Below are positions 1 to 64,000 of a stretch of DNA of 64,000 nt, piece by piece. The number at the start of each line of letters is the position of its first letter. The first letter of the stretch is position 1. The notes beneath the pieces are model-generated. The model saw only the letters and a program-made list of their open reading frames with translations. It had not been told where the DNA came from and made no database searches. The position numbers and the translations under genes were made by a program. Source of the stretch: Thozetella sp. PMI_491 (lineage: Eukaryota > Ascomycota > Sordariomycetes > Chaetosphaeriales > Chaetosphaeriaceae); the NCBI GenBank assembly GCA_021432635.1, contig MU270044.1, positions 247,556 to 311,555 on the forward strand, in the 5' to 3' direction.

Positions 1-189
1 AGCTTATAAAGCTTTAAATATAGATTTATAAGTACTAATAAGCAATAGAAACTCATAGAAACTCCTAGAAGCTTCTATATTTCTCTTAAGCTTTTTCTAA
101 TAATTAATACTATATAAGTTATATAAAGCTTTAAATATTAAATAAATAATATATTAAGATCGATTTATTAATTATATATATAATATATA

Positions 190-350
190 TCCTTAGTCTT
201 TTTTCTTAGTCCTTAGTTAGTCTTAGTCTAGACTAAGACTAAGCTTAGTTAGTCTAGCTTTAAACTAAGACTAGTTTAGTCTTTAAAATTACTGACTAAA
301 ACTAACTAACTAAGGACTAACTAAGACTAAGACTAAAGATTAAAGACTAA
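190..350. repeat. AT-rich palindromic low-complexity tract
   Basis: This stretch is built almost entirely from variants of CTTAGT and its complement ACTAAG. The left part reads as CTTAGT-type words and the right part mostly as ACTAAG-type words, so the two halves can pair as a long imperfect hairpin. The flanks (1-190 and 350-660) are also AT-rich with many stops. No coding capacity is seen. It could be RIP-degraded repeat DNA or the edge of a transposon. Nothing shows a telomeric repeat. Confidence 0.55.
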
Positions 351-1496
351 AATCACAACCCTGTATACAAGCGCCTACCCGAGCGAGTTCCCCAGCTAGA
401 CATACCTCTATATTAAAAATGACTGTGTTTGCACTATAATGTGATTAATCGACTATAGTTTTGGCATAAATAAAAGAATTAGAAGCTTTTATAGCCTTAG
501 GGTAGATATAAACAGTATAGCACGGCTTTCTATACCCCCTGTACCCCCTATAGTACCTTGGCTTTGTAAAAACCCCTTTTATATAATCCTCCTACTATAT
601 ATTTCGCTGGCTAACTAGTTATCTATATCTATTTGATCGAGTATATCGACGGCTTTTTAAATGGTAAGGGACCCTCCGAGCTATATATATATACGTTTAG
701 CCCTCTTTTGTGTATCGAGTGGTTTTATTAGCCTTATAAGCCACCACCAAGATGCAAACCCTACCACTATGGCCGCTCCCACCCGGCGCTTCTAAGTCCT
801 CCCATTCCCCGATGCATTCGCGGTGGCCGTTAAGATACTCGAGTTGCGGGTTTCCAATTTGACCTTCTACTTGCAATAGGCGCACCCGAATTGACAATAA
901 AATTATATCTTTTTGATTGCAGTAAAAAGTAATCACATCCCTAAAATCCTTTGGATGATATCGAAAGAAGGGAGGATGTCGTGGTCTGTAACCCCGCGCC
1001 AGCGTTGAATACACACACAAATACTCCTCTTGGTCTAGTGGTCGTAGCGGAGATCTAATGCCGAATACATAGCTGCTCACGAAGCAAGAAACAAGCAAAG
1101 ATAAAGGCAACAGAAATTCCCTGAGCTCTATAGATGGCAAGTGGAATAGGGTGAGGCTACGTAATGGAAGGAAAATGGTGGATTTTGACGTCAGAATATT
1201 AAGGATAGTGGGTCGTTATGATGATGCATAATGATCTCCTTGAAAGGAGATACATATCACGCCTCGCAATCTTATTTGCATAAGAAAGGAGGCGCTGCCT
1301 CACGTGATCATACCAAATTGGCCCTTCAACCGAGCTGGACCAGCCAGGATGTAAAAGCTGGACCTGGCACCCTACCCGAGATCCACATACTAATAACTTG
1401 TTTAATTTCATCTTATCATTAATCTCGGCATATCTCTCGGAGTCTTGTAGGTTTAGATCACACTGTACTCCTACCAAAACTAATTCACAATATTTT
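351..1496. other. Gene-free stretch
   Basis: No supported gene. A minus-strand open frame at 697-1140 is long but has no ATG (it opens at TTG), and nothing in it is recognisable. The rest is AT-rich with scattered stops. Confidence 0.5.
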
Positions 1497-2141
1497 TTAT
1501 CTTATCCTCAGTCTATAGTCCTGTAGCTTCCGCACGAAACTATCACCGGAAGCCCCAGCAGCTCCAGCGGCACTCTTGGCCGTCGAGCCCGATGCGTCAT
1601 ATCTATTTCCCCGGTTCCTTCCGAAAATGCCTCGTCGGTGGTCCTTGACTGTTGCATGGCTGTCGATGATAATGTCGCGACCGGCATGGATTTGGCTGCT
1701 CGTTGCGACTTCAACGCTCACGTTGCGACTTGCCCAGCCACCACTGTCAGTGCCGTGACCATAGGAATGATTTGAATCTGGACCTCGGTATACCCCGCCA
1801 TAGCCTTTGTATTTAGTATCGCGATAATCGTTTCCGTAATTGCTTGACTCTGGTTTCCCATTGATATACTGCACTGAGGAGTGGTAGCCCGGCGGAGATG
1901 AGAAACCAACCGGTTCAGTAGAGGGCAGAGCTGGGCGATTCGACAAAGCTTGTCCATATCCGTCATTCTGGCTGTCTGGGTGGCGTGAATCTTGGAGATT
2001 TGGGCTCGTAAATACGATGGTCTCTTCATATGCGAATAGAACTACACCGTGAGCCTCAGAGAACTCCGAAGACACATCACTGAGACCACTATAGGAAGGT
2101 TCATGGTAGGGTTCTATTTCCCAAGATTGAAAGCAAGTCAT
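1497..2141 (-). CDS. Hypothetical low-complexity protein
   Basis: A single open frame of 214 residues with a true ATG at 2141. I do not recognise the family. The N-terminal third is acidic and Ser/Thr-rich. The middle (about residues 70-140) is rich in Gly, Ser, Tyr and Asn, with Y-G-G and Y-G-H motifs. The C-terminal 60 residues contain a basic patch and an Ala/Gly-rich run, then end in a basic tail. There is no signal peptide or membrane segment, and the protein looks largely disordered. Base composition is closer to coding DNA than that of the AT-rich flanks. It could be a complete small gene or the remaining exon of a larger one. Function unknown. Confidence 0.4.
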   Translation of the reverse strand: MTCFQSWEIEPYHEPSYSGLSDVSSEFSEAHGVVLFAYEETIVFTSPNLQDSRHPDSQNDGYGQALSNRPALPSTEPVGFSSPPGYHSSVQYINGKPESSNYGNDYRDTKYKGYGGVYRGPDSNHSYGHGTDSGGWASRNVSVEVATSSQIHAGRDIIIDSHATVKDHRRGIFGRNRGNRYDASGSTAKSAAGAAGASGDSFVRKLQDYRLRIR

Positions 2142-2721
2142 AATCGGTTGCAGGTTGGAATATACAACACGTTGACGATGAAAAGACGACTAATCAGTGA
2201 CTAGATCCAAAGGTCAGGTGCTAGAAGTCTAGTGGGATGCTTGATGATTGTGCAAAGAGAGCGTGTCCAAATAAACAAAGTTCCAACGAGATAGATTCCA
2301 TGGGAAGGACAGCTTTATATACAGTCTACCTAGCGGAGGCGCTTCTGGTATGTCGAGAGACTTTGAATGAGACACATGCATTGTATTTCGTACACCTCGC
2401 CGCTGCGACCGGCCCATCAAGCCTGGACTAGGAGTGGCTAAGACATACCCGCCCACGACAAGTTGGGAATCCGACCGACTTACGTGTCGTCTCCTGCTAA
2501 TCCTTCCGCACTTACGAAGCTGCAAGCCTCTATGGCCATATATTTCAGCCGTGGCTACGCCATGCACGAAAAGGTCAAGGGCGCCATTTTCAGCGAGACT
2601 ATGGCAACCTGTGAGGAGTTATGCAATGTCAGGGATTTCAAGGATCAGATCAAGTTCAAATATCACTCACCTTATACACATATTGTAGAGATGCTCATAT
2701 TTTGAAACACCAGAATATGTA
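2142..2721. other. Possible decayed coding remnant next to a transposon
   Basis: Short plus-strand frames at 2237-2431 and 2463-2705 have protein-like composition (for example A-M-H-E-K-V-K-G-A-I-F). They lie in different frames and have no recognisable domain. The second runs up to the inverted-repeat element at 2722 and stops just before it. This may be an old gene interrupted and decayed, but no function can be given. Confidence 0.25.
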
Positions 2722-3195
2722 CAATCGGGTACAAAAAGTCTCGGACCAGACCCACTTTTCCACCAAAACTTACCAACTTCTAGCAGCTAAAAATAATATT
2801 AAATACTGATTTTAAAAATCTAGAAAAAATAGTATATTTAGAAGTGGTTAAATATGTTTTTCAATCACTAGAGTTCTATTTTTAGGATGTGGTGGAAGTT
2901 CTGTCTCGCTTTTTAATCGTGAGGAATGTTGTAAAATGAGGCGACCCGCTAGAAGATATGCTATAGAGCGCTATATTTAAAATTCTCGATTTAGGACAAC
3001 TTTACATAAGTCTCACACACTCATTTATCCCGTTAAGAAAAGATTTAGTTACTAGAAAGAATATTTTATCAATTCTTAAAATACATTATTTTTTATAAAA
3101 TTTTCAACTTATATCTAATGTTACTTTTTACTGCAGGAAGTTGGTGAGTTTTGGCGGAAAAGTGGGTCTGGTCCGAGACTTTTTGTACCCGATTG
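2722..3195. mobile_element. 474-bp MITE-like element with about 75-bp terminal inverted repeats
   Basis: The left end begins CAATCGGGTACAAAAAGTCT at 2722. The right end is its reverse complement, ending at 3195. The outer 40 bases match perfectly and similarity continues to about 75 bases. Where the arms differ, the left arm tends to have A or T where the right has G or C, as expected from C-to-T type decay. The interior is AT-rich and has no transposase frame, so the element is non-autonomous. TA flanks both ends (2720-2721 and 3196-3197), which fits a Tc1/mariner-type TA target duplication. If those TAs are instead part of the element, the flanks are TATG (2716-2719 and 3198-3201), a possible 4-bp duplication. 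Confidence 0.85.
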
Positions 3196-3197
3196 TA

Positions 3198-3848
3198 TAT
3201 GGTGTGTTTTTCACGTGGTGGCGTCCGCGCTAGTATTTCTATCTGGCTGAAAGTATCTCACGATAAACGCTTTTTGTCGTTCGATGTTTTGGATTAGGTC
3301 GCACTGACCCCTCTGTTGCACATGTGCCACTGCATGGTGTCTGGATAGTGCAGGAAGCTTAGTCTTTCATTCGCTGAGAATAGGCTCTATTGGTATATGC
3401 CTGAGCAGCCACTGGGACCTACTCGAGCTGTTCGATCGCGAGGCTCCGCTAAGCCTGGCGGAGATGGACGAACGATGAGAACATTAGTGTTGCACACCGA
3501 GTGCGCATTTATTTCGGAGCTTCATGTCTGTTGCCATGGATTTTCGCAGTCCCTTGCGGTAGAGCAAAGTACAAAAAACTATCGAGCTGCCAGAATACAG
3601 GCAAGATTACGACGGTGCCGGAGATATAGCGTAGTTTAGCGCAGACACGTCAATCGCATACTTCAAACAGAGGTATACGTCATTGAATTGCGCAAAGATC
3701 AAACTCTGCGCAGATATTCAATACGTAATTCTCTGCTCTGGAACCGAGGAGTGAAGAATGAGAAGCATCCGCCTATTTACATCGATCACCTTCCTCCCAT
3801 GCTCATCTAGCGCTCTAGCTCGTTCCGCCACGTCATGTGACCCTTCCA
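3198..3848. other. Gene-free stretch
   Basis: Only one small plus-strand frame (3397-3639) is present. It has a basic, non-protein-like composition and no recognisable motif. I see no gene. Confidence 0.45.
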
Positions 3849-4390
3849 TTAATCATCACCCAACAGCTGCTCGAGCGTCTTGTTGTCACAGGTTACCATG
3901 AAGGACCTGTAAATTTCACCGCCTGTCCAGAGGCAGCCCGGCTTCATTTTGTAAAGTCTGTTGTTGGGATAGTCATCGCACACATGGCCTCGGAAGGCTT
4001 GGACTGTTGACACGACTCCATCAGTACCCCCATATCGTAGATCGTGCGCCAGTATACAGCCAAAGCTGCTACTATCACGATTTAGGGTACTATGAGGAAG
4101 AAGGGTCACTTACTATAGCATCCGTCAGCAAGCATGGTTATATTTATGCCATGTGTATCCTCCGCAAGAGGCCGGCACAGCTTGTCCCAGGCGGGGACAG
4201 CGATATCGTTGTGCAACACTCTACCGCTTCCGACATAATCGGCATTGCACTCAGTATTCCACGATTCGAACATAGCAACTGGTTTGGCGCTGAAACAATC
4301 AACACCTGCAGAGATACCGTCTCGCTGGGCTGGAGCGGCAGCAGCGCCGAGGACGAGGGTAAGAAGGGAGGCAAAGGCTGGAAGGCTCAT
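3849..4390 (-). CDS. Small secreted cysteine-rich protein (two exons)
   Basis: Exon 1 is 4390-4114 and exon 2 is 4003-3849. They are separated by a 110-bp intron with a GTAAGT donor and CAACAG acceptor that rejoins the frame at an Ile codon. The product is about 143 residues. It starts with a clear signal peptide (MSLPAFASLLTLVLGAAAAP, cleavage likely after an Ala near residue 19). The mature part has seven cysteines spread along its length and two N-x-T/S sites. A TATA-like box lies about 110 bases upstream. The size, secretion signal and cysteine content fit a secreted effector-like or cell-surface protein. I recognise no named family, and the gene appears intact. Confidence 0.75.
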
Positions 4391-4497
4391 CTTGGCGCAA
4401 CTTTTGACGAGGAGGTAATTGGAAGTGTTGATTGAGGCGCGGGTCAGAATGATCGAACGATAACGTGTTTGGATAGTAACAAGAGGAGAGTAGGGCC

Positions 4498-4504
4498 ATA
4501 TATA
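4498..4504 (-). promoter_or_regulatory. TATA box of the small secreted protein gene
   Basis: The minus strand reads TATATAT here, about 108 bases upstream of the ATG at 4390, inside an otherwise mixed-composition leader. Confidence 0.4.
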
Positions 4505-5531
4505 GTACTTCTGGGACGTATCATGTGCTTGAGGCAGGTCAATACATCTTCACGGTCCGGGGTTCAGATGGCATGGAGGTTTCCTCCCGCTGCCGTTACA
4601 GGCCTACTGCAAATAGCAAATGATCACAAATCCCGGTGCTGGCAATGTTGTGAAATATTTCCAAGGATGGTGATTCGTTCCTTCCAACGGCCGGACCATG
4701 GAATGATCACCTGCTTGTCTTTTCTGAGCCTTCGGATAGAGTACATGCTGGGGCCTGCCCCGCGTTCTCCATCTATTCAATATCTCAACATCACAGGCCT
4801 GCAATATACTTGTAAGCCATGGTACATGGTACTATTTGGCCCTTAAATTGCCCTCGTTGGGATAAATTGCAATCGCCGGGACAAGTTGCCGATAGACGGA
4901 GTCTTGAAGTTGTTCGCAGTGTGGTAGCGAAAGGCAGGCAATAGGGTCAGTGGAGGCCATTGTCTGTTCTGGATACGGCGTGGATAGATATTATGCAGTC
5001 GGTTCCATTGCAGTCGTGGGGCTAGCTTCTTGACTAGTATCTACGAGATATAGGCGGGTCTGAGTACAAGACTTATCCGAACTAATCACAGGGAGAGGAG
5101 TCCAATCCGCGTGGCCATATACTTACACGTCGAGGATCCCATTCGTCTATCCAGGCACGTTTTATAACGAATAGTATAAATTGAGAGCGGTTCGCCAAGC
5201 CTACTTCCGAACCCCACTACTAATGTTACTTCCATTCTCGTCGTTTGGTGAGAACCAATTTGAAGCTCGGTTGGCGGATGTCAACCATAAGTCTTGGCGA
5301 ATTTCGTATCCCGAAACGGTTAAGCGTGCCTAGGCTCGCTAGGCTATAATCACCAACACAGGCGGAAACGTAGGCAACTCTCCTCGGGCAGAAATCATCT
5401 TGCCTAAGCCAAACTTGGAAACATTGGTCGCCAAGCTTAAGTTAGTCTTCCTCCCTCTACTCTGCTGTCGGGTTCTGTCGTACGGGTCTAACCGCTAGGC
5501 TGTTGCTTCCGCTCGACGCAGGTCTCCAGAG
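4505..5531. other. Gene-free stretch
   Basis: No supported gene. The plus-strand frame 4469-4846 overlaps the upstream region of the secreted protein gene and shows no domain. 4850-5530 is plausible upstream DNA for the decayed Zn2Cys6 gene at 5532. Confidence 0.4.
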
Positions 5532-6442
5532 ATGAAAATTCGTCAGTTGACAGTGTGCCGAGCCTGTCGTTCGCGTAAACTAGGAGTAAGCCGGTTTTGC
5601 ACCATCTGACATAACCTGAGTGGCCCACTACATAAATCGTCTCTACAGTGTGATAGTAAACACCCCAGCTGCTCCCAATGTCTCATGAGAGGCCGCCACT
5701 TCCCTGGGTATCCGAAAAACTGGATCTTCCTCCCTTCCCAACGAACGGAGCTTCCCGAGTCAAATGCAGATAGACATTTGTCTTCCAACACTGAACCGAG
5801 ACGCGATCGTGCCACATCGCAGGGCAGTCCCAACCCCGCAGTGGGCCAGCCACTGGGCTGACCGCTGACCGATATCGTCTCATTATGCGCCTAGAATTTC
5901 ATTAGCGGCAAGCGAGTTCTCGAGCCTGCCTAGCTCCGTAATGGTATCGTTTTCTTGTACATCTACATCGTGGATGCAAGTATTACCATCACTACTTCGG
6001 TAATTGCGGGAGTATTTTCTTTCCTTAGCCATCGAAGCTTCGGGACTCGCTCTTGCCGCCAGTAGCCCTAAGGGCCGAGCCTTTATCCCCAACGCACTAG
6101 AAGTTCGGTGTGCTGCTCTGCTATCCTTGCGCATTGCCGTCGGTCGCGACAATGACTTATCCTTTGAGGCGTTGGTGGCGTCTATGACGTGCCTATTTGT
6201 ATCAGAAGTGAGACTAAACATCTCCTTGCATGGTAGCCTGCTTACACAATCATCAAATGGTGCTACCTACGTCTAGTCTTGGCTGTGCCATCCATGCACA
6301 AGGGATCGCCACTTTGATTCAGCGTCACCCACCAAGTTTCTATGCTTCTAGGGCTCCTCATAAGCTGTTTTCCCATGCCCTTTGGCCTACTCAAGTTCGT
6401 AATCTACGCGATTCTATGTTGCTAGCCTTTTCGATATTCTAG
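5532..6442 (+). pseudogene. Decayed Zn(II)2Cys6 transcription factor
   Basis: The ATG at 5532 opens a short exon with CRACRSRKLG. A clean 63-bp intron follows (5586-5648, GTAAGC to CTACAG), and the next exon begins CDSKHPSCSQC. Together these give the fungal zinc cluster spacing C-x2-C-x6-C-x6-C-x2-C. The position normally held by the sixth cysteine (before P-G-Y-P) is Phe. An in-frame TGA follows near 5857. Protein-like frames then resume: about 5884-6001 (ending at a TAA that could derive from CAA), 6004-6276 (L-R-E-Y-F-L-S-L-A-I-E-A-S, typical of fungal TF middle regions) and, one frame on, to 6442 (P-H-K-L-F-S-H-A-L-W). One or two joins may be introns, but the lost Cys and the stops point to a pseudogene. 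Confidence 0.65.
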
Positions 6443-7001
6443 GTAGCCCCAAAAGTTGGTTTGGGCCATTATTTACGAAATTCTGAAGATCATAGATGGG
6501 AATGCTGAGTAGGTCGGCTAATCTTGTAATGTGGTGTTAGGTGTCTGCAATCGTCATCCCTAGAAGGTCTGGCGTGTCAAGCTCCATGTAGAAGAGAGGC
6601 AGTATGTATATAATGTCAAGAATAAATTATTCAAAATATCCAAACCCATGCTTCTCATTTGTTCTCTCACATACATTCAGCCGCTCCTATACCGGTGAAT
6701 TTGAGCAACGTGTTCAAAGATAGAGTGGCCATTGTTACTCTTTCGTTCAAAAGCACGTAGATAAGGAGTAGCTAGATATCTTATACATTCAGTGGGAATA
6801 TGAAATATAAATATTTTTTCACTGTTTAGATATATCACTAGACTGAGCTTACATTCTGTGCTGTAGTGATAGGCAAAGATGAACGAATTAAATAATCCAA
6901 AAATTCACACAAAACGTTTGTGACAACACCCGTCAAGTCCAATCGCGTCGTTCGTATAAGGGAATGCGGTCTATCTCGTCCCCGTTCCAGATGCTCTTGG
7001 C
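6443..7001. other. Gene-free stretch
   Basis: This holds the end of the decayed regulator, perhaps some further eroded coding sequence, and the 3' flank of the flavoprotein gene. No open frame of note. Confidence 0.4.
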
Positions 7002-8420
7002 TTACTCGACACGGGCCGGTGTTTCGGCAAATAAGAGCACAAGACCTTCGTTCAGCGTAGGGTGCACCACGATCAAGTCCTCAATCTCCCGATAGCTCAC
7101 TCCCAGCTTCATTGCCAGAGTAACGACGGCAAGCAGCTCACCTACATTGGGTCCAACTGCTGTGAAGCCCAAAATTCGATCCCCATCCGCCTCTACCAGC
7201 GCCTTAGCGTAGCCCTCGGTGTCTCCCGGGTCGAGCGTCTGGGTGCGTAGAAACATGCCCATAGGTAGCTTTGTGAGCCGATATTTGATGCCTTTCTCTT
7301 GGGCCTCGCGCTCCGTCAATCCAACTCTAGCCAGTTCTGGGCTTGTGAAGAGTGTGCGTGGCACGAGACGGCCGACAGTGCCGCTTTCACGCGGGGTCCC
7401 CACGATAGAGCCGTAGATCACTCGGTGGTCGTCCCATCCCATGTGAGTGAAGTGTGGCGAGTTGGCGCAGTCACCGGCTGCATACACACCTGGTACCGAG
7501 GTGCGGAGCTGTGAGTCCACGGCTACATGGCCCGAGCCCGTTGTTTTGACACCGGCGGCTTCCAGTCCCATGTTCGCCGTGTTGGGGATGCGACCTGCAG
7601 AGACAAGGATGTGGGATCCTTTGAGGGGCTCAGATGCGGCGCTGCCATCGGTAGAGGCGAGAGTCACGGTGATCTGGTCACCGTTGGTTCCGGAAACTGA
7701 AGCCACTGTGGTGTTTGTCAAGAACCGGACTCCTTCCCGCATCAAAGCCGTGGTTATAACGTCAACCACGTCCTTGTCTTCGCCGGGCAGGACCTGGGCC
7801 TGTCGCTGGATGACAGTCACTTCGGCGCCAAATCGTCGGAAGGCTTGGGCAAACTCTAGACCAATGTACCCACCGCCAATAATGATGAGGTGGTCCGGGA
7901 CCACATCTAGCTCTAGAGCTTCAATGTGGATCATTGGTTTTGCTTCGACAAGACCGGGGATGGTACTGTCGACCCGGGAACGCGAGCCGGTACAGATGAT
8001 AATATTGTCGGCGGTGATTAATCGGCCGTTGCTGACCTGAATGACTTTGGGGGCGACAAATACGCCCTCGCCACGGATGATTTCAACCTTGTAAGCCTTG
8101 AATAGATCCTGGAATCCTCGGACGTTTTGGACCATCTCCCGCTTGCGGGCACGGACCTGGGTCATGTCGACCTTGACGCCGTCACTGCGCACACCATGCT
8201 GATGTGCCTTACGAGTCTGGTAGGCAGTTGCGGCAGAGTGAATGATTGTTTTGGATGGGAGGCAGGCAATATTGGGACAGGAGCCACCAATCCACTGCCG
8301 CTCGATGACGGCACATTTCTGTCCCTTCTTTCCGGACAGCATCCACGGGACCAGCTTGCCGGCCTCGCCACTGCCAATGGCAATGCAGTCGTACTTCTCG
8401 GCCTTGTCGAAGTTGGCCAT
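7002..8420 (-). CDS. Mercuric-reductase-like pyridine nucleotide-disulfide oxidoreductase
   Basis: An intronless gene of 472 residues. The frame stays open upstream to 8540, but a TATA box lies in that extension, so the ATG at 8420 (context ACCATGGCC) is chosen. It is a class I flavoprotein disulfide reductase. The N-terminal FAD motif is G-S-G-E-A-G (residues 16-21). The redox disulfide is C48-P-N-I-A-C53, followed by L-P-S-K. The NAD(P)H motif is G-G-G-Y-I-G-L-E-F. A-A-G-D-C-A is the second FAD motif, and the dimerisation domain ends H-P-T-L-N-E-G-L with the His-Glu pair. It has neither the N-terminal metal-binding domain nor the C-terminal Cys pair of true MerA, so mercury reduction cannot be assumed. 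A cytosolic NAD(P)H-dependent disulfide or quinone reductase is more likely. It diverges from an HSP31 gene across a shared promoter. Confidence 0.85.
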   Translation of the reverse strand: MANFDKAEKYDCIAIGSGEAGKLVPWMLSGKKGQKCAVIERQWIGGSCPNIACLPSKTIIHSAATAYQTRKAHQHGVRSDGVKVDMTQVRARKREMVQNVRGFQDLFKAYKVEIIRGEGVFVAPKVIQVSNGRLITADNIIICTGSRSRVDSTIPGLVEAKPMIHIEALELDVVPDHLIIIGGGYIGLEFAQAFRRFGAEVTVIQRQAQVLPGEDKDVVDVITTALMREGVRFLTNTTVASVSGTNGDQITVTLASTDGSAASEPLKGSHILVSAGRIPNTANMGLEAAGVKTTGSGHVAVDSQLRTSVPGVYAAGDCANSPHFTHMGWDDHRVIYGSIVGTPRESGTVGRLVPRTLFTSPELARVGLTEREAQEKGIKYRLTKLPMGMFLRTQTLDPGDTEGYAKALVEADGDRILGFTAVGPNVGELLAVVTLAMKLGVSYREIEDLIVVHPTLNEGLVLLFAETPARVE

Positions 8421-8528
8421 GGTTTCTTTCTGACGGTTTCTGAGTTCTTGTTTGTGTGGATGGATTCCTTCCTGTGAGTCTGATGAAGAGCATGATACAG
8501 CCAGGAAGGAACGAAGAAATCGCCCTCT

Positions 8529-8535
8529 ATTTATA
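8529..8535 (-). promoter_or_regulatory. TATA box of the flavoprotein gene
   Basis: The minus strand reads TATAAAT about 110 bases upstream of the ATG at 8420. Its position makes the more upstream in-frame ATG unlikely as the start. Confidence 0.5.
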
Positions 8536-8814
8536 TTCAAACATACAGACTTAATACAGACAACTATTCCACGCTAGTCGCTGCGGGTTTCGCTGCTCTC
8601 ACTGTGCGTCTCATGAAAGTACAACAGTCATCTTTCCCGATTCGAGATTGTGCTTCGTATAGCCTTGGCCCAGTACAACATCGTCCTTAGGAATACTTGC
8701 GGCTATTTCGGGATGAGTGACAGCGAAAGATCCGCACCCGATGGTCGCTAAAGCGATCATAGATTCGTAGTAAGGACAGTGCATAGTCTAATGGTCCGAT
8801 ACACTCGTCTCGCT

Positions 8815-8990
8815 AATCAGGTTAACTCCTGCTCGCGATGTTTTCCAAATTCTGCGGTGGGTCAGTAATCGCATCTTCTCGGAGACTTGGGCTAGACGTG
8901 GCTATGGAACCAATCAGATCAACTCCTGCTCGAGATGTTCTTCTGTGGGTCAGCATGCTTGCAACTCGGAGCTCTCCGGGTGGGGTAGTC
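8815..8990. promoter_or_regulatory. Duplicated promoter motif and CGG-N6-CCG site between divergent stress genes
   Basis: Two related blocks begin near 8816 and 8911. Each has AATCAG, then AACTCCTGCTCG(C/A)GATGTT, then TGGGTCAG. The spacing between the parts is longer in the first copy by about nine bases. Just after the second copy, CGGAGCTCTCCG (8967-8978) forms CGG-N6-CCG, the inverted-triplet layout bound by Zn2Cys6 dimers of the Ppr1 type. A further TCGGAGAC lies near 9017. The block sits between the flavoprotein gene (start 8420, leftward) and the HSP31 gene (start 9466, rightward), so it is a good candidate for shared control. Binding is inferred. Confidence 0.45.
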
Positions 8991-9465
8991 TGGGCCGGCC
9001 TGGGCTCTGCAGCCAATCGGAGACGCGAAGAAGGGTGGAGCGTTTGGCAGCTTGCGACGTCTGCCATTCGCGGCGCGGATGCTTTCACCAGACGGCGGAT
9101 TACGGAATACAAACCGGAAACTAGGCATGCTCCCCACATCATTGCTACTAGTAACGGAAGACTCCGAATGTTGCTGCCAACGCCAGCCATCATATGGATT
9201 GGAACTACTACATGCGTTAGGCTGGCTTTGAGATTGGATATAAAACGATCAAGGCCTCACGACCGGAACCTGTCAGAACACCATCAATTAACACACTCAA
9301 ACACAATCCACCAGTCTAAATCAACATTTTGCCATACAACCGCGCTCACAAGTCCTGAACACTTGCTCCTTGCACGAAGCCTAACATAGCAACATCGCTA
9401 TCCGTCAACGCCATACCAACACAACTACAACCACAACCACAACTACAATTATAGCAACAGAAACC

Positions 9466-10240
9466 ATGTCGCTTCCACGCCGTGCTCTCATCAGCATAAC
9501 CTCGGCCTCCGCCACTCTTTTTCAGGGCAAGGAAACTACCGGGCTCTTTATCAGCGAGGCCCTCCACCCCTATAAAGTCCTAACAGCTGCTGGTTTTGAG
9601 GTCGACCTTGCCTCCGAGACGGGTGCTTACACTGCCGACTGGCTTTCGCAACAGCCGGACTTTTTGAACGGCGAAGACTTGGCCATATGGCAAGACACAA
9701 GCAGCGAGTTTCGAAAGAAGCTCGATAATATGCCCAAGGCGGCGGATCTCGACGGCGCTCGCTACGGTGTCTTCTTCGCCTCCGCGGGCCACGCGGCCTT
9801 GATCGATTACCCGAATGCTAGCTCCCTGCAGAATATCGCCTCACAGGTCTATTCCAACGGCGGAATCGTTTCGTCCACTTGCCACGGAACTGCCATCTTC
9901 GCCAACGTTCTGGACCTTGCGACTGGTGAGCCAGTTATCAAGGGCAAGACTGTGACCGGCTTCACAACAGAGGGCGAGCATGTCATGGGCATCTCGGAAG
10001 AGCTGAACTCCTGGAAGACCGAGCTTGTGGAAGACATGGCGGTGAGACTAGGGGCCAAGTGTAAGTGCTGTGTCTGGAACTGGACGATACAATGGTTTGC
10101 TAATTTAGACACTAGACGTACGAGCTCCGGGTGTCTGGGACGATTTTCACATCGTAGACGGCCGTCTTATCACGGGCCAGAACCCAGCTAGCGCAGCTTC
10201 CACTGCACGTGCTGTTGTTGAGGCCTTCGAGAAATTGTGA
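9466..10240 (+). CDS. HSP31-type DJ-1/PfpI glyoxalase III
   Basis: Exon 1 is 9466-10060 and exon 2 is 10116-10240. The 55-bp intron (GTAAGT to ACTAG) rejoins at a Tyr codon and gives 239 residues. The family is glutathione-independent glyoxalase (HSP31), which turns methylglyoxal into D-lactate, and some members act as holdases in oxidative stress. Motifs seen are T-G-L-F-I-S-E-A-L-H-P (Glu31), F-A-S-A-G-H, S-T-C-H-G with the nucleophile Cys139 and His140, and T-G-F-T-T-E-G-E with Glu171. These match the yeast Hsp31 catalytic set. The C-terminal exon carries G-V-W-D-D-F and T-G-Q-N-P-A-S-A. The length is normal. The leader is rich in CAA/ACA repeats (9400-9465). It is divergent from the flavoprotein gene, which suggests joint control by oxidative or carbonyl stress. 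Confidence 0.9.
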
Positions 10241-10839
10241 AGACGCCAAGCAGGTTAATATCTCAGGCGTCATTTGAGCAATGCATCATAGAGCACTACG
10301 CAAGAGTAGAATTTCTCTGAGTCGGTTGCCATAAAGGTTAGCTAGTAATAGAGTTTTTTTTTGTATAAAGAAAGGAATATCTTGTTTGAGTGCTGGCTTC
10401 ATTTCAAGTAAAAAAGTGGGGGAAATGTTACAAATATTCCGACTATTTGATACGGGGCAAATGGTTTCTGTTGTCTACATGTCTAAGAGCTTCGACATCA
10501 ACCGTAGGACAGAAGTTCACGTCTAAATATTTATAGAGCTTATTCATTCCTGTCTTATTTCGACGTCTAGAATATCAAAGATAACGCCGGTCTCCGCCTA
10601 GATTTCCGCGCTGTTGAAATCGAAGGACCACGAGGGGCGCGCAGTAGACATATCCGTTGTGAAGGGATCTTCTGTGGGAAGCTCGATGCTGATTCCTCCG
10701 CTGGCAGCCTCCGTGGTCAGCCTGTCCTCTTGTACCTGTCGTGAAGGTCTGGTCTATGGGACAAGTTCCAGGTGCTTATATCATTCTGCTATAGAAAGCT
10801 AGCGTCCATAGACCATTGCATCATGCCCCTCTTCTTACT
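10241..10839. other. Gene-free stretch
   Basis: This is the intergenic space between two convergent genes. It is AT-rich near 10340-10560, with no supported frame. Confidence 0.5.
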
Positions 10840-12279
10840 CTATGGTATGGGCCGACGCAGAATCTCATCCAAATACTCATCCAACCGCCCACTCCAAGGC
10901 CAGGATGCACTTGCCCTTCCATCTTCATCATACGTGATGGTTGCTTCTCGGCCATCGATGGTGAAACGCTTCAGCCGGGGTAGCATCTCTACAACAGCAG
11001 AGGCCACTCTCTCAATTATTTCGTGCTCCTCACGGTTCATCCTGTATCCTAGCGCAGCGGCCTCAGGACCTCCGAGGAATGGGTTGCCGCACCTAGACTC
11101 AAATCCACTTGTATAGCCGAGATTCGGAGCGGCGGGAAGGCCGAGCTCTTCGAGGTCGGGAAATTCGGCCAGGACTGCCAAGATGTCCTGAGTAGAAGTG
11201 GGAGATTAGATCTGATTATTCCGATGCCTGTGACAGAAACGAGGTTCAATGTTCTTACTTTCAGGGTCACACTCCCTCGAGCCAAGCGCCTCTCACCCGT
11301 AACAGGATCTCTCATCATCGGACACCTAGGTATGCGGCCATCCATTCTGAGGCTGGTCAGGCGAGGCATAGCTTTCACCATTTCTTTCCGTCGTGTCAGC
11401 CCCCAATGAGTGTCCGGCTTGATCTTGTAGGCCCAATGAGTGAAACTCACCTAAGATAAAAGATGGCGTCAATGCAGCCATCCCAGAAAATACCTTCAAC
11501 TTGGGCGCCTTCGACGCCGCCTTGACCAACATCTCGGCATACCTCTCCTCGCCCTTCTCCCCCTTCCACACGATCCCCTTCGCGCCCTCGAGCGCCTCAA
11601 TGTTCGGGCACGCATCCACCATGTACTCGCAGAACGGGGCCGGCTCCAGCCTCACAACCGAGGGCAATCGCAGCCCCCGCGCGTTGCGGTTCACCAGCTC
11701 CTCCCGAAACCGTGGCGCGAAGTCGGGTAGAATCGCCCACCGCAGCCGCTCGAGCCCTGTCATGGCCGCCAGGACCGACGCGAACAGGTTCAGGAGCTCA
11801 TCCCCGCGCGGGCCGTCCAGGTCCTGCCACTCTTCAGCCCGGAGCTGCTCGTTGCGGGCGTGGAACGGGCCCCGGTGCACCCACACCTCGATGTGTAAGC
11901 TGCGGACGCGCGCTAGCGCGGCGGACGGGCAGCGACGCATTTCGCGCAAGCGGTCGCGAGCGTTGGGCCACCCAGCGCGGGTGATGTCGCTGCGGTTGTT
12001 GTTGATATTCAGGCTGTGGAAAAGGTCGGCGGGGACTTCGAGATCTCCGAGTCCGTCGTCGGCCGACGGCGCCGTTTGCGTAGAGGCATCATCGCGCTGC
12101 AGGTGGGGTTTCGACGGCGAAGGTGAAGGCTTGCGCTTGGCGCCGGGAGAAGAGTGAAGGAAGGATTCTACGTCTGGGAGAAGCTCTAATGTTGCTCGGT
12201 GTTTGATGATCCACGGGTGCTGAGTGTCCAGGAGGAACTGGGGGATTAATGAGCGTAGGGGTGGTTGGGCTTCGTCCAT
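10840..12279 (-). CDS. Hypothetical protein, F-box/LRR-like layout (three exons)
   Basis: Exons are 12279-11494, 11450-11259 and 11187-10840, about 441 residues. The second intron (71 bp, GTAAGA to CTCAG with a CTAAT branch) is clear. The first is only 43 bp (GTATTT to TTAG) but is needed to shift frame, so its exact edges are less sure. No domain is recognised with certainty. Residues 45-75 are Ser/Pro/Lys-rich. The rest alternates Leu-rich segments of the type G-L-E-R-L-R-W and P-D-L-E-E-L-G-L-P, as in fungal F-box-associated LRR-like proteins. No signal peptide or membrane segment is seen. It is GC-rich, with coding bias unlike the flanks. Function unknown; substrate recognition for ubiquitination is only a guess. 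Confidence 0.65.
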
Positions 12280-13036
12280 GATCAGAGAATGTTCTGGGCC
12301 GCGGGGTAATTGTGGTTAATTGAAGGGACTACCTGATGGAGAGACTGAATGTAGCTTGTTTAAGGTCCGTATGAAATCATGACTACGGAGGGCCGGCTGG
12401 CTATATAAATTTCTGTGGGGTAGGAGATCCTAAATACTAGGGCGTAGCTGGGGTGGCTGGGCTGGCTGACATATAAGGTGCCTTGAGGTAGTAGGTATCG
12501 GGTGTGTGGGTCCACATCCCCATACAGTACAGCCCCTTTGGCCGGGCCATACACGCATAAACCACTTGTTCAACAATGTCACCGCATTCGATTAACAATA
12601 TTCGGATGACAGCCGACCACAGTACCTCGCTATCTGGATCGGAAGCTGTAACCACGGCCTCGTACGTGATCAAATGGCCGTGGGCTGTAGTGTCCTGCCT
12701 TAGTGTCTTGCTGAGCAGCATAGAATCAGTTTATACATCGTGGTCCCTATTATATCCCAAGAGAGCTACACGGTCTTCAAATTACGTCGCTGATAAACCG
12801 CACAGTCCTTCGCTTTACTCCTGTACCATATCCTAATATACTAATATGGAGAGCATTATTTTGTTCAATGCTCGATCAGCTCCCTCTTTCTTCGGATGTT
12901 CTGGCGAATTTGACATAGAAACAGCGGGAACCGCATGTTCGATATTCTATCATGGTTCAAGACGACATATTTTAAAAGGAATAAATGAATCTGGGTTCAG
13001 ATGCGGCGGTCACTCGAGTGCGATGGCAAATGCTAG
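12280..13036. other. Gene-free stretch
   Basis: This is the upstream region of the hypothetical gene and the 3' flank of the SDR gene. Small frames here lack protein-like composition. Confidence 0.5.
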
Positions 13037-13941
13037 TTAGTACATAGCATATCCGCCGCTGGCACTGAGCGCCTGGCCAGAGATCCAGCCGCTGTCCTCT
13101 CCAGCTAAGAAACCCACTACGCTGGCGACTTCTTCCGCTGTGCCTAGCCGATTACCAATCGGCGTTTTCTTCTTCTGAAATTCGATAATCTCGGCCGGGA
13201 TATTATCCAACATCTCGCTCTGCACCGGCCCAGGATTGACAGCATTGACAGTGGTTCCGTTTTGCCCCAGCTCCGCAGCCCAGCAGCGGGTTAGAGCTTC
13301 TAGTGCTCCTTTCGAAGCGGCGTAGAGGCTCAGCTTTGGGAAGCCCTCCCTAGCTCCTACAGAAGAGATGTTGATGATTCTGCCCTTGGGCTGCAGATAT
13401 GGAAGAGCAGCCTGCGTGAGCAAAATGGTGCCGCGGACATTGAGATCAAACACCTGATTGTAATCTTCCACATCAATGTCGCCTAGCGCCTTGACCTTCT
13501 CGAGGGCTGCGTTATTAACCAGAATGTGAATCTGAAGGTTACCATTGGTAGCCGTCCGCATGCTGTTTATGATGTCTGATGGGCCTTCTAGCGTCGAAAG
13601 ATCTGCTCTGATGGCATACGCAGCCGGTTTGTGCGGGAGAGCCCGAATCTTATCGGCCAACTCCTGGGCACTAGCTGAGCTTCTCTCGGAGACATAAGTT
13701 ATGCATACCTAGAGACCATATTAGCAATGAGGGGACCAGTCTTCATATTCTCAGTTATCCCAAGGTTGGGCGCGGCACGTACATTGGCTCCCCGTGAAGC
13801 AAGATCCCATGCGATAGCTGCACCAATGCCACGGCTAGCACCCGTCACTATTGCCGTTTTATCACGTAGAGGGAGCGTTTGTGACAGCGCCGGGGCAGTC
13901 ATAGTTGTATTGCTGGAATGGAAATCTTGGGAAAGTGGCAT
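13037..13941 (-). CDS. Short-chain dehydrogenase/reductase (SDR)
   Basis: Exon 1 is 13941-13783 and exon 2 is 13708-13037. The 74-bp intron (GTACGT to CTCTAG) falls between Asn and Val of the second beta strand, giving 276 residues. The Rossmann motif T-G-A-S-R-G-I-G is near residues 34-41, the N-N-A-A motif near 118, the catalytic Ser in N-I-S-S-V, and Tyr-x3-Lys in Y-A-A-S-K. P-G-P-V-Q-S-E follows. This is a classical SDR with all active-site residues, similar to 3-oxoacyl-ACP or sugar/steroid-type reductases using NAD(P)H. The substrate cannot be told. An alternative start at 13902 (M-T-A-P-A-L) would remove 13 residues. No partner enzymes are adjacent. Confidence 0.85.
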
Positions 13942-16544
13942 TCACTTGCGGGCCTTGGCAACCAAGTGAGGCTCAAAGATTGACGTCATGGAAACTAGGA
14001 CGAACAGATTACGAAGTACATTTCTTATCCAGCTGAGGATCTGTGCTACAGAGACTCTCAGCAAGCTCGGCCAATCACAACTAGCAGCAAAAACCGGTTT
14101 CTACAGCTGGAATAGCAGCGCCGGAGACAAAAAGCGGTCCTTACTAGACGCTGCTGGTGCTGATCGTCGTTGGGGCGGCCGACCCCTGCGTGCAGGAGGC
14201 GATCACATATATGTGCCTAAATCAGAGCTTTAAACAGTCGTAATAATTAGAGCTATGTGATACAGCCGAATTTTTTTTCTTTAAGGATTAAAAGAATTAT
14301 CAGTCTTTTTTTTCTACCAAGCATTAATCGCTCGCGGTTGTGCTGTAAATAGACATATAGCCCTCGCTACCTTTATCATACCGCAATCCAAGTACGCCAA
14401 ACAGGCCAAACAACGCGTTGAGTCTGAATATGACCCCAAAGAGTCGAACTCTGTGATCCTAGTGGTGCGAATTTTCTGTCTGAATTCGTCGAACTTGTTG
14501 CTTGTCGGTTATTTACACACTGATAAAATGGGTTGTTTGTTGGTTGCTAGCACATCTGTGACAAATTTTGCAGACGTCTGATGTTGGTTACTTCAGAGCC
14601 AACGAGCGTCCTGCAGGCGCCAATTGCCGCAGCTGCCCCAGATCTATGCTTGCTCTGAACCGGCTGCAGGACCAAACTTTCGATCTCGTTGGGCTCCACC
14701 TTCCGTTCGTGGGATATCGCGCTTGAGGTGGAAGTTTCTCTCTTACGAATTATCTAGGCCCGGCAGAGCGACCCTGGGCGACACGATTGAATCTGGTTGT
14801 CTGTTCGTACGAGAGCTAAGGACTCTGAAGCTAGAGAGATACCAAGGGATAACAAAGAGCTTAGCAATCAAATTTTATTAACGCCGAATAGGTTGTGTTC
14901 AAAAACTTGTTACTACTGAAGGTATTAATACTACTTATTTGCTCGGGCGTTTTTCTAAAATATATATTCAGTTCATACAGTTATTAAGTTTGACACATAA
15001 GATCTTATTTTTTTATTTATGTACGAAACAAAGGATAAGAACCGCGTTGGGTAACTAGGTGCCATACCGGTCAACAACCCTTTAACATCCAAGCCGGACG
15101 GTAGTACTATAGTATCCAACTATTATCGCAGCCTCCGCTAAAAAAGATCGCCTCTATCTTAAAGCATGGGAAAACTTCTCCTGTAGATATTGGGAAGTGT
15201 TTGCGGAAATCCAGAGTATGCTGGCATATTAGGCTTAGTCTCAATTTGTAGTCCGCAGAACCGTAAAGCCCCAATAGAATCACCGTCAAACATGGAGTCC
15301 AGTCCGGATACAGCATGCAGTCAACTGTTATCGCTGAATGGAATCTGAGGCTATCTTACCCACTCCCTCTCCCCTCCATCCTCTGTGTCTTTAACTCTTA
15401 TTTTTATTTCCTCGCATATTCCCGGGCCCATCTTTATTCCGTTGCATCGTAGCGGGGGTATCTGGGCGACTAGCAGATGCGAGACGAGAAGACTACTTGG
15501 AGAATGCATATCTAGTAGAGCAGCTGTTTGCTGATCCGTCTCATTCCCGTGTTCGAGGTACTTTAGCTAGCTTCTAAGCGTGGACCGGTGTAGCGTTTCC
15601 TTCCCCACAGCAGTAGCTTCTAATACCCATACAATTTGAAGGACCTACCTTTGGCGATTTACGTTCGCGTCGGCTATGGTAACTTGTATGGCATAATTAA
15701 GCTCTTAAAGCAATGGGATACTGTAATGATTAAATTGAGAACTCGGCTACGTCTCATCCTTTTGCTTTTGCTTTCCAGGGTCTCCGAAGCGGGTTTCTGT
15801 AACTCGGTGATCTAAATAAATTTCGCTACCTTTGGGCAACTTTCGGTACAGGGTGCTGTTCATCTTGCAAGGATTTCTTATCACGCATGTGACACTAACA
15901 TTGTTTAGGGACTAGAGTGGGGAGACACGCACGCTACGAAATACACCTACCCTTCGTCCTTCCCCTTGCTCTACGAGTTGTAGGAATTTGATCTTGTTAA
16001 GCGTAGGATCCAAGTCCGGTATCCGACGCCAAGCTCACCTGAGCACTGCTTTGTACCCAAAGGGAGTATATGGGCAATATGTTGCTTCGCCCTTTCCGCC
16101 CACAGCACCATAGCATCCATTCTAGAGTGCCATGGCGCCTGGTTGGACTGGCAACGCATGGTATACGGAACCCCTCCCCCTTTACTAGCCAATGGTATGT
16201 CCGAGGTGGGGACGTTGGAACCATATTCTGCGGACTAGCGGAGGTAAAAGATTAAGGAATCGGAGAAGTGTTTAGATATCCGATATGAAGGGCTTGAAAT
16301 TCGGCCAGGCGTAATCGGGTCGTTCCGTCGGCCGATGGTATTTGCTGTCTAGCTTATCACAGATTCCCCAATCGAATCCTCGCCCGCCAAGCCTCCCCTT
16401 GTACTTAGCCCCGAACCATCACTACTTTGGGCAGGTAGCCAGCCTCTCCCGGATCTCCTCCCGGTTGCATCCTCACCAAGGAAGCCAAATCCCCCCTCGT
16501 ACTTGTTGCCGGCCATCACCGGCCGCCATCAGCCATTGCCAGGC
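13942..16544. other. Long gene-free stretch
   Basis: No supported gene in 2.6 kb. A plus-strand open frame around 14378-14581 has somewhat protein-like composition (V-E-S-E-Y-D-P-K-E-S-N). A minus-strand frame near 15971-16200 ends at a GTGAGC that could be a splice donor. Neither resembles a family I know, so they may be eroded exons. Homopolymer T runs occur near 14270-14310. Confidence 0.4.
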
Positions 16545-17949
16545 ATGAGCAAGCAGAAGATTGTCATTGATACCGGTAGAGTTCCAACTCGTCGCGCCAC
16601 GTTATGATGAGAACTAATGGTGCTTCGCCATAGATCCTGGGATCGATGATGTTTTGGTCTGACATCCTATACTGCTTGTTGCCGTGCGACGTCGTAACTG
16701 ATGCTGTAAGTCGCAGGCCATCTCACTGGCGTTTGCCCACCAGGACAAGCTCGAGATTCCCCTCATCACTGTTGTCCATGGGAATATTGAAGTGGAAGGG
16801 TGCATGAAGAACGTAGTCACACTGTTGTGCATCCTACAGAGAGAGTCTGACTTTCGCGCCTCTCTCGGTCAGCCACCGCTATTCGGCGGCGGAGATGGCA
16901 AGGTCAAGAAAAAGCCTGTGGTGGCACTCGGTGCTAGTAAGCCCATTATCAAGGACCACGGCCATGGTGACAAGGATGAGTTCTCCCGCTACGGGGGCTA
17001 CCACGGGCTTGATGGCCTAAATGGGGTCCATACTAGGGTCCGTAGGCCTCTAAACGGCTCTAGACCATTAAAGACACTGACATGCGGAGGGAAGATGCCC
17101 GACCTCGCGCCCAAAAACTTCCTGTCCTTGTTCGACCCTGCGGCAGGACTGGACGCCTCCAGCGACAAATCTGACTTGGCCTTTTCTCCATCGACTCAGC
17201 CTGCCCATCTTGCTTTACTAGAGCTCTTGGCGTTGGAACCACCATCTACCGTCACTATCGTGGCTTTGGGGCCGCTTACTAACCTAGCTCCTGCTTTACA
17301 TCACAATCCAGCCACTTTCTCCCGGGCGAAGCGCATCCTTATCATGGGCGGCGCGCTGCGCTCGCCTCGTGGCAATAAGACACCGACGGCTGAGATGAAC
17401 ATATACGGTGATCCCGATGCTGCGGCCGACATCTTCGGCCTCAGCTCGCCGAGGCGCGGTGTTGGGTGGTCTGAGTTGGGCTTAGTGGACGTATCCATAG
17501 TGCCGCTCGACATCACTTCTCACCACACCTTAGCCGACCGAGAATTCCGCGACTTCATCCGACCACTGGTTGATGCAGGGAGCCCGTTAGCCCAATTCTT
17601 GGAGAGCGTCCTACTTGTTTCCTTTGATAAAATCGCAGGCCTCTCGGGAGAAGGCAAGGTTGGGTGTCACGATCCCTTGACTATCTGGTCACTATTAGCT
17701 GCTGAGGACGTCGTTTGGGAGAGGGAGGTTGATATCCGCGTGGAACGCTACGGCGAGTGGACTCGGGGGGAGACAGTCATAGATACACGGGGCCGCACCA
17801 AGTGGCTTCCTGGCATCGAAGGTACGGTACACGATCACGGGAATTGGCTGCATGGAAACGACGGTAACAGCATATCTGTACTTGTAGGCTCTGGCATGCC
17901 AGGGGAGCAGTTTGGTATAGCCTTGATGAAAGCTATCTTTGACCTATAG
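16545..17949 (+). CDS. Inosine-uridine preferring nucleoside hydrolase
   Basis: Three exons: 16545-16575, 16634-16656 and 16717-17949, giving 428 residues. The tiny second exon is required, because it completes the Ca-binding signature D-T-D-P-G-I-D-D-V-L at the N-terminus. Intron 2 has an unusual GTCTGA donor but a good CTGAT branch and CAG acceptor. Further family marks are H-G-N-I-E-V-E, Y-H-G-L-D-G-L, a V-A-L-G-P-L-T-N-L-A motif, I-M-G-G-A and E-M-N-I-Y-G-D-P-D-A-A. The enzyme splits the N-glycosidic bond of ribonucleosides, freeing base and ribose for salvage or carbon and nitrogen supply. It is somewhat longer than bacterial enzymes, which is usual in fungi. It converges on a Dal5-type permease 260 bases away, so import and breakdown of a nucleoside or related compound may be linked. 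Confidence 0.87.
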
Positions 17950-18210
17950 TTATTTGCCCTAGCTCAAGTCTTAAAGGTCCTCTTGCTAAATTAAATCATC
18001 TAGCGGTCTTAGGCAAAGAGAAATACACTCCATAATGGTCGAGGATAGAGACTTTGAAATTGTAGTGTATTGTTTTCAAGGTAACCAGAGGGTCGAGATG
18101 GTCGGCCAATCCAGATTCAAGGGATGGTACGGTACAGTTGCAACTGTGGCCCATGCAATCCTCTGGTCCACCTTCTCGGCAGCTAATAGTCACCGTAGCC
18201 ACGGCCAACT

Positions 18211-20151
18211 TTACTTGTCCATGTAGTCCTGACCACCGGCTGTGCGCTTGAACCGGTCGTAAAACTGTCTCTGCTCGAAAACTTTTATGTCGTCGTCGGT
18301 CAGCGTCTTGCCCTGCGCGCGAGCCGCAAGGATCTTGCGCCGCACCCGCATAACATCGAACTCGGTGTTGCGTGTTAGCCACCAGGTCCATAGATTAAAA
18401 ACCCAGGCGGCGATAACGAAGGCCATGGCGATGGCGAAACTGTTCTTGTATCCGTTTGAAGCCCACTTGGATTGGAACAGCTGGGGACCGACAATGACCC
18501 CGACTTGCGCGATGCCGGACTGCAGACCCAAGGTAAAGGCCGTACCAGTGGATCCAGAGAGGGTGGCAGAGCGCCACGCCCAAAAGGGGATGAAGTAGGA
18601 TTCGTGAAACAGCTCGCCTAGGATGCAGGCAACGTATATACCGACACGGTTGGTCAAGGTGAAGAACAAGACAAAACAGACCACCATGCCTGACATGAGG
18701 ATCCTTGTGCGCGCGTGACAAGTCAGCAAGAGTCCATCCAGGGAAAACAAGCCAGCATAACAACTCCCTCATTATTTTCAGTCAATGGGTGGTCCCTTAC
18801 ATGATGAGGACAGGCCGGACGACCCACGCCCGGGACATGATTCTCTCCACGGTAATAACCCCAAAGATAGCCGCGGCTGCGGTTGGGATATTGAGCAGCT
18901 GGTTGGCGGGGAGGCTGACAAAGCCTAGGTCGGTAATAATCGTTGGCAGGTACCAGATCAGGGCGTAGCCGCCAAGGTTAAAAAAGGTCTGTGACATCAT
19001 GAAGGACCAGATTAGGGGCGACTTGAGCGTATTGACGAGCTCGCGCTTAGAAAAGTAGGGGTCGTTGGTGAGCGGCACGTTCTCGGGTAGCCGAGCTTCG
19101 ATAAATTCCTGCTCCCGCTTGGTTAAGAAGCGGTCGCTCCGCGGCGACTTGGGATAGTCGGGCAGGATCCACCAGATAATGCCAGCAAATACGATAGTCG
19201 CCAGACCCTCAATTAGAAATACCCACCGCCATCCGCTCATGCCACGCGCCCCGTTCAGATAGCTGCAGCCATAACACAGCAGTGAGCCTACGATGCTGGC
19301 TAGATTGGCAATAGCGTACATCCACGTTATGGGCTTTCCAATCTCGTCGGTCCGATACCAGCTGCAGAGCTGCGCCATAATACCTGGGAACATGCCGGCC
19401 TCAAAGAGTCTTGAATCATATTCCACATCAATTTTCCTTGCTCTTTCGGAGGAGGGGCTTCCGGGTCGGAATCCGATACGTACCCCAATAGAAAACGCAG
19501 CGCGTAGAGCTGGTCCTTGTTCTGAACAGCCGCAGTACAGGCCGTCACGATTCCCCACGTTAGGAAGATGCGAGACTGCCAGAGGTGCGGGCTCACTCGT
19601 TTTAGGAGAAGATTGCTCGGGGCTTCGAAGATCGTATAGGATATCTGAAACCATGACACACAGCCGTCAGTCTCCTTCACGAAGCGCAAGACATAAGGGA
19701 TGACGTGGCAGCTTGCTGGGCAACCGTACTCCCGCGATGGATGCCACCCAGTTATACTGATCGGCAGTCATGTGTAGCTCCGTCAATATGTTACGCGGCT
19801 GTCCGACTTGAAGAACCTTCACATTAGAGGCATTGCTATTATCAATCTACCGTAAACCCTTAATCAGTAAACACGCCTTCTTAAACAAGAGGAAAAGACA
19901 CTATAACTAGATGGCCTTACCGTCTTGACCATATACATGAGCCCAATGAGCAAGAGAAACCTTCGGTCCACTTTCCGCATGATAGTTTTCTCGTCCTCGC
20001 TTGAGAAGGTAGACAAAAAAGCCGCCCTCGCATCGGGGTCGTCTCGCAAATTGTCAACGTCGGCGCGAGCGATGGCCGCCAAAGCCTGCTTTCGGGTCAC
20101 CGCGGCAGCCTCGTGGCTGAACGTGATCTCGTCGGGCTGTGTGTTTGCCAT
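18211..20151 (-). CDS. Dal5/Tna1-type MFS permease (anion:cation symporter family)
   Basis: Five exons: 20151-19921, 19846-19730, 19644-19484, 19409-18801 and 18703-18211. All four introns (74, 85, 74 and 97 bp) have canonical sites and keep frame, giving 536 residues. It is a 12-segment MFS transporter of the ACS family, which moves allantoate, nicotinate, pantothenate and similar anions. Visible marks are a cytosolic N-terminus with D-R-R-F-L-L-L-I-G, E-A-P-S-N-L-L-L-K-R in helix 2-3, L-F-E-A-G-M-F-P-G-I-M, W-Y-R, and the G-W-R-W-V-F-L-I-E-G loop typical of this family. The C-terminal tail is charged. An ATG at 20169 adds six residues. The substrate is unknown, but the convergent nucleoside hydrolase suggests a nucleoside, base or pyridine-type compound. 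Confidence 0.88.
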
Positions 20152-21232
20152 TCTTTCACTCTTTCTCACTCTTTGGAGACGATCTTGCCCAGACTGGCTC
20201 TTAGATATCAGGAGCGGGGTTGCTTGATCCTGCAGGCCATGGCAGGACGATATATATTCTGTTTCCCATCACTCTTATCGCAACTCCAGTGGGCCAGACT
20301 CCACAGTACCTAAACATACTATGCAATTGCAATCGAAATGCTGACGAGTAGGACTAGCCCTTCTGGATTCCCCCGTCTGTTACTTATTATCGGGGTAGCA
20401 GGGTTATGAGATATGGGCCTGTTGATACCGGCACTAATATCGTCCAGATGCTGGATATCCGGTTGGTATCGCATAGCGGGCCTTGTGCATGGGTCCCTGA
20501 GCCACTGCATCCAATCGGCTCTAATCTAACTATCTAACTTCTATTCTGCCCTTGCTGGGAAGTATTATTGCCGGTATGCCCGACAGCTAACAAGACTTTG
20601 CCAGCTAACCAGTCTCGGAACAGGTGGAAGCGACCCGTAAGAGCTCCCAGTCAGATGCGGCGCCCTACTTCTATGGCGCTGTGCAAGTTAGAAGATAATA
20701 AAATAAGAAAGAATCTCTCGAGTCATTAACTTTTATTAGCCATCTGGTGAACCACACGGGTCAAACCCGGATGGATTAGGCGTGGTGAGTCTCCCTTTTT
20801 ATTTCATGATAAACAAACCTTTAGCATATCACGCATTAGAGCCATCCCAACCCGGCATACCCTAACCTAAACGGGTCCAATGAGATCGTTCTAAGCTTTA
20901 GAGACGTGCCTTACCAGTGCTTAACGACGACACGTACACGATCACCTCGAGCAAGATATTTATCAAGGACATCCGAGTCAACACCCCTGCGGCATTTTGG
21001 TTGGGAACAGGACCCTGTGCCACCCCTATAATCCTGTCACGGAACCTTTGTCGGAAATTAATCGTCACAGAGCCGCAATGCTTACCAAACAACCAATTGG
21101 TGCGGGGTCTGCCCCTCGTCGTCATCCAAGTTTTAGGACGAGATTCTGTGTCGCCAGTGTTCTTTAGGCTAAGACCTGTCGGGCTGCACCGACTCGCTGT
21201 ACAAGGTTCAATTTCTTCAGTAATATTTCAGA
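20152..21232. other. Gene-free stretch
   Basis: Upstream DNA of the permease and of the Ras-like gene. A frame at 20917-21321 overlaps the Ras-like start in another phase and has no domain. Confidence 0.45.
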
Positions 21233-21933
21233 ATGAATCAACAAGTCGAAAATTACATGATCTCCATATTGGGCATAGGCGGAGTCGGGAAGCGCGGGCT
21301 AGAAAACCAATTTATTCATAGGACGTTTGCGCCGATTGTATGAGCCCTAGAAGTCCTTCGTCATCACTTGGGTATAATAAGCTAACAGGGTCGGCCTAGC
21401 CTGATCCGTTTGGCGATGAGGATTCACGGCAGATGTACACCATCGACGGCAAGCGATGTATCCTAGAGACTTTTCGGCACCCTCATGAATCAGAATACGC
21501 AGCCCTACGAGACCTAGCTATCCGGGAGAGCGGTGGGTTTATACTCGTATACAGCCACGTGTCGCCGGCCTCCTTCGCTGCAATCAAAGAATATTACAGA
21601 GCCATCGAGGCAGTTAAGAAGTACCGCACCACACACAGATTTATCCCAGTCGTTCTGGTTGGGAATAAGTCTGACCTAGTCGTAGAACGTGGCGGGTTGA
21701 AAAGCGAGGGCGAGGCGCTTGCTCAGGAGTTCCAGTGCAGCCATATCGAGACATCGGCACTAACTGGGATGAATGTTGACGAGGCCTTTTATGACGTCGT
21801 TAGATTAATCAGACAGCAAAAGCAGCTAGACATGGGCAGCCCCACGGGGCCCAATCAACCCCCACCAGATAATGGAGGAAGAAGAACGAGTTTGAAGAGG
21901 TGGCTCATGCGTATTGCCAGGCCCTGCCCGTGA
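21233..21933 (+). CDS. Ras-like protein with degenerate nucleotide-binding motifs
   Basis: Exon 1 is 21233-21337 and exon 2 is 21400-21933. The 62-bp intron (GTATGA, GCTAAC branch, CCTAG) gives 212 residues. The overall Ras fold is easy to follow: I-S-I-L-G-I-G-G-V-G-K at the N-terminus, then D-P-F-G-D-E-D-S at switch I, G-F-I-L-V-Y-S, V-G-N-K-S-D-L (G4) and E-T-S-A-L (G5). Key residues are lost. The P-loop Ser after G-K is Arg. The switch I Thr is replaced (D-P-T in Ras, D-P-F here). The G3 motif D-T-A-G-Q is R-H-P-H-E. So base contacts remain while Mg and phosphate contacts do not. The tail is basic (S-L-K-R-W-L) and ends C-P, with no CaaX box. It reads as an intact gene, probably a pseudo-GTPase, or else an early pseudogene. 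Confidence 0.75.
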
Positions 21934-23074
21934 CGCTATGCAGATAGATGAACCATGGATCTGGGCCCGAGGGGCGAGACGGCGGACGAATGACATGGGT
22001 AATTCCGCTCTCTATGGTAATAGCAAGAAAGGTCTCCTCGAATTCCTTTCGTTGGCTTGGGTGTTGGCGAGGCTGATATAGAAAAGTCGATTTCGAGCTA
22101 CAAAGCTGACGAGTTGCAAAATTGACTGCAGCTACCAGTGTCAGTACTGATGCCGCTATTATATTCGGTATCATCAACCCTATTTTCGCAATAAGACTTC
22201 TGGTTGTCTAACTATTCTCGTAGATGTCTACACCGGTGTATTCATATCAGTTCCCCGGCGGATTTGGAACGAACAGCAACGGCTCGAAGTTAGCATAGGC
22301 TTGTAAATGATGTTTGTGCGGGGCTCAGCGAGCCAGATGATCCCGAGTCAGTCAGGCAGTGGTAAATAGCATAGACCACACACACAATTCGGAAAAAAAC
22401 AACATACTTTCCCTCTCAATCAACGACGTCTGAGGCAAAGCAGAGAATACCCAAAAGCCCGCCACTGCAGATTTCCAACACGCAAAAGTGTTTTGATGGT
22501 AATAAAAAATTACACTCTTAGTACCCGCCGCCAGTCAAGTTGCCTTGCTAAATTATCCGTGGGCACCTGAATGACCCCAAACAATGCACGCCGATAAGAT
22601 TCTGGTGAGATACAAGTTGCGTCGTAGTCTTCTATTTAAGCCTACCTTAATTAGATCACGCTCTTATTGTGGCAAGATTGCAGTCACTCGACTTCTTAGC
22701 CAGACTGCCGACTAGATTGCAATGGATTTATATTGCCGCCATGCGTGTGGCAAGGCGGTGGAGCTCGGTCCTATGCTAGACCTAAGGCGTGCACCGCAGC
22801 GTGCGAGGAAAATTGTCCGTAACCGGGCAACATGCCCAAGGATCAGTTGAGGCTCTAAGGTAGTAGTTCATCTGTGCTACATCTGAGAACCATTATCAGG
22901 TTGGCAATCCCAAAAAAGAATTATTGAAGGCGCGAGATGCTGCCACTACCTAGTCACCAAATACTCTACCTTGTATCATGCTAGAGATGGATATTACTTG
23001 TGATGTACTTGTCACAAACTCAATAGTATACCACATAGCGAGAACGAGGTTGACATTGCATCTATCTCATAACG
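21934..23074. other. Gene-free stretch
   Basis: This is the shared 3' flank of the Ras-like and C2H2 genes. No supported frame, repeat or RNA gene is seen. Confidence 0.45.
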
Positions 23075-23843
23075 CTAGGCAATGACTTGGCGGAAACCCG
23101 GAATTGGGTCACCGATATTATCATGCTGAGTTCGGATATGCTCTTTCATGGCATATTTCTTGATCATTCCTTTACCACTGTCGAGAGAATGTTTGCAACC
23201 ATGATAGGGGCAAAATACCGCTTGGAGACTGGAGAGCGTCTCGGGGTGTTTCGCCTTCACATGATCCTTGCAGTCGTGTTTAAATTGGAATGACTTGCCG
23301 CACCCGGACACTGGGCAGGCATATGGCCGCGTATGTTTCTTCAAGTGCATGCTGAGAGATATTAGCAGCATGTAAGCGTTTTTGGTTGTAAGAACTCATA
23401 TACTTTAGATTGCGCCTCGCTTGGGGCCCTTCGAATGTTTCGGGGCAGCTTTCGCATTGCAAGACAGCCTGGGCTCCGGCAGCTCTTGAAGATTCCTGAA
23501 TGCCCTGGAGGCTAGCATTCGAATCATCGGCGCCGAGACTTTCTTGATGGGGTAGTGGTAAAGGAGTGTTGTAAATGGGATTGTTCTGGGTTGCCGTGGC
23601 CGAAGATTGGTCCTGCACTTCACCATCCTGCCCAGCAGGTTCAAAGGCCCAAGGATCAGGGCCCCAGACATACTCAGGAAGAGGACCTCCATTTCCAGAC
23701 GCGACCCAAGAAGGATCAACTGACGAATAGGGTGCGGTCTGTGTTGTGTTTGGATGTGTTGTGTTTGGATATGTTCTGTTTGGATAAGGTTGCTCCTTAC
23801 GTCCGGTGAAGTCCTGTTGTGTCGAACTAGTGATGAAAGCCTC
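23075..23843 (-). CDS. C2H2 zinc finger protein, N-terminus unresolved
   Basis: The last exon is 23351-23075. It joins through a 52-bp intron (23352-23403, GTATAT to CTCAG) to an exon open up to a TGA at 23844-23846. Three fingers are seen. C-E-S-C...H-L-K-K-H spans the intron. Then come C-P-V-S-G-C...H-V-K-A-K-H and C-P-Y-H-G-C...H-I-R-T-Q-H. The N-terminal region carries a short Y-P-N-x-T repeat, then Pro/Trp-rich and Gln-rich sequence, as in an activation or linker region. The long exon has no in-frame ATG, and none occurs between 23720 and 24065 on this strand. Translation must start in an upstream exon (an ATG near 24115 followed by a GTATGA donor is a weak candidate), or the start has been lost. 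Probably a DNA-binding regulator. Confidence 0.65.
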
Positions 23844-25298
23844 TCAGAGAAGTCCGGGGTAGGTTATTCCGCTGCTGGGAGTTATGGTCAAAGCGCAGCT
23901 GGGAAGTTCCACGGCCCCTAGAACAGAACAGGGAGAGAAAAGAAAACGGCTGGATGGGTGCAAAAGAGCGCCGGTTAGCAGCTACCAGAGCCGACCGTGA
24001 GGAAGGAAGAAGAGAAAAGAGAAACAGAAAACAAGAGGGATTGCCCTCTTCTTATAGACTCCAGTTCATACCCGCGAGACGAGGCTCGGAACAATTGCGA
24101 CCAAGGTGCATTTCATAAAACTAGGGATGATTGGCCCCGTGCCGTGCTATGCCATAAAATATGCAAGTGTCGTCACGGGGTAAGCGATGTGGCGTCTTGG
24201 CCAGCGTACTAGTGGTGCGTCTACGGTGCTATGCCATAAAATTTTGGCGCCCAGCCAATCATCCCATAAAGATCGTCAGCCAGGAAAGATAAGGTATATA
24301 CGCTGTCCACCTAAGCTGCTACGAGGTTGAACAGGTTATCTCATATTTCCTCGGAGGGGATATGTATATTAAGCTCCGAACAAAGTATGCACAGATGGGC
24401 TTGAAGAATTGCTCTTCCTGGACAATTTCAGCACCAGAAACTCGATCAATCTCTACACCATCATTTACTACCTGACTGGGTCGCCAGGTCAACTGCAGCA
24501 CTGCTAAGAGCAATCTCGACGCACTCATCGGCATATCCCTTGGTTGGAATGAAGTATCGCTTCCTCTTCGAAAGTTACAGTTGGCCTGGCGAACAAATTT
24601 GATGGCGGCTAGATGATTTGCTCTCAGAGCTTAGATCTTCGGTGTGAGTAGCTGCAGTTATGTTTGTTTTGCGCCTCCTATGGCAATTAATCATGAAGGC
24701 GATTATGTGGCATCAGCCTTGCTTTAGGTGCACAAGTATGCTACGATCTTTCCAATGGACAACGCTGACGTGAAAATATCTAAAGTTTTAAAGGTCTAGG
24801 TACGACGTTGATCATTCCTTTAAACCAATACTTCTATGAGTGGAGAAGTTCGTAATGTGGAGCGCAGATACCCCCTAGCCATTGATAAAATCCTCTTCGG
24901 AGTGACAAGACGGTAGAAGAGCAAGCGATACTTCATTCTTGCCAAGGGATAAGACGATGAGTTTCTCGAGACTGCTACAGGCGCCTTCGCCTAAATAAAC
25001 TCTCAAAGGCAGGATTAGTAAGTGGGCTTTACCAACTGTCAAGTTCTTGCAAGCTTGGTCCTTTTGCTCGAGATTATCAACAGCTTATCCAGGCTAGCTA
25101 GATTAAAAAGTTCAAGTGCGAAGAGCACAGTTTTTCAGCACTCAATACCTACATAATTCCACGTTACAGACTCGCTGTAATGCTGTCGTTGCTGACCGAG
25201 GAAACCCGAATGATGGCTTTGTGAATGGATCGTCTACGGCAAACAGATGTGTCTAGATGTAGCGCGACTTCCTGGGCTCATAGCGGAGTATAAATGTC
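23844..25298. other. Gene-free stretch, possible leader of the C2H2 gene
   Basis: The part nearest the C2H2 gene (to about 24070) is pyrimidine-rich on the minus strand and has TATAAGA near 24050. 24300-25298 shows fragments of protein-like words but no sustained frame. No family recognised. Confidence 0.35.
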
Positions 25299-27307
25299 TC
25301 AAGCTAGCTTTGCATCATAAAATTCGGCCAACCAACCTTGTATAGCATCCATTGACCTGTCTTGTGCGACCTTAACGCTGGGGTTCCCAAGGCCATACTC
25401 CATGGTGAAGTCAGTACAATGGTGCCCCCCCCTCGATCAAGAACACAGGAGCTTCGGGCTTCGAGGGAAGTGGTCCCCCCGGACGTATCGTTACCGACAC
25501 GCCAGCTTCCCGCCAAGGATCGAACTGGCTGGCTAGGCAAAGTGCATGTCAACACCTAATCCGCCAACCGGAAGTGTAAGAGGTTACTAACTCGTTGACC
25601 TACACCAAATGAGACGCGTTCATAAACCAGCCACCCGTCCTTTAGTTCAGTATGTCAACTGTTTTGTGCTTCGCTGAGCCGTATGTGTATTCGCCCTGTC
25701 GAGGGAACATGCGCTCGCATTGCGCCTGCCAATAGTCGGCCCCAACATGTCGGGACATAATGGTAGTCCGGCCTTCAGGCGCTTCTCTAGCACAAAATTT
25801 GAGCAGCTGTAGTCAATCGGATAATAAATTGTTTAATGGTCAACTTACGATGGATTCCACCAACCAAATGGAGTGTCGCAGATCTGCCAGAACCATGGTT
25901 GAAAAAAGACATCATCTGAAATCCAGTCTGTGTAGCGGGGACTGGTGATATTGTATGCTTCAAAGCAGCCCTGCGGTCCGGTTTCGTTATAGCCATAAAA
26001 GTTTACACAAACTATACCATAGTTAGCTGTATACGAGATTATATAGACTAGAGACAAGCTATTTTATGATGTGCAGACACTAACAGGTGGTAGCTGATTT
26101 GCCTTAAACTAAATATGGAAGTTGCGGAACGCCGTGCTTAATCCGACGCCCTCAGAGGGGAAATCTGTCACATTTGTGCGCTCAAGTGTGACTGGATCCT
26201 GAGTACCTTCTATAGTATCCTACATGTTCTAGACGGTAGTTGGCTGGTTGCTCTGCTATAAGTTAATGGCACTCTCTAACGCACTGTGGGTATAAGAGTT
26301 AGCTTCTCTATATTCCATATTCCCTGGCCGTTCGGATGGTAGCATACTTTCCAAAATTATCGTTATGATTAAGGGCCTCAAGTCTAAAAAGCGCCTTTAG
26401 GTCAAAAGTTTGCCTCTTGGAACCGGTGGACAGTATATTGTCTACGTAATCAATGATTAAGGCTAGATCTTTGCTGCAGTTTTGCGGTATACCCTTTTCA
26501 ATGGGGACAGCATACGCCCAATAGTCGTATATGGCTTCGACAGGAGCGCTGCTGGCGTGATACGCGGCAAATGTATCCGGTGTAAGAGATTTTATCCATG
26601 CCGTGATTGTACCAGCAAATGAGCAGCCGACGAGGACCCAAGGCTGTCTATAGGGTGGGTGGATTACCACGTCAGGTGCGTTACTGGGGCTTTTCGTGTC
26701 GAAGGGAAGCTGAACGGTTAGAGCAAAGTGCACCATGTCTTGGATTGCATTATCGAGATTGTGGTATTGCAGAGCCTTGGTGTCCTGTATCTCAAAAGGC
26801 GTTGAATCTCCGTAGTAGCGATCTACGCAATATCGATCAGTCGATTCCCTGGCCGGCGTGGCCTAGTATTTGCCTACGTTCGATAACAATAACTGCGGCG
26901 CCTAGCCTCTCGGCTAAGGCGCCAGAAAACTCGCTATTCGTCAAGTAGGCCGGCCAGTACCTATCCGCACGTATCTCACCACGTTAACGAGAACAACCTA
27001 GATTGTGTCAGTTGTCTTGTGTTTGGTCTCTTGGTTTAAGCTTTCTACGGCATCCAGGAGACCCAGGACCCGCCCAAAATCTAGAACTCCACCAATATCT
27101 TTGTGAGAAAGTCCCTAATTGAGGATCTGCATGGTCAAGTTGCTGAGAGAAGATTTCAAGACCTGATGTCGGATCATCATCAAATCGCTTATCAATTTCG
27201 ACCACAGCTGGTTTACAAGTGGACGGCAAGGGATGATAGGCATGAGCGGGCTGTACAAATAAAGCTCCACTGAGCCATGCACTACCGGCAAGCCAGTATA
27301 ATACCAT
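25299..27307 (-). pseudogene. Decayed S28 serine carboxypeptidase (prolyl carboxypeptidase-like)
   Basis: Reading leftward from the ATG at 27307: a signal peptide, then Q-Q-L-D-H-A-D-P and F-S-Q-R-Y-W, typical of the S28 N-terminus. A frameshift near 26980 separates V-V-L-V-N from G-E-I-R-A-D. An intron follows (GTAGGC, CTGAT, GCGTAG, at about 26825-26871), restoring E-H-R-Y-Y-G-D-S. The nucleophile region is G-C-S-F-A-G, then S-S-A-P-V and D-Y-W-A-Y. Stops follow at and after about 26308. Further on come N-F-Y-G-Y, W-F-W-Q-I-C-D, an intron with a GTAAGT donor, D-Y-W-Q-A-Q-C, another stop, F-D-P-W-R-E-A with the catalytic Asp, and H-H-C-T-D with the catalytic His reached only across a frameshift in a run of eight C (about 25425-25432). 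All three catalytic blocks are recognisable, but at least two frameshifts and several stops break the gene. Confidence 0.75.
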
Positions 27308-27812
27308 GGCCACTACCTATAGCCGATGGTGAGACTGAAATTTCCGTTGAAGGCAGTCGCACGTAGCGTGGAAAGGTAAAATAATGAGGACATCATTGAA
27401 GCGAACGAGCAGAATTTACCTCAAATATCTAGATTAGGCAGATCGGCGCAGGGCTCCTAATCCTACGGAGGGTGTGTATAACTAAAACATATGGGACAGA
27501 CAGCGCGGCGCTGTCTTAACCAGATTGCGGTATTTTTGCTATTGGATGGAATACGGACAACCGAAACCAAAGGAAATCAAAAGAATCCGGAAGAGGGGAA
27601 AGGCACATTGAGCGACCAGGGCATAAGTATATACTATAAACAGTTGAAGTCAAGATTCAACACTTTATACCTCCAGCTTTCAATTGAGTGTCAGAGTGGG
27701 TCCAGATAGCCCGGTTTGATTGGATAAAAATGGGGATCATGGTGGGTCTCTGTGGGTCTCTCCTGGGCGAAGGGAGGAATCAGGAATCGTAACCCCCAAC
27801 ATCGACACGGAT
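27308..27812. other. Gene-free stretch left of the EF-1 beta fragment
   Basis: Upstream DNA of the S28 pseudogene. A short direct repeat GTGGGTCTCT occurs twice at about 27742-27761. The region ends at the rearrangement junction near 27813. Confidence 0.4.
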
Positions 27813-27933
27813 ATTACAGATCACCATAGTCGTGGAGGACGATAAAGTCTCTCCTGACGAGCTTCTGGAGGAGATCCAGGAGTTCGACGACTACGTTCAG
27901 TCCTCTGATGTTATCGCCATGCAGAAGGTCTAG
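27813..27933 (+). pseudogene. Detached C-terminal coding part of eEF1B-alpha (EF-1 beta)
   Basis: From TTA-CAG at 27814-27819 the frame reads [13 protein letters not shown] and ends [10 protein letters not shown] then TAG. This is the conserved end of the EF-1 beta GEF domain, whose final M-Q-K-L/V lysine enters the Mg site of EF-1A. There is no EF-1 beta sequence to its left. The rest of the gene is on the other strand at 36004-35115 and lacks exactly this part. An ATG at 27730 could be spliced to it in frame (GTGGGT to TTACAG), but that is probably chance. Alone it encodes 38 residues and cannot function. Confidence 0.85.
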
Positions 27934-28195
27934 CCGATCAAACAATTATAGTACAACTTTGAGTCTGTTCCTATAAATAGAGCCGCAGCAGTCGGCCTGT
28001 GCGATAGAGACAGTCACATTTATCGAGGCGCAACTTGCACTGCAATGCTGGTGTTGATCGACGTGTATGTATGTTATGCTCGCCTTCGGCGAGGCTGACT
28101 TTGTTCCATTATTGCATATTGCATAGCCGCAGCCAATGGCATGCTGCCCGACCACCCCCGGTCAAGCCGCTTCACCATGCAAGCTCTGTCCCGTC

Positions 28196-30133
28196 TCACA
28201 TATCGTCTGTAAAGCAGCTACTACCTGTCCCTTCATGATTACCTACTTTGTGGTAAGTCCTGGTGACTATCCGTCGGCCTTCGGACTTTCCACGCGCGTG
28301 CAATTGGTGAGACACCGCTTCCTCGTATCGCTCCAGTTCCCTGCACTTCTCCTCGTATCTGACCACCGCCTGGTCACGTTCGTGATCTGCAGAGCTACGG
28401 GCAGAAATAGCCTTCTCCTTCTGCTCACGGGCCTCGCGAAGCATCGTGCGGAGCGTAGAAACTTCGTACTCTAGCTCCCCGTGCCCTCCCTCGTACTCGG
28501 TGACAGATTCGCAGACTTCCTCGTACCTTGCTTCGCACTCACGCAGCTTCTCACAAGCGCCGTCGTGTTTCTCAGAGATTGTGATGATCTCGGTGTTCAG
28601 AGTGACGATGCTGGCCTGAAGCCGCTCGACTTCCAAGTTCAAGTCGGCACACTTTCTGCGCGACTCTTCTCTCTCGCCTTCGATTCGCTTAGTGCGCTCC
28701 GTGAGATTATGCACCGTATTGGTTTTTTCTTTCAGCGTCGACTCGACACGGCATAGAGACTCTTGCAGGAAAATGACCTTGTGGTGATGCTCCTCGCACG
28801 TCTTGCACACTTGGTGGTAATCCTCATCGAGGCGCTCCTTTTCAATAACCAAGAGACGAATCTCTTCGCGGGTCTTGGTCAGGGCCTCGTGCAGCTCGGT
28901 CTTCTCGATTTCAATGAGTCTGATCTCCTCTCGAGTAGACGCCATCTCGCGCTCGCAGTGCTCCCACTTCATCTTCCACTTGCCGCAGCGATCCTCGGCA
29001 CCTTCCCACCTGCCTTGCTTCTCATCGAGCTTGCGCTTCAGCTCCTCAACTCTCTGAACCAGCTCTTCTCTCTCGGATTCTATTGTCGACATGGATTCCT
29101 TTAGTTTCTGCGTCTCACGCACTTTCTTTTCGTATCTTTCCGTCATTTCCTCCGCCTTCCGTGAAACTTCGTCAAACTTGTGATTGCACTTGCGGACGTT
29201 CTCCTCGAACTCGCCTTTCTCGTGCAACCACTCGTGCTTCCCTTTCCTAAACACTGATAGAGACTGTTTCAAGGATGCGAGCTCCTTCTGTGTGATCTCG
29301 TGCTTGACGGTGAGGTCGGTGTAGCTTCTATGCAACTCGGCGTGTTTTTGGTTTAGGCCTCGAAGGTCACCGTAGTGTTTCTCAGCATCTTTTCGAGCAT
29401 AGTTGCACTCCTCTTCGCTAGCGACGAGCCTCAATTGGGTGTCCGCTAGGGTCCTCTTCACCTCCTCATGCTCTTCATAAATACGCGTGACAGTCTCCTT
29501 GTATTCGTGAAACTCGCGGCGGGCATCGTCTAGTTCGTTGTCTCGCTCGGTGAGCTTTTTCTTGTACTCCGAGACGCTGGCAATTGCGGCAGTTATCTCA
29601 AGGCGAAGCTTGCTAGTTTCCTTCTTCCGTTCTTCGTGTTCATGATGGTGGTGATGTTGCTCTCTCTCCTTCCGTGAGATGGTTTCGGTGTATTCTTCAA
29701 GCTGATCGTACATCCTCTCCATGTCGACGATGCAAGACTCGCGCTCGGAGATGAGTTTAGTCCATACCTCCTTCAAAGAGGCGCTCCGTCGAGAAATGTT
29801 GGTCATGAGCTCCATGAGGGCAAAGAACTCGCCCTCGGCCTGTGCTGTAAGTTCCTTAGATGCCCAGGTATGACGTGACCGTACGATGCTGCCGCTGAAT
29901 CGTCGACTTCTACGTCGTCGGGACGTAGTACAGGAGCTTGGCATTGAGCCGGTTGGGCTACCAGGACGAGAATAGTGTCTCTTTGGTAGGTGGAAATGCT
30001 CCTGAGAGTAACATTCGTTAAGATCCCCTGGATTTAGTGAATGGATAGATTGATGATACATATTGAACCCATCTCCACTGTGTCCGATTCCGGCCACACT
30101 GGCATCGGTGCTGGGCATGGTGCAGGTCTCCAT
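28196..30133 (-). CDS. Long coiled-coil protein
   Basis: One open frame of 645 residues from the ATG at 30133 (context GCCATGGAG). The frame stays open to 30310, but TATA-like sequence lies in that extension. The first 100 residues are Ser/Pro/Arg-rich with an R-R-R-R-S-R-R patch. From about residue 110 to the end there are near-continuous heptads rich in Glu, Lys, Arg and Leu, including a His-rich stretch (H-H-H-H-H-E-H-E-E). No motor, kinase or membrane domain is seen. Such proteins act as scaffolds or filament-forming factors. The family is not recognised. A GTAGGT-TTACAG pair near the 3' end might remove the last residues and give another tail. It lies within the inferred inverted segment. 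Confidence 0.75.
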   Translation of the reverse strand: METCTMPSTDASVAGIGHSGDGFNMYHQSIHSLNPGDLNECYSQEHFHLPKRHYSRPGSPTGSMPSSCTTSRRRRSRRFSGSIVRSRHTWASKELTAQAEGEFFALMELMTNISRRSASLKEVWTKLISERESCIVDMERMYDQLEEYTETISRKEREQHHHHHEHEERKKETSKLRLEITAAIASVSEYKKKLTERDNELDDARREFHEYKETVTRIYEEHEEVKRTLADTQLRLVASEEECNYARKDAEKHYGDLRGLNQKHAELHRSYTDLTVKHEITQKELASLKQSLSVFRKGKHEWLHEKGEFEENVRKCNHKFDEVSRKAEEMTERYEKKVRETQKLKESMSTIESEREELVQRVEELKRKLDEKQGRWEGAEDRCGKWKMKWEHCEREMASTREEIRLIEIEKTELHEALTKTREEIRLLVIEKERLDEDYHQVCKTCEEHHHKVIFLQESLCRVESTLKEKTNTVHNLTERTKRIEGEREESRRKCADLNLEVERLQASIVTLNTEIITISEKHDGACEKLRECEARYEEVCESVTEYEGGHGELEYEVSTLRTMLREAREQKEKAISARSSADHERDQAVVRYEEKCRELERYEEAVSHQLHARGKSEGRRIVTRTYHKVGNHEGTGSSCFTDDM

Positions 30134-31630
30134 GGCGATGTGTTTTCGAATCGCAGAGATAGGGATAGACTTCGTGGTTAAGAGAAATCTTATATCAAGA
30201 ATGTTAAACTGATAAGTGTAGAGTGGGAAAGGGTATTGTGTGTATTTGGGAATCTCTATATACATAGCCCTTGGTCTAGGACCATGCATCTTCCCAGCTC
30301 TTGATGACACTAATTTCTATGCTTCAGACGGCCTGCAAAGATGTCTCAACTCTAGCGCCGTGCATGCCAATACCTTCCCCATAGAGCCTTTTCGTTTGTT
30401 TAGCTTGCTCTTAGAGTAATCTTATCCTTCTGGACAAGGCGCACCTGTTATCTAATTCGACGCCCCGAATACACTTCACGTCATTGTAAATTTACTTTTC
30501 GCACGTTTAGCTAGATTCCTGCACTAGCCCTTCTGCTTTCGAGTTGAGCTCCACAGCTATAGATCGCCTCTCATTTTATGGCTTTGTCCTTCTGGGCTAG
30601 CGTTCTATAGTCATCATTACCTTCTCCGAGAGGGAATGCTCTTGTGTCTTTGCCGCTCCACAAGCATGCAAAACTTCGTTGAAGGTAGCTTACTATTATC
30701 TCTTTGCTTCGGGTGTTGACATTTCGAACTGAGAGGGATGAATCGCACAGAAAGGCTGGGGCTCTGTGGAAAGATGCAAGCAATCGGAGCTAATCTAATG
30801 CGATAGTTAGTCGAGATAGCGAACATAACCCTTGCCCAGTAATAGTTCGTGCATTTCGCAGCTTCGTCTTCGACTTCTGGCTCGCCATTTTTAATGCCTG
30901 CACCCCCTCCCCCCCTTGAATGCCATATCCGCCAGAATCTCCTCGCCACCCCCTCCGACGACCATGACCTGCTGGGCTTCTCGATTGACGCGCTCCAGGA
31001 CTCGCCCGTCGACCATTTGGAGATTAGCCCCCCACTCGCCCAATGACAGATCTGAGGGAGATGTAGAGAGATCCTAACTGCGTGTCTGCTCTACTATGTA
31101 CACCAACAGCTCCAATAAAGCTTGAGTCGATTCGATCTGCCTACCCATATCACTGAATTTAGACCGAATTACTTAGTTTTTAACTAGCGTCTTGCCGAAG
31201 GTCATTCGCGTCGTAGCGTGTGAGTAGGCGTCCACGGCGCAACCCCGTGCGAGTCAGAAAGAAGTTGTTGTTAGCCAAACACGCTCGTGCCCCGAAGTCT
31301 TAGCCGAATTAGTCACATAATCATGGACTAGAGGCGCCTTCTACACGTACTCGACATGACGACCCGTAAGGCATCATTTCCCTGCCAATGGGATTCCAGA
31401 CTAGGATCTCGACATCGTCGAATACGATTTAAGTCGAGCCTAAACTAAAACCCCATTAGTTAGCATAAGAGTAGCCAACTAGAAACTACTTTTCATCTGT
31501 CCAGAAGTCGCAGCCTAGAAATTAAGTAGAATGGGAACCAAGAGTGGACAACTTATCGCTCGCACTACTGGAGCTGCAATGGTCTATCATTTAATTATAT
31601 ATGCTAATAAATGCTTCATCCTTATATTCT
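30134..31630. other. Gene-free stretch with one short GC-rich frame
   Basis: A plus-strand frame at 30894-31046 (50 residues, starting M-P-A-P-P-P-P-L-E-C) has coding-like composition and may be the remaining first exon of a lost gene. 31050-31630 shows nothing recognisable. Confidence 0.35.
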
Positions 31631-32778
31631 TCAACTGGTGATGTCCAATATCATCTTTCCGACGTTCTTCCCCGCGTACACATCCAGCAGGACTGCTGGC
31701 GCATCCTCTAGCTTCCCCTTGATGACGGTATCTGTACGCTTCAGTTTACCTTCATCAAGGAGACGTGCCATGTCCTTCCATAATGCCTGTGCCCCGTCGA
31801 GATAGTTAAAAACATTGACGCCTTGCATGGTGCTGCCGGTCAAAGCAAGCTGAAAGTAGTTCTATCGCATTTGACATTTGTTAGAAATATTAGACCCGGT
31901 AAATGTCTCGGGATTGGCATCAGTAGAAGGTCCTACCGTGATTCCGTATCTCTCTGTGGCATTATAGTTCCCAATATCGCCACAGATGGCGATACGCCCG
32001 TTGCTGTTTAGCTTCGCGAGTGCCATTTCAAGCATCTTGCCACCCACTGCGACATCTCGTTAGCTTGATCAACCGAGGCTATTTAAAAAAGGAGGTTGAA
32101 TATACCGTTGTCGAAGTAAACATCAAGCCCGTCCCCGACTGCTGCGCCGAACTCCTGTTCAAAATTGGGGCTCTTGTAGTTGAGTGCCACGTCGAGTCCC
32201 AGCTCCTTCAGCCATTGGCACTTTGCATCACTTCCAGTGATTCCAATCACTCTGGCGCCATTAATTTTGGCGGTTTGTGCCGCGATACTGCCCGTGGCTC
32301 CAGCAGCTGTGCTGACCACGACAGTCTCCCCCGCTTTCGGGCGACCAACTCGAAGCATGCCCTCGTAGCCGGTCAGACCAGTCAGGCCTAGGACACCCAT
32401 TGCATCACTCAGCTTGCCGAATTTGGGCGCTTCGACCTTGCGGAATGTGTCCGTGGTGATAACAGCAAACGAGCACCACCCGGCCCATGCAGTACCAATG
32501 TCTCCCGCCACAACATCAGCTGCGCGGGAAGCAACGACACGGACAAGACCGTAGCCCCCCATGACGTCGCCAAGTTTCAGGTTCATGTAGCCACCTCCAT
32601 CTAGCCAGAAGCGCATGGCCGGATCCAAGGACAAGTACAACACTTCGACTAGGATCTGTCCATCTTTGACATCAGCAGCTGTAGGCGCCGGAACCACGCG
32701 TGTTTCGAAGACCTGGTCAGGCACAATGTCCCCGTGAGGTCTGGCCTTGATGATAATTTGCTTGTTTTGAGTAGCCAT
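31631..32778 (-). CDS. Medium-chain NAD(P)-dependent reductase (prostaglandin-reductase/CurA-like)
   Basis: Exons are 32778-32106, 32046-31937 and 31861-31631, 337 residues. The introns (59 and 75 bp) have good sites and restore frame (Y-F-D-N-V-G-G-K and Y-G-I-T-N-Y-F). It is a zinc-free MDR enzyme. The N-terminal GroES-like part includes L-S-L-D-P-A-M-R and G-G-Y-G. The cofactor fold carries A-A-G-A-T-G-S-I-A, then I-T-G-S-D-A-K. D-V-Y-F-D-N-V-G-G follows, a signature of the leukotriene B4 dehydrogenase/alkenal reductase group. These enzymes reduce the double bond of alpha,beta-unsaturated carbonyls with NADPH. There is no catalytic Zn ligand set. A Zn2Cys6 regulator lies about 750 bases upstream and is read in the same direction, so it may control this gene. 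Confidence 0.87.
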
Positions 32779-33526
32779 TCTGAGAAGTAGTGTATGATAA
32801 TAGAGATGTCTGATGGTGCCGAGTGATAATATGAGTTGCAGACTGGAACGGGAGCGCCTTTTTATAAGATCGTCTTGTCGGCGGTGGTTTATATGGACAG
32901 CATTTCAATTATTAAGCTGCGTAACGCACCATGTCCCATTCCCATATCCAGAGAGTTGTTGCAATACTCTAGCGACGCACGTCTTTCAAGAAACCACTCA
33001 TCCGTTGAGGTAATACACATTATTCGCAAGCTGCGCCAGTACTTCCGGGGTGGTGTGTTGCGGTGGGGCCTTCCGCTGTTGAGAGCAGGGGTTTCCGCTC
33101 CGCGAAATGCACTGTGCCTAGTTAGCCTAGCTCGCTAGGATGATGACATTCTAGCCGCACGGAGACCGCCTTCATTCCATTGGGTTAAAATACGGATATC
33201 ACTGCTCCCGTCATTGCTGATATCCCGCGAAGCAGTTTGAAAGCTACTCGTGGCTTCGAGAAAAAAAACGAAAGAGGTAGGAAAGTCTTCCGGCTGAAAA
33301 TTTCCAATGTTCATTGTTATTTTATCCACCCTCCCTAGCATAGAAAGGGGGGAGGGAGGGAAAGTACGTTATTTTACGAAAATGTAGTTTCAATAGTAAG
33401 TTAACCCACCATCCAACGGCCTTGCATTAGACCTAATGCATCCCTTTAATCTTCCCAGTTAGAGCCCACTCGAGTCAGTCTTTTGTTAAACCAGTCAGCA
33501 GTGAGAAAGTATTCCCTTGTAATCAT
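32779..33526. other. Gene-free stretch
   Basis: Promoter region of the MDR gene and 3' flank of the Zn2Cys6 gene. A G/A-rich tract (GGGGGGAGGGAGGG) lies at about 33347-33361. No gene seen. Confidence 0.45.
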
Positions 33527-34741
33527 TCATTGCCAGCGCTGCAGCCTCTCTGCACCAAAAGTAGTTTCCACTATCATCTTTGTAAACTCGTCTATATCCA
33601 CCGGTCGGGAGTCAGTGAAGAACTTCTCACAGGCATACCTCTGAACAAACCCGATGTCGACTTCCGAGCAGAAGCTCCCCCACTCGAAAGCCGTCTGGGC
33701 ATCCCAAACTCCCTGCCGCGATGTAAACATTACGCTCCCTGGGCACGGATGCCAGCCCTCCTGGAGGGTGAGATAAATCGCCTGAAAGCCCGTGGCCACC
33801 AGCCACGTGCGGCGTATGCTTTCAGCTAAGATCCATGTGTGCCACATCATGTCCATGGGGCCGTGCGGGCCAAGAAGGCTGTTTTTACCAGCCTCCTCGA
33901 GGTCGAGAGGATCAATGGCTGCGGCCATCCGGCCAAGGTCTCGGCTGCTGTTTTCGAGCATTTGCATAGCCAAGCGATCAAGGGCGGCAATCCGTGCCTC
34001 CGCCTGATGACGTGAACGTATGTCTCCATCCAAGAGACCGATGGTTTGGTATACCAACAGGGCATGGACTTGGGCGAGCTGCTCCAGCGAGTCGACGAAT
34101 TCCGACCCGACGGCACTCTGAGGAGACTCTGAGCTGCCGGGGTGGATGCCTTTTTGCATCAACAGCTGTCTCGCTTGGTCTTCTACAACGCGAAGGATCA
34201 TGTGCTTATTCTCCTCCGTTCGATTGATGTAGCCTGACAGGGTGGCGTAGGCGATCTGTACGCAGGACGGGAAGCGAGCATGGTAGAGTTGATGGTGTAT
34301 GAACTGGTTCCTGCCGCTCTTGACCCATTCTTCCAGCCACTTCTGTAGCCTTGCAATGTGACAACTTAGGGTGACGGTGCTGAAACGAGATGCTTCAATC
34401 GCAGGCTGATGGTTGATTTTCCAGGTGTCTGGCTGGAGAAACCAAACTGGAGTGGAGGTGCCGTGGGATGCAAAGTCGAGCTCCAAAGGAACACCAGTTG
34501 CGTCTCTCAGGAGCAGATCCAGATTCGACGGCTGGCCGTTGTGCTGTTCAAAAACCATTGGCACATCTTCTTGGGTTGACAATGCCTGGTCTAACAAAAT
34601 GAAGTGGCCCTGTTTAGGTGGAGGATAGACGCAGTCTATGCCTTTGTCCATGCACCGCTTGCATGATGGCAAGTCTCGGCCGCAACGTCTCTTCGCCTTT
34701 GCACAGGCATCACACACCTTGGCCTCCGTAATACCCGCCAT
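33527..34741 (-). CDS. Zn(II)2Cys6 transcription factor
   Basis: An intronless frame of 404 residues from the ATG at 34741. An in-frame ATG at 34846 would add 35. The zinc cluster begins at residue 10: C-D-A-C-A-K-A-K-R-R-C, then C-K-R-C and the sixth Cys in D-C-V-Y-P, so all six Cys are present with normal spacing. After it, the protein has a short linker and an alpha-helical regulatory region without a clear fungal_trans signature, ending in F-G-A-E-R-L-Q-R-W-Q. The helix-rich part with R-R-T-W-L-V-A-T-G-F and W-G-S-F is like regulators beside metabolic genes. It binds DNA, probably CGG triplets, in the nucleus. The target is likely the downstream MDR gene, by position only. Confidence 0.85.
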   Translation of the reverse strand: MAGITEAKVCDACAKAKRRCGRDLPSCKRCMDKGIDCVYPPPKQGHFILLDQALSTQEDVPMVFEQHNGQPSNLDLLLRDATGVPLELDFASHGTSTPVWFLQPDTWKINHQPAIEASRFSTVTLSCHIARLQKWLEEWVKSGRNQFIHHQLYHARFPSCVQIAYATLSGYINRTEENKHMILRVVEDQARQLLMQKGIHPGSSESPQSAVGSEFVDSLEQLAQVHALLVYQTIGLLDGDIRSRHQAEARIAALDRLAMQMLENSSRDLGRMAAAIDPLDLEEAGKNSLLGPHGPMDMMWHTWILAESIRRTWLVATGFQAIYLTLQEGWHPCPGSVMFTSRQGVWDAQTAFEWGSFCSEVDIGFVQRYACEKFFTDSRPVDIDEFTKMIVETTFGAERLQRWQ

Positions 34742-35114
34742 TCTGATGTTGGCTAGCTCTTTCCACGGAGCGTCTGGTGTTTGACCTCGGCCGTCAAAGA
34801 TGTGCGAGTGTTCGAAGGGGCCTAGCGCATTTGTCATCCAGCACATTTGTCATCGGCTTAGCAGCAACTGGTCATAGATTGGCTCCCACGGCTCCCCTAA
34901 CTTGGCGGGAGCTATCCAGTTTGGGTTAGCTTCCACAGCATGCGGCCCCGCTCTTGCCTGGGGCTCCGCGACGAAACAGAGCCTGGAGAAGCATCAAAGC
35001 AATTCATAGAAGTCGGTACGGCGGGCTAACCCGCCCTTACCGACATGGCGCTGCTTTCGAGTTGAGAAAGAATTGCTTCCAAGCCAGCTGGGCCCCACTT
35101 CCCAACCAAAGAAG

Positions 35115-36004
35115 TGTAATTTCTGGATGCCAAAACCGATGGGCACTAGCTTAGAAGCACCCCACACCAAACCATCCTTCTCGATGCCGCGCACCAGAGT
35201 TTCAAGAGCAGTGAGATCCGTCGTATCATCTGGGCATTGGCTATTAGTATCCAAACCTCAAGCCATAGGGTCATGAGTCACGTCCATACCCCAAGGCTTG
35301 ATATCAATGATTACGACCGACTTGGCGGCGGGCTTGGTCTTGCCCTGGTTCTTTTTGCGGTACTCCTCGAGACGCTGCTCACGAAGCTTCTGCGCAGCCT
35401 CATCTTCTTCGTCGTCGCTATCGAGGAGATTTACGCCGTCTTCAGCATCCGCAGCAGCTGATGTCTTGGCCGGGTCGGCGATGGCCTCAGAAACGTCGGG
35501 GCCGTAGGCTGTGTAGGGCTTCGAGGCGTCGCCGGGTAGGGTCGGGAACTGTTCCTCGATGGCAGCAATTTGTTTGTACCAACGAAAGACCTCCGGATAT
35601 TTCGTGGCGTCCGGCGTAGAATTTAGCGCCTGGAAGACGGCGACGTCGGCCTGCGAGGCAGCATCGCTGTCGAAGAAGAAATCATCAGCGCTTCTGATCT
35701 CGTCGCCATAAGAGGACAATAGTTGAATGCCGTGTCACTCGTAAAGCCCAGAAATAATAGTAACGATTATCATGAATGCTTGGAGTGTTTCCTGCGTTGC
35801 TATATGTGCGTCTCAAGGCCACTAGACAATACGAAAAAACACGAGTTGCAGGGAGGAGTGTGATGAGTCACATACCTTGCGATGTACAAGCGGGTAGTGA
35901 GCCAGCCATTAACATCTGCCAACTTTAAATGTCAGCACAAGATGGTGTGCTTTACAGAGCTTACCAGCAAGGCCATCATCAGTCGAAAAGTCGGCAAACC
36001 CCAT
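35115..36004 (-). pseudogene. Truncated eEF1B-alpha (EF-1 beta) gene, exons 1-4
   Basis: Exons: 36004-35965 (M-G-F-A-D-F-S), 35915-35876, 35666-35290 and 35229-35115. Introns of 49, 209 and 60 bp all have canonical sites and keep frame. Marks are S-Q-A-D-V-A-V-F, R-W-Y-K-Q-I, the acidic linker [26 protein letters not shown] and G-F-G-I-Q-K-L. EF-1 beta is the nucleotide exchange factor of EF-1A in translation elongation. The match ends inside the next codon (CAG in the family, CAC here). The frame then runs through unrelated sequence for about 40 residues to a stop at 34994. The missing end, needed for exchange, lies at 27819-27933 on the other strand. The exons themselves look undamaged, so the break is recent, or it is an assembly fault. 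Confidence 0.87.
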
Positions 36005-37081
36005 CTTACGGGACCAGGGAGTGACAGGAAGCAATCTGCAGTCATCAAGGCCAAGGAGGCCGAAAAGGTGTGTGTTGCCTCATTTACTTTTCTTAAGAGT
36101 TCTAATTTTATCTACCTTGGCATATATTCGACCTTGGGACCTTGTGGACCTTGTGGGCCAATGTGGCTCTTTTGTGCCTTGCGCGATCCTTCTTGATGCC
36201 TGGTGCACTTGCCAGGTACTTTTGTCCATGAAGCCAGGCATAGCACCTACCTTAGCTCTTCAGCTGCACTTAGTGAGTGCAACGTACTGGAACGAAGTCA
36301 GGCACAAGCATTGAATCGCGCAAATCGCAAAGCAAAAAGATCGACGGGCTGCGTGCGCGGAAGCATTTAGCTAATATAATGAATCTTAGAAAAAGCCAGC
36401 AGATCTTCTCCGTACGACCTGAGAGATAACCAACCCGTAAACCCCAATGCAAAGCCCCCAATCAACCTATGCAATTCACAGTAGAAGCGTACAGCTAAGT
36501 TCCCCTGTAGAGAGATATAACTTTATATAGTTAAATATTACTTAATAGTACCCTAGATAAGATTCACGCTTTATTAAGTATATTATAAAGCATAGGTAGA
36601 GGTGACCTTTCGGCACGATCATATTATAGCTTTACTATGCTTTAGTTACCAATGTTTAAGAGAGAACTTATCACGTGGGTGGCCGCGATTCTTGAAGACC
36701 AGGCGCATTTAAGCCGCCTAGAACGAAAAAGCTAAGGTTGCATCTTGTCTCACCGGCATCGGCTGCATTTTCTAGCAGCATCCAACTATATTGCTACATT
36801 CGCAGTTTATTACTCGTTGCAGGGAATCACGCACTCATAAACCAAACAGGCGCAAAACGCTGACTCATTGCCCATTCTACCAACAGGGTTTTAATGGCTA
36901 TTATATATACCCGTACAGGGAGCAGAGAAGTATATGTTAGACCCGGCTAGCTGTTCCGTGGGCGACTAAATAAACTGTTCATCATAGACCTCCTCCTAGA
37001 AGCTGCTCCTGACACGCCTGCATCCGTGGCGAACGAGTTATTTAGCTCCTTGTCGCAATCTCCCACCTTGGTCAGCCCGAG
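36005..37081. other. Gene-free stretch
   Basis: Shared upstream region of EF-1 beta and the acetate transporter. 36480-36660 is AT-rich. The small frames 35882-36314 overlap EF-1 beta exon 1 antisense and are not supported. Confidence 0.45.
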
Positions 37082-38187
37082 ATGGACACACAGCTGCCGG
37101 AAGGGGCTAGTGCTACTAACAATGCGGTTGATGTCCATCTTCAGAAGGTTCCTTTTAACGCCAAGTCCAATGTCGACAACCCATTCCATAAGCTAATTCT
37201 ACATCCTAAAAATGTTGCGCACACGAGAGCAGACAAGCAATTAGGTAACCCAACACCGATGTCTGTTCTCCTTCTGATTAAATATGCCTGAATAGACATC
37301 TAATTATGATGTAGTGCGTTGGCTGGATTCCTCATATCCCTATCTCAGCTGTCTTGTGACTTTATGGGATTTAGAGGGGCCGGTACTAGCGGCGCCGCTG
37401 CGACGTATGTTACGGGTTTGCTAAATATGTTATTGTTTGAGTGCTAGGACAAATCACGGCTGATTGCCAGACAGAGCTTCATACATTATCTTTGGCGGTG
37501 TCCTACAGCTTCTAGGCGGCGTCCTCGAATGGTCACTCGGACACACTTTTTCATCGGTGGTCTTCTGCACCTTTGGCGCATTTTACCTCTCTACTGGGCT
37601 CGATTTTATACCTTCTCTTAACTCGTGGGGGTCTTTCGCTCCCGATGGTAGCCCGGCCGTAGCTGGACTAGCTAACCCGGCTTATAATGCCAGCGCAGGT
37701 AAGCTAGACGAAGACCTTTATTGACTCCTTATTGGCTTCCCCCATTAATGGCCGGATCAGCTAACAAGGATCTGAGGCTTCTTCCCGCTCTGGATGGGAG
37801 TTCTGTGCTTCGTATATATGGTCGCTGCGTTAAGAACAAACATTTGCTTTGTCGTCATCTTTTTCTTCCTAGTCGTCGGCCTGTGTCTCAAGACGGCTTC
37901 AGTCTGGCTGCTAGCTATAGACTATACTGGATACAGTGATCCGGCAAAAAGGCTGAACACGGTAATGCAATACCGGTACCGCGATTGGAAGAACGCAGAG
38001 GTACTAATCAACTACTCAGGCTACCGGAGCAATGTTTTTTGTCTCAGCTATGGTCGGCTGGTATGTCTGGACCTCGGCGATCCTAGCCGCCGTCGACTTT
38101 CCGATGCAAATTCCCATTGGTGACTTGAGCCATGTGATAAGGGGCCGCTCTGAGACGAGGGAGAAGTCAGAATCCAGTAAAGCATAA
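37082..38187 (+). CDS. GPR1/FUN34/YaaH family acetate transporter
   Basis: Five exons: 37082-37260, 37315-37428, 37475-37698, 37777-37961 and 38020-38187, 289 residues. Marks of the family are the N-terminal N-P-F-H-K, H-T-R-A-D-K-Q-L-G-N-P-T-P, then F-M-G-F-R-G-A-G, I-I-F-G-G-V-L-Q-L-L-G-G-V-L-E-W, F-G-A-F-Y-L-S, W-M-G-V-L-C-F-V-Y and the last helix ending in I-P-I-G-D-L-S. Six membrane segments are expected. Such proteins import acetate or related anions, or export ammonium, at the plasma membrane. Donors of introns 1 (GTCTGT) and 2 (GTTATT) are unusual, so the edges of exon 2 are less certain. The others are canonical. The gene appears intact. Confidence 0.82.
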
Positions 38188-39321
38188 GGTCCAAGTAATG
38201 GCGGACAGAGCGCTAAGGAGGCACAGACACAGGTAAATGCCCTATAGCAGGTTAGAGGCTAGGGAGTTAGATAAAAGTCTGCACAAGTCTAGGAAATGAC
38301 AAAGATATATGGAAATATAGTTACATAGTATCGTAATGCTTGTGAGGGTTATCGCCATAGCCAAGCTAGCATAACCAAATTTGCACGTTTAGCTGACACA
38401 ACTGATATATGAGCTAATATGTGACCTTCGAAAGTATCCACGTACGGCAACCAGGCCTAGTCGATCGTCGTGTAAGCCATACGTTGTACAAAACTAGATA
38501 CAGAGCTGTATTAGGCTATAGCTAAGGAAAACAGATACTATACACGCGATGGATATAGCTTATATAGCTGGCTTAGCCTGAACTAGACCAGGAGTCCTTC
38601 CTAATTTGGAAAACCTAGTCGACAGGATGCTATAATTACCCGGCAGGATTCACGCTCTAGATGTCGCATTCCTAGAACCCGACGTATAGCAGCGCCGTTA
38701 CGGGACCCACAAGGTTGTATATGCGAAGACACAGAGGAAATAATTCCGAAGCAGGATGTGGCATGGTTCGATCTGCCATGGTTAAAGCAGGATCGCGCTA
38801 AGCCACATGGATAGCCTTCAAAAGCTGCGGGATAAGTTACAGTTTCATTCATTCCAAGTCTAAGTAGAGGAGAACTTCACACTGGGTCCATGACTGAAGA
38901 ACGCTAGACATAACTGCTTGCATTAGGCACGATGAATTGGCGGTGATAGCCGGCGCGTAGATAAAAACCAGCAGTCAGTAAACCATATTCAGGTGAGGTG
39001 AAATATTTGCCACCTCCATAGGTTCAGTGTCTCTCTTGTCACGGAGATACTAGTCAAGACCACAGTACGAATGCTAGAATTGCTTAATAGTAGATTTAAG
39101 GAGCGTGTAGATATTTATTTTGAATATAGCGCGAGCCTAGGCAGCACTTTCTCACAACCAAGCTGGTTAAATGCATTGTGTACGACGTCAAAGAATGTGA
39201 CCCCTGTATAACAAACGAATGACATGACTCTGCCCAACTCAAAGGGCCTATTCAGATTCTGCTTGGAACGCTCCGAGATTGGAGTCACGAGGTAATGAGC
39301 TACCACAACCCCAGACGTCAT
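38188..39321. other. Gene-free stretch
   Basis: AT-rich around 38280-38560, with many TAG/CTA words. No supported gene. The minus-strand frame 38601-38852 lacks any recognisable feature. Confidence 0.45.
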
Positions 39322-39830
39322 TTAGGTACCAGGAGCGCACTGTCCGGCATTGGGGTCGGACCTAGCTTTTATATCAGCCTCTGATATCCGATGGATTTCA
39401 ACCAAGAGATGTAAGAGACTTACGTGTACTCCCAGTTGGCATAGCCAGTTCTCCCCCCATTATCACAGTTGTTGATCTCTTTTTGAAGGCCATCATAGCA
39501 CTCAGCGGCGGCGATCGAACGTGCCCCGTTGTTAGAGATCAGCTTAAGGGTGAAATCCACCTTTTTGGTGCTATCTAGATTATAGCACTTGGCGCGGATG
39601 TCGCCGGGATTGTAGGTGCCCGAAAAGTCGGTATTACACACCAAAGCGGCGAAACTCTGCGCGTACGCCTTGTTTGCACCCCAGTTCACACCACCTGTGA
39701 AACAGTTCCGCTTGTTGAGGCTCAAAAGAGAACCGCCGCCGGTGTCCCCGGCGATCCGTTCCTGAAGAGCCATGCCAGAGACCGAGGCAAAGGCTGTAGC
39801 CAAGGTAGCGATGAAAATAGCGGCGTGCAT
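39322..39830 (-). CDS. Small secreted cysteine-containing protein
   Basis: Exon 1 is 39830-39424 and exon 2 is 39361-39322. The 62-bp intron (GTAAGT to GCTAG) rejoins at a Thr codon and gives 148 residues. The signal peptide begins M-H-A-A-I-F-I-A-T-L-A-T-A-F-A. An upstream in-frame ATG at 39875 would disturb it. The mature protein holds six Cys (N-C-F-T-G-G, V-C-N-T, K-C-Y-N, E-C-Y-D-G, N-N-C-D-N-G-G, G-Q-C), enough for three disulfides. The tail reads D-P-N-A-G-Q-C-A-P-G. I know similar secreted proteins of unknown role in plant- and insect-associated ascomycetes but cannot name a family. It is extracellular and possibly effector-like. Confidence 0.75.
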
Positions 39831-41584
39831 ATTACCGAGTTTTAGGCCAACTGATAGTAGAGAAGATATAACCACGTGTGTAGAAACAGGCCGTTTTGTT
39901 CAAAGTATCAGAGACTTGTCCTCCTAGAAGTTGTGTTGGGTTCTGTGTTTGCGCGCGAGATGGACCTCTTTATACTCGCAGGTTGGTGCCCTTAAACGCC
40001 GACAGTTCGGTGACGACATCTCGGGGGCAAGGATGCTCCGTCGTGCCGCTGTGCAGGTTTTCCTGCCTGACTCATGTCTGAGTGCGTAGTTCGTAATGAT
40101 TTCCCGATGCAACTGCCCCCGGCGTCCTACAAATTCTCAACCATGGATGCTGCATCCTCTGCCTGGGGAACGGAAGCCTGGTTCCTTCGGAAGGCATCCA
40201 TTTTGACAAAGATAAAGTGATACTGGAGCTAAATTGTCCGGCCCCCACTGACACCTCCAGGTGTGTGATTGCCACTCACTAGATCGGGTATTTTGTGCGA
40301 GGAAGGAAGCCAGCACCGGCAGCATGGACTCTGATGCATCCTTTCTGTTCATATGTATGTAGGAGTGCTTGAAACAACAACATCATACTGGTATGATCTG
40401 CGACTGCATGCCTCTCAATAGAAAGACTATTACTACGACCATTTCTTGGGGACGTTTATTTGCTTTTGGATACGTTACGTTGAACCACAACGGCCGAACC
40501 TATCTCCTTACCAGAAGCACTCGGCTGTTTCACCAACAATATGATGTATGGCTGGGATAAGCTCAGATAATTTTCTTGCACAAGACTCTACATACTTTTT
40601 GCATTTGTTGGATCTCTAGGATCTCGGGGTTAATCCTCTTCTCGGCCTAATTTTGGTCGGGATCCGCGAGTGACGTCCTTTAGCATCAGCCGAGCTCCCG
40701 ACTAAGTAACTCATGCAATTTAAAGCGAGGGCAAGATTTGGATTCCTGGCTTTGTGCCGTGTCCAAGCAACAACCCAGGAACTAGAAAGCAAGTTTCTAC
40801 CAAGGAGATGCATTTGTGGCTGTGGCGCAACGGATTCGCTTTATCTACAACTGGCCCGCTTATACTGATCTACAGAGCTCTCCCTAGTCCGGTCTACAGC
40901 TGGGGTTGGTGAACTTTCTTACCTTAGTATCTCCTTAAGGAAACGATGTGACCAATAGTATCTACCTGCTAGCGGCAGCCTAGTGGCGATCGAGCCTATT
41001 CGCGGGACTAAGCTAGTCCATATTTCGCGCTAGGGCCGTTGGATAGAATCCGAAGTAGTGCGACAACTATTAGACCAGTACACATCTGCTAAAGAAAATA
41101 TGATCTGCAGTCCCGCGCCTCTCTCAAGCGTACAACATGTTTGTGAGTTTCGTGATTCGGATTGTTTTCTGAGGAGCTTCAAGTTACACCCACTATTCTT
41201 GGGTTATGCACGATTCTTTAGGCAACCGCATAGACTAACCAAAGTTCCCAAAATCTCCAGGAATCGCCCCCAATGCAATTGCAATCCCCTTTAGGCCAAT
41301 TCAACCACCTTCGGGTCACCGATTGTGGCAAACCTGAGACACGGGGGACGAACTAGACTCTGCATGACGATAGACTCTAAAGTACCTTGGCTAGCTCACG
41401 TCTCTGGAGACTAAGAGGCAGTTAGAGGTCATAAATACTTGCTTGTTGCCCTTCTTTTTTGAAAGTCCATTGAGCATCGCATCGCACTCTACCTATTTTC
41501 AAAGCATTAAACCTCCCTATTCTACAGGACTCGCAGCAATCATCTTCTACCAACCCTAGTCAAACCACCTCCGTTCAAGTAACC
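39831..41584. other. Gene-free stretch
   Basis: Upstream DNA of two divergent secreted protein genes. TATA-like ATAAATA lies at about 41431, upstream of the rightward one. No other gene, repeat or RNA seen. Confidence 0.4.
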
Positions 41585-42197
41585 ATGAAGACCACCGGCG
41601 TACTTTTCTCCCTTCTCTGGGTGTGCCTCGTAAGTTCTTGCCAATATGCTTGCAGCCACGGGCTCACATGGAGATGCCAAGGGAATCTCTGCGAACCAGG
41701 CTTTCGGTAATTCCACTCTTCGCTATATCCCAGGAGAAATCTCCATAGTCGTGAAGACGCTTGAAACAGACCCAAAAGGTGTCTTTTCTGTCGGTAAAGA
41801 TGGTATTCTTCGCAGCTTCGGGGCCGACAGACGCGTCGTCGACTGGCGTCAACTTGATCCTACGCAGTTCAGCAGCTTCGCCGAAACTCAACTCGCCAGG
41901 TGGACTGCGAGCGGTTTGGAGGTCCCAGAGAGTGTTACCGCGCTGGCGGAGTCCCGCAATATCGACGGGCGCCTCGTCACTGACCTCGATGAGATACTTC
42001 ATCCGGAAGATCCGCCTACCCTTCCCCGTGCCGACGGTAGCTCTCCGCCACTAGGAAATGCGGAAAGGGATATGGTTACTACTCTGCTTAATCGCCAGGA
42101 CTGTCTCGCAAGGCCTTGTCAGTGGCTCAGCTGTGCCCGTCCATGCATGGAATGCTACTTTCCCGCTGGGCCCCCCCTTGGCATGTGCCTACTCTGA
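41585..42197 (+). CDS. Secreted protein with cysteine-rich C-terminus
   Basis: Exon 1 is 41585-41629 and exon 2 is 41700-42197. The 70-bp intron (GTAAGT to ACCAG) gives 180 residues. This model makes a good signal peptide (M-K-T-T-G-V-L-F-S-L-L-W-V-C-L-A). The second exon read alone from an internal ATG does not. The middle resembles secreted Asp/Arg-rich proteins without a known fold (I-V-V-K-T-L-E-T-D-P-K-G-V-F-S-V-G-K). The last 35 residues hold six Cys with C-A-R-P-C-M-E-C, a compact disulfide module. One N-glycosylation site (N-S-T) follows the signal. It is a likely effector or surface protein, not recognised. The gene is intact. Confidence 0.68.
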
Positions 42198-45100
42198 GTC
42201 ATAATTCAGCAGCGCCAGCACTTTTGTATCTTCAGCTGCGGTGCCTGGGAAAGCGCAGAGTGTTATTGTCTACTCCTAGGTTGCCTTCTCCTCTTTCCAC
42301 CTAGCTAGCTAAACCGTATTTGAATAGCACAATGCTACAATCATGTACCTCCAATAAAGTCAAGCGAAGAGGAATAGAAAATATTAACTACACGTCGCTC
42401 AATAGCCGTTACAAGGCAAGATGTAAGTCCAAGTGTAGATGCGAACTCTCCAAACAAGTTCCTCGTGGTATGGCAGGTAGCGAGTTCGCAATATAAGAGG
42501 CTATGCTTGTCACGGCTCTGATCTTTCAGATCTTAGACTTCAGGCCTGGCAAACTCGAGTAGGTATATATTGCGCTACCAGCCATCGCTCCATCGCAAAC
42601 CCATGGGCATCTGTTTCCGAGGCATGATTTGATATTCTGGACTATTTTTTGAAGCGCAACACCGCTGTTTATCCTTAGCGATATTTCTTGTGGTAATCTC
42701 GCCCTTTTTCCCTCCCAGTTTCTAAACTTCCTGCTGCAGGGACGAATACTAGCCCCAATCTTGCTTGCATTGCAATATTATAGTACTCCTCTACGTGCTT
42801 ATCAGGATAGCGATGAACTTCCGAATTGCTTCTACTTGGAAAAACACTAGCCATAATTTCCGATTGATTCTGTGTTATTCGCTTGTAATCGTGTGCATTA
42901 TATCCGTAGACCCCGAGAGTGCTCGACGTCTGTTGAAGGGCAACTTGAGTGGATCTATGTTGACAAGAGAGGGGGCTGTTACCAAAAAAGTAAGGGGGTT
43001 CAAATTTTGGATTAGATAAAAGACACTTATGCTGAATATAGTATCTTTAGGAACAGGTCGCCGGTCTATTGTGGTTGGAACGTAAGTGGTGCTTACTTTA
43101 CAGTACTTCGAGCCTTATGGCCACAGCTGTATCGATAAAATTTGGTTCCTACAACAAACCCCCGAAGCAGTGCTCAGACGGTGAGCTGTAATTTTCGGCG
43201 ATAGCGTACTAGGTGCAGATTAAGGAAGGCATACCAGGTGCTCAATGTCATCAATGTCAGCACCTGCACCCCGCTCAACCCACGTGTGGTCCTTGATCTA
43301 GATTACGACTCAGCATATGGGCTCGTGCCGCGCTAAACCTTATGAGCCGAACGAGCAACGGTTGAAAGAGCTCGCGGTAGCTCTTTTATGGTCCGTAGAG
43401 CTCTCCGAAGTAGATTCATCTCCTCAAAGCGCAAGTTTTCTTAGTCAACCTGCTCCTGTACTCCGAATCAAGCTGCCCATGTTTTACCCACGGAATTATT
43501 TCATTCAATCGCTTCCATTGATCCTTGCGCCTCTTCTGTAAACGGAGGCGGCTAATATCATCATATAGCTTCAATTCGCCTCGATATGGGTAGCATGAAG
43601 GAACTAGAGGGTCGGAAGGCAGCATAATGTATACAGTGGGTGAAACACCCCTGTAAGTTGTCATATGACTTTGAATCCTAGAATATATGGATAAGGCGAA
43701 TCTGACTCTTCCTGGATCCCCACTGCGACTAGTGCGGTTCTCTTCCATCACCGTGCCATTACTGTGTCTCATCTCCCTCTCTTCACTAGGTGTTAGTCCT
43801 AGTTTTCATTGCGCGCGCCAGCTCGGGAACACTAATGTTAGTAAAGTAATCAGTCTACTTCATTTCAAATACCGCCGATTTCCGTAGAAATAGCTATCTG
43901 CTGGTCTGATAATCTCACAATCTGAGTAGTAATTGTCTGAAAAGTGGGATCGAGCATATCGATGCCCCTCAGCAGCGCAGCCCATGCTGGGGCCTGCTTG
44001 GCATATTAAATATTATAAGCGATCTATTCTAACTAATATAAGAGTTTTGTTTGTTGCAGAGTATAATATCAAGCCCTGTTAAAGCTGGGAATACTTAGCC
44101 GAGGTTATTATATACAGGATAGCGCCGATAGGGACCTGACCAGCATCTCCCATTAGCGTAGCCACTTCTATGCATGCCAAAAGTATGGTCACAGTACAGT
44201 GGCAAAAGAACACCTCGGTTTCGTGAATCAGACCCTTACCTGGCTTAGATACCACAGATTAAGAAACTGGTGCTCACCCTGCCGCGCCAGTTCACGCATT
44301 ATTGTCGGCAACACGTCAGCTTATAGGTCGGCTCCAAGGTCCTCTGACCAGAAACTAGAGACAACGGGAGGAAGGAGGATACGAATTCTAGGTGGTAGCT
44401 GAGAAAGCCGCCCTTTGATTCTGTCACGAGGACAAGCCGTTTTGCGTATATATTGACCGAGAGATTGGGGGGAATCCCTCACATACAAGGCCAACCGTCA
44501 GATGGCAATCTGCTGCCTAGTAAGCGGACTTCCGCCGGTTGTAGGGGTGCCGTTCATTCTGCCAACCTTGTCGATGTCCACCTCTAAGCGCGCTCCAGCC
44601 GAGCGATGATCTCTACCGTTTGTTCGCCGTTGCTAGTTTAAAGCCCGCCCGGCTTTAAACTATCTCGACGAATAAGCAACCGCACTAAATTGAATGTGCA
44701 GAAATCCGCGCAGAATGGAAACCCCTGCGGGAGCTAAAGATCCGTCTCCCGTCAGCTGATGTCACGTCCCCCAATTGAAGTGAGATCTCAGTTTCTACTG
44801 GGCAGCATACAAATATGTCCGGTCTCAAGTTTGCCTTAGTGAGTTTGAAAATTCGTAGTTATTTTCTTTAAGTTAATCTTCTCCTTTCTTCGGGATTTGA
44901 ATCTGACTCCGCAGTGCTTTGGGAAAGAAGAGTACGCCAGTTTCACACGGCACGGGCTTGGCCATGATTGCTGCTGCCCACAAAGCTGTTGAATGGTTGG
45001 ATGATTACCTTCGAATATGTACATAACACTGCGATTTCGGGCGAAAGAAGAATCCAGACCTCACTGAGCGCTGGAGGTGGAAGGTGGGCGGAAAGGTGAG

Positions 45101-45253
45101 CCGAGATGGAGCAAAAGTGGACGCTGACGTTGAGCGGCGAATGTTAGCAGCGTGATGCCAATCTAAAAGAGGGCCTGGCTATCTTACCGATGACCTTTTT
45201 ATCTAGGACAGGGGGTAGCATAAAATTCATCGCAGCTAAGGTTGATCCTTTTG
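42198..45253. other. Long gene-free stretch
   Basis: 3 kb with no supported gene on either strand. Short frames at 42765-43019, 43317-43541 and 44199-44402 have no domain. One perfect hairpin is listed separately. Confidence 0.4.
44635..44661. repeat. Perfect 11-bp hairpin
   Basis: AGTTTAAAGCC, a 5-base spacer CGCCC, then GGCTTTAAACT. The arms match exactly. There is no gene close enough on either side to call it a terminator, and fungal genes do not use such structures. It may be the trace of an excised element or a protein-binding palindrome. Confidence 0.5.
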
Positions 45254-45640
45254 TCACTGGACAGGCGTGGTGATTGAGAGGCTCGCGTCCAATGCACACA
45301 AACGCTTGACCCTTGAGGATTTTCTACACAGCCTGTTAGTCCAAAGCTCCTCAGCCCGGGTTTTCGCGGCAAAAATGCGGAGGATGGCATCGAGTTCGTG
45401 AAGTGCCACTGCTCGCATATCATCGGTCGGCGAGGTGTTGCCGGGCGAGGCGAAAGTCAGCGAGACCTGGGCCACGGGATCGGAATAGGGCTTCCCAGCA
45501 GGCCGCTCGACAACATCAAGTTGGTGTCGTACGAGAACAGATTGACCCACTCGGACTCCGAGAGGATTTAGCACGCATTGGCTTACGATACCCTCCTCTG
45601 AGAGTATGTACTGTACAAGCGGTAAAGCTGAGTGGATCTG
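45254..45640 (-). CDS. Orphan exon-like coding fragment
   Basis: The minus strand is open and strongly protein-like from about 45640 down to a stop at 45254. It contains L-P-L-V-Q-Y-I-L-S-E-E-G-I-V, then V-R-V-G-Q-S-V-L-V-R-H-Q-L-D-V-V and D-D-M-R-A-V-A-L-H-E-L-D-A-I-L. The open frame as such starts at 45574. Its GC content and codon use differ from the surrounding desert. I do not recognise the family, and no neighbouring exon could be joined. It may be the remaining part of a gene otherwise lost, or one exon of a small gene. Confidence 0.3.
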   Translation of the reverse strand, partial: QIHSALPLVQYILSEEGIVSQCVLNPLGVRVGQSVLVRHQLDVVERPAGKPYSDPVAQVSLTFASPGNTSPTDDMRAVALHELDAILRIFAAKTRAEELWTNRLCRKSSRVKRLCALDASLSITTPVQ

Positions 45641-47194
45641 GCCAATCCAAAAAGAAAATCAAAAAAATCAAGGCCAAGTTCCGCGTGCTCCTCTATCCTA
45701 GAGATACCTTCCTAGTCATATCGACGGAGCCACCACATCGCAGCACAAGCCAACAAGATAGCCGCCATAGAAATTACTTGGCGATCGCCAAAGAAAATAC
45801 TAATGCTAGTTCCCCATTGGTTGCTCAAAGGAGCTAATCATGGTTTTAACTGCTTATTCCTAGTCGATCCCTGCCGACTTTCGCCTCTTTTCGGCGCCCA
45901 GCAAACCAATCTTACTAGATGTTCTCCGGCGTTTCAAAATTCATATTCCGATGTGAGCTAGAGCTAGCAATGGCTGACCCGCTTCGTAGAGAACGGCGGA
46001 AAGCAGCCAAGTTATCCCATGCCACGGGTAGGGGCGAAATCGACGCGTCTGACATTCGGAATAAGAATATGCTTCCGCTGTCTCTTAGTGATGTAATCAA
46101 AGATCAAATGACCCAAACAACTTGTAGGCTTGTCTGCATTGATATAGCATCGGATTTAGCTTTCCCGCGCAGTACTCTCCTCGTTCACATGGTCATGGGG
46201 TCCGTGCCTACTTGCCTAAAGATAGCAGTGTTAAGTCCGTGCTCTTGTTGCCCGCCCCGAGATGAGTAAGGGAATGGCTGTATTAGGAAACACATGAGCC
46301 CAGGAACTGAAGCTTGCCCATCCCGGCTATTTTTCCTCATTGCTCTCTTGGTAGCTCAGCCTACATGTGGCGACACCCTCGGAGAGTCTATCACCGCAAA
46401 ACCCCGGTAATAGAATTAAATTGGAGGCTGTGAACAGACCTGTGATCTTAAAATTGCGGCTGAAGCCTTGCGGGATATGATAAGACCTATCCTAATCGTA
46501 ATGGCCGACAAATCACCGAGGTCTGGAGTTTGAAGGGAGTCGGTGTATGTGCATGACGTGAGTTTCATCACTTGCGGATTGGTATTCTTCAGAAGCACCG
46601 ACCACATGTTTATTTCGCGATTGCATGTTCAGGTCATCTGCTTTGCACCCATGAAATTAAACCGGACTATGGCGGTAGTAGAAAGGCTTGCACACTTTCT
46701 CCGCACGTCTTACTTGGCCGATTTCACGATAAGGCGATGGGTATCGATGTACGTAGCGAAACTTTCAATAGACGCCGGTTTTCTCTCCATCCTGTTGCAT
46801 ATAAACAGCTTACATCGTAGAGTTAAGATTTACTCAACAAGGGTGCTGACCGGAAGTGAGGCTATGAGGTGAGAACCTTTTAGTGGGTGATCTTCCGAGT
46901 GGCGTAGAGCAAATATTCCGCACATGACTGAACCCAGTGGCATCCTACTCCGCGCAAAGCCGTTTCTAGAGACCGATAGGGTTCGTTATTGCTAGTCCGG
47001 CGACGACAAGGTTATTTCAGACCGAATTTTTGAAGCCAAGCAGGCGCGTAAGCCGAATATCGTAAGCCGAGTATCTTGCAGCCGAAGCAAAAGTATAAGA
47101 AGGAGAGCAATCCAAATGCCACTTGAATGTCATTGATACATCGGCATCGAATTCTAGAAATACTTAAATTGCGTCTAATTCAAAATCTCTAAAA
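45641..47194. other. Mostly gene-free stretch
   Basis: A plus-strand frame at 45919-46269 begins with a coding-like acidic/basic stretch (M-A-D-P-L-R-R-E-R-R-K-A-A-K) but then loses protein character. No domain is recognised. The rest holds the upstream region of the gene at 47195. Confidence 0.35.
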
Positions 47195-49095
47195 ATGACT
47201 TCTCGTTCTTTCATGATGCTCTCTGCGCCCGTTGAGGGCGCGCATGTGTCTGCCAAGTTCGACCAGTACAATAAAGCTCTGGCAGACCAATTCAACAAAG
47301 AGCTAGAGGAGGAATACAAAAAAGAAAACAAACCTGTGCCAGAGGAAGCAAAATTGGACCCGATGAGCTGGGATGAGCAAAAGAAGGAAGATTGGCCCAA
47401 CCTTCACGACAATTATCGCGTCATAGGCGGTGTTCAACTAGTGCACAACGGCGACTTTTGGGTTCCACAGCCCGACCAGCAATACAACTGTCTCGGTTGG
47501 GTGATGAATCAGGTGGAAAACTTGTCAAGCACCAAAGACTACTGGACTGAGGCCAAACTGCACGAGCAGAGTAAGCACCCCGGGCTATATATAGGGCACG
47601 CAACACCCCGCGTAAGATCCTGAGCTAATGAGTGTCGCAGTGGCAAAACTCGGATACGTTGAAGTTGCTGAGGACAAAGCCCTCGTTGACGTTTGGTACA
47701 GCCCTTCGAAGAGGACTAAAGAGTTAAAGCCCGGCCACGTGTCGAAGCGCACCAGCATCACCGACACAAAGTGGACAAGTAAGCTCGGCCCCCAGGGCCC
47801 ACTGATTGAGCACGAACGCAACGATATTGGCGGAGGCGTGTACGGCACCGTCAAGAAGCATTACGGACCCCCTACTACACCTCCAGCCAGCACCTCGCAC
47901 GCCCCAGCTCCTTCCCTTGCCATGGAGCCCGAAGCTGCCCAGGAGCTCACCCCGCCTTCATCCTCTGATGATGACGTGGAAATTATTCACGCCCATGCGC
48001 AGCTGGCGGCTGTCGTAAAATCCAAGCCAAAGCCGGTTCCGATACCCAAGCCGACAAGTCGCCCGCCTGCAAAGCCTACCACCCCCAAGCCTGTTCCTGG
48101 TTCAAAGCCCCCTGCGAAGCCTCCCACCACGAAGCCTCCCACCACGAAGCCTCCCACCACGAAGCCTCCCACCACGAAGCCTCCCACCACGAAGCCTCCC
48201 ACCACGAAGCCTCCCACTACGAATTCTCCCAAGTCGACCAACCCAGCGCAGAGCTCGCAGTCGGCGCAGGCTAATTTTGACCATGCGTTCTACGCCTGGA
48301 AGAAGACATGGTACAGGAAGCCCGCTTTTGGTTCCTCGGAGTAAGGTTTCGTCCAGACCCCAAATTTCGGTGTTTCTTGTTCTAATTAGAGCTACAGCGA
48401 GGACGGCTTCACCCAAACCTCGCAGTTCGAGCAGCTAATCAAGCTTGGCCCGTCGGCCATACCGATGCTTGTTGCCAAACTCACTGCGGTGGAGAACACA
48501 TACGCTGTTGTAGCTTGTAGGTATCTATGAGCGCCTGCCCACCACGCAACGACTTGTTGACCGTCCAATCCAAACAGACAAGTTTCTTGACAAGAAGACC
48601 AACCTCAAGGGTGGCTCATTGAGGGCACAGCGAGATGAGATTCTAAAGCTCAATGCCAAACGCACCAAGACGCTCGCCGCCAATGTACAGAACCTCGCCA
48701 TCGTGCGCGACCAAGCCCTGTTCAGTCTCCCCAGCCTCCCAGGCGCTCTAACCGCCGCTGCCAAGCTCACGGCCAACCCGCTGTTCCGCGAGATCGTCAA
48801 GGAGGGCGGCCACGCGGTCGTGCATATCCTTGAGGACTATGTCAAGACGGGCACGCATGGCAAGGCTATCTGGGAGGAGGCGCTGTTGGAGATTTATAAG
48901 ATCGAGAAGGAAAACGGCAATGTCCCGCAGGAGGTCCAGGAGTTCGAGCAGTGGCTAGCTACCTATACCGGAGATCCGGTGCAGAACGATGATGGGACAG
49001 AGGTGCAACCTGCTGGTTCTGAGGGCACTGAAGCTCCTCCGGCCTCTGAGAACACAGAAGCCCCCGCGGAAGATACTGATGCCCCCGCGGCCTAG
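47195..49095 (+). CDS. DUF7689-like protein with Pro/Thr/Lys repeat linker
   Basis: Four exons: 47195-47570, 47641-48340, 48392-48516 and 48578-49095, 572 residues. The introns (70, 51 and 61 bp) keep frame throughout. Residues about 1-230 form one domain: Y-N-C-L-G-W-V near the start, then A-L-V-D-V-W, H-V-S-K-R, W-T-S-K-L-G, I-E-H-E and Y-G-T-V-K-K-H-Y. This N-C-x-x-W...H-V-S...S-K-L-G...Y-G pattern is one I associate with a domain of unknown function of bacteria and fungi (DUF7689, name from memory). A linker follows with seven P-P-T-T-K units encoded by a 15-bp tandem repeat. The C-terminal 200 residues are helical and end in an acidic Glu/Ala/Pro tail. There is no signal peptide. Function unknown. 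Confidence 0.72.
48120..48224. repeat. 15-bp coding minisatellite (7 units)
   Basis: Seven head-to-tail copies of CCTCCCACCACGAAG. The last ones carry point changes and the next unit is degenerate. It encodes P-P-T-T-K repeats inside the gene at 47195. The array is in frame (15 = 5 codons), so copy number can vary without frameshift. Confidence 0.9.
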
Positions 49096-49838
49096 TGCCC
49101 GGCGGAGATTAGATTTGGGGATGTTTTCGAAAGCTCGAGTTTGATTTAGGTGGGTTTCTATGTTTCTTTAATCGCTCATCTTTGCCTTTCGTGTTTTGTG
49201 GCAATTTGCTCAGAGCACTTTCCTTCTGTTTGTCGAGGTTGTTTCTTGTTAGATCGCTTACCCGAGTAAGGGCCTCCCAAAGCAATTCGGAAGCCTTTTC
49301 GGAGACCTAGGACGCTCATTATATTAGCCCCATATAGATTGACAGTTAAATTTGACTCGTGATTTTACTACCCTCTTATTCACAGACTTTTCGGCGCTTA
49401 GCAGCTACGAATGAATATCTTAGTAAAGCTTTTCGAATGGAACGGCTATGGAATTCGTAGCAGCTGGGTTGAGTGTAGATATTGGGATGCAGGTGATTCA
49501 CAGCTGCTTAATTATCTACACCCCATCAATCTTCTTACTATATGATTTACCGGATCTATTGGTTCTACCTAAAGAATTAGGTATAAATACCGGCTATATA
49601 CGCTAATATATTTATTTACTTGTGTTGTAACTACTTTACTACTAAATTAGCTACCTTTGTGAGCTATATGTTGTTAGTTGATTATTCACTAAGCGTTTAG
49701 CCGCCCCTATATCATACCAGCAACTATCTCAGATGTAACTATAATAATTAATAGTAGGCGTCGCTTAGCTAGCAACATCGAAATGTAGGTTTGTGGAATA
49801 GTGTCTTTCAACTCGCAACGGGGTATTCATGTCTCCTT
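49096..49838. other. Gene-free stretch
   Basis: This is the 3' flank between two convergent genes. It is AT-rich at 49500-49780, with no frame of note. Confidence 0.5.
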
Positions 49839-51110
49839 CTATATTGTCCCATTATCCTTCTGTCCAATAACGGTAATAGCTCGCTCTAAGAGAGTGGTAT
49901 GCAGCCTCGGTAAGAACGTTAGGAGGAGGCGCAACTCCATCTCGGAAGTCTCGTCAGAGATAAATGGAGTGTCCAGAATCCTGGACAGGGCGAAATAGGT
50001 TCCCATGAGCAAGAGAGCCGTCGGTTCACAGCTCGCGACGGACTTGGCAAAGGTTGCAGGCGCGTGTACAAGGAACTCGCTGTGCAGGAGTCGCACTGGC
50101 TTGTGATACAACATACTCAAGAACCCCACAACATATCGGTAGGCGGCTGTAGTTTGGTATGGGGTGCTTATTCGCGGAAGATAGCGGAGGAGAAAGCTGA
50201 AGACATGGTTGCTGTCCGAGGAGTCTAAAAGAGCTCCGATAAATTGCTTATCGACAGACCTGCCTGCTAGGTCGGATGTGTACTGACTCCTGGGAATAGA
50301 GACAGTCGTAACTTTTAACAGGCTCCGTACTCCGCGCCAGCATCGAAGCCAGTCCACAATGCCGGCGAGGCTACTACGCTCCCGAGGAACGACCCTCCGA
50401 TATAGGATTGTTTGACACGCAATTAGGTTAGCTGTTGTATACAGCGCGTGAAAGTTGGAATCGTCAACGCCGGATTTGATCTTCGATAGCTGGCCGGCAA
50501 TTGATCGGCCCGTGTAGGCGTGGACGGTAGCCAGTAGGCTAGGTTCTGGCGATTGCATCGCCGCTTGGATTGTTGCACCGAGGCCAATAATGATGTACAT
50601 CAGCCAAGGGTTTTCGAAGCCCATCGACACGGCGTTCTTGTAAAATCCCTCCGGTACCCAGTACTCAAAAACATCCGATTCGTCGACACGGCGAGAGTAA
50701 GAATAGAAGCAGCGTTGCTCCATCATTCGTTTGTCTGCTTCCAGATTTTGGCCTCGGTACAGAGGCCAGTCCATAGAAGCGGGTACTGTTATCGACGACA
50801 TGATATTTTGAGACAAGTCAGAAGGTGGAGTGGCGATGCTTGGCGCAGCTGCTCTCCTGGTGCTATGCTGGGGGCGGGTCGATATTGGGGCGGAATTGAC
50901 GCAATCGTTGTTGCGCTGGGCCATCTGGCGAGGTTGTTGACGATATAAGCCCTGTCGTTGCCATGAGATATCGGCGCTCTCCATGCTGTGATATGGTGGT
51001 TGGCTGTTTGTTTGAGCCTTTGACGCGCTTCTGGTTTCGTAATTTTCCACCACCTGGGCTAGCGGTTGGCCACTTAAAGTAGCAGCTCCTTCAGGCGTCG
51101 AGAACTGCAT
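49839..51110 (-). CDS. Fungal regulator-like protein lacking a zinc cluster
   Basis: An intronless frame of 423 residues with an ATG at 51110. The N-terminal 110 residues are polar, Gln/Ser-rich and disordered. From about residue 130 the sequence follows the C-terminal half of Upc2/fungal_trans_2-type regulators: F-Y-S-Y-S-R-R, F-Y-K-N-A-V-S-M-G-F-E-N-P-W-L-M-Y, an Ala-rich helix, Y-T-T-A-N-L-I-A-C, W-L-R-C-W-R-G-V, and a final L-L-T-F-L-P-R-L-H. No CxxC zinc motif is present. A TATA box at 51163 makes an upstream DNA-binding exon unlikely. It may be a cofactor or dominant partner of Zn2Cys6 factors, or a regulator that lost its DNA-binding domain. Confidence 0.68.
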   Translation of the reverse strand: MQFSTPEGAATLSGQPLAQVVENYETRSASKAQTNSQPPYHSMESADISWQRQGLYRQQPRQMAQRNNDCVNSAPISTRPQHSTRRAAAPSIATPPSDLSQNIMSSITVPASMDWPLYRGQNLEADKRMMEQRCFYSYSRRVDESDVFEYWVPEGFYKNAVSMGFENPWLMYIIIGLGATIQAAMQSPEPSLLATVHAYTGRSIAGQLSKIKSGVDDSNFHALYTTANLIACQTILYRRVVPRERSSLAGIVDWLRCWRGVRSLLKVTTVSIPRSQYTSDLAGRSVDKQFIGALLDSSDSNHVFSFLLRYLPRISTPYQTTAAYRYVVGFLSMLYHKPVRLLHSEFLVHAPATFAKSVASCEPTALLLMGTYFALSRILDTPFISDETSEMELRLLLTFLPRLHTTLLERAITVIGQKDNGTI

Positions 51111-51162
51111 CGAGGTATCACTAGAGCTAAATTGAAATTGAAGCCCCTCTTCAGTCGGTTAC

Positions 51163-51168
51163 TATATA
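51163..51168 (-). promoter_or_regulatory. TATA box of the regulator-like gene
   Basis: TATATA about 53 bases upstream of the ATG at 51110, which supports that start and argues against a further 5' coding exon. Confidence 0.4.
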
Positions 51169-51455
51169 TTTGGGATAAGACGGCGCTTTTCCTTCGTCAT
51201 AGCGGTGCCTGGCAAAAGCGACGCAGCAGAGCGGCTGGAGCGGCTGGTGCGGGCAGAGGTGTGACAGAGCGGGGCTAAACTTCTTCTAAGCCACATTGTG
51301 GCGGTGCAAGGATTTCCGCCCAAGGATTTCAGCCACTCCGGAGTGGGGAGTACGGAGTAGAGGTGTGGCATTTCCGCGTGCGGGCACAGATAATTAGTAG
51401 GTAACTAAGTTGGCTAAGTATAGTTAATAGTTTTTAAACCTTTTATTAACTAGAT

Positions 51456-52261
51456 TTTTGTTCAATGTCCTCATTGCCCTTCTGAAAAGCTGTCTTGCAG
51501 ACAATCCGCCCAGATGGGCCATTGACATTGCTTGTGGTAAGGACCTCAAATTCCATCATCTTCGGCGTGTTGTTCAACGCTTTCATGACATTGCGTTGTT
51601 TACCTACCCGGCTGAGCTCAACACTAATGCTACGTAGTGGATGGAGAGGATGGGTTGCCAATACTAAGTGCGATTCGTGGTGCCTTCAAAGAGGGTATAA
51701 AGCTCGCTCGAGTAGCTGCCGACGTCATGACGAACTCCAAAGACGACCCAGCGGTCGATGCAATGTGCAAGTTGGTGCTGGGCACAAATGGCTATGACGA
51801 CAGTTACAACAAAGCGAAAGGTATGACACTACATTCTTCAAGTATGTATGGCTCGGCTCTAACTTTATCTCCTCAAGGGATATTTGAAGTGATTGGCTCG
51901 ATGTCTGACACGCCAACTGTAGAATGTTTGGGAGGGGCCTATTGGCAAAACAGTCGCGGCTCTAGAGACATAGTAAGAAGCAAACATCCTTTTCCTTTCC
52001 GGGCAAAGACATCGATAAAGTAGAAAGTGGGATTTAACATACGATCAGGAGATTTACTGTGACACCCTGAGCAGGTTCGATCTCTCGGAATATCCAAAGA
52101 AAATTGGGGACAGAACTACGCCACAGGTAAACAGGCAAAAGTTTAACGGAATTGACCTCACAATTTACAACTACCTCAAGAAATGTTCAGACATCAACGA
52201 AAAACTTGCAAAAGGCGTTAACAATATAAGAGGAATAACAACAAATTGCGAAGAACTTTGA
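51456..52261 (+). CDS. Unidentified multi-exon protein, start unresolved
   Basis: Four joined segments: about 51456-51536, 51638-51820, 51878-51972 and 52049-52261. Introns of 101, 57 and 76 bp have canonical sites (GTAAGG, GTATGA and GTAAGA donors, with CTAAT, CTAAC and TTAAC branch sites). The joined protein reads hydrophobic at first (F-N-V-L-I-A-L-L), then I-D-I-A-C-V-D-G-E-D-G-L-P-I-L and A-I-R-G-A-F-K-E-G-I-K-L-A-R-V-A-A-D. It ends in a Lys/Asn-rich part with I-Y-C-D-T-L-S-R-F-D-L and a TGA at 52259. The layout weakly recalls secreted M35-like proteins, but no H-E-x-x-H is seen. No ATG is found in frame in the first segment, so the 5' end is missing from this model. Confidence 0.4.
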
Positions 52262-52303
52262 AAAGGTACTTCACATGGTTAACGAGCGTGGCTGATGAAG
52301 GTA

Positions 52304-53409
52304 CTAGCCTTCTACTCGACTATACAAAAATTCCGCCAATGGATCGTTATGAAATGTGATTCTGCCATTATCATTTGAAGCGGTCCAGTAAATACCCCTT
52401 TCTGGGTCGGCCCTCACAGCGTGCCATAGATCTTCTTCGACTTGTTCCCCGAAAAGGATTTGTCGTTTGCGCCTTGAAATGGAGAGTTCAGTTGTTGGCG
52501 ATGTACGAAGAAAATGCCTACTGGGCTCTTCCATCTCTGCCGGCAAACATGGCAACGTGAGATAAACCCTAGGGGCCAATTCTTCAGAGAGAAATGATGG
52601 CATGAGTTGCCTCTCGTGGAGATTGGCCCATTCATACGTCGCGTCGTTATGATCGACCCAGATATGTATTGCATGTCGATCGCGCAACTGAAGAACCGTT
52701 GACCATAGATCTACCCAGAGATGAGCTCTGGGAAACCAGTCGTCTTCATCGTCTTACTCTTTTTCATTTCCTGCTTCTAGGAGCGTATCCGTGCCTTCTA
52801 TTCCCATGGCATTTTGGGCAGCTTGGTAAAATTCTGGGGGCAAGAAGAAAGTAAACCTCAGGGTATGGACAGGATATAGAACGTTTAGGCTCGATCGCAA
52901 GAATATGTTGGCTGTCTCGAGGTCGGAGATATGGAGAGTGGTAGACCTAGAGATACAGCTTCTACACTCGTAGAAGCTCCACATCAGCGTCAGTATCTCA
53001 CAGTATAACATTCTCGGAACAGGGGAACTGACATTTGCTCGCAAGTTTGGAATATAGGCCAGAATGGATAGCGAAGGCTAGAGCAAGGCCTCAAGCTCCC
53101 CTGCTCGAGGGAGTCTAGCATGTATGCTTCGCATTTCCAGTGCGGGCCCCATTGAGACATCGCCCTGCCAGCGCAAGCTGAATAGCCGCTGTCCGCACCC
53201 TCTAGCTCTCGCGTGCTCTCGGGGTCATCGTCCGATCCCGCACACACCGATAATTGGAATTTTCCATCGCGACGAGAGAGATGCAGCTCTGTCCTCTGTA
53301 TTCCTAGGACTAAAATATAGATGGCGTTACGCAGCTCTAGTGGAAGTGTAAAAAATAGCGACTGAGAATGGTTTCGTGAGATATCTGATGCTGCGGCGGA
53401 AGATAGCAT
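52304..53409 (-). pseudogene. 2EXR-like hypothetical protein with in-frame stop
   Basis: The first exon from the ATG at 53409 carries F-F-T-L-P-L-E-L-R-N-A-I-Y, the short N-terminal motif of fungal 2EXR/F-box-like proteins, then cysteine-containing sequence to C-E-Q-M (near 53040). An intron (roughly 52950-53035, exact donor unclear) leads to S-D-L-E-T-A-N-I-F-L-R and F-F-L-P-P-E-F-Y. The frame is then cut by TAA at 52754-52756, inside an acidic run (E-K-E-stop-D-D-E-D-D-W). It goes on open for 150 more residues with W-V-D-L-W-S-T-V-L and similar protein-like sequence to 52304. No plausible intron removes the stop. Probably a recently broken gene. Function unknown. Confidence 0.5.
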
Positions 53410-54492
53410 TGTGCATTGTAGAAAAGGACGAGGTGGTTTCAGAAACAGAAAGAGTGCATGCGAAACAAGGCAGAGGACAGACTATATAGAAATGCCAGCG
53501 AGGAGGGCAGTGGGGGCTGAGTGGTAAATTTAAGCTCCGGCAACCGTAGCACAGCCGTAGTACCAAACCAACCGCTCCATTATAACCACAAAAAATTCTA
53601 AGCAGCATTCCAGCCCCCACTCAGAGACAAGGCCTCCGTAGCCAAGGACAGGGCCTCCCCACCCCACTGGCCATCTACCTGCATGCTCCTACGTGGACCT
53701 GTCAAGGGTCCTTTTTGTTAGGATTAATAATAAGCAATCGGTTCTACGCGAAGCTGTCTTTTGTATTCGTGGGATATTTGGGTCTGGCGGTTGTCTACGT
53801 CGATCTTAAACATACATAACAACTTGTTTTCCAGATTTTTCTTTCGTAGTTTTACTCGATATAGACATCTCTTCTAGTTGCGTTTCAATCGTTGATTATT
53901 GCCTTAGAAAGGGCTTGTCGAGAGGTATATTTACCTTTAGGTGGAAGGTAGTCGGCTGGGAATGAGGCTATATTGAGCAGGGTAGAGTAGAGGAGAATGG
54001 GTTAGAGGCAGATTTGAACGCGATGCGTTGAAGATGCGGTTTATCTCATCCCTTCTTTGAAGTGGGGAGGAGGGGGTGTTCAAATCTAGCCATAAGCCAT
54101 TCTTTTTATAAAATTTTAGACTTTTGATTAGTTGATCCACGATTTTTACGACCAAATATTCACTGAGCCATGTCGCCGTATAAATATAATACCATATGAA
54201 GGAGTTAAAGTGGTAGATATCCTCGTTCCTCGCCTCCTCCATATGGGATCTCAGGTTTAGGTCCCAGGCTTACCTAATCGCGGCACAGAATAAAGAGGCG
54301 GGAGCCACCTCCCTATTGATCCCTCAAAGGTGATTTGAATATTTGTATCGCTTAGCTCTTGGGTTCCAAGCGAACAAACATGCACAGAACAAGCGAGGCA
54401 GCCACGGCACCTTGGGTGATTTGAGGCCAACAAAGCTGAGCAAAAATTGAAAGAGACAAAATCTTCGGCAAAAGTGACGTGGGACAGATGTT
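53410..54492. other. Gene-free stretch
   Basis: No supported gene. The minus-strand frame 53937-54242 has AT-rich, Tyr/Leu-rich composition and no domain. Confidence 0.4.
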
Positions 54493-54754
54493 ATGAGCAT
54501 TGGTGATCCTTATATAAAGGTCGAACGGTTGCCAGCCAAGACACCCTTAGTTCAACCAAGCGACACTTCTACGGGCCTCTGTCAACTATCTATTCAAAAC
54601 GAGATTTTCCAAAAATTTCTGCGGCGGCCTTCCCCCATCCCTCTTTTCGCCGGTTTTGCCACTGCGGCCCAGTGCACTAGGCGAGATCAGATCTTCCCCT
54701 GGGCAGACACCGGCGTCCAGATGATGTGGAAGCTACGAGAATGGGCTTGTATAT

Positions 54755-55238
54755 ATGTCTGGTCCTGGGAGGCGACGATTGTCCCAGATAAGCCGTGGTG
54801 CGTCTCAAATGGTCCATGATACGATGACTGGTGTTATTACCACAACCATCCGACCCAGCAAGCATGCTGAGTAAGTCGGTTCTTCTGATATAAGCTTCTC
54901 ACAGAAGGTTAAGTTGGATACTATAGGACGTTCTCGAACAGATCATCAGACAGTGCATGCGGTCGGAGTGGTTCTCCGGAGACCCCATTCCGCACACTTG
55001 GAATGGCGGGTACTGGAACTACGATGCCCAATACGCGGAGGGATGGTTTTACTCCCTAGCACCGAACTCGAAGCGCGAATTCCACGAAATGAAAAACGCC
55101 ATCACGAAGCTGGACGGAGGAGTTGTGACCTCGAACCGCACTATCCACATAAGTTTTGACGAACAGGGGAATATTACCGGGATATTGCACGACAATCAGC
55201 TGCAGCGGGACGGCAGTGTGAGGAACTTTGGTGTCTGA
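54755..55238 (+). CDS. Hypothetical protein, gene model uncertain
   Basis: The second part (about 54929-55238) is strongly protein-like. It has D-V-L-E-Q-I-I-R-Q-C, then W-N-G-G-Y-W-N-Y-D-A-Q-Y-A-E-G-W-F-Y and I-H-I-S-F-D-E-Q-G-N-I-T-G, ending at a TGA at 55236. An upstream exon from an ATG at 54755 ends in T-I-R-P-S-K-H-A and a GTAAGT donor, but the obvious acceptor (ACTATAG) leaves the frame off by one. So either the splice is different or the gene has a frameshift. The family is not recognised. The Trp/Tyr-rich core suggests a compact globular domain. Confidence 0.4.
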
Positions 55239-55510
55239 TCATACCAGGGGGGTATAGTCCGTATCTTTACTATAGCAGTGTGGCGACAGTGCTTTTGTAT
55301 AGACATACAATTTAGTTTACCCCGAGAGGTTTCACTTTTCCCTCAAAAGGCTGTCTCTAAAATTTAAACTCCATATCACATTATCCTGACATATTAAGAC
55401 GGTATCGCCTCTTGTCCCATATTTCGAGAATGCTGAGCGCATATTTTCACCCCCTCTAATATAATTGCTACAATATCTCGGGGGTCGCTGTTTGCGCTAA
55501 GACCGCTGCG

Positions 55511-55995
55511 CTAAAAATGATCGTATATCCATCTCATATTGGGTTTAATAATGAAGCCATATGTTGGGATGACAAAGAAGGCTTTGGTGCTACGAAATTT
55601 GTTCGTTTCTGAAACCGTAGAGATCAATAGATCTTCTTGCTCGCTTTTTGTCGTAGATGAGAGAGAGAACACGCCTAGTCTTAGAAGGGCATTTAGAGTC
55701 GCATGATCGGCGTTGTCGGCTACTTTCTTAAGCAGCATATAATTGGCCGAGAGCCGAAATCTCTCCTGTATGCAGTCGGCTTCATCTCCTTCAGTCGCAT
55801 TTCTTCTCCGCAGTGGCAAGGTGTGGATCCAAATGGCGAAGCAAACAGGGCTCTAGCGACTTGTGTGTTGCCGTGGCCCAAAGCGACGAACAGGGGGAGC
55901 CGGCACCTGCCTCCTTCGAGACCGAGATGGGCTGGCGTTGCAGGACATATCTCAACTAGGTAGACGGCGTTGATTTCAGAGAGGATATAGAGCAA
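55511..55995 (-). pseudogene. Decayed ankyrin-like fragment
   Basis: Two overlapping minus-strand frames both look protein-like. One reads L-P-L-F-V-A-L-G-H-G-N-T-Q-V-A-R-A-L, an ankyrin-repeat-like helix pair. The other, past a likely frameshift near 55800, reads L-K-K-V-A-D-N-A-D-H-A-T-L-N-A-L-L. No complete gene can be built. It may be a remnant of an ankyrin-repeat protein. Confidence 0.3.
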
Positions 55996-56779
55996 ATGGA
56001 CATCCAGCCTCCCGGATTGTCTAAGCTGTCTGGTCCTTTGGAGGAATTGGCGGTAGGGGTGCCTGGGAAGTAATCGTACTACATAGCAGTTGTAGACAAG
56101 CTTCGGACGTAGGGCACCGCAATTGCAGACTAGAATGATCGACTTCGTTAGTGGACTCAGGTGTTAGATAAGAATATCTAGCTGCACCTCTTGCTGCAGG
56201 ATTGATTGCATGAGCCTGAAATAGCTTAGCGCTATTCCTGTGGTGCGGTACCGGCAGTTAATACTTGCCCCTGAACCAAGCTATATTTGCATTTGCCGCG
56301 TCTGGGAACAACCTGCTTTTAGAGCTTGTCTACTTCTAAGAGTAAATCCAGATATTTTTAGAGATTCTATTGGCACGTAACTAAGCGGCACAGCAACCCG
56401 CCAGGGGGCTTTATACGGGAGCATCCGCTACCCCCAGGAAGGACCCGCTGCCGGCCCCCATATTATAATAGTACACTCTTTTAGGCTCGTTGCTATTGGG
56501 GGTGGCATCAAGCAGAGCACTATACTGGCCGCCACTCGACTAGTCTGCAGCACTCGCCGCCTTACTGCAGGACGGGCCCGAAGCTCCATGCGCCATCTGA
56601 ACTTGATGCGACTTACCGACTGGGTTTTACTAGCTTCCGCAGTCGCTACCCCTGGATTTAAATATATTGCTCTGCCGTCCCTGGTGTCTTGTATTTTTTC
56701 TACCTGGGCACGATTATTCAGAGCACCCCTGGATTGAAGAAACCACAAGCCTTGCAGTTGCACCTACTGGCGCCGTAGA
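55996..56779. other. Gene-free stretch
   Basis: Upstream region of the DUF3176-like gene. A GC-rich patch at 56390-56600 is open on the minus strand (56428-56763) but has no ATG-to-domain logic and no known motif. Confidence 0.4.
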
Positions 56780-59003
56780 ATGATGGAGAAATCTATGCTC
56801 CCCCAAGGGAGTAACGCGGAGAATACCCCAAAGGACGAGGTGATGGCCACTCTATCGCCAACCACCACGGCCACAAGTGATGGTGGCCAGGATATCGATC
56901 CTTGCAAACTTCAAAGCAAATCGAATTCTTCTTGGGGCAGCGACGCCAGTTTGCCGACAGAGAAGCCGAGCACAACTCATCATCCTGCAACAGCGGAGAC
57001 GCAAGCGACCCGTGCCTTCGCAAAAGTGCACCCCTGGAACCGATGGATGGCAGAGCTTGCCTTGTGTCTATTGAGTCTTGCTTCATTTATTAGTAAGTAC
57101 CTAGTCCACTATGACATAGTCAGGCCCTTCTATGAGTTTGCATTTGCTAACTGGTCCTGCAAGCCATCATCGCTGTGCTTGACAAGTACGATGGAACTGC
57201 GATGCTTACTCTACCGTTCAACATCACTCTTAATACCTTTCTATCATTTTTAACATCCCTCACCAAGGCTGCCTTCATGGTTCCCGTTGCCGAGGCGATA
57301 AGCCAGTGGAAATGGAATTCATACGAGCACCATCACGCGGTCCGCCCACTTATCGAGTTTGAGATCATAGAGAAGGCCAGCCGAGGAGCTCTTGGTTCCT
57401 TGTCGCTATTAAGACACTTTGAGTTAAAGTACGACGACAAGTTCCTCAAGTGATCCGCTAGTTCCGTCGTGCGCTGATGCATTCTAGACATGCTACGACT
57501 ATCGGCGCGTTTGTCACCATCTTAAGCATGGCCATCTCTCCGGTGACCCAACAAATGATTGAGTACCCTCTTCGGCAGACCCCCGAAAGCAACGTCGTGC
57601 AGGTACCATACTCAACTAGTCTGAGAGTCCGAAGTACCTCAGAAAACTTTCCTCAGTCTCTCATTCGCTCTATCCTCACGTCTTTATATGCCGACGCAGA
57701 CACGAGCACCGAGTATGTGAAGCCGCTCTGTCCGTCCGGCAACTGCACGTTCGATGAATACCAGTCTATAGCGCTCTGCACGCAAGTGGCGGACATATCT
57801 CATCTGCTTACTGTGTCTCCAATTCGCAACTCAACTTCGGCGGACTGGACGTTTGTTGGGGACTCGACTCCAAGAACCGTCCTCAACCAGATATCCCCAA
57901 ACGGATCCACAGCATGGAACGCTACCTTGCCCAACGGTATCAGCCTTGTCACACCGGCTTCGTACGCTATCGCTCGGTACATGTCAAACACATCAGACAC
58001 CCTGGCGTTCGCGGATCACTATAATGCGCAGAATTTCACCGCAGTCACCAAGTTATTTATCATCTACAGCAACGCGGGGAACGTTACCTATCCCGGCTAT
58101 GCAGGCCCCGACGAAGCCAACTGGGATTTTCATGCGCTTGAGATCCTTTTTCATGTCTGTGTTAACACATACTCAACCACTGTCTCAGCCGGCAACGCCT
58201 CGACAGAGCTCATCTCCTCGTCGTACACGCCCCTGCAAGTACCAGGAAATATGCCACTGCCCACGTCTTCCTGTGAGACCCTTGCTTCCTTTACATGGTA
58301 CTGCGCTGTAGATCGCAACGCTACCGAGACCATGTATCTTGCGGATCCTCTCGGCCCCGACTCCAGTGGCCTTGCCCGTAACTTTAGTACTACTTGGAAG
58401 ACAGCGACAGAGCTAAACTCACATATGGCAGATGGAATAGGAGAACTTCTCTACTGGAACGGAGGCATTGGGCAACCTCTTTTCTACATCGGCGCTCCTG
58501 CTCTCTCGCTTCTGACCGCAGCCTACGGGAGCTCATTCAACATTACGGACCCCGCGGAACAAAAACTTCGATTAAGCATAGTGGCAAACAATACCGCCAT
58601 CTCTGTAACCAATCTGTAAGCCAAACGCTTAAGCAACACCCACATGTGCAGTATTGTGTGACTAACTAAGTTGGTTTCTTCTAGAATTCGCACACTGCCT
58701 GGGAACGAAAACCACAACGGAACATCCTGGACTATGGAGCCATTTGTGCACGTGAAATGGGGATTTGCCTCATATCTAGCCGGCCAACTCATTGTCGCTT
58801 ACTTCTTCGTGGTTCTTACTATCGTAATAGCGCACAATCGGGATGCTCCCGTTGTCAAAAGCTCTGCTCTTGCTTCGATGCTAGCTTCAAGCTCAATCAT
58901 GCGCTCAGCAGTTGGCAACGTGCACGACATCGAGCGCGCCGAGAAGCAGGCGAGAAGTATAAATATGAGATATAGCAAAGGGGAGATTTTTATTTTGAGG
59001 TGA
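56780..59003 (+). CDS. DUF3176-like membrane protein
   Basis: Four exons: 56780-57092, 57164-57428, 57488-58615 and 58685-59003, 674 residues. All three introns (71, 59 and 69 bp) have canonical donors and a CTGAT or CTAAC-type branch, and frame is kept. Layout: an 80-residue Ser/Thr-rich cytosolic N-terminus; a helix from L-A-L-C-L-L-S-L-A-S-F-I into I-I-A-V-L-D-K-Y-D-G; then P-F-N-I-T-L-N-T-F-L-S-F, P-V-A-E-A-I-S-Q-W-K-W and F-E-I-I-E-K-A-S-R-G-A-L-G-S. Next come a helix before Q-Q-M-I-E-Y-P-L-R-Q, a large outer domain with many N-glycosylation sites and C-P-S-G-N-C-T-F, and a last helix (L-I-V-A-Y-F-F-V-V-L-T-I-V-I-A). This order is that of the large fungal DUF3176 family. Function unknown. 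A second in-frame ATG at 56783 is equally possible. Confidence 0.82.
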
Positions 59004-60948
59004 CATAGGATTAGTACTAAAGCTTGTCCGAGATTTCTTCTTGTCGGTTTCATTAGCTCTACAATACAAAGTTACTTTTTTTTTTTTTCGAATCACGATG
59101 CTTCAGCCTTGTGAAACTGGGGTTATCAAGCTGCAACTTGTGATAAGATTGTCTCCATTGTATTGGAAGTGAAGTTGAGTTGAATATTTACGTATTAAAT
59201 GATGCAGCTCAGTACTAAGACAATAACCTCTCATCTATTCAAACGAGAATCTATATCTCAAATAGTTGGCTATTAGCCGCATTCGATCTAGTAAAACCCG
59301 TTGGCGGCCTTATATCGCATTTACAAACTTCTTCTTTTATTATCCTCTATTGGCAATCCTCAACGCTATAGAAAGCGTATGGACTTGTGTCAGTCTTGAA
59401 CCTAACACACAATAGCCCGTATAAAAGCCCAAAAACGCTCAAGCCCGAAGTGACAACTACAACTATACCTATCAACTATATCCACGCATAGTCCTGTACA
59501 CACTTCATATCTTCTAGTCAGTGCCGAGCCCGTAGAAGCCGAATTCGCTACAGCATTCGGTTTGCACGGGTTCGAGAAGCCGCAGTTATACCGAAAATTC
59601 TAGTTAAGCGATCTTATTGATAACAAGCCGGCAATGACCTTCCTCCACGCCTACTCAACGTGGCGAGAGATACTAAGACTTTAAGGCAGTAGAGGTAGTA
59701 ACCAGAGGTTAACTGGCCATCTAAATGTTGACGCTATCGATGGTCTTTTGAATAACTTGTATTCTTCGAATGATTGCTCCTTTTCTTGACTTACGACTGT
59801 ACTTGGCGGGCAGACATGCAAGATGTCGCCGTGCTTCAAGCCTACCTATGTGGGCTCATCAAGAGGAAGCGTCGCCATGATTGCCGCCAAGTGGTCGTAC
59901 GGGACTTTAGTAGAGAGATGAAGAGAGCCTGGCCCGGTTCTCGGTCTACAAAGTCATACCATAGGCCCTTATATAGTACCGGCGAGGGTTAAATATCGGA
60001 ACTTGATGGACAGTAGACGCACCGGGAGCTAAGCTCATCGTGAAGATGCTAGAGAGATCTAGATCTAGGTTTTGTAGCTAGGTAAGACTGGTGCCTCTAT
60101 ATTGTCCGCTTCTAAGGTTATCGGAAGTTATTAGGATCTTGCTGCAATGAAAATGCCTCGTCTTACTTCGGCTTCGAAAGTAGGACCAAGCCCACCTCAT
60201 GCACTCCTGCCAACCTACCTCGTCTTACGACATCCCATCTGACTGGGAACAAATAAGCTAGCGGGCAATCATATTCACTTCCTCATCACGTAGCTCACTG
60301 CTTCCACGAGGCCGTCATCAGATTCGATACCGCCTCCATGCTGGGTCGATTCACTTAGGTATCCGCATCCGATGCGTGGGCTCGTACTTCGTATCGGGAT
60401 AAGTGGGGCCGTAAGGCCACGGGAAACGAGACTTCCTATGGTCCGGGCTACCCTTTCCAGACGTGAGATGAGGGGTGAAATGGTGAGTTCGGTATTACTA
60501 AATGCTGCAGGTGTGGGAGCTACCTACCGACGATCAACAGGGAATGACCAGCATGGTAGATAGCATGCTGCCAATCGAACTGCCGGCGTTGACTCTGTGT
60601 GGAGACGAACGAGCGCAAATATTGAGACCATGCAGCCACAATCAATTCATTTAATGGCATAGTTTTCCTGGAGCTTACGCAATGAACTGCCAGATAACTC
60701 TATCAGTGTGATGGAATAGAGTATTAAAACTACCTAGTTGACTGTCTTTCGTGATTTCGGCCTTTTGCTCTATGTTGCCTTGACCTATTTCGCCTCTGAA
60801 GCCTTAAAATTTCGCCTACTTTAGGTCTGTATTAGCACTAAGAGGTACTGCCGGTCGCTGACTTTCCGATCCCGTATATATGTATATATGTATCTCGATT
60901 AGATGTGAAAAATACCGCCTAACTACTAAAGCCGATATTTCAATGGCC
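59004..60948. other. Gene-free stretch
   Basis: A T-run follows the DUF3176-like gene (59077-59087). A TATATG microsatellite-like tract lies at about 60875-60893. Frames at 59774-59992 and 60372-60563 have no domain. No gene supported. Confidence 0.4.
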
Positions 60949-62014
60949 TTATAATAGCAGAGCTGCTAACCCACAGGCAGCTGCAGCGAGGCTCACTCCT
61001 GTCGCAGCTGCGGCCGCCTTTGACACGATTGCCGTAGCACTCGTAGTCGCAGTCCCTGTCATAGTCCCCATAGTGGAGCTTGGCATGGATGTTGATGCAT
61101 TCTGCGGCGCTACTGGGGCGGCGTACGAATCACAAGACGAATTTGGGCTGAGTGCACACGACGAATCGATGCAGATGCTCTGTAGCTGCGGACCTTGCGC
61201 AGGTATCGCAGTTGTCGGCGGGCCGCAGCGCACATTGAAAAGCCCACCTAGTGCCGTGCCCACGGCTTGGAGGTCTGAATTGGCCACTCCCAAGGATGCA
61301 CCGGCCATGGCGACCTGGGATATAAAGTAGCCCACCTCGGCGGCGTCGAGATCCATGAACTTGTGCACGTTATACATGGAAGCCTGGCCGTTGTATGCTG
61401 CAAAGCCAGCCATGCCGTATTTTGAGCACCCGAGCAAGGCGCCGAAGAACGAGTATAGGTGTGTCAAAAGGAAGCTAGGGAACCTTTTAGCACCGGCGAG
61501 GAAATGAGAAATGGTGTCACGCAACTGCGGAACGCCGGGGGATAGGAATGGAGCATACTATTGATTGGAGGTCATGTCGTCGGCCGGCATGTTTTTGAGC
61601 AGAGGCGCAGCACCGCCTCCATCGAGGAAATTTACGGACACGCCCGAGCTCCCACCTCGGTTTGACGAAGCCAAGGCGCCATTGAAGTATGGAAGCAAGT
61701 TGACCTTAGTGCCGTTGAAGTCTCCTATGGCAAGAATACCTGGCACCGTGATGCCCACGTTAGGCATCGTGTCTACTCGAGTTAGCATTTGTTACCCGCT
61801 GCGTCAATGATACTCGTCAGGATCTCTATGACTTACAGTTGCCGATGACGACAGTATTGACGAGAACAGTCAGCAAGGTGAGCTGGTTCGCGGCCGTGTT
61901 GTTCGTAAGCACTGCCGTAGTATAATAGTCGCAAATAGAGACATCGGTCGGCCGTTGCGCGCTTACAGCGCCCGACACTGCGAGGCCAATCGTTGCTGAT
62001 CTCTTGAGCTGCAT
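60949..62014 (-). CDS. GPI-anchored secreted protein
   Basis: Exons are 62014-61837, 61772-61559 and 61474-60949, 305 residues. The introns (64 and 84 bp) have GTAAGT/GTATGC donors, and the second acceptor (CCTAG) is the one that avoids a stop at the joint. The signal peptide is M-Q-L-K-R-S-A-T-I-G-L-A-V-S-G-A-V-S-A. The ectodomain has S-I-C-D-Y-Y-T-T-A-V-L, a Gly/Ser loop, L-L-G-C-S, F-A-A-Y-N-G-Q-A-S-M-Y, and several Cys near C-G-P-P, C-I-D-S-S-C and C-D-S-Y. A Ser/Thr-rich stalk and a hydrophobic C-terminal 20 residues (A-A-A-A-C-G-L-A-A-L-L-L) indicate a GPI anchor. It is a cell-surface protein of a fungal family I recognise only by this pattern. Function unknown. Confidence 0.75.
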
Positions 62015-64000
62015 GTTGGATTCGTTGACAATTTCTCTCAACAGGAGGATAAGATGTTCATATTTTTGACTCTTCAAATCTAGTAGAATCGAGGCATCGT
62101 CATCTTTATAAACTGAAAAGGAAATAAAGAAAAACCTAATGTCCACTCGCCTCGCTCTGAGCTAGACCTGTAATATGGCACATTCCCCGGATAGATGGGT
62201 TCCGTGAGCCATCTTTTACTAGCGCATCTGGGCTGGCGATCGATCAATAATTGAGCCAGAGCGGCATTCCAGCCCCCCCTCTGGAATTTTAAGGTGACTA
62301 AAAAGGATTCATCGACGTCATAGAATACGAGCTCTCGCTTGCGTTAAGTATTTCTCCATCTAGGCTGGGGACCGTCTCCTGCAGCACAGCACGACCACTA
62401 GACAAGCTATAACGGTTAAAATGTTCCCAGGGGCTCACAATCCGACACCATCTCATAGAGTCGCCAATAATATTGTTTCTTTACCTGCTAGAGGTACAGA
62501 GAACATAGCGGTCGCTGCACAATCGCGTGTCTTCAGTAATCTCGTCTGGCGTAATTAGCTCGCATTTGTGCCGGGAGGGCAGCCATCCGGGCGGAAAGGG
62601 GCGCTTCCGTAGAGGTAGCTCCGGCTCGGTGAATCATTGTCCGCCACCAGGTTCAATTTTGCCCGGCCTAGTGGCGGTTTTCTTTGAGCCCGATGCTCGT
62701 GCGTACCCGCTAATTGCTTCCTCCAAGGTAGGGTGCCAACCATTGGGGGAATGATCATCCCTGTCCCTAGCAATAGTGACTTGCCTTGAACCAAGTAAAA
62801 TAAAGACCGTAGTATGAATGGTGCTTGTGGCCATTGTATACATCAATCGGAAGCCCGCCGAGACCTGAGGACCAGGCTGTGCAGAGACAGGGGGACACAG
62901 CAACTGCCTAGTTAGGTATCTACCCCATGAACCTTAAAATTATTTAAGCGTTGGGGGAGCCTGCAGCGCTCTTCTGGCTGGCCCGTTTTGGACCTACCCC
63001 AGTCGCCCTGGCGTAGAAAGCGTCTTTTAAACTTTTAGATGCCACTATTGGAGAGTAGCTTTCTGCCTTTGGTAAGGTACAAGAGCGCCCCTCTGGTGGC
63101 GGATCAGAAATCAGAGGGAGTGCGGGGTTTCAACCCCAGAAAAACTCCATAAAAGTCTGGCAGACGCGTCTAGTCCTTTTAAACTTTCTTGACGGCGTGA
63201 CGGGCAAGCGGGTGCCAAACCAGAGGGACTGCGAAGGGGTGTTTGGCGAATCAGATTGGTTCGATTACAGAACATGCTGATCTTAGTGTGGGAATACGTC
63301 TATTTTATGTATCTCCAGCTTGCGGTTCCTCTGATTTGTCACCCGTTTGACAAGGTAGTGAGGGACTACCGAAAACTGCAGCACGAGTCCAGCCAAGATC
63401 GGCAGTCCAAGTACGAGACATCCTGTACAACCCCCCAGGATTAAAAACCGGACAAATCAACGGGAGAAGAAACACCCCCGTAAAAAATATACGCACGTCA
63501 CTTGCTAAAGAAAACATCTGATAAAATACATGAAGTTACCACTCTAACGTAGCGATCGCAAGGAAGGCTACCTATTTTGTAGCCCGCCTGTTGATCGTAA
63601 AAGGGATAGACTATATTATTAATCGCGGAGCTCGATGTAGTTTGTTATATAATTTCTATGTGGCGCGACTTGCGGAGGCTTTTTATGTTCTCTATTTGTT
63701 TGTATGTTTTTTTTATCCTGGGGGATTGTACAACATTAGACTAAGTGGATGGTTCCAACAAAACTCGGCAATCTCGACAACGACACATTCCCCCCCATGG
63801 AAGCACCCTCATACCTATCGAAAAGGTCAACCAGCACTTCGTCTAGGTTTGAACAGGTGACGCTAGGTCAATGCTCAGGCATGCCACTTGCTCTTCTGCC
63901 CTCCGGCAAGAAAATATCACATCTCCCCCCTTGCGGGACGATGAAGAACTCACCAGTCTGTGCCATCATCACGTCTGTCATGTGCTGACCAAGCCTCGCC
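62015..64000. other. Gene-free end of the window
   Basis: No supported gene. Frames at 62527-62903 overlap on both strands without a domain. T-runs and AT-rich DNA occur at 63580-63720. A gene could start beyond 64000. Confidence 0.4.

Follow-up and report, generated by a model that had tools for sequence, protein, structure and literature searches.

The window, a 64-kb stretch of DNA from Thozetella sp. PMI_491, harbors two separated pieces of an EF-1 beta gene. The 5' piece occupies the minus strand and is constructed from four exons, in which exon 1 (35965..36004) opens with the ATG at 36004 and is defined by an open frame, a GT..AG intron, and identity to the public gene model P0121. It is followed by exon 2 (35876..35915), exon 3 (35290..35666), which covers the acidic region and the start of the exchange domain, and exon 4 (35115..35229), which carries the EF1_GNE match of P0121 and is broken after the codons K-L plus CA. 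All three introns are bounded by GT..AG, and the 49-bp intron between exons 1 and 2 is missing in the intact copy of the gene described below. The piece is open over 190 codons up to K-L and the terminal 'CA', to which P0121 (230 aa in total) appends a non-homologous tail of 40 codons and a TGA stop (34994..35116, minus strand). The C-terminal part is found on the plus strand, which from 27813 reads ATTACAGATCACC and encodes the last 38 codons, Q-I-T-I...M-Q-K-V, followed by a TAG stop (27817..27933), with an EF1_GNE profile match of its own. The initial annotation had ended the minus-strand exons at 35115 and begun the missing part at 27813, and both limits proved exact to the base.

Descent from the EF-1 beta family is revealed by homology along both pieces; Pfam EF1_GNE is matched in both and EF-1_beta_acid in the 5' piece, whose best matches are either named EF-1 beta or are unnamed proteins with identical domains. 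Over the 88 positions of EF1_GNE, the 5' piece accounts for 2-49 and the 3' piece for 49-88, while a scan of the whole genome located the domain at three places, twice as these pieces and once, nearly whole, on contig C51. The two pieces are complementary, contiguous halves of one EF1_GNE domain, for which chance is no reasonable explanation. A complete domain in one spliced frame is absent from the split gene, the halves of which lie on opposite strands 7.3 kb apart, and the gene has lost the ability to encode a complete exchange factor.

Exactly one ATTACA is present at each junction, and nothing longer than these 6 bp is common to both. At the right junction (35115..35120, minus strand) it belongs to EF-1 beta's own K-L-Q codons and is followed by CTTCTTTGG, while at the left junction (27813..27818, plus strand) it represents both the start of the EF-1 beta 3' piece and the right direct repeat of a transposon. 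The two junctions bound a segment of 7,296 bp (27819..35114), and a 7.3-kb inversion with the 6-bp repeat at both junctions, which the initial annotation had correctly recognized, is the simplest arrangement. Inside the inverted segment, all on the minus strand, are an ORF for a Zn(2)-Cys(6) transcription factor (33527..34846), which shares its strand with the EF-1 beta promoter and exons and now follows them, an ORF for a zinc-binding dehydrogenase (32083..32778) with ADH_N_2 and ADH_zinc_N, and a 704-aa ORF (28196..30310) with only sub-cutoff Pfam matches, which we read as coiled-coil.

EF-1 beta had at the outset been regarded as normally a single-copy essential gene, a premise that does not hold in this genome. 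The search for a second EF-1 beta that had been recommended, run with EF1_GNE, led to the nearly whole domain on contig C51, where a complete EF-1 beta (protein P0001) adjoins AICARFT/IMPCHase, and the first alternative of the initial annotation, an intact copy elsewhere, was thereby borne out. The working EF-1 beta is this intact copy, and the split gene represents a second copy that has diverged, with a 5' piece identical to the organism's intact protein in 126 of 189 aligned residues (66%). Against the intact copy, dN/dS amounts to 0.21/1.45, or about 0.15, in the 5' part, with third-position changes making up 102 of 165, and to 0.11/0.61, or about 0.18, in the 3' part, with 12 of 19. Such ratios indicate that the paralog was long maintained before the break, and because similar conservation is seen in the 3' part, which lacks a start, much of it is older than the break. 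In an EF-1 beta tree of 46 rows, consisting of 44 homologs hand-picked from 186 proteins together with P0001 and the 5' piece, the split copy is placed on a long branch of 0.77. Because neither of two constrained groupings was rejected, one uniting the split copy with the intact Thozetella copy alone (p-AU 0.457) and the other uniting it with the intact copy and the three nearest metagenome relatives of the latter (p-AU 0.709, with the tree of this second grouping 9.18 log units above the free search), the split copy may be a lineage-specific, fast-evolving duplicate.

A transposon of an ATTACA-sited family directly adjoins the left junction. This copy (22515..27812, plus strand; 5,298 bp), whose edge at 27813-27818 goes beyond what the initial annotation had described, matches the 5' terminus of the family in 19 of 19 bases and the 3' terminus in 23 of 23, has its ends paired, and is preceded by a left direct repeat ATTACA (22509..22514, plus strand). 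The 6 bp at the junction can be identified as the direct repeat of the family and not just as the scar of a staggered break. The 3' region of about 350 bp (27471..27818, plus strand) is alignable to other genome copies, with 72.9-86.0% identity in eight matches of more than 300 bases, and the identity to its nearest relative in the assembly is 86%. At the 5' end, the strong family match extends over 19 bp only, and no other copy of 22300-23000 was found in the genome. A Peptidase_S28 fragment (Pfam; 26311-26736, minus strand) resides inside the element, no recombinase gene was recognized among the ORFs scanned there, and Rfam gave no match at gathering scores over 20000-40000.

The termini of the family are fixed as ATTACA|CTCTTAGTACC... 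at the 5' end and ...CATCGACACGGAT|ATTACA at the 3' end, and its architecture comprises inverted-repeat arms with an asymmetrical core-to-arm spacing, head-to-tail neighbours, and a variable cargo, e.g., a gene with a Tle1-like phospholipase domain and a peptidase fragment. With the window counted, the 3' end pattern occurs at 26 places versus 1 for the reversed control, and the 5' 17-mer at 9 places versus 0. ATTACA terminates 21 of the 26 3' matches, these letters being part of the pattern searched with. Of the 21 collected 5' ends, 8 are preceded by an exact ATTACA within 42 nt (background 0.45%), which is missing from the other 13, where the copies are divergent and row L047 is probably a false match. 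When 37 collected 3' ends were compared with 24 5' ends at a limit of 25 kb, 11 of them had a 5' end on the same strand in the right order, with 0.15 expected, and the controls gave no pair in the wrong order and none on the opposite strand; the remaining 26 had no partner within 25 kb. Nine of the pairs, including that of the window, span 1.3-10.3 kb and one spans 21.3 kb, while the last, at 19.6 kb, skips a nearer 3' end. Moreover, three 3' ends abut the next element, with a single ATTACA common to both members of one such pair. Direct repeats at both edges were found as ATTACA in the window copy and in L092, and as ATTACG/ATTACA in L093.

Several known classes of elements were tried and dropped. 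An LTR or solo LTR, read from a 347-bp repeat ending in CA, disagrees with the unequal 5' limits of the copies, and no second copy exists in the window. A LINE with 5' truncation fits these unequal limits, but some 3' ends have a distinct 5' terminus as their partner, and in four copies read by eye the frames showed no evident reverse transcriptase. A generic search for target duplications beside 16 copies gave one 5-bp match only, ATTACA being counted there as part of the element. Helitrons make no target duplication and terminate in CTRR at the 3' end, whereas the window copy and L092 have ATTACA on either side and the 3' end reads ...CACGGAT. A Starship, in which the DUF3435 captain is the first gene from the 5' end, was set aside as well, with matches to this captain restricted to C12, C74, C28, and C22 and none at a listed end of the family.

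Most fungal Cryptons (CryptonF) possess 6-bp terminal direct repeats that are taken as recombination substrates, tyrosine recombinases typically act on inverted arms around a 6-8 bp core, and non-autonomous derivatives of Cryptons are known (PMC3212892). The ATTACA family resembles them in its 6-bp direct repeat, its inverted arms, and its copies without a recognized recombinase, but it has terminal inverted repeats, which Cryptons are described as lacking (PMC3212892). In addition, family termini were not found in the flanks examined at the two Crypton-like (NDC10_II+GCR1_C) loci of this genome, one of which, on C10, lies near a contig end with 363 bases downstream examined, nor in the flanks of two of the four DUF3435 loci; none of these six loci coincides with a listed family end. 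Hephaestus Starships target TTAC(N7)A and TTACA(N5)AAT and display short direct repeats, terminal inverted repeats, and cargo genes (PMC12153272). The TTACA core and the cargo genes are common to both, but the nine close pairs of the ATTACA family contrast with the tens of kb of Hephaestus, its listed 5' ends bear no captain, and the downstream motif bases are not evident in its 3' flanks. In a count that took two of its 26 rows in the reverse of their true orientation, the position required by TTAC(N7)A is A in 6 of the 26 flanks, and the AAT bases of TTACA(N5)AAT agree in 11, 6, and 11 of them.

With little more than even confidence, we lean towards an origin of the inversion by reciprocal exchange inside ATTACA, in which the core at the element's edge would have recombined with the ATTACA in the K-L-Q codons of EF-1 beta. 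The starting order would have been left flank, ATTACA, element, ATTACA, and CTTCTTTGG..., and EF-1 beta, still unbroken, would have faced it; the uninverted locus would read ...GGTAATAAAAA-ATTACA-CTTCTTTGG... contiguously, with or without the element. The EF-1 beta paralog would have carried its own ATTACA in an orientation inverted relative to the element core, and the exchange between the two sites would have formed both junctions at once, joining the right core of the element to the EF-1 beta 3' piece and the 5' piece to CTTCTTTGG. The number of cores would be conserved, with three ATTACA before and three after. From the fixed 6-bp repeat, the inverted arms, the head-to-tail neighbours (one pair sharing its core), and the conserved core number, we infer that the exchange would have been made by a tyrosine recombinase of the Crypton/Starship kind. 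The ancestral order is a reconstruction, since the comparison covers only the inverted genome, and an identical final map would result if the element had first inserted into EF-1 beta, or if the inversion had come first and the element had arrived later.

The 6 bp that the junctions have in common, with nothing longer, would also suit microhomology-mediated repair, in which two double-strand breaks, one at or close to an old transposon edge and one in the EF-1 beta paralog, were rejoined in inverted orientation via ATTACA while the element was a bystander. The divergence of the element copy from its relatives, by which its enzyme may be long inactive, and the fact that no recombinase is linked to the family agree with such repair, which we rate as rather unlikely; it leaves unexplained a break exactly on the terminal direct repeat of the family, and ATTACA has only 16 occurrences on the two strands of the window. 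A cut-and-paste (DDE) transposase acting by one-ended or alternative transposition seems improbable, although the family does have inverted-repeat ends. In this reading the right end of the element would have entered EF-1 beta, duplicating 6 bp of target, and the remaining DNA ends would have been joined. The maize Ac/fAc inversions likewise have breakpoints at TE ends, each with matching short target duplications, but these are 8-bp duplications made by a DDE transposase with a TE end at each breakpoint (PMC8225341), whereas here the 6-bp sequence is fixed and only one of the two breakpoints has a TE. An identical repeat sequence at many sites is unusual for a DDE element, no TE end was recognized at the right junction, where a genome search with 34800-36400 gave no second match to 34800-35114, and two ATTACA would be expected there unless collapsed, of which one is present.

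An artificial inversion of the 7.3-kb segment by the assembly, an alternative raised in the initial annotation, is extremely unlikely, even though the order is known here from assembled sequence. Assemblers normally make no inversion at 6-bp repeats, a self-comparison of the window (E 1e-5) revealed no inverted repeat linking the junctions, and the left junction runs into an element copy that is 86% identical to its closest relative in the assembly. It is very improbable that both parts still function, the 5' part yielding a shortened protein that ends in a new 40-aa tail and has stayed under purifying selection after the break. The frame without internal stop, the intact splice sites, and the existence of P0121 as a public gene model speak for it, but the 3' part is similarly conserved (0.18 versus 0.15) without its own start, the tail is non-homologous read-through sequence, and the penultimate lysine, which is needed for exchange by EF-1 beta in yeast, is located on the other piece.

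The observation is real and partly explained, with an ordinary gene at an unusual breakpoint. The puzzle of a broken essential gene is removed, and the new question is whether fungal tyrosine-recombinase transposons reshape chromosomes via direct exchange between their 6-bp core and matching sites of the host. Searches of one open-access library brought up no eukaryotic transposon of the tyrosine-recombinase kind that inverts host DNA at its core. A published study reportedly describes a polymorphic inversion in which giant mobile elements are involved. Regional associations have been reported in fungi, with an enrichment of inversions and other rearrangements within or close to Starships (PMC12289983), whereas at EF-1 beta the junction, on a small element, is known to single-base precision. 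In Thermococcus, chromosome inversions between att and non-att sites are made by the tyrosine recombinase of the mobile element pTN3 (PMC5495485); that system is archaeal and its enzyme has been shown in vitro and in vivo, whereas the EF-1 beta case is known from the outcome in the sequence.

It is possible, if doubtful, that small cargo-bearing ATTACA elements belong to a site-specific tyrosine-recombinase system that inserts at the core and also recombines an element edge with solitary chromosomal cores; the outcome would be conservative inversions of host DNA and genes that are split or re-wired. If this were true, such exchange would have cut the EF-1 beta paralog and left the EF-1 beta promoter ahead of the Zn(2)Cys(6) regulator. 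In genomes with such a system, inversion breakpoints would then coincide with the core, flanked by an element on a single side, and this simple signature could be counted in any pair of related assemblies.

The divergent EF-1 beta paralog of the window (C30 247556-311555, within the 72.3-Mb genome of 157 contigs) corresponds to the public gene model GQ53DRAFT_723059 of Thozetella sp. PMI_491 and is divided into a 5' piece on the minus strand and a 3' piece on the plus strand. The 5' piece is constructed from four exons (36004-35965, 35915-35876, 35666-35290 and 35229-35115), which are separated by three introns of 49, 209 and 60 bp, all GT..AG, and comprises 190 codons ending in ...G-F-G-I-Q-K-L, followed by CA and then by CTTCTTTGG; in the public model, 40 unrelated residues and a TGA are appended to it. 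The 3' piece (27817-27933) runs from Q-I-T-I-V-V to A-M-Q-K-V and a stop. The two pieces matched positions 2-49 and 49-88, respectively, of the 88-position exchange-domain profile EF1_GNE, and a single ATTACA is located at each junction, at 27813-27818 on the plus strand and 35120-35115 on the minus strand. The split described in the initial annotation, including its exons, 3' piece and ATTACA at both junctions, was confirmed from the sequence and the EF1_GNE matches.

The same annotation had also considered that an essential gene might be broken and had asked for a whole-genome search for a second EF-1 beta, which uncovered a working, intact copy on C51; the essential-gene reading is wrong because this copy exists. 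The profile search found EF1_GNE at three places genome-wide, namely the two split pieces and one on C51, where the genome scan matched profile positions 10-88 within a single exon and the whole protein covered 2-88. The C51 gene harbors three exons with a full 228-aa frame, adjoins an AICARFT/IMPCHase gene, and encodes a protein identical to GQ53DRAFT_797384 of this filamentous ascomycete, Thozetella sp. PMI_491.

The 5' piece of the split copy shares 66% identity with the C51 protein, and the codon alignment gave 126/189 identical residues in the 5' part and 29/38 in the 3' part, stop excluded. The divergence was estimated as dS 1.45 and dN 0.21 for the 5' part and dS 0.61 and dN 0.11 for the 3' part, with third-position changes in the majority in both (102 of 165 and 12 of 19). 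The 49-bp intron 35916-35964 (GTAAGCTC...TGGCAG) near the start of the split copy is missing from the intact one. In a 46-row tree, the end branch of the split copy (0.77) was far longer than any other, the median being 0.084. A shared origin with the intact Thozetella copy was not rejected by the tree test. We read the split gene as a second EF-1 beta from an old duplication, faster-evolving, with both halves under selection and a late break.

The left junction coincides with one edge of a transposon. A genome search with 27000-28200 returned 32 places, 22 of which end at 27816-27819; the aligned copies share the 3' end ...CATCGACACGGATATTACA and diverge beyond it. The 19-base end pattern was found at 26 places with at most two mismatches, vs one for the reversed control, and exact ATTACA, for which the pattern itself selects, terminates 21 of them. 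A different terminus, (ATTACA)CTCTTAGTACCCGTGTCGATGTTGGGCCTTCC..., which is the inverted complement of the 3' end across its arm, begins beside three 3' ends and was found at 20 places in its own genome search. Exact ATTACA occurs within 42 nt upstream of 8 of 21 collected 5' ends (background 0.45%), a count that keeps one probably false row, L047. Of 37 collected 3' ends, 11 could be paired with one of 24 collected 5' ends when a partner had to lie within 25 kb, in the right order and on the same strand (0.15 expected); 26 had no partner among those 5' ends, and no wrong-order or opposite-strand pair was observed for the 37 within 25 kb. Nine pairs, including that of the window, span 1.3-10.3 kb; the others span 21.3 kb and 19.6 kb, the latter passing over a nearer 3' end. 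In three cases a 5' end directly follows a 3' end, and at C9:1236805-1236834 (neighbours L039/L087) a single ATTACA flanked by inverted arms stands between two head-to-tail elements, which looks like a tyrosine-recombinase crossover site. A complete copy of 4,181 bp on C91 (L092:144-4336) has ATTACA at both edges and contains two ORFs that make up a Tle1-like phospholipase-domain gene, its apparent cargo, and a 1,299-bp copy on C67 has the edges ATTACG and ATTACA.

The window element was delimited to 22515-27812 (5,298 bp) by end matches, because ATTACACTCTTAGTACCCG was found at 22509 with zero mismatches on the right strand and in the right order; its 17-base start occurs at nine places genome-wide at up to one mismatch, and the reversed control at none. 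Past the first 19 bases its 5' end aligns weakly to the family, and 22300-23000 has no second copy in the genome. A Peptidase_S28 fragment lies inside the element, and no recombinase was recognised among its scanned ORFs.

The codons AAA-TTA-CAG of the split gene supply ATTACA to both pieces, and the intact C51 copy reads CTC-CAG, without ATTACA, at the corresponding position. A second ATTACA is contributed by the right edge of the window element, inverted relative to that of the gene. A reciprocal exchange inside ATTACA would flip 27819-35114 and yield exactly both observed junctions, and the cores would be conserved in number: the left edge, the right edge and the gene supply three before the exchange, and three are present afterwards, at 22509, 27813 and 35115. 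A DDE transposase could also be proposed for these junctions, but it would be expected to leave an extra ATTACA copy at 35115 unless that copy had collapsed. A serious rival is repair by microhomology at these 6 bp. The fixed 6-bp repeat, the inverted arms and the tandem elements with one common core fit a tyrosine recombinase, a mechanism that we infer, as no recombinase was linked to the ATTACA family.

According to PMC3212892, most fungal Cryptons carry terminal direct repeats of 6 bp that are taken to be substrates for recombination, compared with the fixed 6-bp repeat of the ATTACA family; PMC12153272 gives TTAC(N7)A or TTACA(N5)AAT as targets of Hephaestus Starships, compared with the core ATTACA here. 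The Starship captain domain DUF3435 was detected at four genome loci, and the Crypton-like NDC10_II followed by GCR1_C at two (C10:1376424-1378196 and C18:734881-736606); at both, the NDC10_II match contains in-frame stops. None of these six loci lies at a listed element end, and the family termini were missing from the flanks examined, which were those of both Crypton-like loci and of two of the DUF3435 loci. The breakpoint is of more interest than first reported, because it falls on the core of an apparently site-specific mobile-element family.

The 5' piece is now followed on the same strand by the ORF of a Zn(2)-Cys(6) factor, with its ATG (34846) 268 bases past the junction. Within 33527-36004, the inversion leaves this ORF directly downstream of the promoter and first exons of EF-1 beta and in the same direction, a possible promoter capture. 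Elsewhere in the window, the plus-strand 166-aa ORF at 21433-21930 matched the Ras profile in its C-terminal part alone (positions 42-161 of 162) and therefore represents either a Ras-like gene or part of one. The stretch 2717-3200 is near-palindromic, with a 71% match to its own reverse complement across 508 aligned columns, and the ORF at 39423-39875 matched the glycan-binding domain Y3 above cut-off and, more weakly, a fungal lectin.
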